Below the pieces are notes generated by a model that worked only from the letters and a program-made list of their open reading frames with translations, was not told where the DNA came from and ran no database searches. A stretch of DNA of 64,000 nucleotides from contig MPPA01000010.1 of NCBI GenBank assembly GCA_001896725.1, forward strand, positions 1 to 64,000. Direction: 5' to 3'. Below are positions 1 to 64,000 of the stretch, piece by piece (position 1 is the stretch's first letter; every line of letters starts with the position of its first letter). The translations under genes and the position numbers were made by a program. This DNA is from Methanococcoides sp. EBM-47. Its GTDB lineage: Archaea > Halobacteriota > Methanosarcinia > Methanosarcinales > Methanosarcinaceae.

Positions 1-147
1 ATCAGTATCATTAGCCTGAAACATCATTTTTAGACCGATATATACAGACACATTATTTGAAAATTTAGATTTCATTTGCTTCTCGAAAAGAGACGATTTC
101 TAAGCCGATTTGTGAACAAGATCCATTAAAAAATGGAATGAAACATT

Positions 148-273
148 TCATATTATATTTGTAGTGGTCATAGTACCACAATGCGGACAGTAATACAGGA
201 CATTCAAGCCCAATGTTTGTTTTTTCAACGTGGCCTTACACTTGATACACATGTTTTTCAAAACTGGATTCAT
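148..273 (-). CDS. Tiny zinc-ribbon protein, 41 aa (second of a tandem pair)
   Basis: A 41-codon ORF with ATG at 273 and TGA at 148. It carries two CxxC knuckles, CIKC (residues 9-12) and CPHC (residues 29-32), about 16 residues apart, as in a minimal zinc ribbon. It follows the 45-aa zinc-ribbon gene after 9 bases, so the two are probably co-transcribed; a purine-rich GTGAGGG lies just before the ATG. The remainder is short and basic, with no signal peptide or membrane segment. Function is unknown; nucleic-acid or protein binding would be typical of mini-ribbons, but that is inference. It is too short for most gene callers. Paired cysteines in both neighbours make chance unlikely. Confidence 0.7.
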   Translation of the reverse strand: MNPVLKNMCIKCKATLKKQTLGLNVLYYCPHCGTMTTTNII

Positions 274-282
274 TTTTTTCCC

Positions 283-420
283 TCACTCATATATCATAAT
301 TGATTCAATTCTCGCAGTACCTGTTATTGTCCAGTATCCGCAAACTTTACAGACCTGTATATCGTTTTGTGCCTCCTGGAATTCAGTATGGCATTCAGGA
401 CATTTTTTCAAAGCTCCCAT
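283..420 (-). CDS. Tiny zinc-ribbon protein, 45 aa (first of a tandem pair)
   Basis: The ATG at 420 has an ideal ribosome site (AAGGAGGT) a few bases upstream, and the frame ends in TGA at 283. The protein has CPEC (residues 7-10) and CKVCG (residues 24-28), the spacing of a rubredoxin-like or TFIIB-like mini zinc ribbon, followed by a short tail. It is not a fragment of a larger frame: both ends are clean and the SD is strong. The next gene is a second mini-ribbon 9 bases downstream, so this is a two-gene unit. A long hairpin lies about 50-95 bases upstream (471-515) and may sit in its leader. No specific family is recognised. Confidence 0.8.
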   Translation of the reverse strand: MGALKKCPECHTEFQEAQNDIQVCKVCGYWTITGTARIESIMIYE

Positions 421-470
421 CTTTGATACCTCCTTATAAAGATCATAGTAGTCATTTTAACTACTTAACA

Positions 471-515
471 GAAAGATAGAAGGACGGAAACACTCCGCCC
501 TTCTTTTTATCTTTC
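471..515. promoter_or_regulatory. Long inverted repeat upstream of the zinc-ribbon pair
   Basis: Outer arms GAAAGATA (471-478) and TATCTTTC (508-515) enclose inner arms GAAGGACGGA (479-488) and TCCGCCCTTC (494-503), with a five-base loop and a TTTT bulge. This gives about 18 paired bases. On the minus strand it lies in the probable leader of the zinc-ribbon genes. On the plus strand the inner hairpin is followed by TTTTT and would look like a terminator, but no plus-strand gene precedes it. A second short hairpin (GTAGT/ACTAC) lies between it and the SD. The role (attenuator, RNA-binding site or terminator) is undecided. Confidence 0.55.
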
Positions 516-1162
516 CCGCACAGAGGTCTTGTTTTTCCACCCGTTCAACTTTACCTTCTTTAAGCGTCTCTTCTACAGTGAAAATAGATACTATTTTCAG
601 ATATCTCCAATCACTTCGTGGGAAATTCTCCCCTCCCAACCCGCTTATTTGTCCTGATTGAGATCTTTTCACAACCAGTGGCCTGTTATATAATACTCAT
701 TCTATATAACATAAATTGAATTTAATTTAATATGGCATCAAAAATTACAACGTCATTATAATTTCAAAAGACATTATAGAACGAGCTTCTCAAAAACAGA
801 GATCATCTCAGCTTCAAGTTAAAATAGATCATATACCCTTAAAGAAAAGTCCTGATGAAACTGCCTCTCCTCTGTATCACCTGCTGGGGCCAGTATCTCT
901 GGTATTCTGCACACCTTTCCACTTTCTGTCGCGTTCATCTTCTTTCCAGACCTGTAGCTAAAAGCACTTTGAAGTGAGGGAACTTTCAATATAAAAAGGT
1001 TGACAGATAAACAGCTGATCTTTTTAATAGCTGTATGTATCGAAAAGGTGCAGGCATACTAGGGATACTATGGTCATGCAGATATGAGCAGTGCTTATGA
1101 TCACGAGTTCATTTCTAAGAAGATTATTGATATGGGGCTTAGCATTGCATTCTGGACATAGC
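516..1162. other. No convincing gene; possible long leader and degraded DNA
   Basis: No ORF here has a start, SD and protein-like composition together. TATA-like AT-rich sequence around 690-720 could drive the minus-strand zinc-ribbon genes, implying a leader of roughly 270 bases. Plus-strand DNA at about 1070-1159 translates to a short stretch slightly reminiscent of a DDE-transposase segment, ending where the MITE-like repeat begins, but it is too short and interrupted to call. Confidence 0.4.
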
Positions 1163-1298
1163 TTTGGCTCTATAGGCACGTTTATAAAACCTCATCGTTC
1201 AGTTTAATTCCACAAATGTGACAAATGTATAGGAGCACATTTGAAAATATACAGGGCATAAAAAATTGTATGGTCAGTGAGATTTTCTACAGAGCTGT
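1163..1298. repeat. MITE-like repeat, copy A
   Basis: The left end reads TTTGGCTCTATAGG and the right end is TTTTCTACAGAGCT, an imperfect inverted repeat of each other. Internally it shares blocks such as GTTCAGTTTAATT, AATGTATAGGA and CATTTGAAAATATACAG with copy B (1951-2092) and copy C (53123-53258). About 136 bp, no coding capacity. The size, terminal inverted repeats and dispersed copies fit a miniature inverted-repeat element mobilised by an IS elsewhere in the genome; no transposase is in this window. It lies 22 bases past the stop of the transglutaminase-like gene. Confidence 0.65.
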
Positions 1299-1319
1299 TT
1301 TTAAAATATGTTATTACTG

Positions 1320-1940
1320 TCACCATATAACATCATAATCTACAATCTCACCCATGGAAAAATGTACATATCTGGAATTAAATACTGTTTTTGGTATGTA
1401 TTGTTTACCGATACCAAAGTCATAAACAATGGTATCTATGCCAGGTGAATTTATATGTCCGGTTGTATCTATATATACCATACCCCTATCTGTTGTATTG
1501 AATGCGTTTAAAGCATGGTGATCTATTGATCCGTTACTTTGCTTTAGATCTACAGATACTATTGCGGACCTTATCCCTTGACGTTCTGCATTATCATGAA
1601 GCTCTTTAGCATAATCAATACATACATAAGACCCCGGAGTATAGATATTCCTATCTGTTTTATCTGATAATAAAAACTGTTTTAGATCATCATAGGAAAC
1701 ATCTGTAGCCTCTGGGTTATTGTAATATGTCATTTCCTGCATTGACGAATTACATAAATAATTACCATTGGATCCTATAATATAATCTGCATCAGGCTCA
1801 ATACTTGAACCTAAAAATTCATCAATGGTTTGAACTGGATACGGTGAGACGTAAACCATCTCACCGCTATCGTCGTTATCGCCTATAGCAAAAAAGATCA
1901 AAAGCAAAAAGGCTGTAAATAATAATCCCTTATATTTCAT
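1320..1940 (-). CDS. Exported transglutaminase-like protein
   Basis: 206 aa starting at ATG 1940 (MKYKGLL), preceded by AAGGTGACC. An upstream in-frame start at 2033 would lie inside a MITE-like element and is rejected. The N-terminus is a hydrophobic segment (residues about 4-18) followed by acidic sequence: a signal peptide or membrane anchor. The C-terminal half has the order Cys (YVCIDYA), His (DHHALNAF), Asp (YIDTTG), the catalytic triad pattern of the transglutaminase-like/papain fold. In archaea such extracytoplasmic proteins are generally of unknown substrate, with protease or peptide-linking activity possible. The gene is flanked on both sides by copies of the same repeat (1163-1298 and 1951-2092), the upstream one ending only about 10 bases before the start codon. 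Confidence 0.8.
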   Translation of the reverse strand: MKYKGLLFTAFLLLIFFAIGDNDDSGEMVYVSPYPVQTIDEFLGSSIEPDADYIIGSNGNYLCNSSMQEMTYYNNPEATDVSYDDLKQFLLSDKTDRNIYTPGSYVCIDYAKELHDNAERQGIRSAIVSVDLKQSNGSIDHHALNAFNTTDRGMVYIDTTGHINSPGIDTIVYDFGIGKQYIPKTVFNSRYVHFSMGEIVDYDVIW

Positions 1941-1950
1941 TTGGTCACCT

Positions 1951-2092
1951 TTTGGCTCTGTAGAAACGATTGTAAAACCACTATAGTTCAGTTCAATTAC
2001 ATAGATACGGTCAATGTATAGGAAAGAACACATTCGAAAACATACAGAACATAGAAAAACACGTGATCAACGAGGTTTTCTACATAGCCAAA
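1951..2092. repeat. MITE-like repeat, copy B (best ends)
   Basis: The left end TTTGGCTCTGTAGAAAC and the right end GTTTTCTACATAGCCAAA are inverted repeats of about 17 bases with one or two mismatches. 142 bp, non-coding, internally similar to copies A and C. Its left end touches the ribosome-binding region of the transglutaminase-like gene, contributing the first two bases of AAGGTGA, so insertion must have replaced or displaced that gene's native promoter. I could not define target duplications with confidence. Confidence 0.75.
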
Positions 2093-2500
2093 GGTATCAT
2101 GTTTTTTAAAGACCATGTTCTTCATATCCATTACTAAACATGTGGTCATTGATATAAACTCTATGAACACTTAAATATGCATATATGTGTACTTTTTTTA
2201 TTTTATATAATTCTAAATATTGGAACAAAATCTTAAGGATGAAAACAAATATTTGAAACATGACCACGTTCAAAATATGTTTTTTCTCTCTATAAGGCAC
2301 GTTTCAATATGATCAAAAGGTAGCATCCCAATTTTGCTGTAAATCCTCCCATACCTCTGGTATGTTCTTATTTTTCTATAGATAAATATCTGTTTTCAGA
2401 TATGGTAACTATTACATCTAGATATTTTTAACACTAAGATTTAATAGTTGAAACAAAGATCCGCAAAAACAGGATATGGTCATATCCCTTAGTGCGCCCG
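2093..2500. other. Intergenic, no gene seen
   Basis: AT-rich with no supported ORF; a 64-codon minus-strand frame at 2106-2300 has neither SD nor protein-like composition. A perfect hairpin CATACC-TCT-GGTATG (2350-2364) followed on the plus strand by T-rich sequence could be a weak terminator or relic. Confidence 0.4.
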
Positions 2501-3970
2501 TTATCGCTCTGTATTCTGACAGCTTCCGGTAGGATAGGATCGTTCCGGGGGGATGGTCCTTCCCCGGACAAAAGATGCGAAGACGCCCACGATACAAAAG
2601 ACAGTGAACAGCATAAATACATAATGGAGGCTTGTGAGGAACTGGGGATAGTACTCAGGGGTTATTTCCACAGGTCCGACAACGACCGCAAAGACCATCA
2701 TGGCAACACCCATTGAGAACATCTGTCCAAGCAGCCGCATGGTCCCGTTCATCCCGGACGCCACACCATAGAACCTCCTATCTACTGAGCTCATGATAAC
2801 GTTCGTGTTCGGAGAGGAGAAGAGACCAAAACCGATACCAAGCACCACGAGAATTGCAACCATATACCAGATGGATGTCGTTTCCGACAGGAAGATCAGA
2901 AAAAAGAGACCTATCGCTGTAAGGGCCATTCCCGCGGATGCGATAAGACGGGGCTCGATGCTGTCGGACATCTTCCCGGCAAGAGGAGAGACCATGGCCT
3001 GAAAGACAGGCTGTGCCATCAGGATAAATCCGGCATGCTCTGGCGTGAAACCCTTGGTGTACTGCAGATCAAGGCTCAGAAGGAATGTCACTGCATAGGT
3101 CGCGCTATAATTGATGAGAGCAGAAAGATTAGAAAGTGCAAAGACGCGGTTCTTTGTCATAAGGCTTATATCAAGGACCGGCGAAGGTATCCGCATCTCA
3201 TATAAGATAAAGATGATCGTACCGATGATCCCTGTTATTATAAGAGAGACCCCTTTTATGTCCGGAAGGACAGAGAAACCATACATAAGTGAGACGACCG
3301 CCGCCCCGTAGATCATGGACCCCTTCAGATCAAACCTGTCCTCCCTGCATTCTGCCCACTCGCCTTTGAGTTTCCAGAGAATGAGGAGGATCGTTGCAAG
3401 ACCTATAGGAACGTTCACCAAAAAGATACTCCTCCACCCAAGGTACTGTGTCATTATACCACCAAGGAACGGACCAGTGGAGAGCCCTATGTAAACCGCA
3501 GTGACATAGATACCCAATGCCTTTCCACGTTCTCCCGGAGGATAGACGGAAGTGATCATAGCGATCCCAGTCCCAAAGATCATAGCACTTCCCAAACCCT
3601 GTAACACCCTGCCCACGATGAGCATCTCTGCAGAGCCGACCATTGTCATTGACAGGGATGCAAGACTGAACACCGCTATCCCATATAGGAAAACTTTCTT
3701 TCTTCCATATATATCAGCGATCTTCCCGAAGGGAACAAGGAACATCGCTGATGAGAGAAGATATGCGGTCGTCACCCACGAGAGCGAGATCGCGTTCATA
3801 TGGAATTCCGCGCCCATTGTAGGCAATGCGATATTTACTGCCGAACCATCGAACGGAGTGATGAACCCTGCAAGTATCGCGCTCATAAGGACGATCTGCT
3901 TTTCAGTAGCGTGAGAAGCAGGAACTGTATTTTCAACGGACGGTCCATGATCATTTATTTTCTTTATCAT
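2501..3970 (-). CDS. MFS drug-efflux transporter, DHA2 (EmrB/QacA) type
   Basis: About 489 aa with roughly fourteen hydrophobic segments, the DHA2 topology. The first helix carries FDGSAVNIALP, the variant of the LDxTVVNVALP motif that marks this family. The loop between helices 2 and 3 has GKIADIYGRKK (motif A), and motif C (GPFLGG) follows in helix 5. DHA2 proteins export drugs, dyes or metabolites by proton antiport across the cytoplasmic membrane; the substrate cannot be read from sequence. I prefer ATG 3970, preceded by GGTCAGTGAT, over the ATG at 3994, which lacks an SD. The gene is monocistronic, with no adjacent TetR/MarR regulator. Confidence 0.9.
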   Translation of the reverse strand: MIKKINDHGPSVENTVPASHATEKQIVLMSAILAGFITPFDGSAVNIALPTMGAEFHMNAISLSWVTTAYLLSSAMFLVPFGKIADIYGRKKVFLYGIAVFSLASLSMTMVGSAEMLIVGRVLQGLGSAMIFGTGIAMITSVYPPGERGKALGIYVTAVYIGLSTGPFLGGIMTQYLGWRSIFLVNVPIGLATILLILWKLKGEWAECREDRFDLKGSMIYGAAVVSLMYGFSVLPDIKGVSLIITGIIGTIIFILYEMRIPSPVLDISLMTKNRVFALSNLSALINYSATYAVTFLLSLDLQYTKGFTPEHAGFILMAQPVFQAMVSPLAGKMSDSIEPRLIASAGMALTAIGLFFLIFLSETTSIWYMVAILVVLGIGFGLFSSPNTNVIMSSVDRRFYGVASGMNGTMRLLGQMFSMGVAMMVFAVVVGPVEITPEYYPQFLTSLHYVFMLFTVFCIVGVFASFVRGRTIPPERSYPTGSCQNTER

Positions 3971-4185
3971 TCTATCACTGACCAGCAATGTCATAAAGAA
4001 CTGGAAGACAGCAGTAAATTACAGGCTTTATTACTTATATTTTGAGTACGCTGACCACCGTCATTGACCCTTATTCTCAAAAACCGACAGAACTGGGAGA
4101 TGATGGCTCATAAATATATGAAAGATGAAACACGATCAGTGCATGAGCAGAACATATTGGATATATGAGCACGCACACTGGAAGT

Positions 4186-4198
4186 TTAAAAAAATACC
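4186..4198 (-). terminator. T-tract after tRNA-Leu(CAG)
   Basis: Just past the tRNA on the minus strand the sequence reads TATTTTTTTAAA, a typical archaeal oligo-T termination signal. The seven uninterrupted T residues lie about a dozen bases beyond the discriminator base. Confidence 0.6.
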
Positions 4199-4201
4199 CG
4201 A

Positions 4202-4286
4202 TGCGGGGGATGGGATTCGAACCCACGAACTCCTACGAGACTAGACTCTGAATCTAGCGCCTTTGACCGGGCTGGGCAACCCCCGC
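4202..4286 (-). tRNA. tRNA-Leu (anticodon CAG)
   Basis: 85 nt including an A discriminator. The acceptor arms GCGGGGG and CCCCCGC pair perfectly. The anticodon arm is CTAGA-TTCAGAG-TCTAG, giving CAG at positions 34-36, which reads CUG leucine codons. A long variable arm (TCTCGTAGGAG) makes it a class II tRNA, and the T loop is GTTCGAATC. No CCA is encoded and no intron is present. It differs from the tRNA-Leu(GAG) at 44688-44772 at only four bases. Confidence 0.97.
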
Positions 4287-4311
4287 ATTGAAGTTAGCGT
4301 ATAGTTGTACT

Positions 4312-4334
4312 AATGGTATATATGCCTTTTCGGT
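4312..4334 (-). promoter_or_regulatory. Archaeal promoter (BRE/TATA) for tRNA-Leu(CAG)
   Basis: On the minus strand CGAAAAGGCATATATACC combines a purine-rich BRE with a strong TATA box. Its centre is about 40 bases before the tRNA, so the primary transcript should begin some 10-15 bases upstream and be trimmed by RNase P. Confidence 0.65.
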
Positions 4335-4376
4335 TGCAGACCCTTAAAAAAAGGTCTGTGGGCACAGCAAGACCGA

Positions 4377-5282
4377 TCAATCGATCAGTTTCATGAGCAG
4401 GGCTTTCTGTGCATGCAAACGGTTCTCTGCCTGGTCATATACCACAGACTGCGGACCATCCATCACCTCTGCAGTGATCTCCTGCCCTCTGTGAGCCGGC
4501 ATGCAATGCATGACTATAGCATCACTTTTAGCAAAGGACAACAGCTTTGGATCTATCTGGTAGGCTTTCAGATCATTGAGACGTTTATCGATCTCGTGCT
4601 CATCGCCCATGGAGATCCATACATCGGTGTATAACACATCCGCCCCCTTTACAGCCTCAAATGGATCGCTCATGATGGTGATATCCCCTCCAAGCTCCCG
4701 GGCCTGCTCGATGATCTTGGCATTAGGCTCATAACCTGGCGGGCAGGCCACTACCATCTGCATGCCCACAATGGCACAACCCAGAATGGCTGAATTGCAT
4801 ACATTATTGCCATCACCCACCCAAACATACTTCAACCCTTTGAAATGGTTTTTATATTCTCTGATGGTAAGCAGATCAGAAAGGATCTGACATGGATGCT
4901 CCACATCCGAAAGGGCATTTATTACAGGTACTGATGAATGGGCAGCTATTTCAAGGAGCGTACTATGCTCGTTCACCCTTGCTGCAATGCAGTGCACATA
5001 TCTGGAAAGGACAACAGCTGTATCAGCGATAGTTTCTCCGCGCCCGATCTGCAGGTCCTTGGAAGAGAGAAAAATGGATTGTCCTCCCAGATCGGACATG
5101 GAAACCTCAAAGGAGACCCTGGTACGTGTGGATGATTTTTCGAAAAACATTGCCAGACTTCTATTCTTCAGCAGGTCTGTGAGCTTCCCACGAGCACGCT
5201 TTTCTTTCAGAACCTCTGCCGTGTCAAGCAGTTCCATGACCTCATCATGAGTGAGGTCTGCAAAGGAAATGAAATGCTTCAT
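4377..5282 (-). CDS. argF: Ornithine carbamoyltransferase
   Basis: 301 aa, normal length. It transfers the carbamoyl group of carbamoyl phosphate to ornithine to give citrulline in arginine biosynthesis (cytosolic, usually trimeric). Signature elements are all present: the phosphate loop STRTR (residues 51-55), HPCQ (129-132), DVWISMG (220-226), which replaces the DxWxSMG ornithine loop, and HCMPAHRG (259-266) with the catalytic cysteine. The SD GGTTGAT precedes the ATG. It lies 38 bases after purD on the same strand, so the two are probably one transcription unit although their pathways differ. Confidence 0.98.
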
Positions 5283-5320
5283 ACAATCAACCCATGTTCA
5301 TTATTTTGAGAGGTCATGAT

Positions 5321-6622
5321 CTAACCCCTGATCTCGTTCATATGATCGATACGTTTCTGGACCAACGACATGGTACCTATATCCCTTCTTGAATGCAGGT
5401 CCCCGATAATATTATCAAGCGCATCCTGAGCTTTTTTCTCTGCCTTTGGGATCGAAACATCAATACCAACGACCGCTATTGCCCGTGAACCTGTGGTATA
5501 TATCCTACCGTTCTCTTCATACACACTTGCATAGAATACCAGCGCATCCCCTACATCCCCTACAGATACCTCTTTGTCCTTCGAAGGATTGTCAGGGTAT
5601 CCTGCAGGCACTGCGTACTTGCACACGGTCGCTTTCTTACTGAACTTCACTGTAAGCCTGTCAAGGGTACCACCCACCACAGCAGACATGACATCCACTA
5701 TATCTGTTTCCAGAAGAGGCAGCACGTTCATGGCCTCCGGGTCCCCGAACCTGGCATTGAACTCTATTACACGCAGACCATTCCTTGTGACCATGAACTG
5801 TCCATATAGCACACCTTTGTATTTTACACCGGTCTCCATATAGAGCCCCGTTACTGTGTGTTGCATGATATCTTTTGCCTGCTGCACATCTTCTGCACGT
5901 AAAAACGGCAAAAGCTCACCTGCATCAGTATAAGAGCCCATCCCCCCTGTATTCGGACCCAGATCGTTCTCAAAGGCCCTCTTATGGTCCTGAACTGAAG
6001 GCGAGAACGCCAAATGTTCACCATCGACAAAAGCCTGTAATGTGAACTCCTCACCTACAAGCTTCTCCTCTACCACCACACTACCTGATCCCAGGATCTG
6101 AGCGGCATATTGCTGGGCATCTTTGACAGAGGGGAGCTGGTCACCCATGACCTTTACGCCTTTACCTCCTGTAAGACCTGAGGGCTTTATAGCCACATCG
6201 CCCAGCTTTGCAATGAAATCGAACATAGGTCCTTGTTCAGTAAAGATCTCGAACACAGGACAACCCCCGATCCCATGCTTTCTCATGAAGCTGCGTGCCC
6301 ACGCTTTATCGAACTCGATCTTGGAAACGGCCTTTCTGGGACCAACTACCCCAACACCGATATCTTCCAAGGCATCTGCAAGCCCGGCTGCAAGAGGAGC
6401 CTCTGGCCCTATGAAGGCAAGATCAATGTTTTTAGCAGCTGCATAAGCAACGATCTTCTTTACATCGGTTTCCTTTTCCAAGAGGAAATCCTGACAAAGC
6501 CGGGAAATGCCGGGATTCTTTTTCGCCATCACAGCGAAAATAACAGGATCCTTTCTGCTTTGCGCAATAGTAGCTGTAATTGCATGTTCCCTTCCTCCGC
6601 CACCGACAACTAGAACATTCAT
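5321..6622 (-). CDS. purD: Phosphoribosylamine-glycine ligase
   Basis: 433 aa. It ligates glycine to 5-phosphoribosylamine with ATP (second step of de novo purine synthesis). The N-terminal GARS-N domain starts with VGGGGREHA (residues 6-14). The central ATP-grasp domain shows [23 protein letters not shown] and [12 protein letters not shown] (metal and nucleotide binding). A GARS-C domain completes it. The SD GAGGTC lies upstream of ATG 6622. It is a stand-alone enzyme, not fused to AIRS or GART, as is usual in archaea. argF follows 38 bases downstream. Confidence 0.98.
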
Positions 6623-6817
6623 TTATAAGACCTCATCAATTAAAAATTATTTTAAACATTGAAATGAAATTATCAATCGTTACATGATCTTCTTATTGAA
6701 CACAGTTGATACCTACTCAGCAACAGGCCCTATGGACCAAGGTCAAGATAGGTGACAATAAATACTACGCCTTCTTTCTCATATTCAGATAAATAATTTA
6801 CTTATTTGTTCTATCTC

Positions 6818-7357
6818 TCATTGGATAAGATCACTGGTAGTCACAAGAGGAATGAGCTTCACACCCAGTGCCTCAAGGTTCTGCTGTGCACCTTCCTCTC
6901 TATCCACCACAGTGATAACAACATCCACAAAGCCCCCAGTCCCGCGAATAGCTTCGATCACACCCTTTACCGAGCCGCCACTGGTGGTCACATCTTCTAT
7001 AAGGATAACATGTGTTCCTTTCTTGAGATCACCTATAAAACGACCCCCTGTACCATATCCCTTTTCTTCCTTACGGACGATCAGAAGAGGAAGACCAGAT
7101 CTAAGTGAAACCGCTGTTGCAAGAGGGACACCGCCCAAGGCCACACCACCCACCATATCTGCTTTTTCATTGAGTATCAAGGAAGAGGCCTGTTCTGCTA
7201 TCACTGCAAGAGTGGCTGGATCGGTACTGGCTTTTTTAATATCGATATAGTATTTGCTATTCTTGCCTGAAGCAAGGGTAAAATCACCAAATTTCACAGC
7301 CCCGCATTTTTTGAGGGCGGATATGATAAGAGATTTTTCGTCATTTTCTATATTCAT
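6818..7357 (-). CDS. pyrE: Orotate phosphoribosyltransferase
   Basis: 179 aa. It joins orotate and PRPP to form orotidine monophosphate in pyrimidine biosynthesis. The PRPP loop ILIEDVTTSGGSV marks a type I phosphoribosyltransferase, and the N-terminal segment SGKNSKYYIDIKK is typical of OPRTase. An open frame continues upstream into carS, but the family length and a strong SD (GGTGATCC) fix the start at ATG 7357. It lies 35 bases after carS on the same strand. Confidence 0.97.
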   Translation of the reverse strand: MNIENDEKSLIISALKKCGAVKFGDFTLASGKNSKYYIDIKKASTDPATLAVIAEQASSLILNEKADMVGGVALGGVPLATAVSLRSGLPLLIVRKEEKGYGTGGRFIGDLKKGTHVILIEDVTTSGGSVKGVIEAIRGTGGFVDVVITVVDREEGAQQNLEALGVKLIPLVTTSDLIQ

Positions 7358-7392
7358 CCGGATCACCATGATATGTAGATAAATGGAGCCGA

Positions 7393-7941
7393 TCACCAAG
7401 GCTCTTTCTTTACCCCAATAATGTAACCAATAATGTTTGTTGTGAGATGGAGCAACGGAGTTATGATCAACACAGTGATCATAATATCCCAGGTAAAATA
7501 TGTTGTGAACCATCCAGGGATTGCCAGATATGTGAATACCCACGCACCCACCACAAAATCAAGCTGGTCTACAAGCGGCAATGAAGCACCTCTCTTCATT
7601 CCAAACCTGCGCTTGAAGAAACTCTTGAACATATCCCCAAAAAGAGAACCTGAGGCAAGGGATAGAAGGATCACCAATGTTGAAGACCCATTATCTGAAA
7701 AGGAAGGGAGGGAAATGCGCAGCAGTTCTGATAAAGGAATCAGCAAGGCCATTTGAAGCAAGCCCAGAAGTACACCGCACGCTATGCCGGCGAACAGACC
7801 CCTGTAGGTCTTGCCATCACCCAGGATCCGCCTGCCATCCTTTAGGGTCCTGCCACCATCGATGGGACGTCCTCCCCCGAATACAGCTGCCATTGAATTA
7901 GGAATATAAGCAGGCAACATCAGCCAGATAGCTATGGTCAC
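7393..7941 (-). CDS. carS: CDP-archaeol synthase
   Basis: 182 aa from a GTG start. It makes CDP-archaeol from CTP and digeranylgeranylglyceryl phosphate, the activated precursor for archaeal polar lipids, in the cytoplasmic membrane. The family hallmarks are visible: PAYIPNSMAAVFGGG near the N-terminus, the polar loop RRILGDGKTYRG (residues about 38-49), SLFGDMFKSFFKRR and LPLVDQLDF, separated by about five hydrophobic helices. No in-frame ATG lies upstream, so GTG is the likely start. It is divergent from the ccmF genes and is followed by pyrE. Confidence 0.95.
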   Translation of the reverse strand: MTIAIWLMLPAYIPNSMAAVFGGGRPIDGGRTLKDGRRILGDGKTYRGLFAGIACGVLLGLLQMALLIPLSELLRISLPSFSDNGSSTLVILLSLASGSLFGDMFKSFFKRRFGMKRGASLPLVDQLDFVVGAWVFTYLAIPGWFTTYFTWDIMITVLIITPLLHLTTNIIGYIIGVKKEPW

Positions 7942-8113
7942 TGTTTCTATCGTGCTACCAACCCGGTCACGTTTGTCTATGCTCCTCAGAGATAGGCATT
8001 ATCTATATTTAAGATACCGAAAGTGTGGCATTAGAAGTATATAATTTGATGCATTCATACGATAATGCTACTACGATAAAAAGCTACTGCAACCTATGGA
8101 GATCAATTATGTT

Positions 8114-8126
8114 CTATATATATGAG
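8114..8126 (+). promoter_or_regulatory. TATA box for the ccmF genes
   Basis: CTATATATATGAG centred near 8119 predicts transcription from about 8144. That places the GGGAGATCA ribosome site (8152-8160) in a short leader before ATG 8164, and argues against translation from the ATG at 8137. Confidence 0.5.
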
Positions 8127-8163
8127 ATGAGCATACATGCAGGTTCACAATGGGAGATCAGCA

Positions 8164-9204
8164 ATGACAGGAAAGGAGAGCCTCTTCACATCTAAAAACA
8201 CTATATTTGCCGCTGTGATAGTATTCATCCTGCTTGCAATGATAGTGATGACCGGCATGGTGACACCTCTTCTTGTCAGGGTCCTCAGTGGCACAGAGAT
8301 CTCCCTGGGTTCTGATTACTTTAATCCCAGAACTGCACTGCCTACCATATTGCTGACCGTGATACTTACAATATGCTTACTGGTCAGTTCCGTCAGACCC
8401 CGCAGTGTATCTATGGTGACCGCTGTGTTCTTGTTATTTGTAGTGTCTGTTGTGGCCATATCTCCCTTTTCGAACATAGCTGTTGATATGGCTATAGCCC
8501 TCGTGGTACCGGCTTTGATCGCCACGACCTATAAAATATGGCTCACGGTCAGGGACAAGAAAGGGTATGGAAGATACAGGGGATTTTCTGCTCAATTGAT
8601 CCATCTTGGAATATTATGCATCTTGTTAGGAGTAGTGCTTAGCTCCAATATGAAGATCGAGGGTTCGGCAGTATATGAGACAGGTAAAATGGGAGCCGGG
8701 AATTCGCAGGACTATAGTATGAAGATCACTTCAATGGCATCACGGTTCGAAGGGGAACCTTATCAGGCACATCAAGCATCTTCCTATATCACCCGGATAG
8801 ATTTTGACATATATAAGCAGAACAGATACACCAGGAGCGGCAGTGTGGAATATATAACAGACTTCAAATGGGGACAGACCTACACCACGACATATATCCA
8901 CAGGGGTCTGATGGAAGAACTGTTCATCGCTCCCAGAGCCCTTGACGAAGGGAAGGGAGAGGTCGATATGTACGTTCGGGTCGTTCCTTTCATAAACCTT
9001 CTCTGGGGGGGTATATATATAATGGCTCTGGGTATCATTGCTTTACTTATCGTGGAACATCGCAACCCCCATGAGAACATTGTAATGTTACGGTCATCTG
9101 GAAGAGAAAAGGATATAAGTTTCTTTGAAAAACGGTACGAAGAAATAATGGAACAGGAGATCAGGAAACTTCGGTCTGGAAAGAACAGGAGAGAAGACAC
9201 GTGA
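8164..9204 (+). CDS. ccmF: Cytochrome c haem lyase, CcmF C-terminal half
   Basis: 346 aa with several hydrophobic helices, a long extracytoplasmic segment rich in Y, T and S (residues about 165-275), and a last membrane helix with the INLLWGGIYIM-like closing segment typical of the C-terminal part of bacterial CcmF. CcmF works on the outer face of the membrane, attaching haem delivered by CcmE to apocytochrome CxxCH motifs. In this group the lyase is encoded in two pieces. ATG 8164 is chosen because of GGGAGATCA eight bases upstream. It overlaps the next gene by four bases (GTGA), so the pair is translationally coupled. No ccmA, B, C or E gene is in the window. Confidence 0.8.
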   Translation: MTGKESLFTSKNTIFAAVIVFILLAMIVMTGMVTPLLVRVLSGTEISLGSDYFNPRTALPTILLTVILTICLLVSSVRPRSVSMVTAVFLLFVVSVVAISPFSNIAVDMAIALVVPALIATTYKIWLTVRDKKGYGRYRGFSAQLIHLGILCILLGVVLSSNMKIEGSAVYETGKMGAGNSQDYSMKITSMASRFEGEPYQAHQASSYITRIDFDIYKQNRYTRSGSVEYITDFKWGQTYTTTYIHRGLMEELFIAPRALDEGKGEVDMYVRVVPFINLLWGGIYIMALGIIALLIVEHRNPHENIVMLRSSGREKDISFFEKRYEEIMEQEIRKLRSGKNRREDT

Positions 9205-10280
9205 ACCATGGGATGGTCCTGATCTGGTTGTCCCTTGTGACAGCCATAGGGGCTGTGCTTTCAGGGTATATGGGATGTAGAAAGAACAGCACCTCTGTTA
9301 CCACTCTTTCGCGTAAACTGGAAATAGCATGCCTGGTACTCGCGGGATCCTCGATGCTGCTGCTGATGTACCACCTCTACACTGTCAATGCTTCATATTC
9401 ATACGTGTTCGAGCATTCCAGCACTGATCTTGAATGGTATTACAGGCTGTCGGCTTTGTGGGCAGGTCAGGAAGGGTCCATGTTACTGTGGGTTGTCTCC
9501 ATAATGGCAATGGTTGTGGCAGTAGAACGTACCCACAGAATGGGGCTTTCAGATACTATATTGATGCAGAGCACACGCCTCATATCACTGTCCATTGCCT
9601 GCGTGCTCCTGGCACTGCTGGTATTGAAGAACCCGTTCTCAGCGTATCATGTGCTTCCCAATGGTGGTGTTGGGATCACTAACTGGGACCCGTTCGTGCA
9701 GATGTACGATGTCCCTTATGGTCAGGGTATGAATCCCCTGCTGCGTAACCCGTGGATGGCAGTGCATCCACCCATACTGTTCCTTGGGTATGCTGCTTTC
9801 ACTATACCTTTTGCGGCTGCAATTGGCAATTTGCTGACACATGATAAAAGATGGGAACCCATCGCTACTAGCTGGATGAGGATAGCTTGGCTGTTCCTCA
9901 CGCTGGGTATAGGACTTGGAGGTTTCTGGGCCTATGAAGTACTGGGATGGGGAGCATGGTACTGGAGCTGGGACCCTGTGGAAACTTCATCGCTCATTCC
10001 ATGGATAACCTCAACGGCATATCTGCATGCCCAGCTGCGCTACAGGCACGGAGAATATGGGTTTGTTGCACCCCTGCTTGCAATAGCCTCTTTCGTTCTG
10101 GTCATATTTGCGGCCTTTGTTACCAGAAGCGGCATGTGGACATCGGTGCACTCATGGCAGGACTTCACTGCCGAAAGCGGCATAATAGCAGTATTTTTAA
10201 GCGTACTGATACTATCGAGTACGTTCCTGCTTACAAAGAGATATTTCGAAGAGGAACGAATGTTGTCAGAGCTGGATTAG
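9201..10280 (+). CDS. ccmF: Cytochrome c haem lyase, CcmF N-terminal half (WWD domain)
   Basis: 359 aa, about nine membrane helices. It carries the haem-handling tryptophan-rich motif WGAWYWSWDPVE (residues 250-261), HPPILFLGY (189-197) and TRSGMWTSVHSW (308-319), all diagnostic of the CcsA/CcmF WWD family. This is the catalytic N-terminal half, yet it lies downstream of the C-terminal half. The GTG start has GGAGAG upstream and overlaps the previous stop. The products presumably assemble into one lyase that matures multihaem c cytochromes such as those of methanogen electron transport; that pairing is inference. Confidence 0.9.
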   Translation: MNHGMVLIWLSLVTAIGAVLSGYMGCRKNSTSVTTLSRKLEIACLVLAGSSMLLLMYHLYTVNASYSYVFEHSSTDLEWYYRLSALWAGQEGSMLLWVVSIMAMVVAVERTHRMGLSDTILMQSTRLISLSIACVLLALLVLKNPFSAYHVLPNGGVGITNWDPFVQMYDVPYGQGMNPLLRNPWMAVHPPILFLGYAAFTIPFAAAIGNLLTHDKRWEPIATSWMRIAWLFLTLGIGLGGFWAYEVLGWGAWYWSWDPVETSSLIPWITSTAYLHAQLRYRHGEYGFVAPLLAIASFVLVIFAAFVTRSGMWTSVHSWQDFTAESGIIAVFLSVLILSSTFLLTKRYFEEERMLSELD

Positions 10281-10486
10281 TCGGCTCGAAGGGTATTTAT
10301 TAGCCTTCAGTGCCAAGGTTGGCAGAAGTACCAAGCTTTTTGAGTTAATTAACAAACAACTTCCATCAAAAAATTTAGAAAATATACAAATATCTATGAA
10401 GTTGTAAGATTGAATACTGAAGCCTTGGGCCGTGCCTATGGGAAAGGTCAAGGCACACTGCCTATAAGTTCTTTTTATGGAGTAGA
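10281..10486. other. Intergenic with weak hairpin after ccmF
   Basis: GCCAA-GG-TTGGC (10312-10323), followed about 25 bases later by CTTTTTG, is a possible terminator for the ccmF unit. Nothing else is supported. Confidence 0.35.
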
Positions 10487-11122
10487 TTAATTTTGAAATA
10501 TGTATGCTATAATAGCAGATGCAAGAATACTAATTGCTAAGAGGATAAGTTCATCTTTTTTACGTTTTAAAAAGAATAGTTCCTTATCTTTTCGATACGC
10601 AAGAACGATTTGGGTGTGTTCTTTAGAAATAATTAAGAACCAATATAGTATCCAAATTAGAGCAACTGTATTTAGTATGACAGTTGCTCCTAACAACAGT
10701 AAATTTTGAGTGTATTTATTATATAAATTAGTAACTATCATAGCTATTAACATGATGGAGAATCCAAAATATAATTTACTGAATATCCAATGAACCCAAT
10801 TTCTGCGCTTTTTAATTACAGACTTGATTTTTTGGTATGCACCAAATTGTTCATTTGTATTGTTGTCAATGTAAAGCCAAGTTCTTTGTTTTTTAAAATC
10901 TATAGAAACATAAGGATTGTGAATCTTCATCTTTAATTCATTTATTATGTTTTTTTTGTGCAAGAAAAGTTCATCAAGGTTATTGAAACTATGCCCATCA
11001 GCTTCTATACTAACATCTTTTGATGACTCACATAAAGTATCATAAATATCTTCTAGATCTTCCCTGTAAATTATTGTAGGGGAGAAATGTTCAACGATAC
11101 TTTTTCGAGCTTTCTTCACCAT
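10487..11122 (-). CDS. Hypothetical membrane protein, 211 aa
   Basis: An unrecognised protein. The first 110 residues are soluble, charged and rich in D, E and K. They are followed by two adjacent hydrophobic helices (about residues 121-140 and 145-165), a basic loop, and a final helix at the extreme C-terminus (about 190-209). An in-frame ATG at 11146 would add eight residues. A TATA-like ATATTTATATTTG about 30 bases before ATG 11122 suggests nearly leaderless expression, and I see no SD. Its very AT-rich, AAA/ATT-biased codon use differs from the metabolic genes around it, hinting at acquisition. The neighbours give no functional clue. Confidence 0.7.
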   Translation of the reverse strand: MVKKARKSIVEHFSPTIIYREDLEDIYDTLCESSKDVSIEADGHSFNNLDELFLHKKNIINELKMKIHNPYVSIDFKKQRTWLYIDNNTNEQFGAYQKIKSVIKKRRNWVHWIFSKLYFGFSIMLIAMIVTNLYNKYTQNLLLLGATVILNTVALIWILYWFLIISKEHTQIVLAYRKDKELFFLKRKKDELILLAISILASAIIAYIFQN

Positions 11123-11340
11123 TATAAATAAAAATAGGGAGAACAAATATAAATATTTTGATTTTCAGACCATTTATCCCATTGTACCGCATGACAAAAC
11201 TCTGCAAATACTTTCACTTCACTTCCATAGATTTATACGTATTCCAGTTATGTACTTTTTGCATCTTCTTAGTAGAACTGTGAATGTGGTGTTCATTGCT
11301 TCTGCAGAAGAAGATGACAAACATATAAGGAGGATGAGAC

Positions 11341-11430
11341 ATGAAAAGTGTCAATAAATTTGAGATTGCAGCATACCTACTCAGTATAGTAGCTAGTCTG
11401 TTAACTATTCTTGTGTTATACAGAGCATGA
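11341..11430 (+). CDS. 29-residue single-helix membrane peptide
   Basis: ATG 11341 is preceded by a full-strength SD (AAGGAGG, seven bases upstream) and the frame ends at TGA 11430. After a short polar start (residues 1-8) the rest is one continuous hydrophobic helix ending in YRA, the layout of a small single-span membrane protein. A strong GC hairpin begins 13 bases after the stop, giving a complete tiny transcription unit. No family is recognised. The SD, stop and terminator arrangement is the argument for it being real. Confidence 0.6.
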   Translation: MKSVNKFEIAAYLLSIVASLLTILVLYRA

Positions 11431-11442
11431 GTAGGTAAAAGA

Positions 11443-11480
11443 GGAAGGCTGCATATTGCAGCCACCTTCCACAATGCTTT
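11443..11480 (+). terminator. Hairpin after the 29-residue ORF
   Basis: GGCTGCA-TAT-TGCAGCC (11447-11463) is a perfect seven-base-pair stem, extended by GGAA/TTCC with a small ACC bulge (11443-11470), followed by moderately T-rich sequence (GCTTTT). It is probably a terminator or a stabilising 3' structure. Confidence 0.5.
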
Positions 11481-12003
11481 TAAGCAAGTTAAACAGATAT
11501 TAACTTGCAATCTCAAATTGGACTGAATAAGAGGAACACCACATAATTGGGCTGTCTATGACAAATTTAATTTAACTATCTCTATCTTGTTTACGATTGT
11601 GTCTTGGTTTGGTAGCCTTGCTTAGTCGTATAATTTTAAGAGATAGAGAAAAGGTAGTTACCCTTTAGTAACAAATGGAGGTTACAAATGGAGTTGTCCG
11701 GAAGGGCATTAATGGCAGTCTTCTCCTCGAAGTCAGTCCACCTCCAACCTTTTAATTAAACAGATTTATGTCTTCAATCTTTTTCCTCTCTATATCGATA
11801 CCAACAACACTTGAAAATAGATATTACACAGTTGTACTGATGCTCTTATGTCTCAGTTACTTTGATGCATATACCAATGACAGATGCTTAGCCCTATTAA
11901 TGCAGATGACCACACCAACATTAACAATACCCCACAAAAATAATTCATTTAATTTCATAATATGAAAATATATGATTGTTAAAATAAATACTTGACAAAA
12001 GTG
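11481..12003. other. Intergenic, possible micro-ORF
   Basis: About 520 bases with no gene of normal size. GGAGGTTACAAATG at 11679-11690 provides a good SD and start for a 23-codon frame (11688-11759). It contains an inverted repeat (GGAGGT with ACCTCC at 11740-11745), so it may instead be a structured RNA. A hairpin GTTAC/GTAAC (11657-11672) precedes it. The rest is AT-rich, with nothing recognisable. Confidence 0.3.
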
Positions 12004-12288
12004 TTATCCATCACTGAAAGACTTCGTCCTCAACTCCCCATTTTCCAGGACCAGCTGTTCGATCTTTCTTTCAGCCATTGAAAGTTTCTGGCTGCACACA
12101 CGTGCGAACTTCATGCCCTGCTCAAAGGTCTCAAGGCTCTCATCGAGGGTCAGGTTCCCCTTTTCCAGCTTTTCCACAAGCTCTTCCAGCTGTTCAAGAG
12201 CGGTTTCAAAACTTAGGCTTTCACCTATGCCTTCTTCAGTGTGGTCTTCATTCGGAATATCATCCATCTTCTTTTTTCTGCGTACCAT
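12004..12288 (-). CDS. xseB: Exodeoxyribonuclease VII small subunit
   Basis: 94 aa, slightly longer than bacterial XseB because of a charged N-terminal tail. The core SFETALEQLEELVEKLEKG (residues 26-44), the following LDESLETFEQGMKF and the C-terminal helix KIEQLV are the family pattern: a small helical, coiled-coil-prone protein. It binds the large subunit in an enzyme that degrades single-stranded DNA from both ends. It overlaps the end of xseA by 29 bases if started at ATG 12288. An alternative ATG at 12267 overlaps the xseA stop (ATGGATGA) and would give 87 aa. Confidence 0.93.
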   Translation of the reverse strand: MVRRKKKMDDIPNEDHTEEGIGESLSFETALEQLEELVEKLEKGNLTLDESLETFEQGMKFARVCSQKLSMAERKIEQLVLENGELRTKSFSDG

Positions 12289-13498
12289 GATCTATCTCTA
12301 CCTTTTCCTTGATATCACAAACTATGTTGCCGTCAGTGACCCTTACATCAAGCCTGGAGCCTATCGATACAGCAGCGACGCTCCTGATAACGCTTTCATT
12401 GGACATTGCTATACAATACCCTCTTTCCAGGGTATTGAGGGGGCTCACTGCGTTCATGCGGCCTGCCAATGCTTTTAGCAGCATTTCCCTGGACCTGAGG
12501 TGATAATTGGCATCCTTTTCCATTGATGCGACCAGCTCATCGACCCTTTGGTAGCGCTGATCGATGATCTCCCGAAGCTTGTCCGGCTCCAGGGAACCAT
12601 ACAGACGATTTAACCTGAAACTAAGGTCCGCTATTTTATAAGTTGCAGCCTGTTCAAGCCTCTGGAGCATGGAATCTATGAACCTTTTAAGGTCCATCTT
12701 ATCAGGGACCACGAGCTCTGCAGCAGCAGAAGGTGTCGGAGCCCTCAGGTCAGCAGTAAAATCAGCAATAGTATAGTCGGTTTCGTGGCCCACTGCAGAT
12801 ACCACAGGTACCCTTGAGTTGAAAATAGCCCTTGCTACGACCTCTTCATTAAAGGCCCACAGGTCCTCCAGTGAACCTCCGCCTCTGCCAACTATTATAA
12901 CATCCACGTTCGCTTTGTTCAGAAGCTGTATCGAATCAGCAATGCTTTGTGCAGCCGCATCCCCCTGCACTAGACAGGGAGCCAGGAGTATATGTACCGG
13001 ATACCTTCTGTTCAGCACATTGATAATATCATGGATCGCAGCCCCAGTGGGAGAAGTTGAGATACCGACCTTGGCAGGAAACCTGGGTATAGGTCTTTTG
13101 CGCCTCTGTTCGAACAGACCATCCGCTTCCAGTTTCTTTTTGAGCTGTTCAAATATCCTGAACATTTCACCTATACCGTCCGGGCGCATGTCCAGAACTT
13201 TCAGCTGATATTGGCCTCTGACAGTGTACACGTCCACAGAACCATATAGTATGACCGACATGGAGTCCTCAGGATCGAACTTCAGGATACGGTTCGTCTG
13301 CCTGAAGCTGACACAGCTTATCTGGCTCCTTGGGTCCTTCAAAGTGAAATAATAATGCCCTGAGCTATGCTTCTTTAGATTGGATATCTCACCGCGCACC
13401 CATACTTCCCGCAGCCTGGGATCATTGACCAGCAGAGACCTTATGGTTTCATTGAGCATTGAAACGCTAAATACACCCATTGGATTCTTGGACATCAT
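12260..13498 (-). CDS. xseA: Exodeoxyribonuclease VII large subunit
   Basis: About 412 aa. The N-terminal OB-fold begins FSVSMLNETIRSLL and contains VWVRGEISN and SGHYYFTLKD. The catalytic domain shows GISTSPTGAAIHDI, IIVGRGGGSLEDLWAFN and VSAVGHETDYTIADF plus RAPTPSAAAEL, all diagnostic. A GTG at 13516 also opens the frame, but alignment with the normal N-terminus favours the ATG at 13498 or 13495. The start sits in a perfect palindrome CATCATATATGATG. The enzyme is bacterial in distribution, with a subset of methanogens carrying it, so ancient transfer is likely (established knowledge plus inference). Confidence 0.96.
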   Translation of the reverse strand: MMSKNPMGVFSVSMLNETIRSLLVNDPRLREVWVRGEISNLKKHSSGHYYFTLKDPRSQISCVSFRQTNRILKFDPEDSMSVILYGSVDVYTVRGQYQLKVLDMRPDGIGEMFRIFEQLKKKLEADGLFEQRRKRPIPRFPAKVGISTSPTGAAIHDIINVLNRRYPVHILLAPCLVQGDAAAQSIADSIQLLNKANVDVIIVGRGGGSLEDLWAFNEEVVARAIFNSRVPVVSAVGHETDYTIADFTADLRAPTPSAAAELVVPDKMDLKRFIDSMLQRLEQAATYKIADLSFRLNRLYGSLEPDKLREIIDQRYQRVDELVASMEKDANYHLRSREMLLKALAGRMNAVSPLNTLERGYCIAMSNESVIRSVAAVSIGSRLDVRVTDGNIVCDIKEKVEIDHGTQKKEDG

Positions 13499-13649
13499 AT
13501 ATGATGTGTAATTCACTAGTATTTATGTTGACGCAAGGATAGTGAAAGTGTTTTATAAAAATACCAACGTTTATATAATTTCATTCTAATTTAGAAATGT
13601 CTAATTTGAGGGATAAAGAGATAGTTCTTACATTTTACAGCTTTTCTGA

Positions 13650-14642
<993 letters not shown>

Positions 14643-14761
14643 ACCAGTTTCATCTTTCATTTATTGTACATTTCATATAAGGATGGTAGTGCACCATTCT
14701 TAAAGTTCACATGGCATTTTGAGGGAAGTGCCATGTAGATAAAAATGGAAGAAGTGAGAAC

Positions 14762-15865
14762 ATGGACGAGAATGTATTTCACATAATTGTAGGCACAAAG
14801 GGCCAGCTTATAAAAATGGCGCCCATTATGCTAGAAATGGATAGAAGAGGAATAGACTATAATTTCATCAATGCGGCTCAACATACAAAAATACTGTACG
14901 ATATCATAGAGGTTTTTGGCCTGAAACATCCCGATATTGTACTTAATAATAATAACAAAGATGTTGCCAATGTCCTGGACATGGTCCTCTGGCTCTCAAA
15001 GGTGACACTGAGCTCCTTTTCACAGGATGGCCTGCCAAAAAAGAACGATATTTGCCTGATACATGGCGATCCTATACCCGCTTCCTTTGGTGCTGTTCTG
15101 AGCAAGTTGCACCGAGCTAAGATCGCACACATCGAATCCGGAGAAAGGACGCATAATATTTTCAATCCGTTCCCGGAAGAACTGTCCAGAAGGATGATAG
15201 ACTGGATGGCAGACTATTTATTTACTTCTTCTGAAGAATCATATAACAATGTCATAAAACAGGGAGTTAAAGGAGAGATAGTCAATCTGGGATACAACAC
15301 TGTGATCGATGCAATACGTTTTGCCATTGCTAACTCCCATAAGGTCACCTTCGAACCTGAACCCGGATATGTGCTCGTCAACGTGCACAGGGTTGAGAAC
15401 CTTTATTCAAAGGAAAGATTGAACATCATCATATCCACGGTCGAAAAGATAGCCAGGAACGAAAGGGTGCTGATGATCATGCACGAGCCTTTAAAGAACA
15501 AACTTATGAAAACCGATATGCTTGAAAAGCTTAAAGGATATGAGAACCTTCAGATGATACCTCTCCAGGACTATGTAACTAATATCAATCTGATAAAGAA
15601 CAGTAAATATATAGTCAATGACGGAGGAGCACCACAACTTGAATCTTACTTCCTTAGCAGGCCCTGCCTATTAATGAGAGGGTTCATGGAACAGAACGGC
15701 TACCCTAATGTATGCCTTTCAAAATATGAAACCACTATAATAGATGATTTCCTGCAGAACTATAGTAACTATGTGTTCGATGTGGATATCAATGCTCTTA
15801 AGAGTCCTTCCAAGGAGATAGTCGATATATTAGTAGAGAAAATGGCTTGTCTGAAGAACACATGA
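14762..15865 (+). CDS. UDP-GlcNAc 2-epimerase family protein, divergent
   Basis: 367 aa with the GT-B-like WecB/NeuC fold. Recognisable but altered motifs are HGDP (about residue 101, normally HGDT), HIESGERT (about 123, normally HVEAGLRT), NVHRVEN (about 206, normally THRxEN) and NDGGAPQLES (about 286, normally DSGGxQEE). Family members interconvert UDP-GlcNAc and UDP-ManNAc or hydrolyse them. The substitutions, especially in the last motif, suggest a different nucleotide sugar or altered chemistry. An SD GTGAG lies five bases before ATG 14762. The stop overlaps the next ATG (ATGA), so it is coupled to the GT-C gene. Confidence 0.85.
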   Translation: MDENVFHIIVGTKGQLIKMAPIMLEMDRRGIDYNFINAAQHTKILYDIIEVFGLKHPDIVLNNNNKDVANVLDMVLWLSKVTLSSFSQDGLPKKNDICLIHGDPIPASFGAVLSKLHRAKIAHIESGERTHNIFNPFPEELSRRMIDWMADYLFTSSEESYNNVIKQGVKGEIVNLGYNTVIDAIRFAIANSHKVTFEPEPGYVLVNVHRVENLYSKERLNIIISTVEKIARNERVLMIMHEPLKNKLMKTDMLEKLKGYENLQMIPLQDYVTNINLIKNSKYIVNDGGAPQLESYFLSRPCLLMRGFMEQNGYPNVCLSKYETTIIDDFLQNYSNYVFDVDINALKSPSKEIVDILVEKMACLKNT

Positions 15866-17421
15866 AACCTAAAGGGAACTTATCGACACTTGCGACGGTC
15901 CTGCTTCTGGCCTTGCTGTTCAACTACTATACCTACGTCAACAGCGAGGTCAGCTACAGAATAGCTGATAGTCCGGACGAGAACCTGGCCCTTATATTCT
16001 CAAAGCTCATTGCAGAGGATTCATCATTGATATGGCATTCTGAAATGAACGAGAGATACAATGTCAGTTATTTCCGGCCAAGAAACTCCATCGATATCGG
16101 TGATAATAATTACATTGGGCCGTATGCTGGTTTTCAGATGTTGCTTGCCACGGCAAGATTATATGGGCTTATAGATCACACAGTGGCCCTGACAGGATGT
16201 ATAGGTGTATTGTTCCTATATCTGCTCGTAAGGAACATATTTGATGAGAGAACCGCAATAATAGCAGCACTGCTTTGGGGATTGAATCCTTCATATGTGT
16301 TCTTTTCTAACATGTACTACAGCAATATTCCTGCAGTGACCTTTTCGATCATTGCCCTCTATTGTTTTCACAAAGGTGTTCAAACCGAAAAGATCACGTA
16401 TATTGGCTGTTCCGGTCTGTTCTGTCTTTATGCTGTTTTTACGCGAACCTCAGAGATAGTGATATTCGCATCGATATTAATTGGTCTTCTTGCTGTAAGA
16501 TGGGGCTTTACCAAAAAGATACAACTGAAAGAGACGGTAATATTTGTCAGCATCTTTTTAGTGCTGCGCATATTATGGACAGCTTCCAGCTCATCCCTTA
16601 ATGCACAGACCGTGGACATCAATACAGGAGGAGGAGGGATCGGATACCAGTTTGGATATCTTATGAACAACATAGGGTTCTACGGTAGCTCTTTCATGGA
16701 CTACATAATAAGTTACCCACCTCTTCTTTTCGTTCTTGCCTGCTTTGGGGTCATATCCATATATTCTTCAAAGGACAAAATGCAACGTTTCTTTACACTG
16801 TTTTTTATTATTTTGTTCCTGCTGTTCTTTGGATTATATGGGTTCAGAGGTGAGACATGGGGATTTGAGAACGTATCTATAGACTCTTCCATGGCACGTT
16901 ATTTCCTGATCAATTATGCAATACTGAGTATATTTGCCTCTGTATTTTTGGTTAATTTTTTTAAGAAACAAGACCATTCACGGATCGTTGCTTTATTCTT
17001 GTTGCTTATTCTGCTTACCTCTACGGCTATGATATTCGAAAGTGATAATAATCTGATAAGGGCAAAGGACAGGTTAAGTAGCTGGAGTGATCTCAACAGG
17101 GAAACGGTCGATGTCACACCCCAAAATGCTGTTATCTTCACTCGGGCCTTTGATAAGGTCTTTATGCTCGACCGCCAGGTAGCTGTGTACAGGACCGAAG
17201 AAGAGCTCAGGGCACAGCCAGATATGGCATATTGGTATACCCCTGCAAATATGGAGAAAGATCTCATACCACTCATAGATAAAATGATCTCTGATGGTAT
17301 CCCGGTATACGTTACACAGGAAGCTACAGAGCTCTTCCAGCATTTAGAGAAAAATAACAGATACAGGATGACACCTGTCACAAAGAACAAAATGATCTGG
17401 AAAATAGATAAAATAAGTTAA
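15862..17421 (+). CDS. GT-C-type membrane glycosyltransferase (GT39/GT83-like)
   Basis: 519 aa. An N-terminal helix is followed by an extracytoplasmic loop containing DSPDENLA (residues about 34-41), the acidic loop expected for GT-C enzymes. About ten hydrophobic helices and a soluble C-terminal domain (about 400-519) complete it. GT-C enzymes use polyprenyl-phosphate sugars on the outer membrane face; the donor and acceptor here are unknown. It starts at ATG 15862 inside the epimerase stop (ATGA). An in-frame TTG at 15847 is less likely. It is convergent with the acetyltransferase gene, 7 bases apart. Confidence 0.8.
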   Translation: MKPKGNLSTLATVLLLALLFNYYTYVNSEVSYRIADSPDENLALIFSKLIAEDSSLIWHSEMNERYNVSYFRPRNSIDIGDNNYIGPYAGFQMLLATARLYGLIDHTVALTGCIGVLFLYLLVRNIFDERTAIIAALLWGLNPSYVFFSNMYYSNIPAVTFSIIALYCFHKGVQTEKITYIGCSGLFCLYAVFTRTSEIVIFASILIGLLAVRWGFTKKIQLKETVIFVSIFLVLRILWTASSSSLNAQTVDINTGGGGIGYQFGYLMNNIGFYGSSFMDYIISYPPLLFVLACFGVISIYSSKDKMQRFFTLFFIILFLLFFGLYGFRGETWGFENVSIDSSMARYFLINYAILSIFASVFLVNFFKKQDHSRIVALFLLLILLTSTAMIFESDNNLIRAKDRLSSWSDLNRETVDVTPQNAVIFTRAFDKVFMLDRQVAVYRTEEELRAQPDMAYWYTPANMEKDLIPLIDKMISDGIPVYVTQEATELFQHLEKNNRYRMTPVTKNKMIWKIDKIS

Positions 17422-17428
17422 TGTGCGA

Positions 17429-17974
17429 TCATATCCTTTTTTCTGCGATACCGAGGGTATCCCGGATATATTTTGCAGGCACTCCTGCATATACACCAGA
17501 CATATCAAGTTTACCTTTAACTACAGCACCTGCAGCTATAATGCAATTGTCCCCTATCTCTGTGCCGGGCAATATAGTTGAATTGGCACCTATCCATACA
17601 CCATTACCAATAATCACATCCTCGCCAATGACAGTATGCCCATCTTCACCTACACGGTCCTTTTCCAGATGGGTACTTGTGGTCACCAGCACATTAAAAC
17701 CTATAGAACAATTGTCCCCGATAGATACACGACCAGAACAATCGAACTGCACACCACGGTTTATAAAACAATTCCTTCCTAGGGAAAGCTTCCTGAACGA
17801 ATTGATATAAATGTTCTTTCTGATGCGCGTATTGTTTCCAATGTTTGCCACAGGTCTGACAAATAAAGTTCTTATTATAGAGCATACGCTCATATCTGGA
17901 AATGAATTCGCCAGAAAAAGAAATGTGTATACATACATCTCTTCCAGGGTCTTGCGTATCCCAGATTTGATCAT
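17429..17974 (-). CDS. Hexapeptide-repeat O-acetyltransferase
   Basis: 181 aa. The C-terminal two thirds are left-handed beta-helix repeats ([LIV]Gxxxx), e.g. IGDNCSIG, IGEDVIIG, IGNGVWIG and IGDNCIIA. They end in the GAVVKGKLDMSGVYAGVPAKYIR segment common to maltose/galactoside acetyltransferases, quoted here only as the AGVPAKYIR end. The catalytic-type histidine in STHLEKD is present. Such enzymes acetylate sugars with acetyl-CoA, fitting modification of the locus glycan. The start ATG 17974 overlaps the flippase stop (ATGA), and I reject the upstream ATG at 17989. A hydrophobic stretch near residues 18-30 is unusual. Confidence 0.88.
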   Translation of the reverse strand: MIKSGIRKTLEEMYVYTFLFLANSFPDMSVCSIIRTLFVRPVANIGNNTRIRKNIYINSFRKLSLGRNCFINRGVQFDCSGRVSIGDNCSIGFNVLVTTSTHLEKDRVGEDGHTVIGEDVIIGNGVWIGANSTILPGTEIGDNCIIAAGAVVKGKLDMSGVYAGVPAKYIRDTLGIAEKRI

Positions 17975-19248
17975 AGTGCATGAAAACATGATACTTCCTT
18001 TGAATGATTGTATTTTCTATAAACGTATATGAATGAAACAACAAGCCCCAGCAGACAAGCCGTGCATGTGGCCATAGCAGCACCAACCACCCCATACAAG
18101 GGTATGAACAATTGATTGAGGACAATATCAAGTATAAGGACGAACAAGCTCATCAACATTGAAACACGTGGTTGTCCGCTTCCATTGATAACAGTAGTGA
18201 ACAAAGAAAACAAACCGAAGAAACCCATGCCTATTGTCAGCACACCCAGTGCAGTAGAACCTGCGGAATATTGATGCGAAAATAAGAAACTAAGAACTTG
18301 TCTTGAGAAGAGTACTATGAACAGAGTTGAAGGGACAAGAATGAGCATGGAATATTTGACAGACCTTATTATCTGCAGGGTTATCTGCGACCTGTCATTG
18401 TGTGCTGACATACTGGAAATGGCAGGGAACAGAGCCCCATAGATACCAGCAATAATATAAAAAGGTACTTTTGAGATGGTAGAAACAGCAGAGTAGATAC
18501 CCGCATCCACATCTGTCAGGTATGCCTTAACAAAGAAAAGATCAAAGCTCATTATCAGGTTCGTAGCCACTGAATAGAACACAATGGGAGTTGCAAAACC
18601 CAGGAGAGTTTTTGCAGATATCATGCAGTGTTCATTGTTCGATACACGCAATCTCTTATCAGCCGAATGAACAAAATAGAACCCAAGGAACAGAACAGCT
18701 ACCGAGGATATTATAAAACCGGTTATAGCTCCATAAAGTGCAAACGGGGTTAATGCAAGACCAAGTATCAGCACTACTTTAAAAGTAGAATAGAGAATGA
18801 CCATTAAGGACTGCTTACCATACTCCTTTAAACCATTGAAATAACCTACATACAGGGCTTGTAGTGCATATGCTGGAACAATGAGGGAAGAAAGTCTAAG
18901 ATATGGGGCCATGCCTGGATCATTCAGCATGATAGCTAACTGATCAGCAAGGGAATAATAAAGGATGAACAGGATCAAACTAAAGGAAAACTGTAATTTT
19001 TGTGCAGTTCTTTTAACATAAAGTTCATTCCCTTCTCCATGTGCAACATATTTTGAAACTGCCTGGGGAATGCCTGTTGAAAGGATCAGATTCACCATTG
19101 TCATAAGAGAGATGACAACTGCATATATTCCATAATCAGACGGTCCCAGGAATCTGCCTAATCCGATATGGGTAGCATATCCGGAAAGGACAAAAGAGAC
19201 CTGGGCTGCTATGAGATAGATAGTTCCATGCTTTAAACTCTGTTTCAT
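17971..19248 (-). CDS. Polysaccharide/oligosaccharide flippase (Wzx-like, MOP superfamily)
   Basis: 425 aa with about twelve to fourteen hydrophobic helices. The start IYLIAAQVSFVLSGYATHIGL followed by GRFLGPSDYGIYAVV (quoted in parts) is the Polysacc_synt family N-terminus. The family moves lipid-linked oligosaccharides from the inner to the outer leaflet. AAGGGTA precedes ATG 19248. It is translationally coupled to the acetyltransferase, and divergent from the GT-C gene at 19401. Its neighbours suggest that it exports the polyprenyl-linked glycan made by this locus; that is inference. Confidence 0.92.
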   Translation of the reverse strand: MKQSLKHGTIYLIAAQVSFVLSGYATHIGLGRFLGPSDYGIYAVVISLMTMVNLILSTGIPQAVSKYVAHGEGNELYVKRTAQKLQFSFSLILFILYYSLADQLAIMLNDPGMAPYLRLSSLIVPAYALQALYVGYFNGLKEYGKQSLMVILYSTFKVVLILGLALTPFALYGAITGFIISSVAVLFLGFYFVHSADKRLRVSNNEHCMISAKTLLGFATPIVFYSVATNLIMSFDLFFVKAYLTDVDAGIYSAVSTISKVPFYIIAGIYGALFPAISSMSAHNDRSQITLQIIRSVKYSMLILVPSTLFIVLFSRQVLSFLFSHQYSAGSTALGVLTIGMGFFGLFSLFTTVINGSGQPRVSMLMSLFVLILDIVLNQLFIPLYGVVGAAMATCTACLLGLVVSFIYVYRKYNHSKEVSCFHAL

Positions 19249-19400
19249 TTTTACCCTTAATATACCGTATTATAGATCTGAAAACTGTGATCTTAAATAT
19301 GATCTGAAGTTATTTGGTGATAGATGTGCAAATGTTGCGATAATTTATAAAACTTGCCTGCTTTTTTAACTATAGAATTCACATGAGGACACAGTAGAGC
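19249..19400. promoter_or_regulatory. Divergent promoter region, flippase / GT-C
   Basis: TTTATAAA (about 19345-19351) is a TATA box for the plus-strand gene at 19401. On the other strand CATATTTAAG (about 19294-19303) serves the flippase unit. No operator-like palindrome is evident. Confidence 0.4.
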
Positions 19401-21008
19401 ATGAGATATGTGCCTGAAATCTTTGAAGATACATTTATAAAACTCACATTAGTATCAATGATAATACTATTGTTCAATATCCTCACAGATATGCATATGC
19501 TGAGAATGGAAGTGTTCATACCGGTCCTTCTGCTGCTTGGCATTCCTTATATGATTGGACCGGATGACCAAAAACAAAAAAGCAGAGTTCGTTCAGAGGT
19601 CTTATGGATATCACTTATATCTGTAGCTATACTATCTTTTTTTATTCGCTATTACCAATATTTTTTTATGAATATACCACCAGGATATGATCCTGGTCTG
19701 TACAAATATGGCTTTGATACATATATTACAAGTCTTCCGTATATACCAGAGAGGGATTTACCAGAATGGTTCAAAGAAATGTTCCCCCAGGGAATATTCT
19801 TATTAGGTGATGTGCTGTATGTGGTTGCTGGCCTTAGGTCCACTGAGACCATAATGATATTTATTCCTCTTGTATGCGGGCTTATGGTTTTTCCACTGTT
19901 CGCTGTGTCAGAGAATATCTCTGGTCAGAGAGGCGCGCTCATCTCTGTAACTATATATCTGCTATCAGCAACCCAATATATGCTTTTTGAATACTCATAC
20001 CTGAAGAACATAATTGGAATATTCCTTATATTGATCTCCATACTTCTTCTCCAAAAAGAAAAGTATGTGGTTGCAGCCGTGATCTATGCAGCTTTAAGCA
20101 TATACCATCGGCCACATTTTCTACTTATATCTATAGTCCTGCTGTTCTGGTTACTTGAAACAAGAGACAGGAAAATATATTTCACATTTATCATAGCTGC
20201 TGTACTGATGTTACCTTTCTGGGTACAGAGAATGGAACTGGGGATCTCTATGCTTAATGGTCTGGCAGACGTTGTTCTAAACAACTTAAGCGGTGAAGCG
20301 AGCATCCAGGGTGGAACCTTTTTAACATTTTCAAAATATACATATTTATCACTGCCCTATATAGCATTCGGGCTACTGGGGTTCATGAAAATGTCTTTGA
20401 ATAAAAGGAGAGAACAGGTTTTTTATTTCACATTGGTCACTGGCATAATGATCATACTCAAAATAGTTTTTTTCAGAAGGTATCTTGCAACCCTTGATAT
20501 CTTCCTGATCATATTGGCTGGAGGCTGTATCGAAACCATACTTACCAAAAAGAGAAAAGAGCTCCAAACCTATAGGAATCTCATCCTTTTACTAATAGTG
20601 ATCAATGGAAGTGCACTGGTATACGGACAAATGACAGAAAACAACAGGTTCATTTCTGATAGGGATCTTCGCGATATTGAGTGGATGGCCACCAACATCG
20701 GTCCAAACGGCCACATCCTTACGACCGTTTATGATGCACCCTGGGTTCTTGGATGGGGGAAGCACCCTGTGATAGCCCCAGGGCTTTTCCAATGGGATGT
20801 TTATACTCAAGCAGAATGGGCTGAGTTCCTCAGTACATCTGATCCACAGCTGACAGTACAATTTGTCTCGAAGTATAAGGATGAAATTTATATATATGAT
20901 TCGATAAATATGTTAGGTACCGAACTGGACAAATATTCCAGCAAGGAATTCCAATTAATAAGGGAAAACAAAGGTAAGATTTATAGATATGCCGGATCTG
21001 TTCGATGA
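19401..21008 (+). CDS. Large GT-C-like membrane protein
   Basis: 535 aa. About twelve hydrophobic helices are followed by a soluble tail (about 425-535). The first long extracytoplasmic loop contains PPGYDPGLYKYGFD, an acidic motif at the position where GT-C enzymes keep catalytic aspartates. The tail includes WVLGWGKHPVIAPG, resembling the C-terminal domains of archaeal dolichyl-phosphate-dependent transferases. Its partner and substrate are unknown. The last four bases overlap the start of the first cassette gene (ATGA), so its product probably acts with the exported proteins encoded downstream. Confidence 0.75.
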   Translation: MRYVPEIFEDTFIKLTLVSMIILLFNILTDMHMLRMEVFIPVLLLLGIPYMIGPDDQKQKSRVRSEVLWISLISVAILSFFIRYYQYFFMNIPPGYDPGLYKYGFDTYITSLPYIPERDLPEWFKEMFPQGIFLLGDVLYVVAGLRSTETIMIFIPLVCGLMVFPLFAVSENISGQRGALISVTIYLLSATQYMLFEYSYLKNIIGIFLILISILLLQKEKYVVAAVIYAALSIYHRPHFLLISIVLLFWLLETRDRKIYFTFIIAAVLMLPFWVQRMELGISMLNGLADVVLNNLSGEASIQGGTFLTFSKYTYLSLPYIAFGLLGFMKMSLNKRREQVFYFTLVTGIMIILKIVFFRRYLATLDIFLIILAGGCIETILTKKRKELQTYRNLILLLIVINGSALVYGQMTENNRFISDRDLRDIEWMATNIGPNGHILTTVYDAPWVLGWGKHPVIAPGLFQWDVYTQAEWAEFLSTSDPQLTVQFVSKYKDEIYIYDSINMLGTELDKYSSKEFQLIRENKGKIYRYAGSVR

Positions 21009-22453
21009 AATACACTAAATTACTGATGATACTACCTTTAATGTTGATAGCGTATGTGCTATATCTCAATATCGTTAGCTTTGAATTTTTAAAAGAGGAT
21101 GATAGATCATATTTTATAGATATCGGCGGACTGAATGATACCCAAGGCAGTGCAAAGCTGACAGGACCCATGGAAAGGGTGTCCGAAAGGATGCTATGTT
21201 CTGCAAATGGAACAAATGTGACATATCGCGAGCTTAATAGTAGTCTGATATATCTTCAGGTAACTAATCCCTCTATTAATGATCATTCCAGGGTCAAGAT
21301 CAAAGTCCGGTTCAAAGATAAGTTCCCTGTGGGGTACAATTTTAAAATAGGCTGCAGGAACAGCACCGAATGGAGCTATGAATGGAGAACTGTATACAAT
21401 CCAATTCATTCCAAAGTTGATTCCTCATTCTTTAAGATCAGTAATGATACCGAATATTTTGTTTATTCCACCATACCAGTAAATTCCACTAAAGTGGATG
21501 TGCATGAATTTTTCAGTAACCCGCCTGAAAATTCAGTTATTGCTACTGAAGGAAAAACTAACATAAATATATTCCCTGATCTAGTGGACTCTGAAAGAAA
21601 TAACGTTTTTACGGACAACACACTCAGAGGAGACCATATATTTTATACATTTGCAGATGATGGACCTTTTGAGCTCAGTCTTAAAAAGCAAGATCTTAAT
21701 CTCTACAATGGAGAAGATGAACTTAAAATAACGTTATATGATCAGAATGATATCGTCATTGCCAACTCATCGATACCAGACGACGGAGACATAACTAACA
21801 GTTCAGCAAAAGGACCTACACAGGCGACCACGATCAGTCTTCCCAATATGAAAAAAGGCGTGTATAAGATAGTACTTGAATCTTCAGATGACCTTACGAT
21901 CCGTGATATAAATATCACATCAGGAAGCTTTGTGGTGAAGGATACTGTCTTTGCTGTTTCGCCCTGTAGACTATACACGCGTCATCTGGAAGGAGGCTAT
22001 CTGGATCTGATCACATATTACCGGTCAGGGCTTCAGGATGTGAAGGTCCTGAATACTACAGTGCCCATCAAAGAGAAGAACATCAAGACCAGAGTATTGG
22101 TCCAGCCATCAACAAATATTTATGACATTGCTTGTCCAGCTGGGAACCTTAAAGTATCCTCATCGGCTTTTTTCTCATTCACCGAAGACTCTTATTTTGA
22201 ACCCCTCAGGTGTAAAGTGGTTCATTTGAACGATTACCCGGACCAGATAGAAAAAGAGAAAGTGGACTATATAGTTATTAGAGATCTTGGCGCTGAGCGT
22301 GATGCTGATGGATGGACCATTGCAAAGGCAATGTGGGACCTTGACGAACTTTATGTTGTTGAGAATACTCTGAACATTGTATTGAATGCCGAGCATCTTG
22401 TAAACAGGAACGAGAAGATCCCTGTTGACTGGGTTGAGATCAGTTTTGAATAA
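21005..22453 (+). CDS. Exported cassette protein, small type, copy 1 (482 aa)
   Basis: Family not recognised. An N-terminal signal-anchor helix (residues 5-25) precedes a soluble exported region. The first part (about 35-150) holds YFIDIGGLNDT, LTGPMERVSE and KIKVRFKD. The second part (about 205-430) is a conserved domain starting LRGDHIFYTF, with QDLNLYNGEDELKI, SSIPDDGD and DYIVIRDL. The same domain is in the middle of the large protein that follows and in both proteins of the duplicate cassette at 27011-31880. Many N-x-S/T sequons are present. It overlaps the GT-C gene (ATGA) and the next gene begins at its stop. A surface, glycan-associated role is inferred from context only. Confidence 0.75.
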   Translation: MKYTKLLMILPLMLIAYVLYLNIVSFEFLKEDDRSYFIDIGGLNDTQGSAKLTGPMERVSERMLCSANGTNVTYRELNSSLIYLQVTNPSINDHSRVKIKVRFKDKFPVGYNFKIGCRNSTEWSYEWRTVYNPIHSKVDSSFFKISNDTEYFVYSTIPVNSTKVDVHEFFSNPPENSVIATEGKTNINIFPDLVDSERNNVFTDNTLRGDHIFYTFADDGPFELSLKKQDLNLYNGEDELKITLYDQNDIVIANSSIPDDGDITNSSAKGPTQATTISLPNMKKGVYKIVLESSDDLTIRDINITSGSFVVKDTVFAVSPCRLYTRHLEGGYLDLITYYRSGLQDVKVLNTTVPIKEKNIKTRVLVQPSTNIYDIACPAGNLKVSSSAFFSFTEDSYFEPLRCKVVHLNDYPDQIEKEKVDYIVIRDLGAERDADGWTIAKAMWDLDELYVVENTLNIVLNAEHLVNRNEKIPVDWVEISFE

Positions 22454-22464
22454 TGGAGGCACAG

Positions 22465-25400
22465 ATGAGGAAAAAGATCATTATAATGATATTCATCCTG
22501 TGTGCACTTGCCGGAACAACAATGGCAGAAGAGATCAGAGGACCGGTATTTCCAGCCTACTTTAATGGATTCTCATACAATATAAGCGGCATTGATGCCC
22601 CTTCCCTGCTAAAAACCGGGGAGATCCTAAAGATCGATACATCGGATGGTTACAATATAGGACCAAAACATTTCAAATACGTGGGAATAAACAACGGCAA
22701 AACCGTTCCTTATCTTGGGTCAGAATATTTTATAGAAAGTATAGACGATGTGGCCATACTTAAACAAAAGATATGGGAAAAAGATGGGCTGACCATCATA
22801 GAAGGAAGACCTAAGGCTTTGAGCCGGGGATATTCAGTGCTTGTCAGTGATCACTCAAAAGAGAAGGATCAGATCAGTCTGTTATTAAGAAAAGATGGGG
22901 AGACCATAGACAAGCAGGTTATGGACCTAGGTTCTCAGGTCAATTTTACGACCGAATATGCAGGGAACAAAATTGTACTCTTTTCCGGATCATTTATGGG
23001 GTTCTTTGATAATGGGGATGCAAATAAAGCCTTCAGGATAAGTGATGCAAAACTATGGGACATGACAGTCTTGAAGGATGGATATTCGCCTGATGGAGTG
23101 TTCGTAATAAAGCTTAAAGATGTGGATGGTGACGGGGACATCGACATAGTAGGAGAGATCAGAGAAGGAAGAAGTCTTGACCTTAATAGCAATACTGTAA
23201 TACCTATATTTGGAAATAGCTTTTTCATAAAGACCGGTACGTTTTATGATAGTTTTTATGAAGGGTTGGAGAAGTATGATCTGCTTGCACAGAACAAACA
23301 GTATAAAATATTCGGAACTAGCGGGTATGAAGATATTGGAAATGTTAACAGTTTCCTTCAAAACCCCCCAGCATCAACAATTGCAGTTGGTCCAAGGGTA
23401 ACGATCAACACAACACCTTATTTTCAGGAAGATGCTCCGGAACTCAGAATGCAGTATCTGCTCCGGGGGGCACATTCCTTCTATACGTATATCCCAGCCC
23501 AGGGCATTACGCTTTCAATAGGGAAAAAGGATATGAACAGTTATGCCGGAGCAGATGAACTAAAAGTTAACATCTGTTCAATGGAAGGAAATGTGATCAC
23601 ATCAATGGAACTTGCTGATGACGGGGACACTGACAGCAGTAAAGTGATCGGGGCTGAGCAAACTGCATCGATCCGTATAGATGATGTTGAGCCTGGTAGC
23701 TACAGGATAGATTTGGTTGCGGGAAATGACCTATATATCAGTACATTGGATATATCAAGCGGTAAACTTGTTGCAAAGGATAGTGTTTACCTAATTTCTC
23801 CTGGTGAACTCCTCGCGACCTCAAAACATAGCATGGATATGTGCTTTAAAACATATCATAATGCAGGTCTTCAGACAATATCAATATTGGGACCTGATTT
23901 TAACCGGACAATCAATATAAATGCAACTGCCACATGTTTTTCTGTGAACCTGCCTTATTCAGATACGCCATATACTGTCCATATACCTAAAGGAAATATG
24001 ATAATAAATACAAATGGATATCTGGCTTTCTCTGAAGGGTCTTTGTTCGATCCTAATGCATGTGAAGTGCTCAACTTGCAGCGAGACGATGACTGGATAC
24101 AAAAAAATGATGTTGATTATATAGTAGTACCAGCATCAAAGAAACAAAAAGGATTTTATGTTTATAAAGAGGTCGCATCTGAATACAAAGAGGAGTCATC
24201 GCCCTCACCCTGGACCCTTGATCGTGTGGATACTTTCATGTCACCAGGAATGTTCTATTTCGACTTTGACAAGTACCACACATATGAATACATAAGCCTG
24301 GACACAACTGCAGGTCTGAACATAAGTGAGGATAACTTTTCCTACACATCGCTTCAGATAATTACCTTAAATGATCGGCAAGACATTACTGGCAGAGATA
24401 TAGCCCTTCTTGGAGAGCCCTATTGTGTTTTGTATATAGATGATGAAAAAGCCATTTTGGGTAAAAGGACCGCAAATGGAGTAACAACAACACTTTCTAA
24501 TCCAGATAGCTATAAACTGGGTGCTGGATATTCATTGATGCTCAACGGCATAGACATTAAAGGCGGGCAAGTTTTAATTTCACTTATGAAAGATGGGATC
24601 AAGGTACATGACCTCATCGGAAAAAAGGGGACTTACATTTACTACAATACTTCTATTGATGGCAAAGAAGTGACAATGTTATCATCACGGATCGATTCAT
24701 ATGTCAGGTCGGCACAACAGGATACTGTAAAGCTTACGGATCTTACTTTTAGAAATGTGAAAGACTACCTGGTCCTAGAAAATGGACAAAATATAGCAGA
24801 TGAATTTGTACTTTATCTGAAAGATGTGAACGATGATGACAATATCGACATTGAGATCAGGCTCCAAAAAGGAAGGTCATTATACTTGAAAGAGAATAGG
24901 AAAACTCCCATATTAGGAGATTTTGCAGCTTTTGAAATGGATACTAAACAAAAAGTAAAGCTCATACAGAATAATACCTTGCAAAGATCATCACAATGGA
25001 CATCAGGGCCGGGAACTGTGGAAGAACAGGAAGAACTTTTCATTTCATGGGCATACCCTTCCAGAAATGCCTCGGTCCAGTTCACAAAAATGGGCATTGA
25101 AAATTTGGAACTCACATTTGAAGATGAGATACAGTCTGCATATTTAGTTGTCCGGCAACTCAGTCCAGGTCCTTTGCACAATATAACTGATACATACGAA
25201 ACATACAGAATATATAATATATCGATCGTTCCTGACAACATCATTGAGGGTAAAATCCATTTTAAGGTCAGCAATAAATGGCTTGATGATCAGGAAATAG
25301 ACAGATCGTCCCTGGCTGTTTTGAGATATGATACTATAGGCTGGGAAAGATCACATGCGGAGATCTCTACAAAAAATAATGGCGATGTCAATATAGGATC

Positions 25401-26079
25401 AGAGATCAGGAACTCATCTACTATTGCAATAGTAGGGAAGAAAGTAAACAACACCTTCCAGGATACCGGAGCATCCAGGCAAGAACAATCTCTGGAAAAG
25501 AACATAGACAACAATAATTTACATATATCAGGTACTACAACTTTTGCTATTGTAACCATAGTATCATTAATGGCTATTACTTATATGATCTATAGGCAGA
25601 ATGACAAATCCAAAAGGAGAAAAGACGTGTTTGAACCTTCCAAGAGGTTACTAGAAGAGCACCGGCAAATATTATCTTTTAACCACAGTGTATTCTCAAC
25701 GCTCTTTGTAACAATGCTTTTGTTGTTCCTGATGGAGAATCTCTGGGTATATACTGTCTCAGCATATATTGATGTGAAGTATATAGTCTATATAACAATA
25801 ATTTCAGGCCTGATCGACATCCTGTTCTATAAAGAAGAGAATGAGAACGAACATAGGTTCATGAGCATGGACCTTATTCTGGCCCTAACGGTCGCTATTA
25901 TCGGGGTTTTTATGGTCGGTTATAAACTATCCCGTGCCACAAGCATCGTTAGTGAAGTATCCATCCTGTCAGGTATGCTTCTGCTAACAGTTGCGTTGAC
26001 ATTCTATGACCTTGATCTCAGGGATTTGATCGGACCGAACAGGAAAGAAAAAAAGAGAAATATGAGAAGGGATAAATGA
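22465..26079 (+). CDS. Giant S-layer-like surface protein, large type, copy 1 (1204 aa)
   Basis: A signal peptide (residues about 4-20, ending TMAEE) leads into an S-layer-like duplication domain (about 28-275). The conserved cassette domain follows (about 330-560, starting LLRGAHSFYTY), then a second S-layer-like domain (about 590-860, starting SPGMFYFDFD). A PGF-pre-PGF-like region (about 868-1000, QFTKMGIENLELTF) leads to one helix (about 1022-1045) and a C-terminal group of four helices. Both S-layer-like domains carry acidic loops of calcium-binding type, DVDGDGDID (about 218) and DVNDDDNID (about 786). ATG 22465 is chosen because GGAGG lies five bases upstream. The anchoring by several helices is unlike ordinary S-layer proteins. 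Confidence 0.8.
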   Translation: MRKKIIIMIFILCALAGTTMAEEIRGPVFPAYFNGFSYNISGIDAPSLLKTGEILKIDTSDGYNIGPKHFKYVGINNGKTVPYLGSEYFIESIDDVAILKQKIWEKDGLTIIEGRPKALSRGYSVLVSDHSKEKDQISLLLRKDGETIDKQVMDLGSQVNFTTEYAGNKIVLFSGSFMGFFDNGDANKAFRISDAKLWDMTVLKDGYSPDGVFVIKLKDVDGDGDIDIVGEIREGRSLDLNSNTVIPIFGNSFFIKTGTFYDSFYEGLEKYDLLAQNKQYKIFGTSGYEDIGNVNSFLQNPPASTIAVGPRVTINTTPYFQEDAPELRMQYLLRGAHSFYTYIPAQGITLSIGKKDMNSYAGADELKVNICSMEGNVITSMELADDGDTDSSKVIGAEQTASIRIDDVEPGSYRIDLVAGNDLYISTLDISSGKLVAKDSVYLISPGELLATSKHSMDMCFKTYHNAGLQTISILGPDFNRTININATATCFSVNLPYSDTPYTVHIPKGNMIINTNGYLAFSEGSLFDPNACEVLNLQRDDDWIQKNDVDYIVVPASKKQKGFYVYKEVASEYKEESSPSPWTLDRVDTFMSPGMFYFDFDKYHTYEYISLDTTAGLNISEDNFSYTSLQIITLNDRQDITGRDIALLGEPYCVLYIDDEKAILGKRTANGVTTTLSNPDSYKLGAGYSLMLNGIDIKGGQVLISLMKDGIKVHDLIGKKGTYIYYNTSIDGKEVTMLSSRIDSYVRSAQQDTVKLTDLTFRNVKDYLVLENGQNIADEFVLYLKDVNDDDNIDIEIRLQKGRSLYLKENRKTPILGDFAAFEMDTKQKVKLIQNNTLQRSSQWTSGPGTVEEQEELFISWAYPSRNASVQFTKMGIENLELTFEDEIQSAYLVVRQLSPGPLHNITDTYETYRIYNISIVPDNIIEGKIHFKVSNKWLDDQEIDRSSLAVLRYDTIGWERSHAEISTKNNGDVNIGSEIRNSSTIAIVGKKVNNTFQDTGASRQEQSLEKNIDNNNLHISGTTTFAIVTIVSLMAITYMIYRQNDKSKRRKDVFEPSKRLLEEHRQILSFNHSVFSTLFVTMLLLFLMENLWVYTVSAYIDVKYIVYITIISGLIDILFYKEENENEHRFMSMDLILALTVAIIGVFMVGYKLSRATSIVSEVSILSGMLLLTVALTFYDLDLRDLIGPNRKEKKRNMRRDK

Positions 26080-26363
26080 TGGTCCAAATGCTTATGGGTT
26101 CACTGTTCGTGTTCTTTTTACCAGGACTAACATGGACGTACGCGCTCTTTGAGAGCAAAGAAATAGATCTGTTAGAAAGGATCGCCCTTGCACTGGGACT
26201 TTCACTGACCATGGTACCTCTGAGCCTTTTCTATCTGCACAACCTTGCAGGGATGAGAATAGACCTTACGAATTCTGTGTACGTGGTCCTTTTGCTGATC
26301 GCAGTGGCATTATCCCTTATTGTTTTCAGGCGATACAGGAATATGAGCTTAAGGAAAAATTAA
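26076..26363 (+). CDS. Small DUF1616-like membrane protein
   Basis: 95 aa with three hydrophobic segments (about 4-20, 32-50, 68-86) and a short basic tail. The opening FFLPGLTWTYALF followed by IDLLERIALALGLSL is the pattern of the N-terminal membrane part of archaeal DUF1616 proteins, but the usual downstream part is missing, so it is a short version or a natural truncation. The start overlaps the stop of the large surface-protein gene (ATGATGG), which implies coupled translation. Function is unknown; a membrane partner of the surface protein is plausible. Confidence 0.7.
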   Translation: MMVQMLMGSLFVFFLPGLTWTYALFESKEIDLLERIALALGLSLTMVPLSLFYLHNLAGMRIDLTNSVYVVLLLIAVALSLIVFRRYRNMSLRKN

Positions 26364-26466
26364 GCTTTTAATTGTAGCATATTTTGTCACATAGCAATGT
26401 TATTGACTATGAGCATGTTGTTTTTAATTGTTTTAGCATTATATTTAAATAGTATAGTTCCAATCA

Positions 26467-26508
26467 TATATTTATAAGCAATTAATAATATAATTATACG
26501 AGGGGATA
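26467..26508 (+). promoter_or_regulatory. TATA box and ribosome site before the 161-aa exported protein
   Basis: TATTTATAAGC (26468-26478) is a good TATA box predicting a start near 26500. GAGGGGAT (26500-26507) is a good SD placed six bases before an in-frame CTG at 26514. No ATG, GTG or TTG occurs at the expected distance. Confidence 0.5.
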
Positions 26509-26513
26509 CGATT

Positions 26514-26999
26514 CTGAAGGGGATCCATAACAAACATAATCTGTATAGTTCTATCCTTACAGCTATACTCCTCTTGATAGTGCTATTGGTCAGTATGGCC
26601 GGTGCAGAGGAACTGAAGATAGAGGGACTTTCAGATACTTACCAGAAGGGGGACATCATCACGTTCACTTTGATAGTGGATGAAGGCCTTACATCTGAAA
26701 AGATGGAAGAATGGGTTTTCTCACTAAAAATAGATGGAGCTACAAAGGTTGATTTTCTGTTCGATGGAAAAGAGGACCACGATGGTCTTTCAGAAATAAC
26801 GGTCAGGATGAAGTCACCATATCATTATGGATATGGATCAGGGACAGCAGACCTATTTACAGATGATCAGAAAAAAGAGATTATCGTCAGCATTGATTCA
26901 TCCATGATGAACAGAGGTGATCACATTGCAACATTATGCATGTACAAAGAGGGAACATCTGAAATCCATGAGGTCTCAGCTAACGTAAAGATAATCTGA
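26514..26999 (+). CDS. Small exported protein, probable CTG start
   Basis: 161 aa if read from CTG 26514. A conventional TTG at 26574 would cut the signal peptide in half. With the upstream start the N-terminus is basic, followed by a hydrophobic core (about 14-32) and AGAEE, a normal signal peptide. The mature part (about 125 aa) looks like a single beta-sandwich: DTYQKGDIITFTLIVDEGL, VFSLKIDGA, HIATLCMYKEG. No family is recognised. It directly precedes the second copy of the surface cassette (27011), separated by about 10 bases, so it belongs to that operon and may be a secreted component of the same structure. Confidence 0.65.
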   Translation: MKGIHNKHNLYSSILTAILLLIVLLVSMAGAEELKIEGLSDTYQKGDIITFTLIVDEGLTSEKMEEWVFSLKIDGATKVDFLFDGKEDHDGLSEITVRMKSPYHYGYGSGTADLFTDDQKKEIIVSIDSSMMNRGDHIATLCMYKEGTSEIHEVSANVKII

Positions 27000-27010
27000 T
27001 GGAGCATTAT

Positions 27011-28477
27011 ATGAACTATAATAAAATCCATCTGCTGATCCCATTGATCCTGTTCTCTTACTTGTTAATAATGAACCTTCAATCCATAAATATGCAGGAG
27101 AAAGATGGTTCGTATCTGATAGATGTGGGATCCCGAAATGATATGCTAAGGGGTACCAGGCTCACTGGTCCAGAAGACAGGATATCAGAAGCTTTTAATG
27201 ATAGATTTGGAGATAAGAAGATAAATTTCAGGAACTTTACCAGCCGGTTCGTATATTTCCAGCTAGAGGAACCTGGGATAAGGAATGCTTCAACAGTAAG
27301 GGTCCAGATACGTTTTAAGGATGAGCTTGCAAAAGGATATGTGTTCAAAGTAGGTGCACATAGTGCTCCTCAATGGAACTATAAATGGAACCTGCTTTAC
27401 GATCCCTTTCAAAGACAGCTAGAAGAGGAATATGACACTATTTACACTGACAATAATATCTCTGTTTATTCCTTAAATGACAATGATCCCACATATTCCG
27501 ATCTAAAGGATTTTTTTTCAAAACTGGATGCTAAAAATACACTGGCCATCCATCCTTCGGTCAGTTTGTTCCCTGGCACTGACAAACTTCAGAAAGATGA
27601 GATCACAGCACTGAACACGACCGTTAACACAACACTAAGGGGAAGGCATACGTTCCTGACATTTGTCGATGGAAATGAGATCTCAGTGGATATTGAAAAA
27701 CAAGACCTTAACTGGTACAATGGGACCGATGATCTGAAAATGGAGATCGTTTCCGGTACAGGAGAAACGGTAGCTTCTCTGCTAATTCCTGATGATGGTG
27801 ATGCGACCGATCACCGTGGATTGGGAAAAACCCAGACATCCCATGTTAGAGCCACCGGGCTGGACGCGGGCACATACAAAATAATAGTGGACGCCAATGA
27901 TGATACATTGATCAAGAAATTACAGGTGTCAAGCAGTAAGTTGATCGCAGAGAACAATTTGTTCGTATACACCCCAACGAAGCTATTCACCTGGACCGAA
28001 GAAGAACGATCTGTAAGCCTTATGACCTTACACAAAGAAGGTCTTCAGGAAATAGAAATCAACAATGGGAACACAACCTCCAATGTAACGATCGATAGGA
28101 TCGCTGTCGCACAATATGCGAAAATAGTACCTTCATCAAACCTGCAGGGAATTAATGTTCCTGCAGGAGACCTGAAGATAGCATCACATATGTATTTTTC
28201 GTTTACAGAAGGCTCATATTTCGAACCAATGAAATGCAATGTCATACCTCTGGAGAATAACTTTGACTGGCTAAAGAAGAACAATGTTGACTATGTGATC
28301 ATGAATAACCGATCTGTAATATCTGAGAATGGATGGGTTATAGCTGAAACGGAGTGGAATATCGATGACCTTTATATAAGGAACAATGTGCTCGATTTCT
28401 CTACAAATATAGAACATCCGACTGATCCCTCCCAGATAGAGATTCCTGTGGACTGGATAAGAATAATATTAGAGTAG
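27011..28477 (+). CDS. Exported cassette protein, small type, copy 2 (488 aa)
   Basis: Paralogue of the product of 21005-22453 along its whole length. Shared elements are a signal-anchor helix (about 8-24), SYLIDVGSRND, LTGPEDRISE and VQIRFKDE. The cassette domain runs from about 208 (LRGRHTFLTF) to 435, with QDLNWYNGTDDLKM, LIPDDGD, FSFTEGSYFEP and NNVDYVIMN. The end NIEHPTDP...PVDWIRIILE matches PVDWVEISFE of copy 1. ATG 27011 has GGAG eight bases upstream; the ATG at 26999 overlaps the previous stop without an SD. The large paralogue follows 7 bases downstream, repeating the order of the first cassette. Confidence 0.75.
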   Translation: MNYNKIHLLIPLILFSYLLIMNLQSINMQEKDGSYLIDVGSRNDMLRGTRLTGPEDRISEAFNDRFGDKKINFRNFTSRFVYFQLEEPGIRNASTVRVQIRFKDELAKGYVFKVGAHSAPQWNYKWNLLYDPFQRQLEEEYDTIYTDNNISVYSLNDNDPTYSDLKDFFSKLDAKNTLAIHPSVSLFPGTDKLQKDEITALNTTVNTTLRGRHTFLTFVDGNEISVDIEKQDLNWYNGTDDLKMEIVSGTGETVASLLIPDDGDATDHRGLGKTQTSHVRATGLDAGTYKIIVDANDDTLIKKLQVSSSKLIAENNLFVYTPTKLFTWTEEERSVSLMTLHKEGLQEIEINNGNTTSNVTIDRIAVAQYAKIVPSSNLQGINVPAGDLKIASHMYFSFTEGSYFEPMKCNVIPLENNFDWLKKNNVDYVIMNNRSVISENGWVIAETEWNIDDLYIRNNVLDFSTNIEHPTDPSQIEIPVDWIRIILE

Positions 28478-28484
28478 TGGTCAC

Positions 28485-31400
28485 GTGTGTAAAAGATACT
28501 TATACTTTATTTTATTGATCGCGGTCCTTGTCCCTGCCACAGCTTCAGAGGTCAGTGGACCACTTTCTTATGTAAGGTATAATGAAAATGGGTACACAAT
28601 AACAGGTGCTGACGCACCTTCCCTATTGCTTGAAAATGAGATACTTTCAGTTGATATCTCTAACGGTACTACTATAGACACTGATCATTTTTATTATGCC
28701 GGGACCCGGGAAGGAGATAGGATCGATTTTCTGGGTAATACATACCTGATGGAGAGTGTCCATGATACTGCTGTTCTATCCACAGAGCTGTGGAAAGGAC
28801 AGGACATTAAAATAAAGGTCCATGAAACGATCGGCCTTTCAGACGGGTATGCTCTAAAATGTACAGGGATATCGAGTATAGAGGAAAAGGCCACTTTTGT
28901 GCTCATAAGTGACAAGGGTATCTTGGATACTTTTAGTATTAAAAAAAATAGTGTTTACAACTATTCACAGGCATGTGAAATAAAAAATTCAGTCCTATTC
29001 ACTTTTATTGCAGATGATCCCTTATATAAGAATGGGAACGAAGAGATCACGCTGACAGATATCTCCATAAGGAAAATAATGGTATTGAGCGATGGTCAAG
29101 ACCTATATGAGGATTATGTAATAAACCTAGAGGATATTGACTGGGATGGGAACGAAGACATCGTTGTGCGTCTCAAGCCGGGTCATACATTTACATTAGC
29201 TCCTTTATCAGAGATCCCGCTTCTTAATGGTTACATATGCCTGAGGACCGGGGTTGGCTATAATCATTTATTGGACAGGTTCGATGCTTCTGTTCCATTG
29301 ACCTCTGATGATGAATATAGAATATATTCATACAAACACAACAATGCAGCAGACCTTCAAGCAGTGTTGAACGATCCCTCCCCGGACCTTATTTTTTCCA
29401 TAGCTCCTTATGTGAAGTTCAATGGAATGGGGAAGATCACCACCAATACTTCTGCAGGAACAATAAGCTCTATGTCACTAAGAGGAAAACATGAGATATA
29501 CACATATGTTCACAATGATACCCTTAGCCTTTTTGTTTCAAAACATGACCTTAACTGGTATGAGGGAGAAGATGAACTAGATGTAATCGCATATTCTCCC
29601 TCTGGAAAAGTTGTTGGGTCCATCACTATACCTGACGATGGACGCAGTGCAGCAACCCGCATAGCAGGAGATGTTCAGACAGGTGTGCTGGAAGTATCTG
29701 GACTGCAGGACGGCATCTACCGTATAGAGCTCATATCTAACGATGATGTCATAATAGATGAACTGCGCAGTGCACAAGATAAGCTGGTCTTTGATGGGAA
29801 GATGTTCATTCTTTCACCCGGAGAACTGTATGTGGCATCCAATAAAAGGATCTCATTAAGATTTATGACCTTGCACGATGAAGGCCTGCAAGAGATAAAC
29901 GTAAAGGGAAGTGATCGAACCTATAGTACAAAGCTGGATACAAAGAACAAATGGGTAAATATCAGGTTACCTGCATCAGCTTCCCCATATAAGATAGAAC
30001 TGCCAAAGGGCGATATTAAGATCGAATCAGATGCATTTTTTGCATACAGTGATGAAGCCTTCCTCAGTAAAGAAAAGTTTACCATTGTCCCCTTGTACGA
30101 TACCATTAGCAAGGGTCAGGAACTAAAAGTGGATTATTTTATAGTTCCAATACAAAAAGAGCAAATTGTGTTCTATCCTTACAGGAACACGACCGATCAT
30201 ATATATTTTGATCTCTCGAATTATGATAATGAATTGAACACCTGGACATCACCGGGTATGTTTTATTTTGATGTTACTGGTAAAAGAAGCTGGGAGTTCC
30301 TGAAGATCGATCCCGGGGATGACAATGTACTGAGTGAGGACGAGATAGTATATGGAAGCCTGCAACATTATAATAACGATATTGAAAGCCCCTTGGATAG
30401 GACCATTGCATACCTTGGTGAACCCTACTGCGTACTGGAAGCAGATAATTCATCGATCGTCCTCTCCAGAATAGTGCTTGATAAGGATATAAGGGTCGGG
30501 TCCATCGAAAAAATAGAGCTGGGAGATGGGATGACCTTAGAAATACATACGTTAGACCCAGATACACATAAGGTCGGTTTCTCCCTTTATAGAGAAGGAA
30601 AGGCCCTGTCAGATCTTGAGGTCAGAGAGAATGGGACAACAACATATAAAGAAGTTATAATGGGTAACGAGGTCCCATTGGTGAACATTCGATGCAAGGA
30701 GATTGTACAAGGCATCAATGGCTCCAGTGCGCTGCTTAATATAAATATGATCAGTGGCCATGCCATTATAATAAGGGACCATGATACGTTCAGAGATGGA
30801 TCTAAAGTAGAGATCACCGATATCAATGGTGATGGTCTTCAGGATATAAAAGTAACACTTGAAGAGAACAGTGAGATCCTGCTTGAGAACGGCAGACATA
30901 CGCCCATTCTTAGGGGATATCTGACCTTGGAAACCGAGAACGATGATAAGATATTGATCAGCAAGAAAGATGTGCCCGATGAAGTAGATAATTTGAACAT
31001 TAAGGTGCAGTATGGCACCAGCCTCTCATTTACAGAGCCAATGAAAGAGATACCAATAACGATTGATAACACCACCTTTAATGGGTTAAATATATATTAT
31101 AACAAAGATGTTACTAACTTTTCTTTTTTATTAAAAATATTAAAAAAATTACCGAATTGTGAAGATAATATAGAAGGGGATATCCATAGTATATACGACC
31201 TAAGACTTTATCCAGATGACCCTGGTACTATATACATAGAATTCCAGATAGAAGAACAATGGTTCAATAACAGGGGACTGGGGCCTGAAGATGTTTACAT
31301 TGGTTACCTCAAAAACGGGAAATGGTCATATGTTGCTCCCAGTAAGATTGGAGAGCATGAAGAACACACCATGTTTAGTGTGAACTTAAAAGACCCTGGT

Positions 31401-31880
31401 ACATTCTGCATCCTGGGTCTGCCGAACACCTCAAAAGGATATAGCAAGGGACCTGAAACCATATCCTTCATACTCAGATCGATATCTGAGGAGAGCAATA
31501 CAGAAGATATGGACCAGGACACTGGAACTGTGGAAAAGTTGTCTTCAAAGGCTATCAGCTCTAATGTGCCAATTTATATAATACTATTTGTATCCATTGT
31601 CTGTATAGCTGTCCTTCTGACATATGCGAACAGGAGAAATTTTGCTGGAGATAGGACAGGAAAGATCCGGAACAGTGAAAAATACAGAAGCCTGATGAAA
31701 TCTAACCGTCGCTTATGCCTGACATTATTTGCTGTTTTTATGGTTCTGCTGATCATAGAAGAAATATGGAGAGGTTCAATAAGCCCTCATCTGAATATCA
31801 ATATAATGTTGATCTTCATAGTTATCACTTGTTTGATCGATTTGGTTGGAAGGAGATTCTGGAAGCAAGAGGGGCTTTGA
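28485..31880 (+). CDS. Giant S-layer-like surface protein, large type, copy 2 (1131 aa)
   Basis: Paralogue of 22465-26079. It has a signal peptide (about 3-20, ending TASE) and S-layer-like domain 1 (about 25-270) with acidic loop DIDWDGNED. The cassette domain (about 330-555, SLRGKHEIYTY) is followed by S-layer-like domain 2 (about 586-850, SPGMFYFDVTG) with DINGDGLQD. A PGF-pre-PGF-like region (about 850-985) and a helix (about 1028-1048) lead to only two further C-terminal helices, where copy 1 has four. The GTG start follows the upstream stop by 7 bases. It is convergent with a GT4 gene two bases away. Confidence 0.8.
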   Translation: MCKRYLYFILLIAVLVPATASEVSGPLSYVRYNENGYTITGADAPSLLLENEILSVDISNGTTIDTDHFYYAGTREGDRIDFLGNTYLMESVHDTAVLSTELWKGQDIKIKVHETIGLSDGYALKCTGISSIEEKATFVLISDKGILDTFSIKKNSVYNYSQACEIKNSVLFTFIADDPLYKNGNEEITLTDISIRKIMVLSDGQDLYEDYVINLEDIDWDGNEDIVVRLKPGHTFTLAPLSEIPLLNGYICLRTGVGYNHLLDRFDASVPLTSDDEYRIYSYKHNNAADLQAVLNDPSPDLIFSIAPYVKFNGMGKITTNTSAGTISSMSLRGKHEIYTYVHNDTLSLFVSKHDLNWYEGEDELDVIAYSPSGKVVGSITIPDDGRSAATRIAGDVQTGVLEVSGLQDGIYRIELISNDDVIIDELRSAQDKLVFDGKMFILSPGELYVASNKRISLRFMTLHDEGLQEINVKGSDRTYSTKLDTKNKWVNIRLPASASPYKIELPKGDIKIESDAFFAYSDEAFLSKEKFTIVPLYDTISKGQELKVDYFIVPIQKEQIVFYPYRNTTDHIYFDLSNYDNELNTWTSPGMFYFDVTGKRSWEFLKIDPGDDNVLSEDEIVYGSLQHYNNDIESPLDRTIAYLGEPYCVLEADNSSIVLSRIVLDKDIRVGSIEKIELGDGMTLEIHTLDPDTHKVGFSLYREGKALSDLEVRENGTTTYKEVIMGNEVPLVNIRCKEIVQGINGSSALLNINMISGHAIIIRDHDTFRDGSKVEITDINGDGLQDIKVTLEENSEILLENGRHTPILRGYLTLETENDDKILISKKDVPDEVDNLNIKVQYGTSLSFTEPMKEIPITIDNTTFNGLNIYYNKDVTNFSFLLKILKKLPNCEDNIEGDIHSIYDLRLYPDDPGTIYIEFQIEEQWFNNRGLGPEDVYIGYLKNGKWSYVAPSKIGEHEEHTMFSVNLKDPGTFCILGLPNTSKGYSKGPETISFILRSISEESNTEDMDQDTGTVEKLSSKAISSNVPIYIILFVSIVCIAVLLTYANRRNFAGDRTGKIRNSEKYRSLMKSNRRLCLTLFAVFMVLLIIEEIWRGSISPHLNINIMLIFIVITCLIDLVGRRFWKQEGL

Positions 31881-31882
31881 TA

Positions 31883-32998
31883 TCAAAGGGTTTCAAGAAC
31901 GTGCGTGTAAACTTGTGCTGTTTGTTTTGCACATCTTTCCCATGAGAATTGTGCGGCCCTGCATATACCCTTATGGATAAGGGAGGACCTGAGCACATCA
32001 TCCTGAAGCAATTGAAGCATGTAACTGGCCATTCTCTGATGGTCGTTTGGGTCTACGGTAATGCATGCATCACCTGCAACTTCAGGTAGGGAGGATACAT
32101 TAGATGTGATCACCGGGCATCCGCATGCCATAGCCTCTAAGACAGGAAGACCGAAACCCTCATAGAAGGAAGGGAATACGAACATCTTCGCAATGCAATA
32201 CAGCATGGCAAGATCTTCGTTCGGGACCCTTCCCAGGAATCGCACATCTTTTTCCAGGTCAAGGGAAGTTATCAGAGACTTGATATTTCGTCTGTCATGT
32301 GCATATTGTGGTTCCCCTGCCTTCAAAAGAACAAGATCCTTTCTTCCGGATTGTTTTTTCAACCTGTAGAATGCCTTAATGATACCTTCCACATTTTTCC
32401 GTGGCTGTTCTGAGCTAATATGCAGGATATATTCCTTATCTTTTTCAAGGCCATATTTTGACCATATAGAAGTAACATCCCTGTGGGGTCTGAACAGTTC
32501 AGGATCAATACCAAGATAGATGGTGGTCATGTTCTCTTTTGGGATTGCGTATTTACGCTGCAGGTCACTTGCAGTGGCATCAGAGTCAGTGATGATGTGG
32601 TCTGCATCTTTAAGGCCCTTATACATCAATTTGCCCATCATCAGATGTATCTTACTTGCCGGATACATCTCATGGATGATATCATGACAGGTTATTATTT
32701 TAGATGTTACCTTAAAAAAAGAGATGTTCTGATTGGTAAGATGATATATGTCGTATTTTGGGATGTGGCCTTGCATCCGGTAATAAAAAAATGGATTATT
32801 ATCAACAAATGGTATCTTTCTTGCGGCAGCTATGTCTTTTGATTTGGTAAGTTCACGCAGAGTGAACTCTCTGGTGTCAAAGAACACGTGATCTATATCC
32901 ACCTGATCTTTAATAGCTTCAAATAAGGAAAATGCGTAATTCCCTATACCAGTAAAGGGCTGGGCAGTGTTGATCATACCTATGGTCGTATAAATCAC
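31883..32998 (-). CDS. GT4-family glycosyltransferase
   Basis: 371 aa with GT-B fold. The acceptor loop reads QPFTGIGNYAFSL near the N-terminus, with LHISSEQPRKNVEGIIKAF at the domain junction. The nucleotide-sugar site FPSFYEGFGLPVLEAMACG contains the E-x7-E motif and is followed by SLPEVAGDAC. It is a cytosolic, retaining transferase using UDP-, GDP- or ADP-sugars, most similar in outline to the mannosyltransferase-like group. The start is a GTG inside AAGGTGAT; the next in-frame ATG (32977) would remove the first beta-strand. It is last of a four-gene minus-strand run from the GT2 gene. Confidence 0.92.
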   Translation of the reverse strand: MIYTTIGMINTAQPFTGIGNYAFSLFEAIKDQVDIDHVFFDTREFTLRELTKSKDIAAARKIPFVDNNPFFYYRMQGHIPKYDIYHLTNQNISFFKVTSKIITCHDIIHEMYPASKIHLMMGKLMYKGLKDADHIITDSDATASDLQRKYAIPKENMTTIYLGIDPELFRPHRDVTSIWSKYGLEKDKEYILHISSEQPRKNVEGIIKAFYRLKKQSGRKDLVLLKAGEPQYAHDRRNIKSLITSLDLEKDVRFLGRVPNEDLAMLYCIAKMFVFPSFYEGFGLPVLEAMACGCPVITSNVSSLPEVAGDACITVDPNDHQRMASYMLQLLQDDVLRSSLIHKGICRAAQFSWERCAKQTAQVYTHVLETL

Positions 32999-33009
32999 CT
33001 TCTAAACGG

Positions 33010-34977
33010 TCACATGAACATATTAGAACTATCAGTGACCTTATACAATTGCAGTTCAATGTCCTTGGTCACTATATTTGCAGGCCTTTTCATAAGCCTG
33101 CGAGCTATGGAATATTCCATATCATAGACATCCTTTTCCTTATGAGGATAATGGTTCAGGTCCACTGTAACCTCCAGCTGTTCCAAAGTGATAGTCTGAG
33201 CATAAAAAAGTTCTAGTTCTACAGGATTGAAATATTTATCCAGAGATGTGGCTTCATTTGTAAGTATATATATGGTATCAAAACTTGAAACATTAAGATC
33301 ATCTTTGAGATCTTTAACCGAGTCAGCATCCCACCAGAGAGCTGGCTTTGAGTACACAAAGAAAAGAGGATCTGCCATTTTGTATGGACCTGTCGCATAC
33401 CTGTCCACAAGTACCAGGTCATTGGGACCAACACGATCAGCAATGTTCCCTACATTTGCTATCATCCCATCATTTTCAGAAAAGAACAAAATGGGATAGG
33501 CGGTATAAATATTCAGTATCAGGACCAGGGACATGAGGCACATGTACACGTTTTTCTTTTTTGACAGATCATATATCAGAACAGACATAAGTAAAAAGGC
33601 TCCTGGTATGGTTGTAGCTACATACCTCCTGAGGAACCAGGGCTGGTCCAAGGTGATGAAGGGAGAAAGAAGGTAAAGGAAGCCAGGAAGCATAAAGAAG
33701 ATCACAAGAAGTTGTTTTTTTGAACTGATGTCCCTTTGGGTCACAGATATTATGAAGACCAAGAAAATAGAGACCATGGGTAACTGAAGGTTATATTCAG
33801 ATAATGCCATGTACACGAACTCAGGAAAGTGATATCTTATAGCTGTTCTGTTAATCGCTGGCGTTCCTGCTGGAGATGGGACAATATCACCTGAAAAATG
33901 GTTCAGGACAGCATCTATGACCCCAAGGTATCTTGTCTGCATAAAAAAGTAATAATAAAGTAGCAATACTGAAATTAAAAAAAATATGGACCAAAAGATT
34001 ACACGGAAGTATCTGTTCAGGAAATATGATATATCTTTTTTTCTGATATTAGAAAAATGATCTAAGCCGATAGTATTCGTCATCCTCTGGTTCGCTGGCC
34101 CAAAGCGCTCAGATGACAGGTCGTATAATAAAAACAGAAAATAGAAACTAAAGAGTATCAAACCTTCGATACGTACAAAGGGTAGCATTCCAAAAGCCAG
34201 CATCGATGAAACATAGTAGATATTCCGTTTGTGCTGCAGCAGATACATGCAGCATAATACGCCAAACCAGAAAAGGGCCATGAAGAATATCTCGGTCACG
34301 GTCTGTCTTGAGAACCAGATCAAAGGATATGTAGCTGAAAAAGTCAGAACTGCACCCAGACCAGCATATGGATTCCTTATTTCTTTTCCGATCAGATAGA
34401 TACTTACAAGCCCTATGAACAAAGGAAGAAGATTGCTGAATTGTATACCTTGTATACCGAAAAGACTGTAATAGATCGCTACCCAGGAAATATACCCGAA
34501 ATGGAACTGGGAAATAAGTTTTCCATCGTTTGCCATGATATAATTGTTCGGGGAGAGATAATGTGGTATGAGTTCATTCACAGCAGAGTCTATGAACAAT
34601 GTATGGTGCTCTGACAGATAAATAGCATTGGTTGAATAGATGCCTGGGTCCCGGCCTCCATAGAACGTATCATGGAAGTACAGAGAAGTAAAGATGGAAA
34701 AGAACAAAATGAATAAAAGTGCGATGATATTCTGTTTGGACATACCACTATGAGCACGGTATGTGTGAAAATAAAAAACAAAGACCGTTGTTATCAATAG
34801 TAGTGCCACTAAGAGTATAGGCTTGTAAAAAAGGGAGAGCATGGCCAGCAAATTAGCGGTCCATGCGATACATACGAACCACAGTGAAAGGACAACGAAC
34901 TGATATTCAAATCTGGAAGTGATGATTTCATCCTTTAGCTGCAGTATAAAGCACCTCCATATAAAGGCGAGAGACAT
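33010..34977 (-). CDS. Large GT-C (GT39-like) membrane glycosyltransferase
   Basis: About 655 aa with ten or more hydrophobic helices. The first long extracytoplasmic loop has FYGGRDPGIYSTNA, an RDPG acidic motif shared with archaeal and bacterial GT-C enzymes. There is also a loop with SRQTVTE, and a soluble C-terminal domain (about 500-655) with LVLVDRYATGPY. The start is uncertain. ATG 34977 would overlap the preceding GT4 gene by 50 bases and lacks an SD, whereas GGAGGTG at 34954-34960 points to an in-frame CTG at 34944. Probable role: transferring sugars from polyprenyl carriers outside the membrane. Confidence 0.82.
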   Translation of the reverse strand: MSLAFIWRCFILQLKDEIITSRFEYQFVVLSLWFVCIAWTANLLAMLSLFYKPILLVALLLITTVFVFYFHTYRAHSGMSKQNIIALLFILFFSIFTSLYFHDTFYGGRDPGIYSTNAIYLSEHHTLFIDSAVNELIPHYLSPNNYIMANDGKLISQFHFGYISWVAIYYSLFGIQGIQFSNLLPLFIGLVSIYLIGKEIRNPYAGLGAVLTFSATYPLIWFSRQTVTEIFFMALFWFGVLCCMYLLQHKRNIYYVSSMLAFGMLPFVRIEGLILFSFYFLFLLYDLSSERFGPANQRMTNTIGLDHFSNIRKKDISYFLNRYFRVIFWSIFFLISVLLLYYYFFMQTRYLGVIDAVLNHFSGDIVPSPAGTPAINRTAIRYHFPEFVYMALSEYNLQLPMVSIFLVFIISVTQRDISSKKQLLVIFFMLPGFLYLLSPFITLDQPWFLRRYVATTIPGAFLLMSVLIYDLSKKKNVYMCLMSLVLILNIYTAYPILFFSENDGMIANVGNIADRVGPNDLVLVDRYATGPYKMADPLFFVYSKPALWWDADSVKDLKDDLNVSSFDTIYILTNEATSLDKYFNPVELELFYAQTITLEQLEVTVDLNHYPHKEKDVYDMEYSIARRLMKRPANIVTKDIELQLYKVTDSSNMFM

Positions 34978-36163
34978 TAGCCCAGCGATATTTATCGAAC
35001 ATGGACCTGCCGTTGGCACCTACCTTGGTCCTTAAAACGGGATCCGAAAGCAAAAGTATTATCCTGTCGGCCATAGCCTCCCAGTCTTTTTCCGGAACCT
35101 TGAACCCATTAGACCCGTCCGTTATGGTCAGACCCGGACCACCTGAATCAAATCCTACAACTGGCTTTCCATAGCTCATTGCCTCTAGAGCAGGCATACC
35201 CAGACCTTCAGCGTTTCCCCATTTATCAGTAATAGAAGGTATCACATATACATCGCATGCTTCATACAATAAAGGGAGTTCTTCGTTCGGGAGCGGACCT
35301 GTAAATAACACATTGTGTTCAAGATGATAGCTTTTGACAAGGGATTCCAGCATATGCCGCTCCGGACCTTCCCCCCCTATGACCAGCAAGGCATCAGGAT
35401 GAATAGATGCGATCCTACTCATCGCCTTGATCAAAAATGATGTTCCTTTAAGTGGTATCAACCTATGTACAGTGAATATTGTGGGTCTGTCCGACAGGCA
35501 CCATTTTTGTTTTAGGTCTTCCAGTAATGCCGGACAATACTTTATAGGATAATTACTTCCAACCGGAAGTACTGATACTCTGTCAGGATCTACATCAAAG
35601 GCCAAAGCACAAGCTTTAGTGTATTCACTGATAGCTACTGTTACATCATGTTTATTAAGAATGTATTTAGCCAGTGGTCTTAATCTGAACCTTTTAAGAA
35701 ATACCAGATCTGTGCCATATACCTTCAGAACAGAAGGGATACCTGATATCTGACGGTATATCGCAGAAACAAGACCAGCAGGGAATGCCCAGTTAGAAAA
35801 AATGAGCTTAGCTTTCTTCTTCTTTGTTAGTTTATGGAGATTTAAGAACATAAAGAATAAAAAACTTATCATTAAAAGAGAATTGATCAGATACTGAAGT
35901 AAAACACCAATAACAGAACAGGATCTCTCATGAGGCAGGAAATTACCATAACCAAGTGATTCATATCGTTCAGGTGCATACCTGAACCTATAGATCTCAA
36001 TACCATCTATTGTTTCATAAGCTTTAGATCCTTTCACATGAGGGCATAAAATAGATGGGATTAAACCATCCTTCATAAGCTCTTGTCCTAGTTCCAGTAT
36101 CCACCGGGCCTTATAATCATCTTTGTTCCTAGGGAAAGATGATGTTAGTATAATTATATTCAT
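34928..36163 (-). CDS. GT4-family glycosyltransferase
   Basis: 411 aa with GT-B fold. The N-terminal part has SSFPRNKDDYKARWILELG; the C-terminal half has FTVHRLIPLKGTSFLIKAM, LLVIGGEGPERHML and the donor-site region GNAEGLGMPALEAMSYGKP, with the E-x7-E acid pair. It is one of two GT4 enzymes in the locus and probably adds an internal sugar to a polyprenyl-linked glycan at the cytoplasmic face. A central hydrophobic stretch (about residues 95-120) may dock it on the membrane. Its 3' end carries the SD for the next GT-C gene. Confidence 0.93.
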   Translation of the reverse strand: MNIIILTSSFPRNKDDYKARWILELGQELMKDGLIPSILCPHVKGSKAYETIDGIEIYRFRYAPERYESLGYGNFLPHERSCSVIGVLLQYLINSLLMISFLFFMFLNLHKLTKKKKAKLIFSNWAFPAGLVSAIYRQISGIPSVLKVYGTDLVFLKRFRLRPLAKYILNKHDVTVAISEYTKACALAFDVDPDRVSVLPVGSNYPIKYCPALLEDLKQKWCLSDRPTIFTVHRLIPLKGTSFLIKAMSRIASIHPDALLVIGGEGPERHMLESLVKSYHLEHNVLFTGPLPNEELPLLYEACDVYVIPSITDKWGNAEGLGMPALEAMSYGKPVVGFDSGGPGLTITDGSNGFKVPEKDWEAMADRIILLLSDPVLRTKVGANGRSMFDKYRWANVSRLYMEVLYTAAKG

Positions 36164-36204
36164 ACTGGATCGTTCTAATATCCTTTCATATATCTAAATT
36201 ATAA

Positions 36205-37146
36205 TTATTCCATCTCTATTTTTTTTAACCTGTATAATATTTCTTCTTCACGTATCCTCTGATATTTCAACATGTCTGCTATCAGACCGAACACAAGTAT
36301 CTGCAGACCGGTCAAGCAAAGCATGGTCGTAAGTATTGCGTACGGGACATTTGGGGTCACAACTCCGGTTCTTACGAATTGCACTAATACTGTTGCTCCG
36401 GATAGAGCAGCAACGACCAAGAACACAAAGCCTATGGAAGCAAAGACCTTCATCGGCTCATAATCACGATAGGTGCGCAATATCACAGCGGTAGCACGCT
36501 GGGCATAATGGAATACTCCCGACATAAGTCTTGAATGACCGTCTCTTTTTCTGAATTCAATTGGGATCTCTACCAATGTAAGGTTGTGGTTAACAGCCTG
36601 CATGATCGTTTCCTGAACATAAGTATAATCAGCCAGGATGTTCATCCTTAGTGCAGCATCTCTTGTGAAAGCCCTGAAACCCGTTTGAGCATCGGTCACA
36701 GGGTATCCGGAAGCCATGCGTGTCACACGGGTTGCCAGAATATTTCCAATCCTTTTCTGGGGAGGCATGTATTCAATATGTCCTCTGAACCTGGAACCTA
36801 ATACGATATCAGCTTTGCCTTGAAGAATAGGAGCTATGAGATCTGGGATTTGATTTTGGTTATATTGGAAATCTGCATCAGTGTTCACAATTATATCTGC
36901 ACCTTTTTCCAGACATACTTCAAGCCCTTTGCGGAAAGTTAACGCAAGCCCACGATTCTCCTTTTGAGAAACAATATGATCTGCACCTGCTTCTAAGGAG
37001 GCTTTCACAGTGGAGTCTGTGGACCCATCGTTAATGACAAGGACTTCTACTTTATCTATACCCTCAATTTTTCGGGGTATCTCTTTGATCACTTTTTGGA
37101 TGGTTTTTTCTTCATTATAGGCTGGTATCATCACAATAAGCTTCAT
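36205..37146 (-). CDS. GT2-family glycosyltransferase, polyprenyl-phosphate sugar synthase-like
   Basis: 313 aa. The GT-A domain (about 1-225) shows IPAYNEEKTI, VLVINDGSTDST, NTDADFQYN (the DxD motif) and a QTGFRAF segment, all typical of the dolichol-phosphate mannose/glucose synthase group. Two C-terminal helices (about 235-258 and 268-295) place it in the membrane. It would charge polyprenyl phosphate with a sugar, providing donor for the GT-C enzymes of the locus. It heads the minus-strand run of glycosyltransferase genes. Confidence 0.93.
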   Translation of the reverse strand: MKLIVMIPAYNEEKTIQKVIKEIPRKIEGIDKVEVLVINDGSTDSTVKASLEAGADHIVSQKENRGLALTFRKGLEVCLEKGADIIVNTDADFQYNQNQIPDLIAPILQGKADIVLGSRFRGHIEYMPPQKRIGNILATRVTRMASGYPVTDAQTGFRAFTRDAALRMNILADYTYVQETIMQAVNHNLTLVEIPIEFRKRDGHSRLMSGVFHYAQRATAVILRTYRDYEPMKVFASIGFVFLVVAALSGATVLVQFVRTGVVTPNVPYAILTTMLCLTGLQILVFGLIADMLKYQRIREEEILYRLKKIEME

Positions 37147-37315
37147 GAGCTATTATATAAAATTCATAGAATAAATAATCTTGCATGTAGGGTTGCATTT
37201 AATGCACATATCATTTAAAATATTTTACAGTTAAAGACCCTCTTAACTCATAGAAAAGCTTTTGTATGTAAATACTGATAATACGTGAAAATAAATATAC
37301 TAAAGATGTGTATTA

Positions 37316-39784
37316 ATGAGTCGCAAATTGCACTTCCCGCCCATGATAACTGGGACAAAAGCAAATAACAGAGTGAAACAAGCCCTAGGACTATTCCATG
37401 CTTCTGAAAACAAATGTCCATCGATAGATATCAAGCAGCTGATATCTTCTATAACCCATCAGAAAAAAGAAATAGAAAAAAAAGAATGCACATATAGGGT
37501 AAAGAAAACCAGGGATACAAGTTCCATAATTATTGAATGTTCTGACTGTGATGGGGATTCTACATTAAATAGCCCCAACTGCAGATCAAATATATATAAT
37601 ATTTTATTAAAAGAAGCAATTGCAGAAAGGCTTGTAATATCAAATCTTTATGACAGGGAATACGAGGGGGAGATCCTTCAGAAAATCTATTCACTTGCCC
37701 GTCTGGAAGATCATTTACACACATATGAGAACATGGAAACGGTTTCCTTCAATTGCACATACAGTTCAAAGGATACCTGCAAAAAGAACAGAAATGAAGA
37801 TCTGAAAAAGATTATAAATTCAGCAAAGGAATCACCATTTAAAGCTTATAGCAATGCTGAAGGAATTATCAGACAACTGACATATGAATCTGAAAAGACA
37901 AAACATCCGGAGTGCGATATATGCATAGGGAACTTTCGGGAAACAATATGTGATATGGCCGGAAGGATGCACCCCCTCGTACACGACCTTTCTTATGAAC
38001 CAGACGGGACTTTTGATCATGAGAAAAATCTTCAGCCATACGTACGGCCTTTGTTCTCCACATCCCGTATTTATACAGAAGCTCCAACGAATACTATTTT
38101 CATTGAATGCTATGATGTGCAGAGAGAGGATGGAAGAAAATTACCCATATCTATCTATGAATTTACAGACAAACCTGAAAAGCTCTACGTTGTAAACCCT
38201 GCTGAATATAATATGCAGCCTGAGGAGCTTCTGCTCATTGATCGCGTCCGGGAACGTATGATCAAACATAGACCAGAAAATATGATATTTGCAGACACAG
38301 CCCTTTCAAGGGAATATTTCCGTAGGCTTTGTAAGGGGTTACTGCGTGAGGAGGCAAGGGATAAAAGAATGGTTCTGTCACCGTCCCAGCTGGACATGTA
38401 TTCTGACCTGCTGGCAAAATACACAACAGGGCTTGGGATCCTGGAAGATCTGCTGTCCGATGGAAGGGTGACCGATATATATGTAAATGCTCCTGCTGAC
38501 CACAATCCTGTACATGTGGTGATGAACGGGGAAGAATGTACCACCAATATATTTCTGTCCCAGGAAGAAATGGATTCCATGGTCTCCAGGTTCAGGACGA
38601 TAAGTGGAAGACCTTTTGGAGAAGCGACACCTGTCCTGGAAATGGCGCTTCAGGAGTACGGAGTACGTGTTTCCGTTATAGGGGACCCATTGAGTGCAAA
38701 AGGAATGGCCTATGCGTTTCGAAAACATTCAAAGGCTCCCTGGACACTGCCTAAACTGATCAATACCGGTGCTATCACTCCCCTTACAGCTGGTCTGCTC
38801 AGCTTCATGATGGATGGACATGCATCTGTACTGATCGCCGGGGGCGTAGGAGCCGGAAAAACATCCCTGTTATGTGCCATGCTTATGGAAATGCCTCAGA
38901 GGTACAGGATACTGACCATAGAGGACACACCAGAAATACCTCTTGAGCAACTACAGAGACTTGGATGGAAAGCACAGGGCCTCAACGCTCAGTCCTCTAT
39001 TGTAAGGTCCAGTGTTGAGATAGGTCCGGCCACAGCTCTGCGCGCATCCCTGCGGCTTGGCAGTTCATCTTTGGTAATAGGTGAAGTGAGAGGGCCGGAA
39101 GTCGCAATGTTGTATGAAGCGATGCAGGTGGGTACAGCGGGAAATTCTGTTATCGGGACCATACATGGTGCATCCACAAATGCCGTCTATGAGAGAATAG
39201 TACATACCCTGGGAGTGCCTCCTGCTTCTTTCAGGGCTACGGACGCTGTAATAGTATGTTCCAATACCCGCATAGCAGGCAGTATGGCAACAAAACGTAA
39301 AGTGATACAGATAGCTGAAGTGAACGATGTATGGGACCCTGATAACACATACAGTGTCTTCTCTGAGATCCTTGCTTTTGATGCCTCGGTCAATTCACTG
39401 GTACCAACAGACCTGCTTGATAGAGGGCAGTCTGCATTGATCAGAAAAATTGCAAGAAAATGGGGAATATCCGTGGACGAAGCTTCAAAGAACATTCGTA
39501 TCCGCGCAAGTATGAAACTTAAAATGGCAGAACATGGTAGAACAGACCCAACGTTCGTTGAGGCTGAAATGGTAGCTGCTTCTAATAACATGTTCTGGAT
39601 GTTCATGGAAAAGGAAAAAGAAATCTCTGGAAAACCAGATATGCAGCGCGTATATGACAGATGGTGTGCATGGTTGGAACAGATCGTAGCGATAAAAAAT
39701 GAAAAACTGTCTGCTGCAACAAAAGACAAAATATTGTACCCAAATTCATTGGCCCAGGAAGTACAGGGTGACAATGATGCATAA
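37316..39784 (+). CDS. Type II/IV secretion-system ATPase (TadA/FlaI/VirB11 family)
   Basis: 822 aa, longer than most because of a N-terminal region of about 330 residues. The core has the Walker A loop GGVGAGKT (K515), ILTIEDTPEIPLEQ, the Walker B region LVIGEVRGPE (about 583) and the histidine box GTIHGAS. It powers assembly or export of type IV pilin-like filaments. The N-terminal region has a cysteine cluster (C75, C78, C89) and further ECDIC and CNCTYS-like cysteines that could bind zinc. The next gene encodes the TadC-like platform and overlaps it, but no pilin or prepilin peptidase gene is near. Confidence 0.93.
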   Translation: MSRKLHFPPMITGTKANNRVKQALGLFHASENKCPSIDIKQLISSITHQKKEIEKKECTYRVKKTRDTSSIIIECSDCDGDSTLNSPNCRSNIYNILLKEAIAERLVISNLYDREYEGEILQKIYSLARLEDHLHTYENMETVSFNCTYSSKDTCKKNRNEDLKKIINSAKESPFKAYSNAEGIIRQLTYESEKTKHPECDICIGNFRETICDMAGRMHPLVHDLSYEPDGTFDHEKNLQPYVRPLFSTSRIYTEAPTNTIFIECYDVQREDGRKLPISIYEFTDKPEKLYVVNPAEYNMQPEELLLIDRVRERMIKHRPENMIFADTALSREYFRRLCKGLLREEARDKRMVLSPSQLDMYSDLLAKYTTGLGILEDLLSDGRVTDIYVNAPADHNPVHVVMNGEECTTNIFLSQEEMDSMVSRFRTISGRPFGEATPVLEMALQEYGVRVSVIGDPLSAKGMAYAFRKHSKAPWTLPKLINTGAITPLTAGLLSFMMDGHASVLIAGGVGAGKTSLLCAMLMEMPQRYRILTIEDTPEIPLEQLQRLGWKAQGLNAQSSIVRSSVEIGPATALRASLRLGSSSLVIGEVRGPEVAMLYEAMQVGTAGNSVIGTIHGASTNAVYERIVHTLGVPPASFRATDAVIVCSNTRIAGSMATKRKVIQIAEVNDVWDPDNTYSVFSEILAFDASVNSLVPTDLLDRGQSALIRKIARKWGISVDEASKNIRIRASMKLKMAEHGRTDPTFVEAEMVAASNNMFWMFMEKEKEISGKPDMQRVYDRWCAWLEQIVAIKNEKLSAATKDKILYPNSLAQEVQGDNDA

Positions 39785-41714
39785 TAATAACTGGTACTCC
39801 AGGGGATGTGATCTCACATGGCAGTATTTCTCCAGGTATATAACAGATCGTGAGGATTTCAAGAAGAGAAGCGAAAAAGCAGTAAGTCTGGAATATAGGA
39901 ATGCCCTTGTTTATACAGGGTTTGATCTGGAACCTTATGAAACAACATTTTTTTCCTATATAGGATCTGCCAGTCTGTTCTTTATACTCCTGTTGACGGA
40001 CGCATTATTGTTCAGGTTCACTACATTTTCGTCTGGCATACTTATATTGATCGTCACTATAACCCTGGTCCTGCCTGTAGCAGTATTGTGGTATCTTAGT
40101 GAGTATGTGAAGATACATGCCAGATACATGGGAATAACATCATTAGGAGACATGCCTGAAGTAATGAGCTATGTCGTAATGTCAATGAAGATGGTGCCTA
40201 ACATGGAAAAGGCCATACATTTTGCCGCAGAGAACTCGAACAGGCCTCTTGCCAGGGATCTGAGGAAAATGCTATGGAACCTCCATTTACGAGTATATGC
40301 CGGCATGGATGATGCTGTAATCCAGTTCTCGGAAATGTGGGGTAAGAACAGCGAACATTTCAAAAGGTCGTTGCACCTTATCAGGAGCTCCATGAGCGAA
40401 AACGATCCGGCACAGCGCACTTTTACGTTGAACCGATCATTGGATATCATACTGGAAGGAACTCGCAACCTTATGGCAAGCTATGCTGCAAAACTAAAAC
40501 TTCCTACGTATGTACTGTATTCTATATTCATCCTTATACCTCTCGCACTGGTTGCGTTGCTGCCTGCAATGGCAGTTGTTGGGATACACATCACAAGTAC
40601 TAGTCTTATACTGACATATGATATGCTATTACCTTTGGTCACATTTATGTATGCAGAATATGTGCTTATGCAAAGGCCAGCAGCATTCACACCTCAGAAA
40701 ATCTTGGAAACACATCCTGAACTGGAAGGGATGCCATCAAGAAAGAAAAAGGACCTCACTATGGCATTAATGACCGGAAGTGCTGTGTGTGGTTTAGGAT
40801 ACATATTGATGTATGTCGGAAATCCTTATGGGATCATTTCAACAGCTGTGCTTGATGGAATGATACCTAATGCACTGCTGATATTAGTTGGTATAAGCAT
40901 TATGTTCTCATTGTATCTTAATGCTGCATACGGTCCGTATAAGCGGATAAGGGACAAGATAATCGCCATGGAAGACGAGTTTTCAGATGCATTGTTCATC
41001 CTGGGGAGAAGGATATCTGAAGGCAGGTCTGCCGAAGAGGCTTTTATACACACTGCTGCTAACATGAAAGGATCTTTCATAAGTGAACCTTTTGAAAAAA
41101 CTGCTGTGAACATCTCATGCATGAGATGTGATCTGCAGAGTGCTATATTCGATGATGAGTATGGTGCATTCAAAAATGTGTATTCTGAAAGAATAAACAC
41201 GACCATGAAACTGTTCCTAGAAAGTGTGCATAAAAGCCATGAAGCTGCTGGTGTGGCCATAGTGAAGTTAGCCGATCATATGAAGGACCTACAGGAAGTT
41301 GAAAGGCGTATAAAGGAATCACTGTATGACATGACATCTACGATGAAGTCCACTGCATGTATCTTTGCTCCGCTTATAGCAGGTGTGACAATTGCACTTT
41401 CCGAAGTGATCGCAAAGATCCTTCAGAACGTAGCGCATAGTATATCTAAACTGCCCCAGAATGTGATCCCAGGACCTGCGGACATCTCGCCCGAGAACCT
41501 GGAGCTTTCCATAGGTCCAAACATGTTCATGCTGTCAATAGGCATATACCTTATACTTATCACAATGATCCTTGTAAGATTCTCAAATGCCATCGAGTAT
41601 GGTGGTGATAGAAATCAGATGATGTATGAACTCTCCAGAGCACTGCCAATTTCAGTAATTATGTTCTCTGTATCGGCGATTGCTTCAAGGATAATATTCC
41701 GGGGCTTCATTTAA
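39774..41714 (+). CDS. Secretion-system platform protein with two TadC/GspF domains
   Basis: About 646 aa with two copies of the T2SSF-type unit: conserved GDMPEVMSYVVMSMKM (about 122-140) and EDEFSDALFILGRRISEG (about 425-442), each followed by membrane helices. Roughly eight to nine helices in total. This is the membrane partner of the upstream ATPase in archaeal pilus-like systems. The frame is open further upstream, but GGGTGACA fixes the start at ATG 39774 (or 39777), overlapping the ATPase stop. The cargo is unknown; proximity to the surface-protein locus suggests a surface filament, which is inference. Confidence 0.9.
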   Translation: MMHNNNWYSRGCDLTWQYFSRYITDREDFKKRSEKAVSLEYRNALVYTGFDLEPYETTFFSYIGSASLFFILLLTDALLFRFTTFSSGILILIVTITLVLPVAVLWYLSEYVKIHARYMGITSLGDMPEVMSYVVMSMKMVPNMEKAIHFAAENSNRPLARDLRKMLWNLHLRVYAGMDDAVIQFSEMWGKNSEHFKRSLHLIRSSMSENDPAQRTFTLNRSLDIILEGTRNLMASYAAKLKLPTYVLYSIFILIPLALVALLPAMAVVGIHITSTSLILTYDMLLPLVTFMYAEYVLMQRPAAFTPQKILETHPELEGMPSRKKKDLTMALMTGSAVCGLGYILMYVGNPYGIISTAVLDGMIPNALLILVGISIMFSLYLNAAYGPYKRIRDKIIAMEDEFSDALFILGRRISEGRSAEEAFIHTAANMKGSFISEPFEKTAVNISCMRCDLQSAIFDDEYGAFKNVYSERINTTMKLFLESVHKSHEAAGVAIVKLADHMKDLQEVERRIKESLYDMTSTMKSTACIFAPLIAGVTIALSEVIAKILQNVAHSISKLPQNVIPGPADISPENLELSIGPNMFMLSIGIYLILITMILVRFSNAIEYGGDRNQMMYELSRALPISVIMFSVSAIASRIIFRGFI

Positions 41715-41950
41715 GAAAGAACGTAACGGTATTTGCAGATCTGACGCAACACTGTTCCATATGGACCAAAGCTCTGTTGGAACAGCACTGAACACACATG
41801 ATGTGCATCCGTTACAAGATCGTTGTAGATCTTTGGCCTGTCATCAGTTGTTCTTTTAAGAGCAGGGATCGGACAAACGGTCCTGTACTCCCATATTCTT
41901 TGCAATCCCAAACTACTATGTATCCTTTGCTCAACATCACGGAAGGACAA
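41711..41950 (-). CDS. Possible 79-aa protein, TTG start
   Basis: An uninterrupted frame fills the 313-base gap between the TadC-like and radical SAM genes on the opposite strand. Codon choice and composition look protein-like (RDVEQRIHSSLGLQRIWEY, YNDLVTDAHHVCSVLF), with three cysteines, but there is no ATG, no SD and no recognised family. It could be a real small gene, possibly leaderless, or a remnant. Its stop overlaps the TadC stop region (41711-41714). Confidence 0.35.
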   Translation of the reverse strand: MSFRDVEQRIHSSLGLQRIWEYRTVCPIPALKRTTDDRPKIYNDLVTDAHHVCSVLFQQSFGPYGTVLRQICKYRYVLS

Positions 41951-42027
41951 AGAGATAAAGGTGTTTTAAGGTAAATGAACAAAACAATAAGATAGATATA
42001 TATGATAAGATCTATGGTTACGCCATT

Positions 42028-43083
42028 ATGCTGAACATAGCTAAGGGGGAGGCAGGTTCCTGTTACATATATCTTTCCAAAGGCTGTAAATTATGCCAGG
42101 AAGGAGCAAAAATGGTACTTTTCATTACTGGTATTTGTGGAAAGAACTGCTTTTATTGTCCAATCTCTGATGAAAGGAAAAAAAGCATTACATTTGCAAA
42201 TGAAAGAATGGTCAGCTCGGATATGGATATAGTAGAAGAAGCAAAACAGATGGGAGCACTTGGCACAGGAATTACCGGTGGTGAGCCTTTGCTTGAACCA
42301 GAGAAAGTGTTCAGATATATCAAAGTGCTCAAATCGGAATTCGGAAAAGAGCACCATATTCATCTCTATACTGCTCTGTCCTTGGATGAAAATATACTGG
42401 GACAACTTGCAGCTGTCGGTCTTGATGAGATAAGGTTCCACCCACCTGCAGATATCTGGAACAGTAATATGGGATGTTACGCAAGTTCCATAAGAAAAGC
42501 TATAAGTATAGGAATGGAGGCAGGTCTGGAGATCCCGGCCATAGAAGGGGCACAAGAAGTGGCCAGGATGGCAAATGAAGTAGGTTGCTTCCTCAACCTG
42601 AACGAGCTCGAGTTCTCAGATACGAATTCTCAAGCAATGAAGCTCAGAGGCTATAGACTGCGGGACGAGATCTCAAATGCTGTAGATGGCTCATATAAGA
42701 CCGGTATAAGGGTCTTACAGACCACTGAGAAAGGACATTTATGCACTTCCCGATATAAAGACGCTGTACAGCTTAGAAGAAGGCTGTTGCGCATAGCTGA
42801 AAGAACGGCCAGGGAGTTTGATGAGATAACCGAAGATGGAACCCTTATCTATGGTATAATAATATGCAATAGTGCAAAAAAGTCTGCACGGCATGTGGCT
42901 GAGTTGTTGTTATCATCAGGCGTTCCTGAAGAGTTGTTCCAGGTGGATAAAGAAGAGGTATATATTGCTGCCTGGATACTTGAAGAGATCAAAAAGGATA
43001 TAGCAGTGGACGTAGAAGAGATGTGTATTGTTGAAAGATATCCATTTCCCGGTGGGATGATCGTAGAAAAGGTCCCGCTCTAA
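42028..43083 (+). CDS. Radical SAM protein with extra N-terminal cysteines
   Basis: 351 aa. The canonical cluster motif CX3CX2C is at C37-C41-C44 (ICGKNCFYC), followed by GGEPLL (84-89) and the barrel strands of the AdoMet radical fold. Upstream there is an extra CKLC (C20, C23), and C12 comes before it. In archaea related PflA-like proteins of this layout are uncharacterised. The C-terminal third (about 255-351) is of unknown fold. A TATA box ATATATATG (about 41996) lies some 30 bases before the ATG and there is no SD, so translation may be leaderless. Substrate unknown. Confidence 0.85.
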   Translation: MLNIAKGEAGSCYIYLSKGCKLCQEGAKMVLFITGICGKNCFYCPISDERKKSITFANERMVSSDMDIVEEAKQMGALGTGITGGEPLLEPEKVFRYIKVLKSEFGKEHHIHLYTALSLDENILGQLAAVGLDEIRFHPPADIWNSNMGCYASSIRKAISIGMEAGLEIPAIEGAQEVARMANEVGCFLNLNELEFSDTNSQAMKLRGYRLRDEISNAVDGSYKTGIRVLQTTEKGHLCTSRYKDAVQLRRRLLRIAERTAREFDEITEDGTLIYGIIICNSAKKSARHVAELLLSSGVPEELFQVDKEEVYIAAWILEEIKKDIAVDVEEMCIVERYPFPGGMIVEKVPL

Positions 43084-43198
43084 AACCCAAATTATATATG
43101 CAAGAATGATATACGTACTTCCTTGTCTACCAATATCATTTTAATTTATATAAATCACAATAACTTTATAACCTTAAATAGCATATAAAAAAAACGAG

Positions 43199-43510
43199 GT
43201 GTTTGTACTGGAAACGATAGAGGACCGCGTTAGGGAGAGGCTCATTAAATATCTCAGCAGAGATGATACCGGCATTCGTAAAGTGGTATTAAGGCTTTTT
43301 CTTGAAGGCGACAAGTTCACAACCGGTGATGTGTACGGGTACCTGAAAAAAACTGATTTCAGTGTAAGCTACAGGGGAGTTTCTGCTATGGTCGGTTTAA
43401 TGAACACACGACTTGGTATCCTCAGTATCGATGTGACTGGAGATCATAACATATATCTTCTCAAAGATGATTACAGAAATGTTGTTCGTTCAGTACTTGA
43501 GAACTATTAA
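43199..43510 (+). CDS. DUF2551 protein (predicted winged-helix regulator)
   Basis: 103 aa from GTG 43199 or 100 aa from CTG 43208. The sequence DDTGIRKVVLRLFLEG then SVSYRGVSAMVGLMNTRLG is the DUF2551 pattern, a small helix-turn-helix-like family largely confined to methanogenic archaea and annotated as a possible transcription regulator. A TATA box at 43164-43171 implies transcription from about 43191, with GAGGTG as the SD. The GTG at 43199 lies inside that SD, so the CTG at 43208 with a six-base spacer is the better-spaced start. Targets are unknown. Confidence 0.9.
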   Translation: MFVLETIEDRVRERLIKYLSRDDTGIRKVVLRLFLEGDKFTTGDVYGYLKKTDFSVSYRGVSAMVGLMNTRLGILSIDVTGDHNIYLLKDDYRNVVRSVLENY

Positions 43511-43639
43511 AAAAGATTATTGAAACACCTCAAAGGATCCTTTTTATATAATGGACATAAAATATTTCTATGATCTGATGTGCTACAGAATGGCGGAAAA
43601 ACTTAGGCAGGGATTCTCATATTCAAACACATAAGCGAT

Positions 43640-44500
43640 GTGGTGTATCGTGCATACGAGCATCTTCTTTTTAAAGAAGTTGCACGATCGGATGTGCCTG
43701 AGCATATTGCAGTTATCATGGATGGGAACCGCAGATATGCTAACAGGGTTGGCAAATTAGCCAATTATGGACATGTGAGAGGTGCCAGTGTAACTGAGAA
43801 AGTGATCGAGTGGTCCTATGAAGTAGGCGTCAAACAACTTACGGTCTATGCATTTTCCACAGAGAACTTTAACAGGTCTGCAGATGAAAAACAAAAACTG
43901 TTCGAACTTATTGGTCTTAAATTCGATGAACTCTGCCAGGATGAGCGTACACATAAAAGAAAAATCAACATTAGAGCCATCGGGGACCTACAAAAACTTC
44001 CTTCTGGTTTGCGATGTTCCATCAAAGAGGCAGAGAGGTGCACAGCAAACTACGATCAGTTTTATCTTAACATAGCTATTGCCTATGGTGGCCGGCAGGA
44101 CATCATCCAGGCAGTACGCAAAATCGCAGAAAAGATCGATGAAGGACAACTGGACCCTGAAGATATAACAGAGAGTACCATTGCTGATCATCTCTATCCT
44201 GTTGCAGGAGATCCTGTTCCCAATGTTGATCTTATTATCCGTACTGGCGGTGATGAGAGAGTATCTAATTTCCTTCCCTGGCAGACATGTGGTAATGAAT
44301 GCGCCACATATTTTTGTGCTCCGTTTTGGCCAGAGTTCAGAAAGATCGATTTTCTGCGCTCCATACGCATATACCAGGAGCGCCTCATAGAAAAGGAACT
44401 GGCAATATTGAAGAGAAATGCTATTTTTCTCAGGACTTTAGAAAAAAGGGATGCTGAAATGCCCCATAGCTATCCTGTTAACAGAATACGTGTTGTTTGA
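43640..44500 (+). CDS. uppS: Polyprenyl diphosphate synthase (cis-prenyltransferase)
   Basis: 286 aa. It extends allylic diphosphates with isopentenyl diphosphate in cis configuration to make the long polyprenyl carrier for glycans. Visible motifs are [12 protein letters not shown] (catalytic Asp and P-loop), [25 protein letters not shown] and [19 protein letters not shown], then the C-terminal WPEF. The GTG at 43640 gives MVYRAYEH, but the reading frame stays protein-like up to about 43613, and family N-termini usually include that segment, so initiation may be further upstream at a non-standard codon. It fits as supplier of the lipid carrier used by the glycan locus. Confidence 0.95.
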
Positions 44501-44687
44501 ACCAGATACTTTTTTATTGAGCTGTCCCATGCGGGAGTATATTCTATCATAACAACATGGGCTTTCTTCCTATTGCAAAGAAATACAAAGGTAAGATTTG
44601 AAAATAAGCTTTATGATACAAGCATTAATAAATGATTTACCAGCTCGTACCTGTTACCTAAGTACTTTAGCAAATAGATATGAAAGA

Positions 44688-44772
44688 TGCGGGGGATGGG
44701 ATTCGAACCCACGAACTCCTACGAGACTAGGCCCTCAACCTAGCGCCTTTGACCGGGCTGGGCAACCCCCGC
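44688..44772 (-). tRNA. tRNA-Leu (anticodon GAG)
   Basis: 85 nt with A discriminator, class II with long variable arm, no intron and no encoded CCA. The anticodon arm is CTAGG-TTGAGGG-CCTAG, anticodon GAG, reading CUC and CUU. Acceptor, D, variable and T arms are identical to tRNA-Leu(CAG) at 4202-4286. It lies downstream of rpo3 on the same strand and may be co-transcribed with the ribosomal operon. Confidence 0.97.
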
Positions 44773-44787
44773 ATGTGGAAAAGAACA

Positions 44788-44813
44788 ATATAGGAGATAG
44801 CAACCTCCTATAT
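44788..44813 (-). terminator. Palindrome between rpo3 and tRNA-Leu(GAG)
   Basis: ATATAGGAG and CTCCTATAT are perfect nine-base arms around an eight-base loop, 12 bases after the rpo3 stop. It could terminate or process the rps13-rpo3 transcript. It also overlaps TATA-like ATTAATATA, which could be the tRNA promoter. Confidence 0.4.
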
Positions 44814-44825
44814 TAATCTATTGGT

Positions 44826-45620
44826 TTAGAGCGTAGATAGGATCTCGGAGAGGCTTGTAGCCTTATCTTTGATGACACTACCTGCATTCAGGATCAATTC
44901 CTTTGTGCTATAAGAGCCATCAGATTCCACCGTGAAGATGAAAGAATGCTCATCAACCTTAACATCTATGGCATCAATTTCACAAATTCCTACGCAGAGC
45001 CTGCAAAGAGTGCATTTGAGCATATCCTCTGTAGAGATCTCAGCACTGTTAGTGCCTATCTTTATGATATTAACAGGGCATTCGGTTACACATTTACCAC
45101 ATTGGTCACATCCACTGAACTCAACTATTGGCATGTTCTTATAACCGCATGCTACGCCTGCCTGCCATCTGGAATGTTTGTTACCATATCCCATTTGGGC
45201 TATCGCTTCAAGGACTATCTTCTGTCCTTCCCGAAGATCTGCGATCGGGATATTTGGGTCAGCAGGCTGCACCTTATCATCAGAGGACACAAGGTCCTGA
45301 GAATAAACCATTCCAGGACCTTCTGCACTGAGAGTTAGAGAGACCTGACATGCCGGGCAAAAGTCACCACAATTACACTCCTCTTTAGGAATAAAATCCT
45401 CCATGTTCGAAGTAAGAGGGATAAGTGCTAAGCGTAGGCCAAGCTGTTCATCATACAAAACCGACGTATTGTTATAGATATTTATCTCTGTGATAGCGAG
45501 CGTAGGTACATCTGCCAGAGCAGCCCTGCGTATACCATTTGCGAATGCAGTGGTCGTGTTTGATAATACGAACTTTGCAGACCTATCGGAAAGCTCCAGT
45601 ATGTCTACTTCCATTGTCAT
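44826..45620 (-). CDS. rpoD: RNA polymerase subunit Rpo3 (RpoD) with Fe-S domain
   Basis: 264 aa. It is the archaeal homologue of eukaryotic Rpb3/AC40 and bacterial alpha N-terminal domain, which with Rpo11 seeds RNA polymerase assembly. The dimerisation part begins VDILELSDRSAKF and includes FANGIRRAALADVPTLAI. An inserted ferredoxin-like domain (about 165-220) keeps both cluster motifs, CDQCGKCVTECP and CTLCRLCVGICE, as in Methanosarcina-type Rpo3. The start ATG 45620 has AAGGA upstream; the upstream TTG at 45641 is rejected. It is last of the rps13-rps4-rps11-rpo3 operon. Confidence 0.96.
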   Translation of the reverse strand: MTMEVDILELSDRSAKFVLSNTTTAFANGIRRAALADVPTLAITEINIYNNTSVLYDEQLGLRLALIPLTSNMEDFIPKEECNCGDFCPACQVSLTLSAEGPGMVYSQDLVSSDDKVQPADPNIPIADLREGQKIVLEAIAQMGYGNKHSRWQAGVACGYKNMPIVEFSGCDQCGKCVTECPVNIIKIGTNSAEISTEDMLKCTLCRLCVGICEIDAIDVKVDEHSFIFTVESDGSYSTKELILNAGSVIKDKATSLSEILSTL

Positions 45621-45644
45621 ATGCTTGTTTCCTTCATCCAAAGA

Positions 45645-46025
45645 TCATACACGCCTTCCACCCTTTGGGCGAGTACCATCATGAGGTACAGGTGTTACAT
45701 CTTCTATCCTTCCAATTTTAATACCTGCCCTCGCAAAGGCCCTGATAGCGGCCTGGGCACCAGGACCCGGGCTCCTATGCTTGTTACCACCAGGAGCACG
45801 CACTTTTATGTGCACACCTTCAATGTTCTTATCTTTGAGCACATCAGCGAGCTGACTTGCCATTTGCATTGCTGTATAAGGAGAGCTTTCATCGCGCGCT
45901 GCCTTTACAACCATCCCGCCAGAGGATTTTGCAATCGTTTCAGCACCAGTCATGTCAGTGATAGTGATGATAGTGTTATTGAATGAGCTCTTGATATGAG
46001 CAACACCCCATGTTCCATTTGCCAT
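45645..46025 (-). CDS. rps11: Ribosomal protein uS11
   Basis: 126 aa. A small-subunit platform protein near the mRNA exit. It has the typical [21 protein letters not shown] start and [20 protein letters not shown], ending in the basic [10 protein letters not shown] tail. A strong SD (AAGGAGGTA) precedes ATG 46025. It lies between rps4 and rpo3, the conserved archaeal order. Confidence 0.98.
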
Positions 46026-46038
46026 ATTCTATACCTCC

Positions 46039-46599
46039 TTAATCATTCTCTGCAATGGATTTAGCTACTTGTGCAGGTCTTTCCGGATGGGTTTCAGCAA
46101 GCAGAGGAGAAGCACCATAATAATCGATAAGCATTTCCTGCTTCTTAGTGATCATCATTCCAGGCACTGTAACTTTTTGACCATCGATGGCAATATGGCC
46201 GTGAGTAATGAATTGACGTGCCTGCTTTGGAGTACGGGCGAGTCCGAGCCTGTGGACCTGGGTCTGCAGCCTGCGCTCAAGAAGGGCACTGGTCTTAAGT
46301 CCAAGTATATCATCGATATTTGAATCAGCTTTCAATATAGAATAACTGGTAAGCCTTTCAAGGATCTGTTCTGCTTCTAGCTTGTAATGACCAAACATTT
46401 GTCCTGTTTCTCCGGACTCTGCCAAAAGTCTGCGGGCGTCCGCCCTAAACCGCCTGAGCGTGCTTTGCGCCTTCCATAATTCTCTTTTGTTACGAAGTCC
46501 ATAGGTCTTGATAAGCTCGACCTCTTCAGCCATTCTGGCTGCCTGCCATGGATGCTTAGGCGTATCATAGCTTTTTCTCTTTTTCCCTGGATATACCAT
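46039..46599 (-). CDS. rps4: Ribosomal protein uS4
   Basis: 186 aa. A 16S rRNA-binding primary assembly protein. The S4 RNA-binding domain (about 105-165) shows [20 protein letters not shown] followed by [19 protein letters not shown]. The N-terminal part has the archaeal [20 protein letters not shown] lies directly before the ATG; the gene starts 12 bases after the rps13 stop. Confidence 0.98.
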
Positions 46600-46611
46600 A
46601 AGATCACCCTA

Positions 46612-47058
46612 TCATTTCTTCTTGCTTACACCAATGGTACTGCCACGCCTACCAGTGGACTTTGTTCTCTGGCCCCTTACCTTAAGACCACGTTCATGCC
46701 GTATACCACGATAGCACCTGATCTTTTTAAGAGTGTTCAGATCTTCCCTCAATGTAAGCAGGATATTCTGTCCGAGAAGATGTTTGTTCTCCCCTGTTGC
46801 AAGATCTTTCTGTCTGTTCAACATCCATGAAGGCATGGACTGTTCAAAACCGCTGATAGCCTGATCAAGCTTTGCAATATCCTCATCCGGGAGATAGCCA
46901 ATTACCGCCATTGGGTCGATACCAGTGCTTTTCACAAGGATCCTTGAGGTTCGCCTTCCTATACCAGGAATACCGGTCAATGCATACTCAACAGGCATCT
47001 CACCTTTGAGGTCAGTATTCATGATACGGACTAGATGTCTTATATCTTCATCTGCCAT
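46612..47058 (-). CDS. rps13: Ribosomal protein uS13
   Basis: 148 aa, archaeal length. It contacts the large subunit (bridge B1). The helix-two-turn-helix region reads [17 protein letters not shown], and the basic C-terminal part has [33 protein letters not shown] precedes the ATG. It is first gene of the operon, preceded by a structured leader. Confidence 0.98.
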
Positions 47059-47165
47059 AATTTATGTCCTCCTTAGGGATACGTTGTATCCTGTAGTCCC
47101 GGTATATTTGCCGGCACTCCCCTTGAAGGGGTGGACTGCATATCCTAACGGAATATAAACTGATG
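47059..47165 (-). promoter_or_regulatory. Structured leader and promoter of the rps13 operon
   Basis: On the minus strand the TATA box GTTTATATTC (about 47151-47160) predicts initiation near 47130. The leader then holds three hairpins in series: CCCCTTgAAGGGG (47119-47131), CCGG/CCGG (47099-47114) and GGATAC-GTT-GTATCC (47077-47091, minus-strand loop AAC). The last abuts the SD AAGGAGG. Such a layout fits autoregulation by an r-protein (uS4 or uS13 would be candidates) but no binding motif is known to me here. Confidence 0.5.
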
Positions 47166-47419
47166 GCGCAGATAATACTGTATTATATATAATCCTATTG
47201 CTGTAGAAGATCTAAAAAAATTACACAAATAAAAAAATAAAAGCTTTTATCAGAAAAAATATATCCAAAGAATAATTTTTTTGACGCATTGTTATAAACA
47301 AATATTAATATATAATTATATCATATATTATACTGAGGATGAATGCCCATTCTAAGTAAAAACGATAGGATCAATGATCAGCTCGCTGCTTTGAATGGTT
47401 CTTTAGGAGATGGTCACAG
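47166..47419. other. AT-rich divergent intergenic region
   Basis: Extremely AT-rich DNA with several overlapping TATA-like stretches (e.g. about 47305-47335) that presumably drive the S-layer gene. No ORF or repeat is supported. Confidence 0.4.
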
Positions 47420-50041
47420 TTGCGTGAGTTTCAAAAGTTTATCATATGCGGAGCTTTATTCTGCCTGATAGTGTTAAGCAACCCAGCAGGTGCAATTCCT
47501 TCAAATTCAACAGGGAATAAGATTTGGGATGCTAATCTAAATTCAAGTATTGAATATACGTGGACGCCTCAAAGTTTCTCTGGCTTTTACTATAATGCAG
47601 ACACAGAAGAAGGAACTGAACTTCTTACGGTAAATCTTAGCACTACCAATAAGAGAACAATCAGTCCTGGTAATATGACCTATGAAACAAGACCAGTAAC
47701 TACTGATTTCAAATATCAGGGTTGGGGGAAATACCAATCAATTATTTTTATGACCGAAAGATATTTTGCAGGATATTCAGGCAGCAGATTCAACAATGAT
47801 ATTAATCTTATGTCCGATGAAAAACTTTTAAGGATATTGATCGATGATAATGAAAGGAAATCTCTTTACGCTGGTTCCTCATTTCTGCTGGAAGAAGGAT
47901 ATGAACTAGAAATAAAAGAAGTGGATAAAGATGGAAAAAAGGTGCTCATCGAACTGAGCAAGAATGGGGAACTCATAGGAACAGACCTTGTGGGACCTAA
48001 TGGCGACTATACCTATAAGAAAGACCTAGGCTTAAATGAGGAAGTAGCCATCATCGCGGTACATCTGGACAATATCTTTAAAGGAACAGAGACAAACGCA
48101 GTATTCATAAGTGGTGTATTTCAGATATCTGATGAGCTCTCAAGCATCAATTCAGGTGATGCATATGGAAAAATGGAGATCACCTCCATATCCCCTGAGA
48201 AAATAACTATGAAGAACCGGGAGGAGATAACTCTTTCAAAAGGAAAGGTCGTTGAGGTCATGGGAAAGCTCAAATTGATGATAGCTAACAATGACACACT
48301 TAGATTTTCGCCGTTTATAGAAATATCCGAACCTGGAAATTATGTCCTTAGAGGCACAGTGGCAGAAGGGAGATTTGAATGGACACCTATGAACTTTGAA
48401 GGATTCTACTATAACATTGATGAAGGCATTGGCTCAGAATCGCTTACAGTCGAAGGAATAAACGGCAGAACCATAGAGAAAGACAAACTTCAATATAAAA
48501 GCAAACCTGAAGAAGTGAGGTTTGAACATGAGCACTGGGGCAAATTCAAGATCTTAGGGTTCCTTGCAGATAAATACTTTGCAGGCTATCCTAAAAATGG
48601 ATTTTCAGATGGAATCAGTCTTGTTTCAAATGGTGAACTTGCCAAAGTGCTGATAGATAGCGAAGAGAAGAAAAGAGTATATTCAGGGTCTTCACTTCTA
48701 TTAGAAGAAGGCTATGAATTGAAAATAAAAGAAATAAATGCTGAGGGAAGCAGTGTATTTGTTTCTCTTTACAAAAATGGCAGCATTATTGATAATGGCA
48801 TAGTAGCTTCAAATGGAGATTATGTTTATAGGTCAAATATCGGCAGTATCGAAGATGTACCCCTGATAGTTGTACACATAGAAGATATTTTTAAAGGAGT
48901 TGAGACCAATGCTGTTTTTATTAAAGGGATATTCCAGATTTCCCAGGAATATATAACTATAGATAACAAAGCAAAGTATGGAATAATGGAGATCACTGAT
49001 GTTTCTGCCAATGGCATCACCATGAAAAACACAGCTGACATCTTCCTTCCAAGAGGTAAATCAATAGCCATCATAGGAAACATACAGTTCCATGTAGCAG
49101 ATTCCAATGATCTAAGATACTATCCGTTCATAGAGAAAAATACAACTCCCCTCGAATCACTGGACATTGATGTTCCTAAAACGATCATAGAAGGCGAAAC
49201 TATCAGTATAGGAGTTTCTTCACGAGGAGGAGGCGTAGAAAATGCTGTTGTCCATATAAACAAAGAAAATATTGGCACTACTTCAGAGAAGGGGATCATC
49301 AAATATACAGCATCAGGCGCTGGAAAGTTTGAGATCAGTGCTAGTAAGGATGGTTTTATATCAGCATCAAAAGAAATAGAGAGCATTGCAAAAGATGATG
49401 AAACTAGAAAAATCAGCATCAAGATGTCTGCTGATAGAGTATATGAAGGGGACAAGGTCACATTTTATACAGTTAAATCCCTTAATGAAGAGCCAGTGTC
49501 CGGGATACGATTACTATATGACGGAAAGTTCATAGGTAATACATCCGACGATGGAAAATTGGAATATGTCATAAAAGATCCTGGGATCCATAAGATAAAA
49601 ACAGTTCCAGATGGTTTTCTTCCTGCAGAATATAACATAGATGTTATCGTCCGTGAACCTAATTTCATATATTCTGGACTGCATATCATGCCCATCGATC
49701 CTGTGAAAAAAGAAAATGTGAGCCTTTCAGTAGAGGTAACTAACACGGGTACTGCACCCGGGAAAGAAGAAGTGGAACTAAAGATCAATGGATCGGTTGT
49801 TGATATCCGGACAGTTGCCCTGGAAATAGGAGAAAGTACCTTTTTGAACTTCACTTACATGTCCCCCCAGGAAGGCATTTATGAAGCTCATGTGGGAACT
49901 GAAAAGCTTGAGTTCGAAGTACAAAAGAAGAGCATACTTTCCTATGTAGGGATTGGACTTGTGGTTTCTTTGATAGTTTCCAGATTAGGATATCCAATGG
50001 TCAAAAAAGGAGAAAAACGAAAAAGGAAAACAGGTCTTTGA
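47420..50041 (+). CDS. S-layer protein with two tandem S-layer duplication domains
   Basis: 873 aa from a TTG start with GGAGATGG upstream. It has a signal peptide (about 8-25, ending AGAIP) and two S-layer family duplication domains (about 47-300 and 320-575). Each opens with WTPxxFxGFYYN and contains a FxGTETNAVFI/FKGVETNAVF block, the Methanosarcina S-layer pattern. Two Ig-like domains and a CARDB-like domain (about 750-845, VSLSVEVTNTGTAPGKEEV) lead to a C-terminal helix and basic tail (about 848-873). It forms or contributes to the proteinaceous cell envelope, anchored by the C-terminal helix. N-x-S/T sequons are present. Confidence 0.9.
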   Translation: MREFQKFIICGALFCLIVLSNPAGAIPSNSTGNKIWDANLNSSIEYTWTPQSFSGFYYNADTEEGTELLTVNLSTTNKRTISPGNMTYETRPVTTDFKYQGWGKYQSIIFMTERYFAGYSGSRFNNDINLMSDEKLLRILIDDNERKSLYAGSSFLLEEGYELEIKEVDKDGKKVLIELSKNGELIGTDLVGPNGDYTYKKDLGLNEEVAIIAVHLDNIFKGTETNAVFISGVFQISDELSSINSGDAYGKMEITSISPEKITMKNREEITLSKGKVVEVMGKLKLMIANNDTLRFSPFIEISEPGNYVLRGTVAEGRFEWTPMNFEGFYYNIDEGIGSESLTVEGINGRTIEKDKLQYKSKPEEVRFEHEHWGKFKILGFLADKYFAGYPKNGFSDGISLVSNGELAKVLIDSEEKKRVYSGSSLLLEEGYELKIKEINAEGSSVFVSLYKNGSIIDNGIVASNGDYVYRSNIGSIEDVPLIVVHIEDIFKGVETNAVFIKGIFQISQEYITIDNKAKYGIMEITDVSANGITMKNTADIFLPRGKSIAIIGNIQFHVADSNDLRYYPFIEKNTTPLESLDIDVPKTIIEGETISIGVSSRGGGVENAVVHINKENIGTTSEKGIIKYTASGAGKFEISASKDGFISASKEIESIAKDDETRKISIKMSADRVYEGDKVTFYTVKSLNEEPVSGIRLLYDGKFIGNTSDDGKLEYVIKDPGIHKIKTVPDGFLPAEYNIDVIVREPNFIYSGLHIMPIDPVKKENVSLSVEVTNTGTAPGKEEVELKINGSVVDIRTVALEIGESTFLNFTYMSPQEGIYEAHVGTEKLEFEVQKKSILSYVGIGLVVSLIVSRLGYPMVKKGEKRKRKTGL

Positions 50042-50137
50042 CAAGATTGGATAACCTTTATTGACTTCCACTTTTACTTTTTTTTATTTGTTCTCATTAC
50101 CAATAAATTAAATTGATAATATGGTCATCATCATTGT

Positions 50138-50989
50138 ATGCTCCAAAGAATGCCTTTTTCCAATGATGATCTTGATTTTACATATCCTTTACCTGCTGAC
50201 CTTAAAAACAGGCCTTCCTGTTACTTATATATATATAACAGGAAGGTGGTCATAGACCCTTTGAGCTTACCAGGTACTCAGACAATCCTTCATAATGATA
50301 TTAAAGACATAAAGACAAAAAGGATTGTACAATATGTAGGATCACTTGGTAAGAAATTATTTTATGCCATAGGACTTGAATCACATAAGGATGTACCTTA
50401 TGGAATGCAACCAGTGTTCCTCAGAGACCTTATAGGAAAAATAGATGACAAAATGCTAGCCCTTGCCGGAAGAGCAGTACAGCTCGTTGATTTTGAACTG
50501 ACGAGCAGGTTTTGTGGGCGATGTGGAATTCTTACAGAAACCCTTGAAGATAGGGGTAAAAAGTGCCCTGAATGTGATCTTCTCATATATCCTCGCTTAT
50601 CACCTGCAATAATAGTGCTGGTGATCAAAGAAGATAAGGTTCTTTTGGCCCGTTCTGCACATTTTATGTCTAGCATTTATAGTGTCATCGCAGGTTTTGT
50701 GGAACCCGGAGAAACATTAGAACATGCCGTAAGAAGAGAGGTGAAGGAAGAAGTTGGGCTTAAGGTCAAGAACATACGATACTTTGCAAGCCAGCCTTGG
50801 CCTTTTCCCAACTCCTTGATGATAGGCTTTATTGCAGAATATGCAGAAGGAGAAATATGTGCTGATGGAAAAGAGATAATTGATGCTGCCTGGTTCAGTA
50901 GAGATGAGATACCAAACCTTCCAGGAAAAGGCAGCATATCGGGACATCTGATAGACTGGTTTATGAACAGGAAGGAAGAAGGGATCTGA
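50138..50989 (+). CDS. nudC: NADH pyrophosphatase (NudC-type Nudix hydrolase)
   Basis: 283 aa. A zinc ribbon (C126, C129, C143, C146) is followed by a Nudix domain with the box GFVEPGETLEHAVRREVKEE (starting at G186) and the NADH-specific SQPWPFPNS (218-226). It hydrolyses NAD(H) to NMN(H) and AMP, and bacterial homologues also remove NAD caps from RNA. Length and domain order match the family. It is transcribed alone, with a TATA-like AATTGATAATATGG upstream. Confidence 0.95.
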   Translation: MLQRMPFSNDDLDFTYPLPADLKNRPSCYLYIYNRKVVIDPLSLPGTQTILHNDIKDIKTKRIVQYVGSLGKKLFYAIGLESHKDVPYGMQPVFLRDLIGKIDDKMLALAGRAVQLVDFELTSRFCGRCGILTETLEDRGKKCPECDLLIYPRLSPAIIVLVIKEDKVLLARSAHFMSSIYSVIAGFVEPGETLEHAVRREVKEEVGLKVKNIRYFASQPWPFPNSLMIGFIAEYAEGEICADGKEIIDAAWFSRDEIPNLPGKGSISGHLIDWFMNRKEEGI

Positions 50990-51397
50990 TCGATTATTAT
51001 AAAAATTAAATATAGAAAAACATAGGAACTTCTCTTGTTTCAAATACTAAAGCAGTTTTTAATGATGTTTCTGTTTTTGCTTAGTTTATTTATATTGCTC
51101 AATTTTTATTAATATAACTCCTACACAATACATTTCTCAGCTTAGCGTAAAAATAATCATATGTACACCTATCCTGCAAAAAGCATCACCTCCTGGATAA
51201 AGTGACTTTTTTCATACATTCATTTAGTGCATGATCAAGCAGTACATACCATAACTGGCATGCATTCCGGTTTCATCCGGATCTTCCAGGCCCAAAAGCT
51301 CCACTTGAAGTGCACCTTTCAAATTGGCCAGAAACAATTTAGAAAAGTATATGTTAGATATACATTCATTTTTATTATCTCTATTGGATGGAAAAAT
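50990..51397. other. Intergenic, no gene seen
   Basis: About 400 bases. The reading frame of the next gene stays open back to 51227 but has no SD and is not protein-like before 51398. The minus strand has an isolated GGAGGTGATG that leads only to a five-codon frame. No other signal is supported. Confidence 0.4.
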
Positions 51398-52807
51398 ATG
51401 AATAAAATATTAAAATGGACATTGATCATTTTTGCTGTATTTGTATTTTTTGGGGCCTTAGAACAATCGTTCGATCACCAGACAAAATCTGTTGAGCAGC
51501 AGCAAGAGCCTGTAAGCACGATCGTGCAACAAACTTCTGGTCCTGTGAAAGAAATACCAGAGGACGATCCTGTAAAGGAAGACGCATCTAAAAGGCAATA
51601 CTCTATACCTGAACAACCATCATCATTAGAATATCCTCGAAGTGATAACCTGACGGTCCACTTTATAGATGTTGGTCAGGGGGATTCCATTCTAGTTGAA
51701 TACGATGGAAAGAGCATGTTGGTCGATGCCGGTGAAAGTAATATGGGCTCCAGGGTTTCAGCTTTTCTCATGGAACTGGGGATATCCTCCCTGGACTATG
51801 TGGTTGCAACACATCCGCATGCAGATCATATAGGAGGATTGCTTACAATAATTGACCAATATCCGGTAGGTCAGTTCATAGACTCCGGGTATCCGCACAC
51901 TTCACAAACGTATGAGAACATGTTGATAGCGATCGATACAAAGGACATTCCCTTCCATGTAGTACAAAGAGGGGAGAGCATTGACCTTGCTCAAGGAATA
52001 GATATCCAAGTGCTTAACCCAGGAAAAGAACGATCTAACGATATAAACGAAAACTCTGTGGTTCTTAAGATCACTGATGGAGATGTATCGTTCCTGCTCA
52101 TGGGAGATGCTGGACTTGAGGCAGAATCAAGCATTATGGCTGCTGGCTATGATGTAGATGCAGATATTCTCAAAGTAGGCCACCATGCAAGTATTTCAGG
52201 TTCTGGACAAAACTTTATCAAAGCAGTCAGTCCGGAGATCAGCATTATAGAAGTCGGAGCAGATAACAACTATGGGCATCCGCATGCTGAAATATTGCAA
52301 AGGTTACAAAGTATGTCCACGGTCTACAGAACAGACCTTGATGGTACGATCACCATTACAACAGACGGTTCCGCCTACACAGTGACCACGAGAAATACCG
52401 GTTACAATAAAACCAGAGCTCAAAGTGAAGTAACCACTAATGACCCAATGACCATATCTGCTTCAGACAATACGATAGCTGCACCGGCTGAAACAAGCAC
52501 CCCAGACGAAGGGATAAAGATCAGTGATCTAAGCCTTAAAGAAGAGTTTGTGATGATCAAGAATTTAGGTTCTTCTTCTGTGGACCTCACGGGTTGGCAG
52601 ATCAAGGACGAAGGCGATAAACACACGTATACTTTCCCTTCATTCCGGCTGGAAGCAGGTGCAACAGTTACTCTTTACACTGCTGATGGACCCAATACCG
52701 AAACAGAGCTGTTTTGGGGTAGTGGAAAACCTATCTGGAACAATGATGGTGACACTGCCTTTCTCTATGACAATGAAGGATATCTTATAGACTCATTGAG
52801 GGGATGA
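51398..52807 (+). CDS. Exported MBL-fold (ComEC-like) hydrolase with lamin-tail domain
   Basis: 469 aa. An N-terminal signal-anchor (about 5-22) and a charged linker (about 25-75) precede a metallo-beta-lactamase domain of ComEC/Rec2 type: HFIDVGQGDSI, VDAGES, THPHADHIGG (H139, H141, D143, H144), MGDAGLE and VGHHAS. The C-terminal domain (about 375-469, SSVDLTGWQIKDEGDKHTY) is a lamin-tail domain. Such free-standing MBL domains lack the ComEC channel and may be extracellular nucleases or phosphodiesterases. It starts at ATG 51398 with GGATGG upstream. It overlaps the DUF3006 gene. Confidence 0.9.
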   Translation: MNKILKWTLIIFAVFVFFGALEQSFDHQTKSVEQQQEPVSTIVQQTSGPVKEIPEDDPVKEDASKRQYSIPEQPSSLEYPRSDNLTVHFIDVGQGDSILVEYDGKSMLVDAGESNMGSRVSAFLMELGISSLDYVVATHPHADHIGGLLTIIDQYPVGQFIDSGYPHTSQTYENMLIAIDTKDIPFHVVQRGESIDLAQGIDIQVLNPGKERSNDINENSVVLKITDGDVSFLLMGDAGLEAESSIMAAGYDVDADILKVGHHASISGSGQNFIKAVSPEISIIEVGADNNYGHPHAEILQRLQSMSTVYRTDLDGTITITTDGSAYTVTTRNTGYNKTRAQSEVTTNDPMTISASDNTIAAPAETSTPDEGIKISDLSLKEEFVMIKNLGSSSVDLTGWQIKDEGDKHTYTFPSFRLEAGATVTLYTADGPNTETELFWGSGKPIWNNDGDTAFLYDNEGYLIDSLRG

Positions 52808-53031
52808 ACATGAACATTAAAGTCACTCTGGATAGGATAGAGAATGAGACGGCTGTATTACTTGTCAGACCTGAAGAGACCACTAAGATCAGCATTCATA
52901 TTTCTTTATTACCTGAAGGAAGCAAAGAGGGAGATATCCTGAACATCGATATTATAAAGGACATTCAGGGAACAGAGCAGGCCAAAGAAAGAGTGTCTTC
53001 TTTGCTTGAAAAGCTTAAGAACAAAAAGTGA
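52804..53031 (+). CDS. DUF3006 small protein
   Basis: 75 aa (73 if started at ATG 52810, which is better spaced from GAGGGG). VTLDRIENETAVLLV is the DUF3006 start; the fold is a small beta barrel with a C-terminal helix. This family is habitually encoded next to ComEC-like MBL hydrolases, and here its start overlaps that gene's stop (ATGA). The function is unknown; a partner or regulator of the hydrolase is the usual suggestion. The stop codon lies in a TGAA tandem repeat. Confidence 0.9.
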   Translation: MNMNIKVTLDRIENETAVLLVRPEETTKISIHISLLPEGSKEGDILNIDIIKDIQGTEQAKERVSSLLEKLKNKK

Positions 53032-53048
53032 ATGAATGAATGAATGAA
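53029..53048 (+). repeat. (TGAA)5 simple repeat
   Basis: Five perfect TGAA units beginning with the stop codon of the DUF3006 gene. It lies outside coding sequence downstream of the stop, so slippage would not change the protein. Confidence 0.8.
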
Positions 53049-53122
53049 ATTCCTTAAATCGAACATATTTGTGAATTTCAGAATGAATTCAGGGGTAATT
53101 TATGAAATTTGGTATCAAAAAG

Positions 53123-53258
53123 CAGCTCTGTAGAAATTCTAATGGGATCACTGTCATTCAGTTTAATTCTGCAGATACAACCAGTGTATAGGAGTGTATT
53201 TAAAAATATCCAAGGTGCAGAAAATATGATCAGCGAAATTTTCCATGGGTCACCAAAG
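53123..53258. repeat. MITE-like repeat, copy C (degraded)
   Basis: It starts GCAGCTCTGTAGAAATT and shares ATTCAGTTTAATTC, AGTGTATAGGAG and TTTAAAAATATCCA-like blocks, in the same order and spacing, with copies A and B. Its right end (TTTTCCATGGGTCACCAAAG) is more diverged than the left. About 136 bp, non-coding, between the DUF3006 gene and the metallopeptidase stop. Confidence 0.6.
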
Positions 53259-53349
53259 CAGGTCAGTAGATGTTGTATGGATATGGATGGAAGGTCCTGT
53301 TCCTTTGAGACCATATCATCAGGACCCATCCTTTATACTTCCATTACTA

Positions 53350-54642
53350 TCACAGGTATTCTTCAATATATCCAATATCCTTACCAGATATTTCTTCCAT
53401 GACCTGGATGAAATATTGTTCATCAACGTTCCGGCCAAATTCACTTAAACGCTGCCAACCATTTTTCATTGTATCTGATCCGAGGTCCTCGTAGATCAAA
53501 TAAATCACAGCGAAAGCTTTACTGTAACCGAACAGGATTTCCTCCCCGTTGGTTGAATTGAAATTATCGGCAGTGTTCCATGTAGAAAGTGAGATATCAT
53601 ATTTTCTTTCCAATCTTTCGTAAGCTTCCAAAGACCTGTCTTTTCTTTTTTTAGCGATATCGGGATTAGTTTGTGCCAGAACGAGATATGTGTATAGGTC
53701 TGCATGCCCTTCATCCATCCAGATGTGTGAAAAACGACATTCACGCGTCCAATAGTGAGCAAGTTCATGTATAAGTATTGCATCGCTGGAAGTATGAAGA
53801 AGATATATACCTTTATTTCCCTGATTATAACCCCCATAACCTTGAGTATCTTCAGCACTTGCCTGGACTATAGTAACATTATAATGAGCAGGGTATGAAA
53901 ACCCAGTGACATTTTCAAGTATCTGAAGGCTTTGCATCGTTGTATGCAGAACACGCTTTCCCCAGGCATCTTCTCCCTCCCAGAACCTGACAGTTATCCC
54001 CACATCTCTTTCATTGAGGTGGGCAACATCCTTTATCTCCTGCATGTCCGTATGGTTCACACATGTTACCTGGCAGGGATTCTTCCAGATAGCTCCTCGG
54101 GGGAAAACAAGTTCAGTGATCCCCCCATGTTCAAGAATATGGTAATCCTTTCTTTCAATATCGATCTCATAGGATTGAGGTGTTCTTAGTATAACCCTCG
54201 TCCTGTTACCAGATTCCACTATGCTGAATACTGCAGTGTTACTATTGCATGGAAGATCATATTCAATGTAAAATACATACGTATCACCATACCATATCTT
54301 TTTATTCAGGTTGAAGGTGTGGTATCCCCCGGACATCTGATCCCAGCTAAGCACATCGCCGCTTATTTTTTCATAGGCATAGATGTTCTTTGCGTTTTGA
54401 GGAACGTAATAATTGAAGCTTGAGTAATAGCCTCTCCAGAACCTGGTATCTTTGTCCTTATTTTCGAACGCGACCTGCCTGAGCACATGCACGCTCTTTC
54501 CGTCAGATGAAACCTCATATGTGACATCTATATCCGTAATGGTCTGGTTCCAGCCACAGGAGACCGGAGAAATGAAAGCTATGGACAATACTATGAAAAA
54601 AAGAAAGATGAACCTAAACAACCGTTTTTCATAAAGGCACAT
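53350..54642 (-). CDS. Secreted gluzincin-type zinc metallopeptidase
   Basis: 430 aa. It has a signal peptide (about 8-29, ending SCGW) and a beta-rich N-terminal half (about 35-190). The catalytic region has HELAH (292-296) and MDEGHAD with the third zinc ligand probably E311. The HExxH-x14-E spacing is shorter than the x18 of typical M1 aminopeptidases, although WMDEG resembles the WLNEG of that clan. A helical C-terminus follows. It probably acts outside the cell on peptides or surface proteins. No exact family is recognised. Confidence 0.85.
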   Translation of the reverse strand: MCLYEKRLFRFIFLFFIVLSIAFISPVSCGWNQTITDIDVTYEVSSDGKSVHVLRQVAFENKDKDTRFWRGYYSSFNYYVPQNAKNIYAYEKISGDVLSWDQMSGGYHTFNLNKKIWYGDTYVFYIEYDLPCNSNTAVFSIVESGNRTRVILRTPQSYEIDIERKDYHILEHGGITELVFPRGAIWKNPCQVTCVNHTDMQEIKDVAHLNERDVGITVRFWEGEDAWGKRVLHTTMQSLQILENVTGFSYPAHYNVTIVQASAEDTQGYGGYNQGNKGIYLLHTSSDAILIHELAHYWTRECRFSHIWMDEGHADLYTYLVLAQTNPDIAKKRKDRSLEAYERLERKYDISLSTWNTADNFNSTNGEEILFGYSKAFAVIYLIYEDLGSDTMKNGWQRLSEFGRNVDEQYFIQVMEEISGKDIGYIEEYL

Positions 54643-54895
54643 ATTATCCCATTATTATATTTAATTTCAGTATAATACTGCTATGTACACGCATGTAAGT
54701 ATTATGGCATAAAAAATGAGAATCTGTACATATTCTGAAACCATGTGTACATAGTGCAACAGGACATGCTAAAATTGCTTCCGTTCCAATAAACAAAGGT
54801 CTGCCGAGTATTATTTTAGATCACAGCAAATGGAAATATAGTAAATGATATAAGTATGAAAAACCATGATGAACGAACATTTAGGAGACAGTTAC

Positions 54896-56197
54896 ATGAA
54901 ATACTGGCAGCCAAAATATGAGACCATGGGTCATAAAGAACTCAAGGGATTACAGCTCACTAGGTTAAAGAAGACAGTGGCTGCAACTTATAATAATGTT
55001 CCTTTCTATAACCACAGCTTCAAAGAAGCAGGCATCAGACCTGAAGATATCAGATCTCTGGATGATCTGAGGCGCCTTCCTTTTACCCGTAAGACGGACC
55101 TGAGGGATAACTATCCTTTCAGCCTATTTGCCGTGCCTAAAAAAGATATAGTGCGTATCCATGCTTCTTCTGGTACAAGCGGTAAACCAACTGTTGTGGG
55201 ATACACAAGGAATGATCTGGATGCATGGTCAGATCTCCTGGCACGCAATCTGACCATGGTAGGCCTTGGAAAGGATGATGTGTTCCAGAATGCGGTTAAC
55301 TATGGCCTTTTTACAGGTGGGCTTGGGTTCCACTACGGAGCTGAAAAGATAGGTGCCATGACGGTTCCCAGTGGTACTGGCAGCACTGTACGTCAGCTTG
55401 AGATGATGATAGATTTTGGAGTAACAGCTCTGCATTGTACACCCTCTTATGCCCTTTATCTTGCTGAGACTGCAAGGGACATGGACATAGTTGATAAATT
55501 ATCCCTGCGTGTAGGATGTTTCGGTGCGGAACCATGGTCATCGAACACCCGAAAACAGCTTGAGAACACACTCAACATCAAGGCATATGATTCCTATGGA
55601 CTTTCTGAGCTCATGGGTCCGGGTGTGGCCTTCGAATGTCAGGAACAGGATGGTTTGCACCTCTGGAGCGATCATTTCTTTGTAGAGGTGCTTGACCAGG
55701 ATAATGAGCAAGTGGCCGAGGGAGAAAAAGGAGAACTGGTGCTAACATCCCTTACCAAGGAGGCACTTCCTATTATACGATACAGGACAGGCGATATTGC
55801 CCGTTTGCTGGAAAGTGAGTGTGCATGTGGCCGCACTTCAGTGCGTATCTCAAGATTGTTAGGCAGAGCTGATGATATGCTCATAATAAGGGGGGTCAAT
55901 GTCTTCCCATCACAGATAGAAGATGTCATAGTGAAGATCCCCGGGATCACAGAACATTTCCAGGTCATACTGGACAGAAATAAGAAAATGCTTGATGAGA
56001 TCACTGTGAAAGTGGAGATCACTGATAACGTTTTTACAGGTGAGATACGTGATCTGGCTGCACTACAAAAACATGTGGAAAACGAACTGCAAAGCGTTCT
56101 GAACATACGCACTAATGTGGAATTAGCTGAGAAAGGCTCTATACCCCGTACTGAGGGAAAGTCAAAAAAGGTCATTGACAGACGGAACGCTCTTTGA
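54896..56197 (+). CDS. Phenylacetate-CoA ligase family adenylate-forming enzyme
   Basis: 433 aa. PaaK-type: the N-terminal LKGLQLTRLKKTVAATYNNV then the ATP loop SSGTSGKPT (about 92-100), YDSYGLSE, IRYRTGD, and the C-terminal GRADDMLIIRGVNVFPSQIE hinge, which closes on the acyl adenylate. It activates an aryl or small carboxylate with ATP and CoA. Methanogens often carry several copies whose substrates are not established, and indole/phenyl acetate salvage is one possibility. ATG 54896 is preferred to 54866 because of AGGAG eight bases before. It lies 50 bases before methanogenesis marker 8. Confidence 0.92.
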   Translation: MKYWQPKYETMGHKELKGLQLTRLKKTVAATYNNVPFYNHSFKEAGIRPEDIRSLDDLRRLPFTRKTDLRDNYPFSLFAVPKKDIVRIHASSGTSGKPTVVGYTRNDLDAWSDLLARNLTMVGLGKDDVFQNAVNYGLFTGGLGFHYGAEKIGAMTVPSGTGSTVRQLEMMIDFGVTALHCTPSYALYLAETARDMDIVDKLSLRVGCFGAEPWSSNTRKQLENTLNIKAYDSYGLSELMGPGVAFECQEQDGLHLWSDHFFVEVLDQDNEQVAEGEKGELVLTSLTKEALPIIRYRTGDIARLLESECACGRTSVRISRLLGRADDMLIIRGVNVFPSQIEDVIVKIPGITEHFQVILDRNKKMLDEITVKVEITDNVFTGEIRDLAALQKHVENELQSVLNIRTNVELAEKGSIPRTEGKSKKVIDRRNAL

Positions 56198-56247
56198 TCT
56201 TCTTCGTTTCGCTGGCCGGCAGGGGTTGTAAGTAAGGTGATGTAATA

Positions 56248-57096
56248 ATGGCACATGTAATGGAGATCCTTGGAATGGCAAGGGTAGTGGTAAAAGATGG
56301 TAAGGTTATAGAAGTAGGTGAACCACAGATAGAATGGTGCCCTCTCTTTGAAAAGGCCAGGGGTATCAAAGAGATAGACTCAGAAGAGGTTCGGAAGAAC
56401 ATGGAATTCCGTATCCGGGATTTTGGTCTGTTCACCCCAAAAAGAAAGCTCGAGATGGATGTGTTCGTGGGGTTCGGTGCTTCTGAAGTGATGATGTCAG
56501 GTCTTAACAGGGGTTTGTTAGATGCCACTGTAACTGTATGTGATGGGGCAGGGACCGTTATTACTGCTAACCCAAGACTTGTACAGGGAATGGGAGCAAG
56601 GATATCGGGCCTTGTGGAAACTGAACCTATCCCTGAGGTCATAGCAGGTATTGAACAAAGAAAAGGTACTGTTCTTGATCCGCAGCATGCAAGCATCGAT
56701 CCGGTAAAAGGAGTGGAAAGGGCCGCACAAATGGGCCACAGAAAGATAGCCGTTTCTGTGATAGATGAATTGACAGCTTCAAGGATAAGGGAACTTGAGA
56801 AAACGCATGATATAGATGTTTTTATAATAGCTGCCCATACCACGGCCCTCACAAAAGAAAGTGTTGTTGAGCTGTTAAAATACACTGATATTGTAACAGC
56901 GTGTGCGTCCAGGAATCTACGAAGCCTCGTAAAACCAATTGCGCAGGTGGGCACAGCAGTGCCACTGTTCGCAGTGACCCAAAAAGGCAAGGAGTTGCTA
57001 CTTGAACGCGCAAAAGAAGTAGACAGTCCCATACTTATAAATACCATGCCTCTGCCGGTGCTTCCTGAACAGAAGCAACCCAGAGATCTGATATAA
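56248..57096 (+). CDS. Methanogenesis marker protein 8 (DUF2099)
   Basis: 282 aa. A family found throughout methanogens and annotated as methanogenesis marker 8; the role is not established. Visible conserved parts are IEWCPLFEKARGI (about 27-40), FGLFTPKRKLEM, VGFGASEVMMSGL, DATVTVCDGAGTVI and TACASRNLRSLVKP. A full SD (AAGGTGATG) precedes ATG 56248. It shares the plus-strand unit with the PaaK-like ligase, which may be coincidence or a functional link. Confidence 0.92.
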   Translation: MAHVMEILGMARVVVKDGKVIEVGEPQIEWCPLFEKARGIKEIDSEEVRKNMEFRIRDFGLFTPKRKLEMDVFVGFGASEVMMSGLNRGLLDATVTVCDGAGTVITANPRLVQGMGARISGLVETEPIPEVIAGIEQRKGTVLDPQHASIDPVKGVERAAQMGHRKIAVSVIDELTASRIRELEKTHDIDVFIIAAHTTALTKESVVELLKYTDIVTACASRNLRSLVKPIAQVGTAVPLFAVTQKGKELLLERAKEVDSPILINTMPLPVLPEQKQPRDLI

Positions 57097-57162
57097 GGAC
57101 AATTAAAGGGGTCCCATAAATACTATCATGTCAGAAGCATCTTTACTTTTCCGTTGTTGGCC

Positions 57163-57582
57163 TTAGGCTACCATTCCTTCTATCGCTTCCTTTTTTCTAT
57201 ATACTGTACCTTGGAAGGTTGCTATTACCTCATCCTCCTCATCTGTTACAGTGACTATATAGGTTGCCAATTTGTAACCTATCGATACTTCTTTTGCCTC
57301 TGCGATCAAATATCCTTTTCTTGCAGCTTTCACGAAAGCTATGGAACAATTTATTGCTACTGCGATCCTTCCATGAGCATTTGAGGCGCTACCGAAGACC
57401 AGATCTGCAAGGGTGAAGATCGCTCCACCGTGGACAGTGCCAAAGGCATTAAGGTGCTCATCTGCTATGAACATGCGAGCTTTTGCATATCCGGGACCTA
57501 CCTCAAGCAATTCTATATTACAATGGGCTGCAAACCTGTCCCTGGACAATAGTCCCATTAATGGTGCAATTCTTCTCTGCAT
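57163..57582 (-). CDS. PaaI-family hotdog thioesterase
   Basis: 139 aa. A single hotdog domain with NAFGTVHGGAIFTLADLVFG (the HGG catalytic motif, about 50-69) and AINCSIAFVKAA. It hydrolyses acyl- or aryl-CoA thioesters, usually as a tetramer. ATG 57582 lies six bases after GGGGTG; the GTG at 57591 lies in that SD. It is convergent with the marker 8 gene and near the PaaK-like ligase, the classical partner of PaaI, so the two may handle the same aryl-CoA (inference). Confidence 0.92.
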   Translation of the reverse strand: MQRRIAPLMGLLSRDRFAAHCNIELLEVGPGYAKARMFIADEHLNAFGTVHGGAIFTLADLVFGSASNAHGRIAVAINCSIAFVKAARKGYLIAEAKEVSIGYKLATYIVTVTDEEDEVIATFQGTVYRKKEAIEGMVA

Positions 57583-57739
57583 TTTGAACACCCCTTCATT
57601 TCAAGCTATCTCCAAATATTGTGGATGGGTTAAAAATCTACTGATTATGGATCAGATATCTTGCTTGCCATGATGCCTAATGAAGAGATATCACATGAAA
57701 AATAATGAAAATTATTAATCATGATATTTAAGGGGCAGA

Positions 57740-57749
57740 TTTATATATG
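57740..57749 (+). promoter_or_regulatory. TATA box for the 38-aa membrane protein
   Basis: TTTATATATG preceded by purine-rich GGGGCAGA, 30-38 bases before ATG 57778, implies a leader of under ten bases or none. Confidence 0.5.
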
Positions 57750-57777
57750 ATTGCTTTCTTTAAGGTCATGATCAATC

Positions 57778-57894
57778 ATGATAGAAAAGTACGGAAACGA
57801 AACAGAAATGATGCAGTTCATCATAGTGCTGATAACAATGACCATATCAACCTTTGCATACTATTCATTGTTCAACTATCACGGGGTAATCTGA
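57778..57894 (+). CDS. 38-residue single-helix membrane protein
   Basis: ATG 57778 to TGA 57894. The N-terminus is polar and acidic (IEKYGNETE), followed by one hydrophobic helix (about 13-33) and a short polar end. There is no SD, but a strong TATA box at 57740-57749 fits near-leaderless expression. Hydrophobic patterning is clearly helical, and the frame sits alone in an otherwise empty 570-base gap. No family is recognised. Confidence 0.55.
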   Translation: MIEKYGNETEMMQFIIVLITMTISTFAYYSLFNYHGVI

Positions 57895-58155
57895 CTTCCC
57901 TTGGTATCATAAAACTTACACGTTAATTTTCTCCTATCCTCCTTTTCATTTGATCAACACTTCTACATACATATCTATTTTTTTATACTATTTAACAGAA
58001 CATAATATAGAAAAGTATTTAATTAAGGTCACCTTAGGTGTAACTGGTGGTATAAAACGGCATACACTGGCTTTTCTCTTAGAAGTATTCTCTGGGAAAT
58101 ACGCATAATTGTTCTATTCTATGTAATAGGTGATTGGCTGAGCACAGTATATGCT

Positions 58156-58431
58156 TTGCCTGGCAGACAGGAAGGCAACATACTTCTTAGTACCTTTATC
58201 TCAGATAATGGAATCTATAGCTTGTTGCTTCTTAAATTATTATTTGTAGCTTTGCTTGTGATCAATTTCTACGTACTGAACAATTGCAGGCACGAGATCG
58301 CACCTTATTTAAAAGAAGGGTTAAAATCTTCAGTGACCATACTTGGAATTGTCCTTACAGCGAACAATATCCTTGTGGGACTTTATGACTGGAGCTTTTT
58401 GGGATCCATGATCACCATACTGAATGCTTGA
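58156..58431 (+). CDS. DUF5658-like membrane protein, start unresolved
   Basis: 91 aa from the only standard start codon (TTG 58156), but the reading frame is open back to 58027. The upstream part encodes a clear first helix (IIVLFYVIGDWLSTVYALPG across 58105-58164) that belongs to this family's first membrane segment with its D-x-x-S/T-x-Y-L pattern and the following E-G-N. The true product is therefore probably about 115-130 aa with four helices, started at a non-standard codon, or the gene is broken upstream. Function is unknown. Confidence 0.65.
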   Translation: MPGRQEGNILLSTFISDNGIYSLLLLKLLFVALLVINFYVLNNCRHEIAPYLKEGLKSSVTILGIVLTANNILVGLYDWSFLGSMITILNA

Positions 58432-58476
58432 TCTTTACCCTAATAAATATATACATTTAGCTATTCATCCTTTTTC

Positions 58477-58863
58477 ATGAGGAAAATAAAAGGCATTTCC
58501 AGAGATACTCTCAGATTTATTTTAGAGGTCAGTAGATCATCTTATCCTAATGAGTTCGCTGGCTTGCTTCAGGCAGAAGATGGTATTATCATCGATGTGC
58601 TGATCTTACCCGGAACAGAATCCGGAAAAAGCAGTGCTTTGCTGCGACTGTACATGATGCCAAATATTTCTACTGTAGGGTCCGTGCATAGCCATCCCGG
58701 AGGATCTATAAAACCATCCAGTGCTGATCTCCAAATGTTCGGAAGGACAGGTAATTATCATATTATAGCAGGATACCCTTATGACCTTCAAAGCTGGGCA
58801 TGTTTTAATGCCAAAGGTGAAGAGCAGGAACTACAAATAATAGATGATCGAGCAGATGAATAA
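58477..58863 (+). CDS. JAMM/MPN+ metalloprotease (desampylase-like)
   Basis: 128 aa. A complete JAMM site: E26 and HSHPGGSIKPSSAD, that is H71-x-H73-x7-S81-x2-D84, with zinc expected at the two histidines and the aspartate. Archaeal homologues remove ubiquitin-like SAMP proteins from conjugates or process sulfur carriers. TATA AAATATATAC (about 58445) lies some 25-30 bases before the ATG and no SD is present, so translation is probably leaderless. No ubiquitin-like gene is adjacent. Confidence 0.9.
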   Translation: MRKIKGISRDTLRFILEVSRSSYPNEFAGLLQAEDGIIIDVLILPGTESGKSSALLRLYMMPNISTVGSVHSHPGGSIKPSSADLQMFGRTGNYHIIAGYPYDLQSWACFNAKGEEQELQIIDDRADE

Positions 58864-59233
58864 ACCGTATACAGACTGAAGCTATTTTTTTAGAAAAACA
58901 AAAAGTATATATATTTACAATACCAGTATGACAAATGCAGTTAGCTTAGTTGGCGAGTAAAGAAAAGGATAATACCGTTTCTGTTTGCTTCTTTTAGGTT
59001 AATTGACTGAATGCAGAGAATGGGTTGTATTGATCAAAGTAAATTATTCGGTCTCAACTGAAGCTGTTCCTGATACCTTTTTAAAAGGTATTGTAATAGA
59101 TACAGTATGCTATCCGCAAGTGTGTGGGTTTTGCAGAACTAGAGGTTAAAAGCCGATTGGCTAGATCATGCTCAAATTCTCAGTCTCAATGTTGAGACAC
59201 ACCAATATAATAAAACAGCAAAGGATATAAAAT
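58864..59233. other. Gap with promoter and hairpins, possible RNA or long leader
   Basis: A strong TATA-like AAAGTATATATATTTAC (about 58900-58917) is not followed by an ORF. Three inverted repeats follow: ATACCTTT-TTA-AAAGGTAT (59073-59091), AGCC-GATT-GGCT (about 59151-59162) and GTCTCA-ATGT-TGAGAC (about 59182-59197). A second TATA-like AATATAATAAAAC (about 59203-59215) is immediately before the RGG gene. The region may be a small RNA or a long 5' leader. Confidence 0.4.
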
Positions 59234-59527
59234 ATGAACAACGATAGAAGAGGCGGAAGTGGCGGATTTAGGTCCGGCGGAAGTGGCGGTCCAAGAGGCG
59301 GAGGCGGTGGATTCAGGTCCGGCGGAAGTGGCGGTCCAAGAGGCGGAGGCGGTGGATTCAGGTCCGGCGGAAGTGGCGGATTTAGATCCAGTGGTCCGAG
59401 AGAAATGCATAAAGCAACATGTGCTGACTGTGGACAGGAAACCGAAGTACCTTTCGTGCCATCCGGTGACAGACCTGTATACTGCAGGGAGTGCTACCAG
59501 AAGCACAGACCACCAAAGAGATATTAA
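59234..59527 (+). CDS. RGG-repeat protein with CxxC...CxxC zinc domain
   Basis: 97 aa. The N-terminal half (about 5-53) is glycine/arginine/serine-rich with FRSGGSGG and PRGGGGG units, an RGG-box-like disordered region. The C-terminal half has CADCGQE (about 63) and CREC (about 84), the CxxC_CxxC small zinc domain found in Methanosarcinales. The combination suggests a single-stranded RNA/DNA-binding protein, possibly stress- or cold-related (inference). SD AAAGGA precedes the ATG. The repeated DNA is much richer in G than its surroundings. Confidence 0.85.
   Translation: MNNDRRGGSGGFRSGGSGGPRGGGGGFRSGGSGGPRGGGGGFRSGGSGGFRSSGPREMHKATCADCGQETEVPFVPSGDRPVYCRECYQKHRPPKRY
59276..59384 (+). repeat. 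45-bp in-frame tandem repeat
   Basis: Two perfect 45-bp units (59276-59320 and 59321-59365) and a partial third (59366-59384), starting GGCGGAAGTGGCGG. Each encodes 15 residues of the glycine/arginine region, so copy-number change would alter the length of the disordered tail without a frameshift. Confidence 0.9.
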
Positions 59528-59554
59528 ACACGTCTATTGATCTTTGTGGAAGCG

Positions 59555-59600
59555 ATATACATTGTTTGTATATTCACTTCATTTTTAAATTTTTTTAAAG
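59555..59600. terminator. Bidirectional terminator between convergent genes
   Basis: ATATACA-TTGTT-TGTATAT (59555-59573) followed by ATTTTTAAATTTTTTTAAAG, between the stop of the RGG gene and the stop of the SemiSWEET gene. Confidence 0.5.
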
Positions 59601-59606
59601 CTCCTT

Positions 59607-59897
59607 CTATACTTCAATTGTATCATTGACCGCTGAAATATCCCTGTTCAATTCAAAATGGTCCTTCTTCAGTTTGTACGCGAGCAATGTTGAAGCCAGA
59701 GCCACTGAAACAGAATTCGCCAATACCAAAGCCATATCTTTGATCAGTAACCCATGGTACAACCATAATGTCATACCTGTCGTAGAACACAAAAGCATCA
59801 ATAACGAGATGTCTTTTGTGGACTTTGTCTTCAAAGCTTTCAGAAGCTGAGGTGCAAAAGCAAGAGTTGTAAGTGTCCCTGCCAGATAACCGATCAT
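59607..59897 (-). CDS. SemiSWEET (PQ-loop, MtN3-like) sugar transporter
   Basis: 96 aa with three helices. The first holds FAPQLL, the PQ motif, followed by KTKSTKDIS, both characteristic of SemiSWEETs; the second has the W-x-x-Y-G-like segment LWLYHGLL. SemiSWEETs work as homodimers and move small sugars or related solutes passively. SD GAGGT lies seven bases before the ATG. The C-terminal charged tail (about 78-96) is ordinary. Confidence 0.92.
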   Translation of the reverse strand: MIGYLAGTLTTLAFAPQLLKALKTKSTKDISLLMLLCSTTGMTLWLYHGLLIKDMALVLANSVSVALASTLLAYKLKKDHFELNRDISAVNDTIEV

Positions 59898-60292
59898 AAG
59901 GTACCTCTTTTAAATTGTATATTTTAATAGCGGATTATATGACTTATATATTATTAAAGTATATCTAAATTTAAAAACTGATCTGATGTTTTCTCTCTCT
60001 GTTATGATCTTTAAAGGATCTCATTGCTAAACATGGTGTTCATACATCATTGCAAAATTACATTTAAGTATTAAAATACTCATGTGAGCTGAAAAGTATC
60101 ATGGGTATTGTGCATTAATGCAAGGTTTTGTTATATATTACAATGTCATTGGACTGTTCAGAAGACATCTTTGCTGGGTGCCTATATCCATTGTAAAAGG
60201 AGGGTATGGCCTATCCTCCTCCTTCCGTGGATCGCTATAGGCTGGCAGAAACAGGATAATCCCAAATTTACAATACTAATGGTGATAGTTCC
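59898..60292. promoter_or_regulatory. Gap with promoter and SD-containing hairpin before the 63-aa gene
   Basis: TATA-like GTTATATATTAC (about 60129-60140) predicts a leader of about 130 bases for the 63-aa gene. Within it GGAGGGTA-TGGCC-TATCCTCC (60199-60219) is a strong hairpin. Its 5' arm includes an SD, and its loop overlaps an ATG (60206) opening a 17-codon frame to 60259. The upstream 230 bases hold nothing recognised. Confidence 0.4.
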
Positions 60293-60484
60293 ATGGTTCT
60301 CATAGAATCCTCAGAACTCCTCGATACTCTAAAACTATTGCACACCTTTGCAGCAACTTTCAGTTTACAGGAAGCTTCAAAAGCATACAACAATGTAATT
60401 TGCCTGGTTCAGCTGATGGAAAAAGAGATATCGGATGATCAAGCATACAATAAGAGGGATGCATTCTCAAATAGGTTTTCCTGA
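60293..60484 (+). CDS. Small helical protein, 63 aa
   Basis: ATG 60293 has a perfect GGTGAT site six bases upstream. The sequence is soluble, alpha-helical in pattern (SSELLDTLKLLHTFAATFSL, VQLMEKEISDDQ) and ends in RDAFSNRFS. The family is not recognised. It is convergent with the NorD-like gene, 54 bases apart. Composition and SD argue that it is real. Confidence 0.7.
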   Translation: MVLIESSELLDTLKLLHTFAATFSLQEASKAYNNVICLVQLMEKEISDDQAYNKRDAFSNRFS

Positions 60485-60538
60485 CCCGCTCCTGACATTC
60501 ATTCCTATAGCAATATTATTTGGATAAGTTACGCAAGT

Positions 60539-63500
60539 TCATGTCGTAAGTTTCTTGTACAATGACGGAAGCCTTGCAGGAAGCACCTGCGCATCGTCTA
60601 TTATCGTGTAACCTACATTTGAGAAGATGGTATCAAGATAATTCCCAGGATCTTTATCTACTGTTATACAGAAGAAATGTATGTTCCTGGCATTGCCTTC
60701 CTGGATGGCTACCCTTGTATCCTCTTCTGCCAAGCGTCCTTCGTATGCTCCTTCTCCATGACAGGTATCATAGGGTTCTCCATCTGAAAGGAGCACTATC
60801 ATCTTAGTAGTTGCCTGCACCTGTTCCAGCTTTGCAATGGAATGCCTGATCACGGGCCCAAGGCGAGTGTTAGCCACTGGTTCCAGCAGGCTGATCCTGT
60901 TGGCCACGGTATCCGAAAAATTCTCATTGAACTCCTTTATTATGTAATACTCCACATCATTGCGGGTATGGCCGGAGAAAGCGTAAATAGCATATTTGTC
61001 TCCAATACTTTCCAGTGCCTGGCTCATTATGATCAAAGAGTCTTTTTCCACATCTATAATGCTCTGGCCGCCTGTGTCCAGTTTTTTGGAGGTGGAAGCA
61101 CTGACATCTACGAGGAAAAGCGTAGCCACATCCCTTTCTCTCTTATCCCACCGCACATAAAAACGATCATCCTGATCCGCACCACATCTTCTCTGCATGA
61201 GGGCTTCTATGAACGCATCGATATCGATCTCAGTGCCATCTGTCTGTCCTTTTAACTTGTGGAAAGATTCAGGTTTCATTGTGCTGAAAATGCGCCTGAT
61301 GAGTGCGATCTCATTACTGTATCGCTTTATTGCATCTTCAAAGTATTCTCCCGAGTCACCTGCGGGCTCTATTTCTTTAACCACACACCAGCCGGACTTG
61401 TAATCATTGATCACAGTGTCCCATTCATCGTATCTGAAACTCCCGCGCACATTCCAGTTATTGGGAATAGCGTAACTTTGTTCCTGGAACATCTCATCCG
61501 GTTTTTCTTCTTTTTTCTCCTCTTCCCTGCTTTCCTCACATTGCGGTACGAACCTCGCAAGCATGTGCTCGTAAGGGTCAGTAGAAGCAGGTTCTTCCTC
61601 TGTCAGAGCAGAAATACCCACACCCCTGTATTCAAGATTTTTAATTGGAGTGTATTGCCGATCAGCCAGAGGACCATACAGCTCCTGAAGCAGATCATAT
61701 ATCTCAAATGCCACTTCCATGGAATCCAGAGTAGAGGAATTCGGATGGAGTACTTTATGGAGCAGAGCCCTGCAAATGTCTATGGTCTGCCTCATTTTTG
61801 CGTCCATGCTGAATACCGGTTCATTATCTGCAGAAAGCCACATCAGTGCTTCCATGAACCTTTCCAGCCCAGGTTCCGGAATAGGCCTTGCCTGTAAAAG
61901 CTGAGCCCTGATCTTTTTGAAACTATCCCTCAGTCCTCTGTAGGAAGCGAATATCATGTATTCAATTCTTGCATCTTCTATGATACCCATGAGATCGATG
62001 GCTAGAAGATGATCTTGAAATGCAGAAAAAAGGCTTGTTATACTCACTGTTTCCATAGCGCTGCTAAACTCAAATCCCATTTTTTTCAGTAAAGAATATG
62101 CAGCTTGCGTGGATATTTCTGTGGTGCTGAACTGCACATGCCCCACTTCATGCATCACGCTCAGCTTATATATATTGAAATTATCTTCAAAATCAATATA
62201 TTTTTTGATCTTGGGTTCAAGGTAGATGACATTACCTGCAATAATGGGGTTCAGAAAATCGAGACCTTCCGCCAAAGGAAGAACATGTTTCGACCGGATG
62301 CTGAAGTCCACACCTGAAAGGCCGACAGCATAGAATTTCAGAACATTCGCCACCTTTTTCAGGGCTACTCCGCCTTTGAGCTCTTCGATGGTATCCGTGG
62401 AACTTTTGGATTTAAGGGAGAAGTAAGGTCTCCCCCTGATCGGACTTTCTTCAAAAACGCTTATCCCTTTGAAGGCCCACTCTTCAAGTTCCCTTACATC
62501 CAGATCTGCCAGCAGGGACGGAGAAAAGGCAAAATAATCCACAGCTATCTTTTTATCGTTTTCGTATACCTTCAGGCCGGTGCCTGCCCATTTCCTGATC
62601 TCTGCCGGGTCGATCCTTTCCACCACTTCCGGCAGGCTTTCAAAGAAAACACCTGCAAGCAGCCAATCTACTTCCAGCAGCATACGGGCTGTGGAGAATA
62701 TTTCTCCGTGATAAGCAGGTGGGACCTGTTTAAAGGCAACAGCCGAGTGCCTGCAATAACCTGCACCAAGATGGGAACTTTTCTTTGCGATCTCTTTTCC
62801 AATGGCCAGCCAGTCCCTGAAATTCTGATAGGTGAAGAGATGCAGCACATCAGGGGCATATCTGAAATAATTCTCTACGCATTCGGGATTTACCAGAGCT
62901 AGCTCAGATCCCACATCTAATATAAATGCCCTTTGTTCCCGGGTAGTGGTCCGAACATGGCTTTCAAGCCCCTTGAAACCATGATCTATGAATGCTTTTG
63001 CAGCGTGCCTGTCTCTGGATACAAGAGCTATGCCTCTGTCTGCCCATTCTATCAATTCTCCAATATCCGTAGAACCAAGAAGCTTCGGACTTCTGTTCAC
63101 AAAGGATATAGCCATATCGATATTGAACTCAGCGATCTTCTCTGTCACAGAGAACCACTTGTTAAGATCGTTGTCACCCAGGTCAGCCATTGCAAGAGGT
63201 GAACGGTTGAACAGCGCAAGAGTTAGAGGCGCACCGAACCTGAGAATGGGATTGAGCGCATTGAGGATCAAATGCCTTCGATGCGGTTCAATGTGAGTGA
63301 AAGTTTTTCCGGAGCTGTTTATGATCTCTACTACGGTCCTCCAGTCCTTCTCCCTGATATTTTCGATAATATCAACAAATTTGCGGAATTCATCAGCGGA
63401 CAGCAGAGATAAAAGGTCTGCAAGGTGTTTAAAATAAGCCTCAGATACTCTTATATTGGAGCCTGAGAAATTGCTTCCAATAGATACCAATTCTTCAAAC

Positions 63501-63976
63501 TGCTCAAAAGGCCGAGATGACACAACTTTAGAAGTATTGGCAAAATAAGATATGGCAAGCCCCTTGTCCCGACCTGCTATGGATATTCCCATTTCTGTCC
63601 ACCGGTGCAAAAGAGGCAGCCCACCTTTTTCAATGATAGTACCCGATGCATCAAAGAAGCCTTCGATACACGAAATGCTCAAGAATGATGCCTTTTGTGC
63701 AAGCATTAGCCATTCTCTAAAGCCATCTTGAGGAAGCGAACGGTACACCTGAGGTGCTGCCTTCAGATAAGATCTAATTACTCTGCGACCTTTACCTGAT
63801 GTAAATTTTCCTGAGCTCAAGATGAACTTCAGATCCTGGACAGATATCTCCTTGAGATGTTCCACTACATAGGATAAATCATCCGGGTCAAGATTAGGAT
63901 AATATGATCTGACAATGTCAGTAAGTTCTTCCGGAGAAAGAGGGCTTCCGCCTGCTTCTTCCATTCCCTCGCTCAC
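60539..63976 (-). CDS. Giant NorD-like protein: helical repeats, HExxH and VWA domain
   Basis: 1145 aa. The first 500 residues are degenerate helical repeats of about 35-40 aa with a W...G...A..YF...SP pattern. A central region has HEVGH (609-613), a zinc-peptidase-like site, though no peptidase is proven. A charged EEEKKEEK linker (about 835-845) precedes the C-terminal VWA domain with the MIDAS motif D957-x-S959-x-S961 and VLLSDGEPYD. This matches NorD/CbbO proteins, which partner MoxR-family AAA+ ATPases to activate or insert metal into enzymes. Its GTG start overlaps the stop of the upstream gene (GTGA). Confidence 0.88.
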   Translation of the reverse strand: MSEGMEEAGGSPLSPEELTDIVRSYYPNLDPDDLSYVVEHLKEISVQDLKFILSSGKFTSGKGRRVIRSYLKAAPQVYRSLPQDGFREWLMLAQKASFLSISCIEGFFDASGTIIEKGGLPLLHRWTEMGISIAGRDKGLAISYFANTSKVVSSRPFEQFEELVSIGSNFSGSNIRVSEAYFKHLADLLSLLSADEFRKFVDIIENIREKDWRTVVEIINSSGKTFTHIEPHRRHLILNALNPILRFGAPLTLALFNRSPLAMADLGDNDLNKWFSVTEKIAEFNIDMAISFVNRSPKLLGSTDIGELIEWADRGIALVSRDRHAAKAFIDHGFKGLESHVRTTTREQRAFILDVGSELALVNPECVENYFRYAPDVLHLFTYQNFRDWLAIGKEIAKKSSHLGAGYCRHSAVAFKQVPPAYHGEIFSTARMLLEVDWLLAGVFFESLPEVVERIDPAEIRKWAGTGLKVYENDKKIAVDYFAFSPSLLADLDVRELEEWAFKGISVFEESPIRGRPYFSLKSKSSTDTIEELKGGVALKKVANVLKFYAVGLSGVDFSIRSKHVLPLAEGLDFLNPIIAGNVIYLEPKIKKYIDFEDNFNIYKLSVMHEVGHVQFSTTEISTQAAYSLLKKMGFEFSSAMETVSITSLFSAFQDHLLAIDLMGIIEDARIEYMIFASYRGLRDSFKKIRAQLLQARPIPEPGLERFMEALMWLSADNEPVFSMDAKMRQTIDICRALLHKVLHPNSSTLDSMEVAFEIYDLLQELYGPLADRQYTPIKNLEYRGVGISALTEEEPASTDPYEHMLARFVPQCEESREEEKKEEKPDEMFQEQSYAIPNNWNVRGSFRYDEWDTVINDYKSGWCVVKEIEPAGDSGEYFEDAIKRYSNEIALIRRIFSTMKPESFHKLKGQTDGTEIDIDAFIEALMQRRCGADQDDRFYVRWDKRERDVATLFLVDVSASTSKKLDTGGQSIIDVEKDSLIIMSQALESIGDKYAIYAFSGHTRNDVEYYIIKEFNENFSDTVANRISLLEPVANTRLGPVIRHSIAKLEQVQATTKMIVLLSDGEPYDTCHGEGAYEGRLAEEDTRVAIQEGNARNIHFFCITVDKDPGNYLDTIFSNVGYTIIDDAQVLPARLPSLYKKLTT

Positions 63977-64000
63977 TCCATGATAGTGGAGATGATCTCA
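63973..64000 (-). CDS. Partial upstream gene, last nine codons (runs off the window)
   Basis: Reading into the window on the minus strand, a frame ends ...IISTIME followed by TGA (63973-63975), overlapping the GTG of the NorD-like gene. That tight overlap and the usual NorQ-NorD order suggest a MoxR/NorQ-type AAA+ ATPase, but nothing in these few codons proves it. Confidence 0.4.

Follow-up and report, generated by a model that had tools for sequence, protein, structure and literature searches.

Within the window, that is, the whole 64,000-nucleotide stretch of DNA analyzed here, a small and a large exported protein are encoded twice in the same order, as the first-pass annotation had claimed. 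A check of the open reading frames gave the order S1 (482 aa), L1 (1208 aa, counted from the first ATG), S2 (492 aa), and L2 (1131 aa), where S1 and S2 denote the small and L1 and L2 the large proteins, and S1 with L1 and S2 with L2 constitute copy 1 and copy 2, respectively:

13659-14642, + strand: GDP-mannose 4,6-dehydratase (PF16363/TIGR01472, over cut-off)
14762-15865, + strand: UDP-GlcNAc 2-epimerase-like gene (PF02350)
15847-17421, + strand: PMT_2-type GT-C, in the variable block (PF13231, E 1e-12)
17971-19248, - strand: polysaccharide flippase, Polysacc_synt_3/MATE-like (PF13440, E 2e-26)
19401-21008, + strand: module GT-C, STT3-like fold, motif IPPGYDPGLYKY with D97 (profile A5 against AglB 3waj, E 7e-5)
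21005-22453, + strand: small protein S1, N-terminal membrane helix and beta domains (model pLDDT 90.4)
21494-22339, + strand: shared domain of S1 (HMM, residues 164-445)
22453-26079, + strand: L1, with S-layer domain, shared domain, S-layer domain, PGF-pre-PGF, and c7 (PF07752 and TIGR04213, over cut-off)
23308-24192, + strand: shared domain of L1 (HMM, residues 286-580)
25648-26022, + strand: c7 membrane module at the L1 C-terminus (c7 HMM 104 bits, residues 1066-1190; profile A6, E 5e-40)
26076-26363, + strand: c4, 3-TM, DUF1616-like, 95 aa (PF07760 37.3 bits, cut-off 31.6; c4 HMM 126 bits)
26574-26999, + strand: exported 141-aa protein of family c12, directly 5' of S2 (homologues at the equivalent place in L029 and L043)
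26999-28477, + strand: small protein S2 (33% identical to S1, E 1e-106)
27494-28360, + strand: shared domain of S2 (HMM, residues 166-454)
28485-31880, + strand: L2, architecture as L1 but with only the first half of c7 (PF07752 54.9 bits; c7 HMM 40.5 bits)
29322-30212, + strand: shared domain of L2 (HMM, residues 280-576)
31883-36163, - strand: GT4, PMT_2-like GT-C, and GT4 for glycan building, in the variable block (Pfam)
36205-37146, - strand: GT2, conserved right flank (nearest NCBIfam model AglJ, below its cut-off)

The two sugar genes (13659-15865) form a conserved flank that was also found in the genomes G005, G001, and G003, and they supply nucleotide sugars. The reading frames of GT-C and S1, of S1 and L1, and of L1 and c4 overlap by 1 to 4 bases (the start of c4 overlaps the stop of L1), which suggests that these four genes lie on one transcript. 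Since only copy 1 is accompanied by a GT-C and c4, and L2 carries only half of c7, the two copies are not equivalent. The GT-C at 19401-21008 as a member of the unit, the 95-aa DUF1616-like gene, and the exported 141-aa ORF had not appeared in the first-pass annotation. The TTG start of the latter (26540-26600) cuts the signal peptide while the frame runs on upstream, and in the homologue from L029 the N-terminus is longer and has an ATG; the start codon is unclear or lost. Next to the locus (37316-41714) lie a 671-aa membrane protein and a type II/IV secretion ATPase, the latter kept at that place across the genus.

Architecture of the small and large proteins

All four proteins share one domain of approximately 285 residues, as had been noticed in the first reading of the DNA. 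In an all-versus-all BLASTP comparison, every small-large pair matched over this domain with E < 1e-30 (approximately 1e-33 to 1e-44, 26-33% identity), well outside the range of chance matches, and 35 columns are invariant across the four proteins. The motifs reported earlier, namely LRG-H, K/H-D-(L/M)N-Y-G-D-(D/E)L, DDG, and VDY, are present in all four, but as originally written they were slightly loose, since PDDG is replaced by ADDG in L1, and the LRG motif reads LRGKHEI in L2. The claim that the domain belongs to no named family held up: searches of the window proteins against Pfam and NCBIfam, of all 26 small homologues against Pfam, and of the PDB by sequence returned no match to it, and assignment to a known family was consequently rejected.

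The model of S1 (pLDDT 90.4) comprises a single N-terminal helix (residues 2-28), predicted to remain uncleaved, followed almost entirely by strands, in agreement with the earlier proposal that the small protein is an anchored partner. No carbohydrate-binding module (CBM) family matched the small protein, and a fold search yielded no specific relative, only generic jelly rolls and viral capsids with a best TM of 0.17-0.22. A viral origin was rejected, as no relative was found among viral contigs. Two short Nanobdellota homologues, L070_8 (207 aa) and L071_9 (240 aa), align with the two ends of the small-protein model alone (approximately residues 4-124 and 422-477) and lack the shared domain, yet they sit inside complete modules. 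The small protein is therefore an anchored beta domain that the shared domain splits as an insert; in the large protein, this insert lies between the S-layer domains.

The paired S-layer domains described previously in the large proteins were corroborated with PF07752 (64.4 bits for L1 and 54.9 bits for L2; cut-off 30). The two copies are homologous to each other (hhalign 99.8%, E 6e-29), the shared domain lies between them, and the S-layer profile matches the solved S-layer protein MA0829 (3u2g, E 4e-12). With NCBIfam TIGR01567, the large proteins scored 56 and 61 bits, under the cut-off of 121.9. The S-layer domains are followed by a PGF-pre-PGF domain (39.1 bits in L1, cut-off 28; 25 bits and thus below cut-off in L2) and then by the polytopic tail, which is real, as had been proposed, and homologous to the separate c7 gene. 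The large proteins have no PGF-CTERM sorting tail; their C-terminus is c7 instead.

Methanosarcina S-layer proteins possess a signal peptide, tandem DUF1608 domains, and C-terminal membrane anchoring (PMC3361143). The large proteins resemble them in all three features (PF07752/DUF1608), but differ in the approximately 285-residue domain between the tandem copies and in the polytopic c7, which replaces the single anchor helix. This S-layer::domain::S-layer::c7 architecture was found in seven large proteins. The large protein is accordingly a lineage-specific fusion of an S-layer ectodomain and a second copy of the shared domain onto the module subunit c7.

Recurrence and fusions of the four-gene unit

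Profiles of the shared domain and the small protein were searched against 186 Methanosarcinales genomes, a 345-genome phylum sample, and samples around distant hits, and four family profiles were built from the loci found and mapped back onto those loci. Because found family members joined the seeds, E-values obtained with these own profiles are partly circular, and many of the genomes searched are incomplete MAGs. The recurring unit consists of the STT3-fold GT-C, the small protein, c7 (3-4 TM), and c4 (3 TM, DUF1616-like), and it occurs in Methanosarcinales, Nanobdellota, Aenigmatarchaeota, and Dehalococcoidia. Contiguous sets were found in L035, L045, L046, L048, L070-L073, L075, and L078, and near sets in L034 (with the GT-C on another contig of its genome), L049, and L074. 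The module extends to bacteria, since a large SRP RNA of bacterial type lies on the contig of L078.

Among the 186 Methanosarcinales genomes, the small protein co-occurs with c7 in 11 of 12 cases (Fisher 5e-15 with strict c7 calls, 3e-13 with all, kinship being ignored) and with the GT-C in 7 of 12 (Fisher 2e-7, likewise ignoring kinship). Incomplete sets were also seen: the small protein of L039 has no module gene in its vicinity, L081 contains GT-C, c7, and c4 without a small protein, and L082, L083, L085, and L086 show a GT-C with neither small protein nor c7 in the stretch read, which ends at contig ends in the last three.

In L031-L033 and the window, the large protein occupies the place expected for c7 and ends in c7 itself; c7 forms a separate gene in L043, L045, and others. 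L043 marks the fusion boundary, since c7 comes immediately after the GT-C there as a gene of its own (54% identity to the tail of L1), with c4 next and with neither S1 nor the S-layer part. The L043 sequence (1-4168) is binned as Methanofastidiosum methylothiophilum, while its genes are near those of Methanomethylovorans (GT-C 63% identical to that of the window), and the assignment is probably a binning error. The possibility that c7 is a repeat or relative of c4 was rejected (hhalign 0.4%), and because Pfam gave no consistent match, so was its assignment to known flippases or to GtrA-like proteins. In G070, a short contig (L084, 604-4534) holds several incomplete stretches resembling c7, which are perhaps decayed copies. 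As for c4, it matches the N-terminal membrane part of DUF1616 (PF07760) over the cut-off of 31.6 (37.3 bits in the window, 69.2 bits in L045), but only over the first ~120 of 307 positions, and it measures only ~100-150 aa compared with ~300 aa. A Haloferax DUF1616 protein is itself N-glycosylated (PMC8241124).

Further fusions join c7 to the GT-C (L078_10), c7 to c4 (L073_6), and a Polysacc_synt_3 flippase, a relative of that in the window, to the module GT-C (L049_10). Weaker matches (26-37 bits) combine half of c7 with another PMT_2-type GT-C in three Methanoperedens genomes (L036_12, L037_2, and L038_7). Including the fusion, 9 of 22 loci have a Polysacc_synt_3 flippase no more than 6 kb from the GT-C; none of this family was found near the Nanobdellota loci. 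Given the fusions and the co-occurrence, a membrane complex is the simplest reading, which supports the link between a membrane or surface complex and the glycan machinery suggested in the first-pass annotation.

It is also conceivable that unrelated envelope genes merely travel together in variable surface-glycan islands without forming a complex. The block is indeed a variable island: in the M. hollandica-like genome G005 a block of ~17 kb is missing, so that the GT2 right flank adjoins the flippase at a distance of 384 bases; no PMT_2-type GT-C is present at the place corresponding to 15847-17421, and no GT-C, c7, or small gene occurs elsewhere in that genome. The GT4, PMT_2-like GT-C, and GT4 set is kept beside L2 in L029 and L030. 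However, the same gene set in distant phyla, repeated and different fusions, and overlapping genes argue against such hitch-hiking, which we regard as unlikely.

The main rival to the module reading takes the small and large proteins for nothing more than glycosylated coat proteins, i.e., a heteromeric surface glycoprotein or alternative S-layer that is a substrate of the neighboring glycosyltransferases. The S-layer domains over cut-off, the 9-15 N-glycosylation sequons per small or large protein, and the adjoining glycosyltransferases and flippase are all consistent with this explanation. The small-large pair does recur in three Methanoperedens loci, the outcome on which the first-pass annotation had staked its proposal; as a system, however, the pair did not stand, since in other groups (Nanobdellota, Aenigmatarchaeota, Dehalococcoidia, and some Methanosarcinales) the small protein sits beside GT-C, c7, and c4 without any S-layer protein. 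Because the c7 onto which the large protein is fused occurs elsewhere in fusions with GT-C enzymes, both proteins are more likely parts of a glycosyltransferase complex than substrates only, although a substrate role is conceivable. With the S-layer protein missing in most lineages, we consider the coat-protein explanation possible but rather doubtful.

The module GT-C and oligosaccharyltransferases

The catalytic subunits of oligosaccharyltransferases (OSTs) carry an acidic pair in the second loop, a TIxE/SVSE glutamate, and a WWDYG motif. The model of the module GT-C (pTM 0.86) matched, in places 1-18 of the PDB fold search, exclusively OST catalytic subunits (TMq 0.57-0.65), followed by ArnT, DPY19, and ALG12, and profile A5 matched AglB (3waj, E 7e-5) over the first loop. 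D97 in this loop is present in all 15 rows that cover it and is aligned with the first-loop Asp of AglB. In contrast, the 16 GT-C members tested gave no hit to the Pfam STT3 family PF02516 at E 0.01, and the members lack a conserved acidic pair in the second loop, a glutamate of the TIxE/SVSE kind, and WWDYG; GTF and APGLF motifs are found where the OST motifs would be expected. Other conserved residues are R83, H236, R360, D366, W448, and W473. Compared with STT3, AglB, and PglB, the module GT-C thus shares the GT-C fold and the first-loop Asp, but is shorter, without the large C-terminal soluble domain, and is accompanied by c7, c4, and the small protein. On the model, it is OST-like in fold, which does not establish it as an OST.

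A multi-subunit OST, in which c7, c4, and the small protein would be accessory subunits and the GT-C would attach a complete oligosaccharide from its lipid carrier to Asn residues of proteins, would agree with the nearest folds, the weak AglB profile match, and the flippase fusion. The absence of the OST motifs speaks against it, and 17 of the 18 module or related genomes possess an STT3/AglB gene at another place, so that the module was rejected as the only OST of the cell. In our view such an enzyme is improbable.

GT-C enzymes with an extracytoplasmic beta domain, a lipid-linked donor, and a flippase offer another comparison. In GT136, the CBM binds the acceptor glycan but is not essential for activity (PMC11127046). 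The module resembles GT136, EmbC, and AftD in these respects (PMC11127046), whereas its beta domain is a separate anchored protein, accompanied by two extra membrane proteins and the S-layer fusion; the likeness to their CBMs is one without demonstrated sequence relation.

A proposed extracytoplasmic glycosyltransferase module

We favor, with evenly balanced confidence, the reading of the locus as a four-part extracytoplasmic glycosyltransferase module composed of the GT-C, the anchored beta-rich small protein, c7, and c4. Gene arrangement, domain architecture, recurrence, and fusions come directly from the sequences, and the GT-C fold and small-protein anchoring from the models; from these we infer complex formation, substrates, catalysis, and glycan binding. 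The neighboring glycosyltransferases would build a lipid-linked glycan, which the Polysacc_synt_3 flippase would turn outward. The GT-C would then transfer the glycan, with D97 in the first outer loop as the probable catalytic base, while c7 and c4 would hold the complex in the membrane. By analogy with the GT-C enzymes whose CBM binds the acceptor, the small protein would have a presentation role, and the shared domains, as putative carbohydrate-binding modules, may position the acceptor or the growing glycan. In Methanomethylovorans and some Methanoperedens, where the c7 subunit carries the S-layer ectodomain and a second domain copy, the fusion would place the transfer at the S-layer, with the lattice serving either as acceptor or as docking scaffold.

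Prokaryotic oligosaccharyltransferases are generally regarded as single-subunit enzymes. Likewise, one survey found no prokaryotic relatives of accessory OST subunits (PMC4973528). What is new here is a previously unnamed membrane sugar-transfer module of several archaeal groups and some bacteria, one part of which is fused to an S-layer protein in a methanogen and its methane-oxidising relatives; the literature searched contained no account of such a module. Our wider proposal, a multi-subunit STT3-fold extracytoplasmic glycosyltransferase complex of archaea and Dehalococcoidia, undescribed in that literature, with one membrane subunit incorporated into an S-layer protein, giving the coat a glycosylation machine of its own, is put forward tentatively. 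If true, an STT3-fold enzyme with three companion proteins, variously fused, would constitute a testable multi-part prokaryotic enzyme. The S-layer fusion would physically link coat assembly and glycosylation and may connect the coat with the machinery for its decoration, and two unnamed families, the shared domain and c7, would gain a context.

The history of the shared domain differs between lineages. In a tree of 31 domains, the small and large domains of Methanoperedens form one group (100/100), whereas in Methanomethylovorans S1 groups with S2 (91/94) and L1 with L2 (95/88). Identity between these two Methanoperedens domains amounts to 58-64% at the protein level and 69-72% at the DNA level, while no similarity was found between the small and large proteins outside the domain. 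This suggests that in Methanoperedens the domain moved from the small to the large protein more than once, or that the copies were homogenised, either of which may keep one putative binding property. The two pairs in Methanomethylovorans probably go back to an old duplication of the pair as one block; the second copy is missing the GT-C, c4, and half of c7, through later loss or because it never contained them. In the Methanoperedens genome of L038, a truncated small copy of 104 aa (430-744) lies upstream of the full-length copy (1960-3363) and is likely a duplication remnant.
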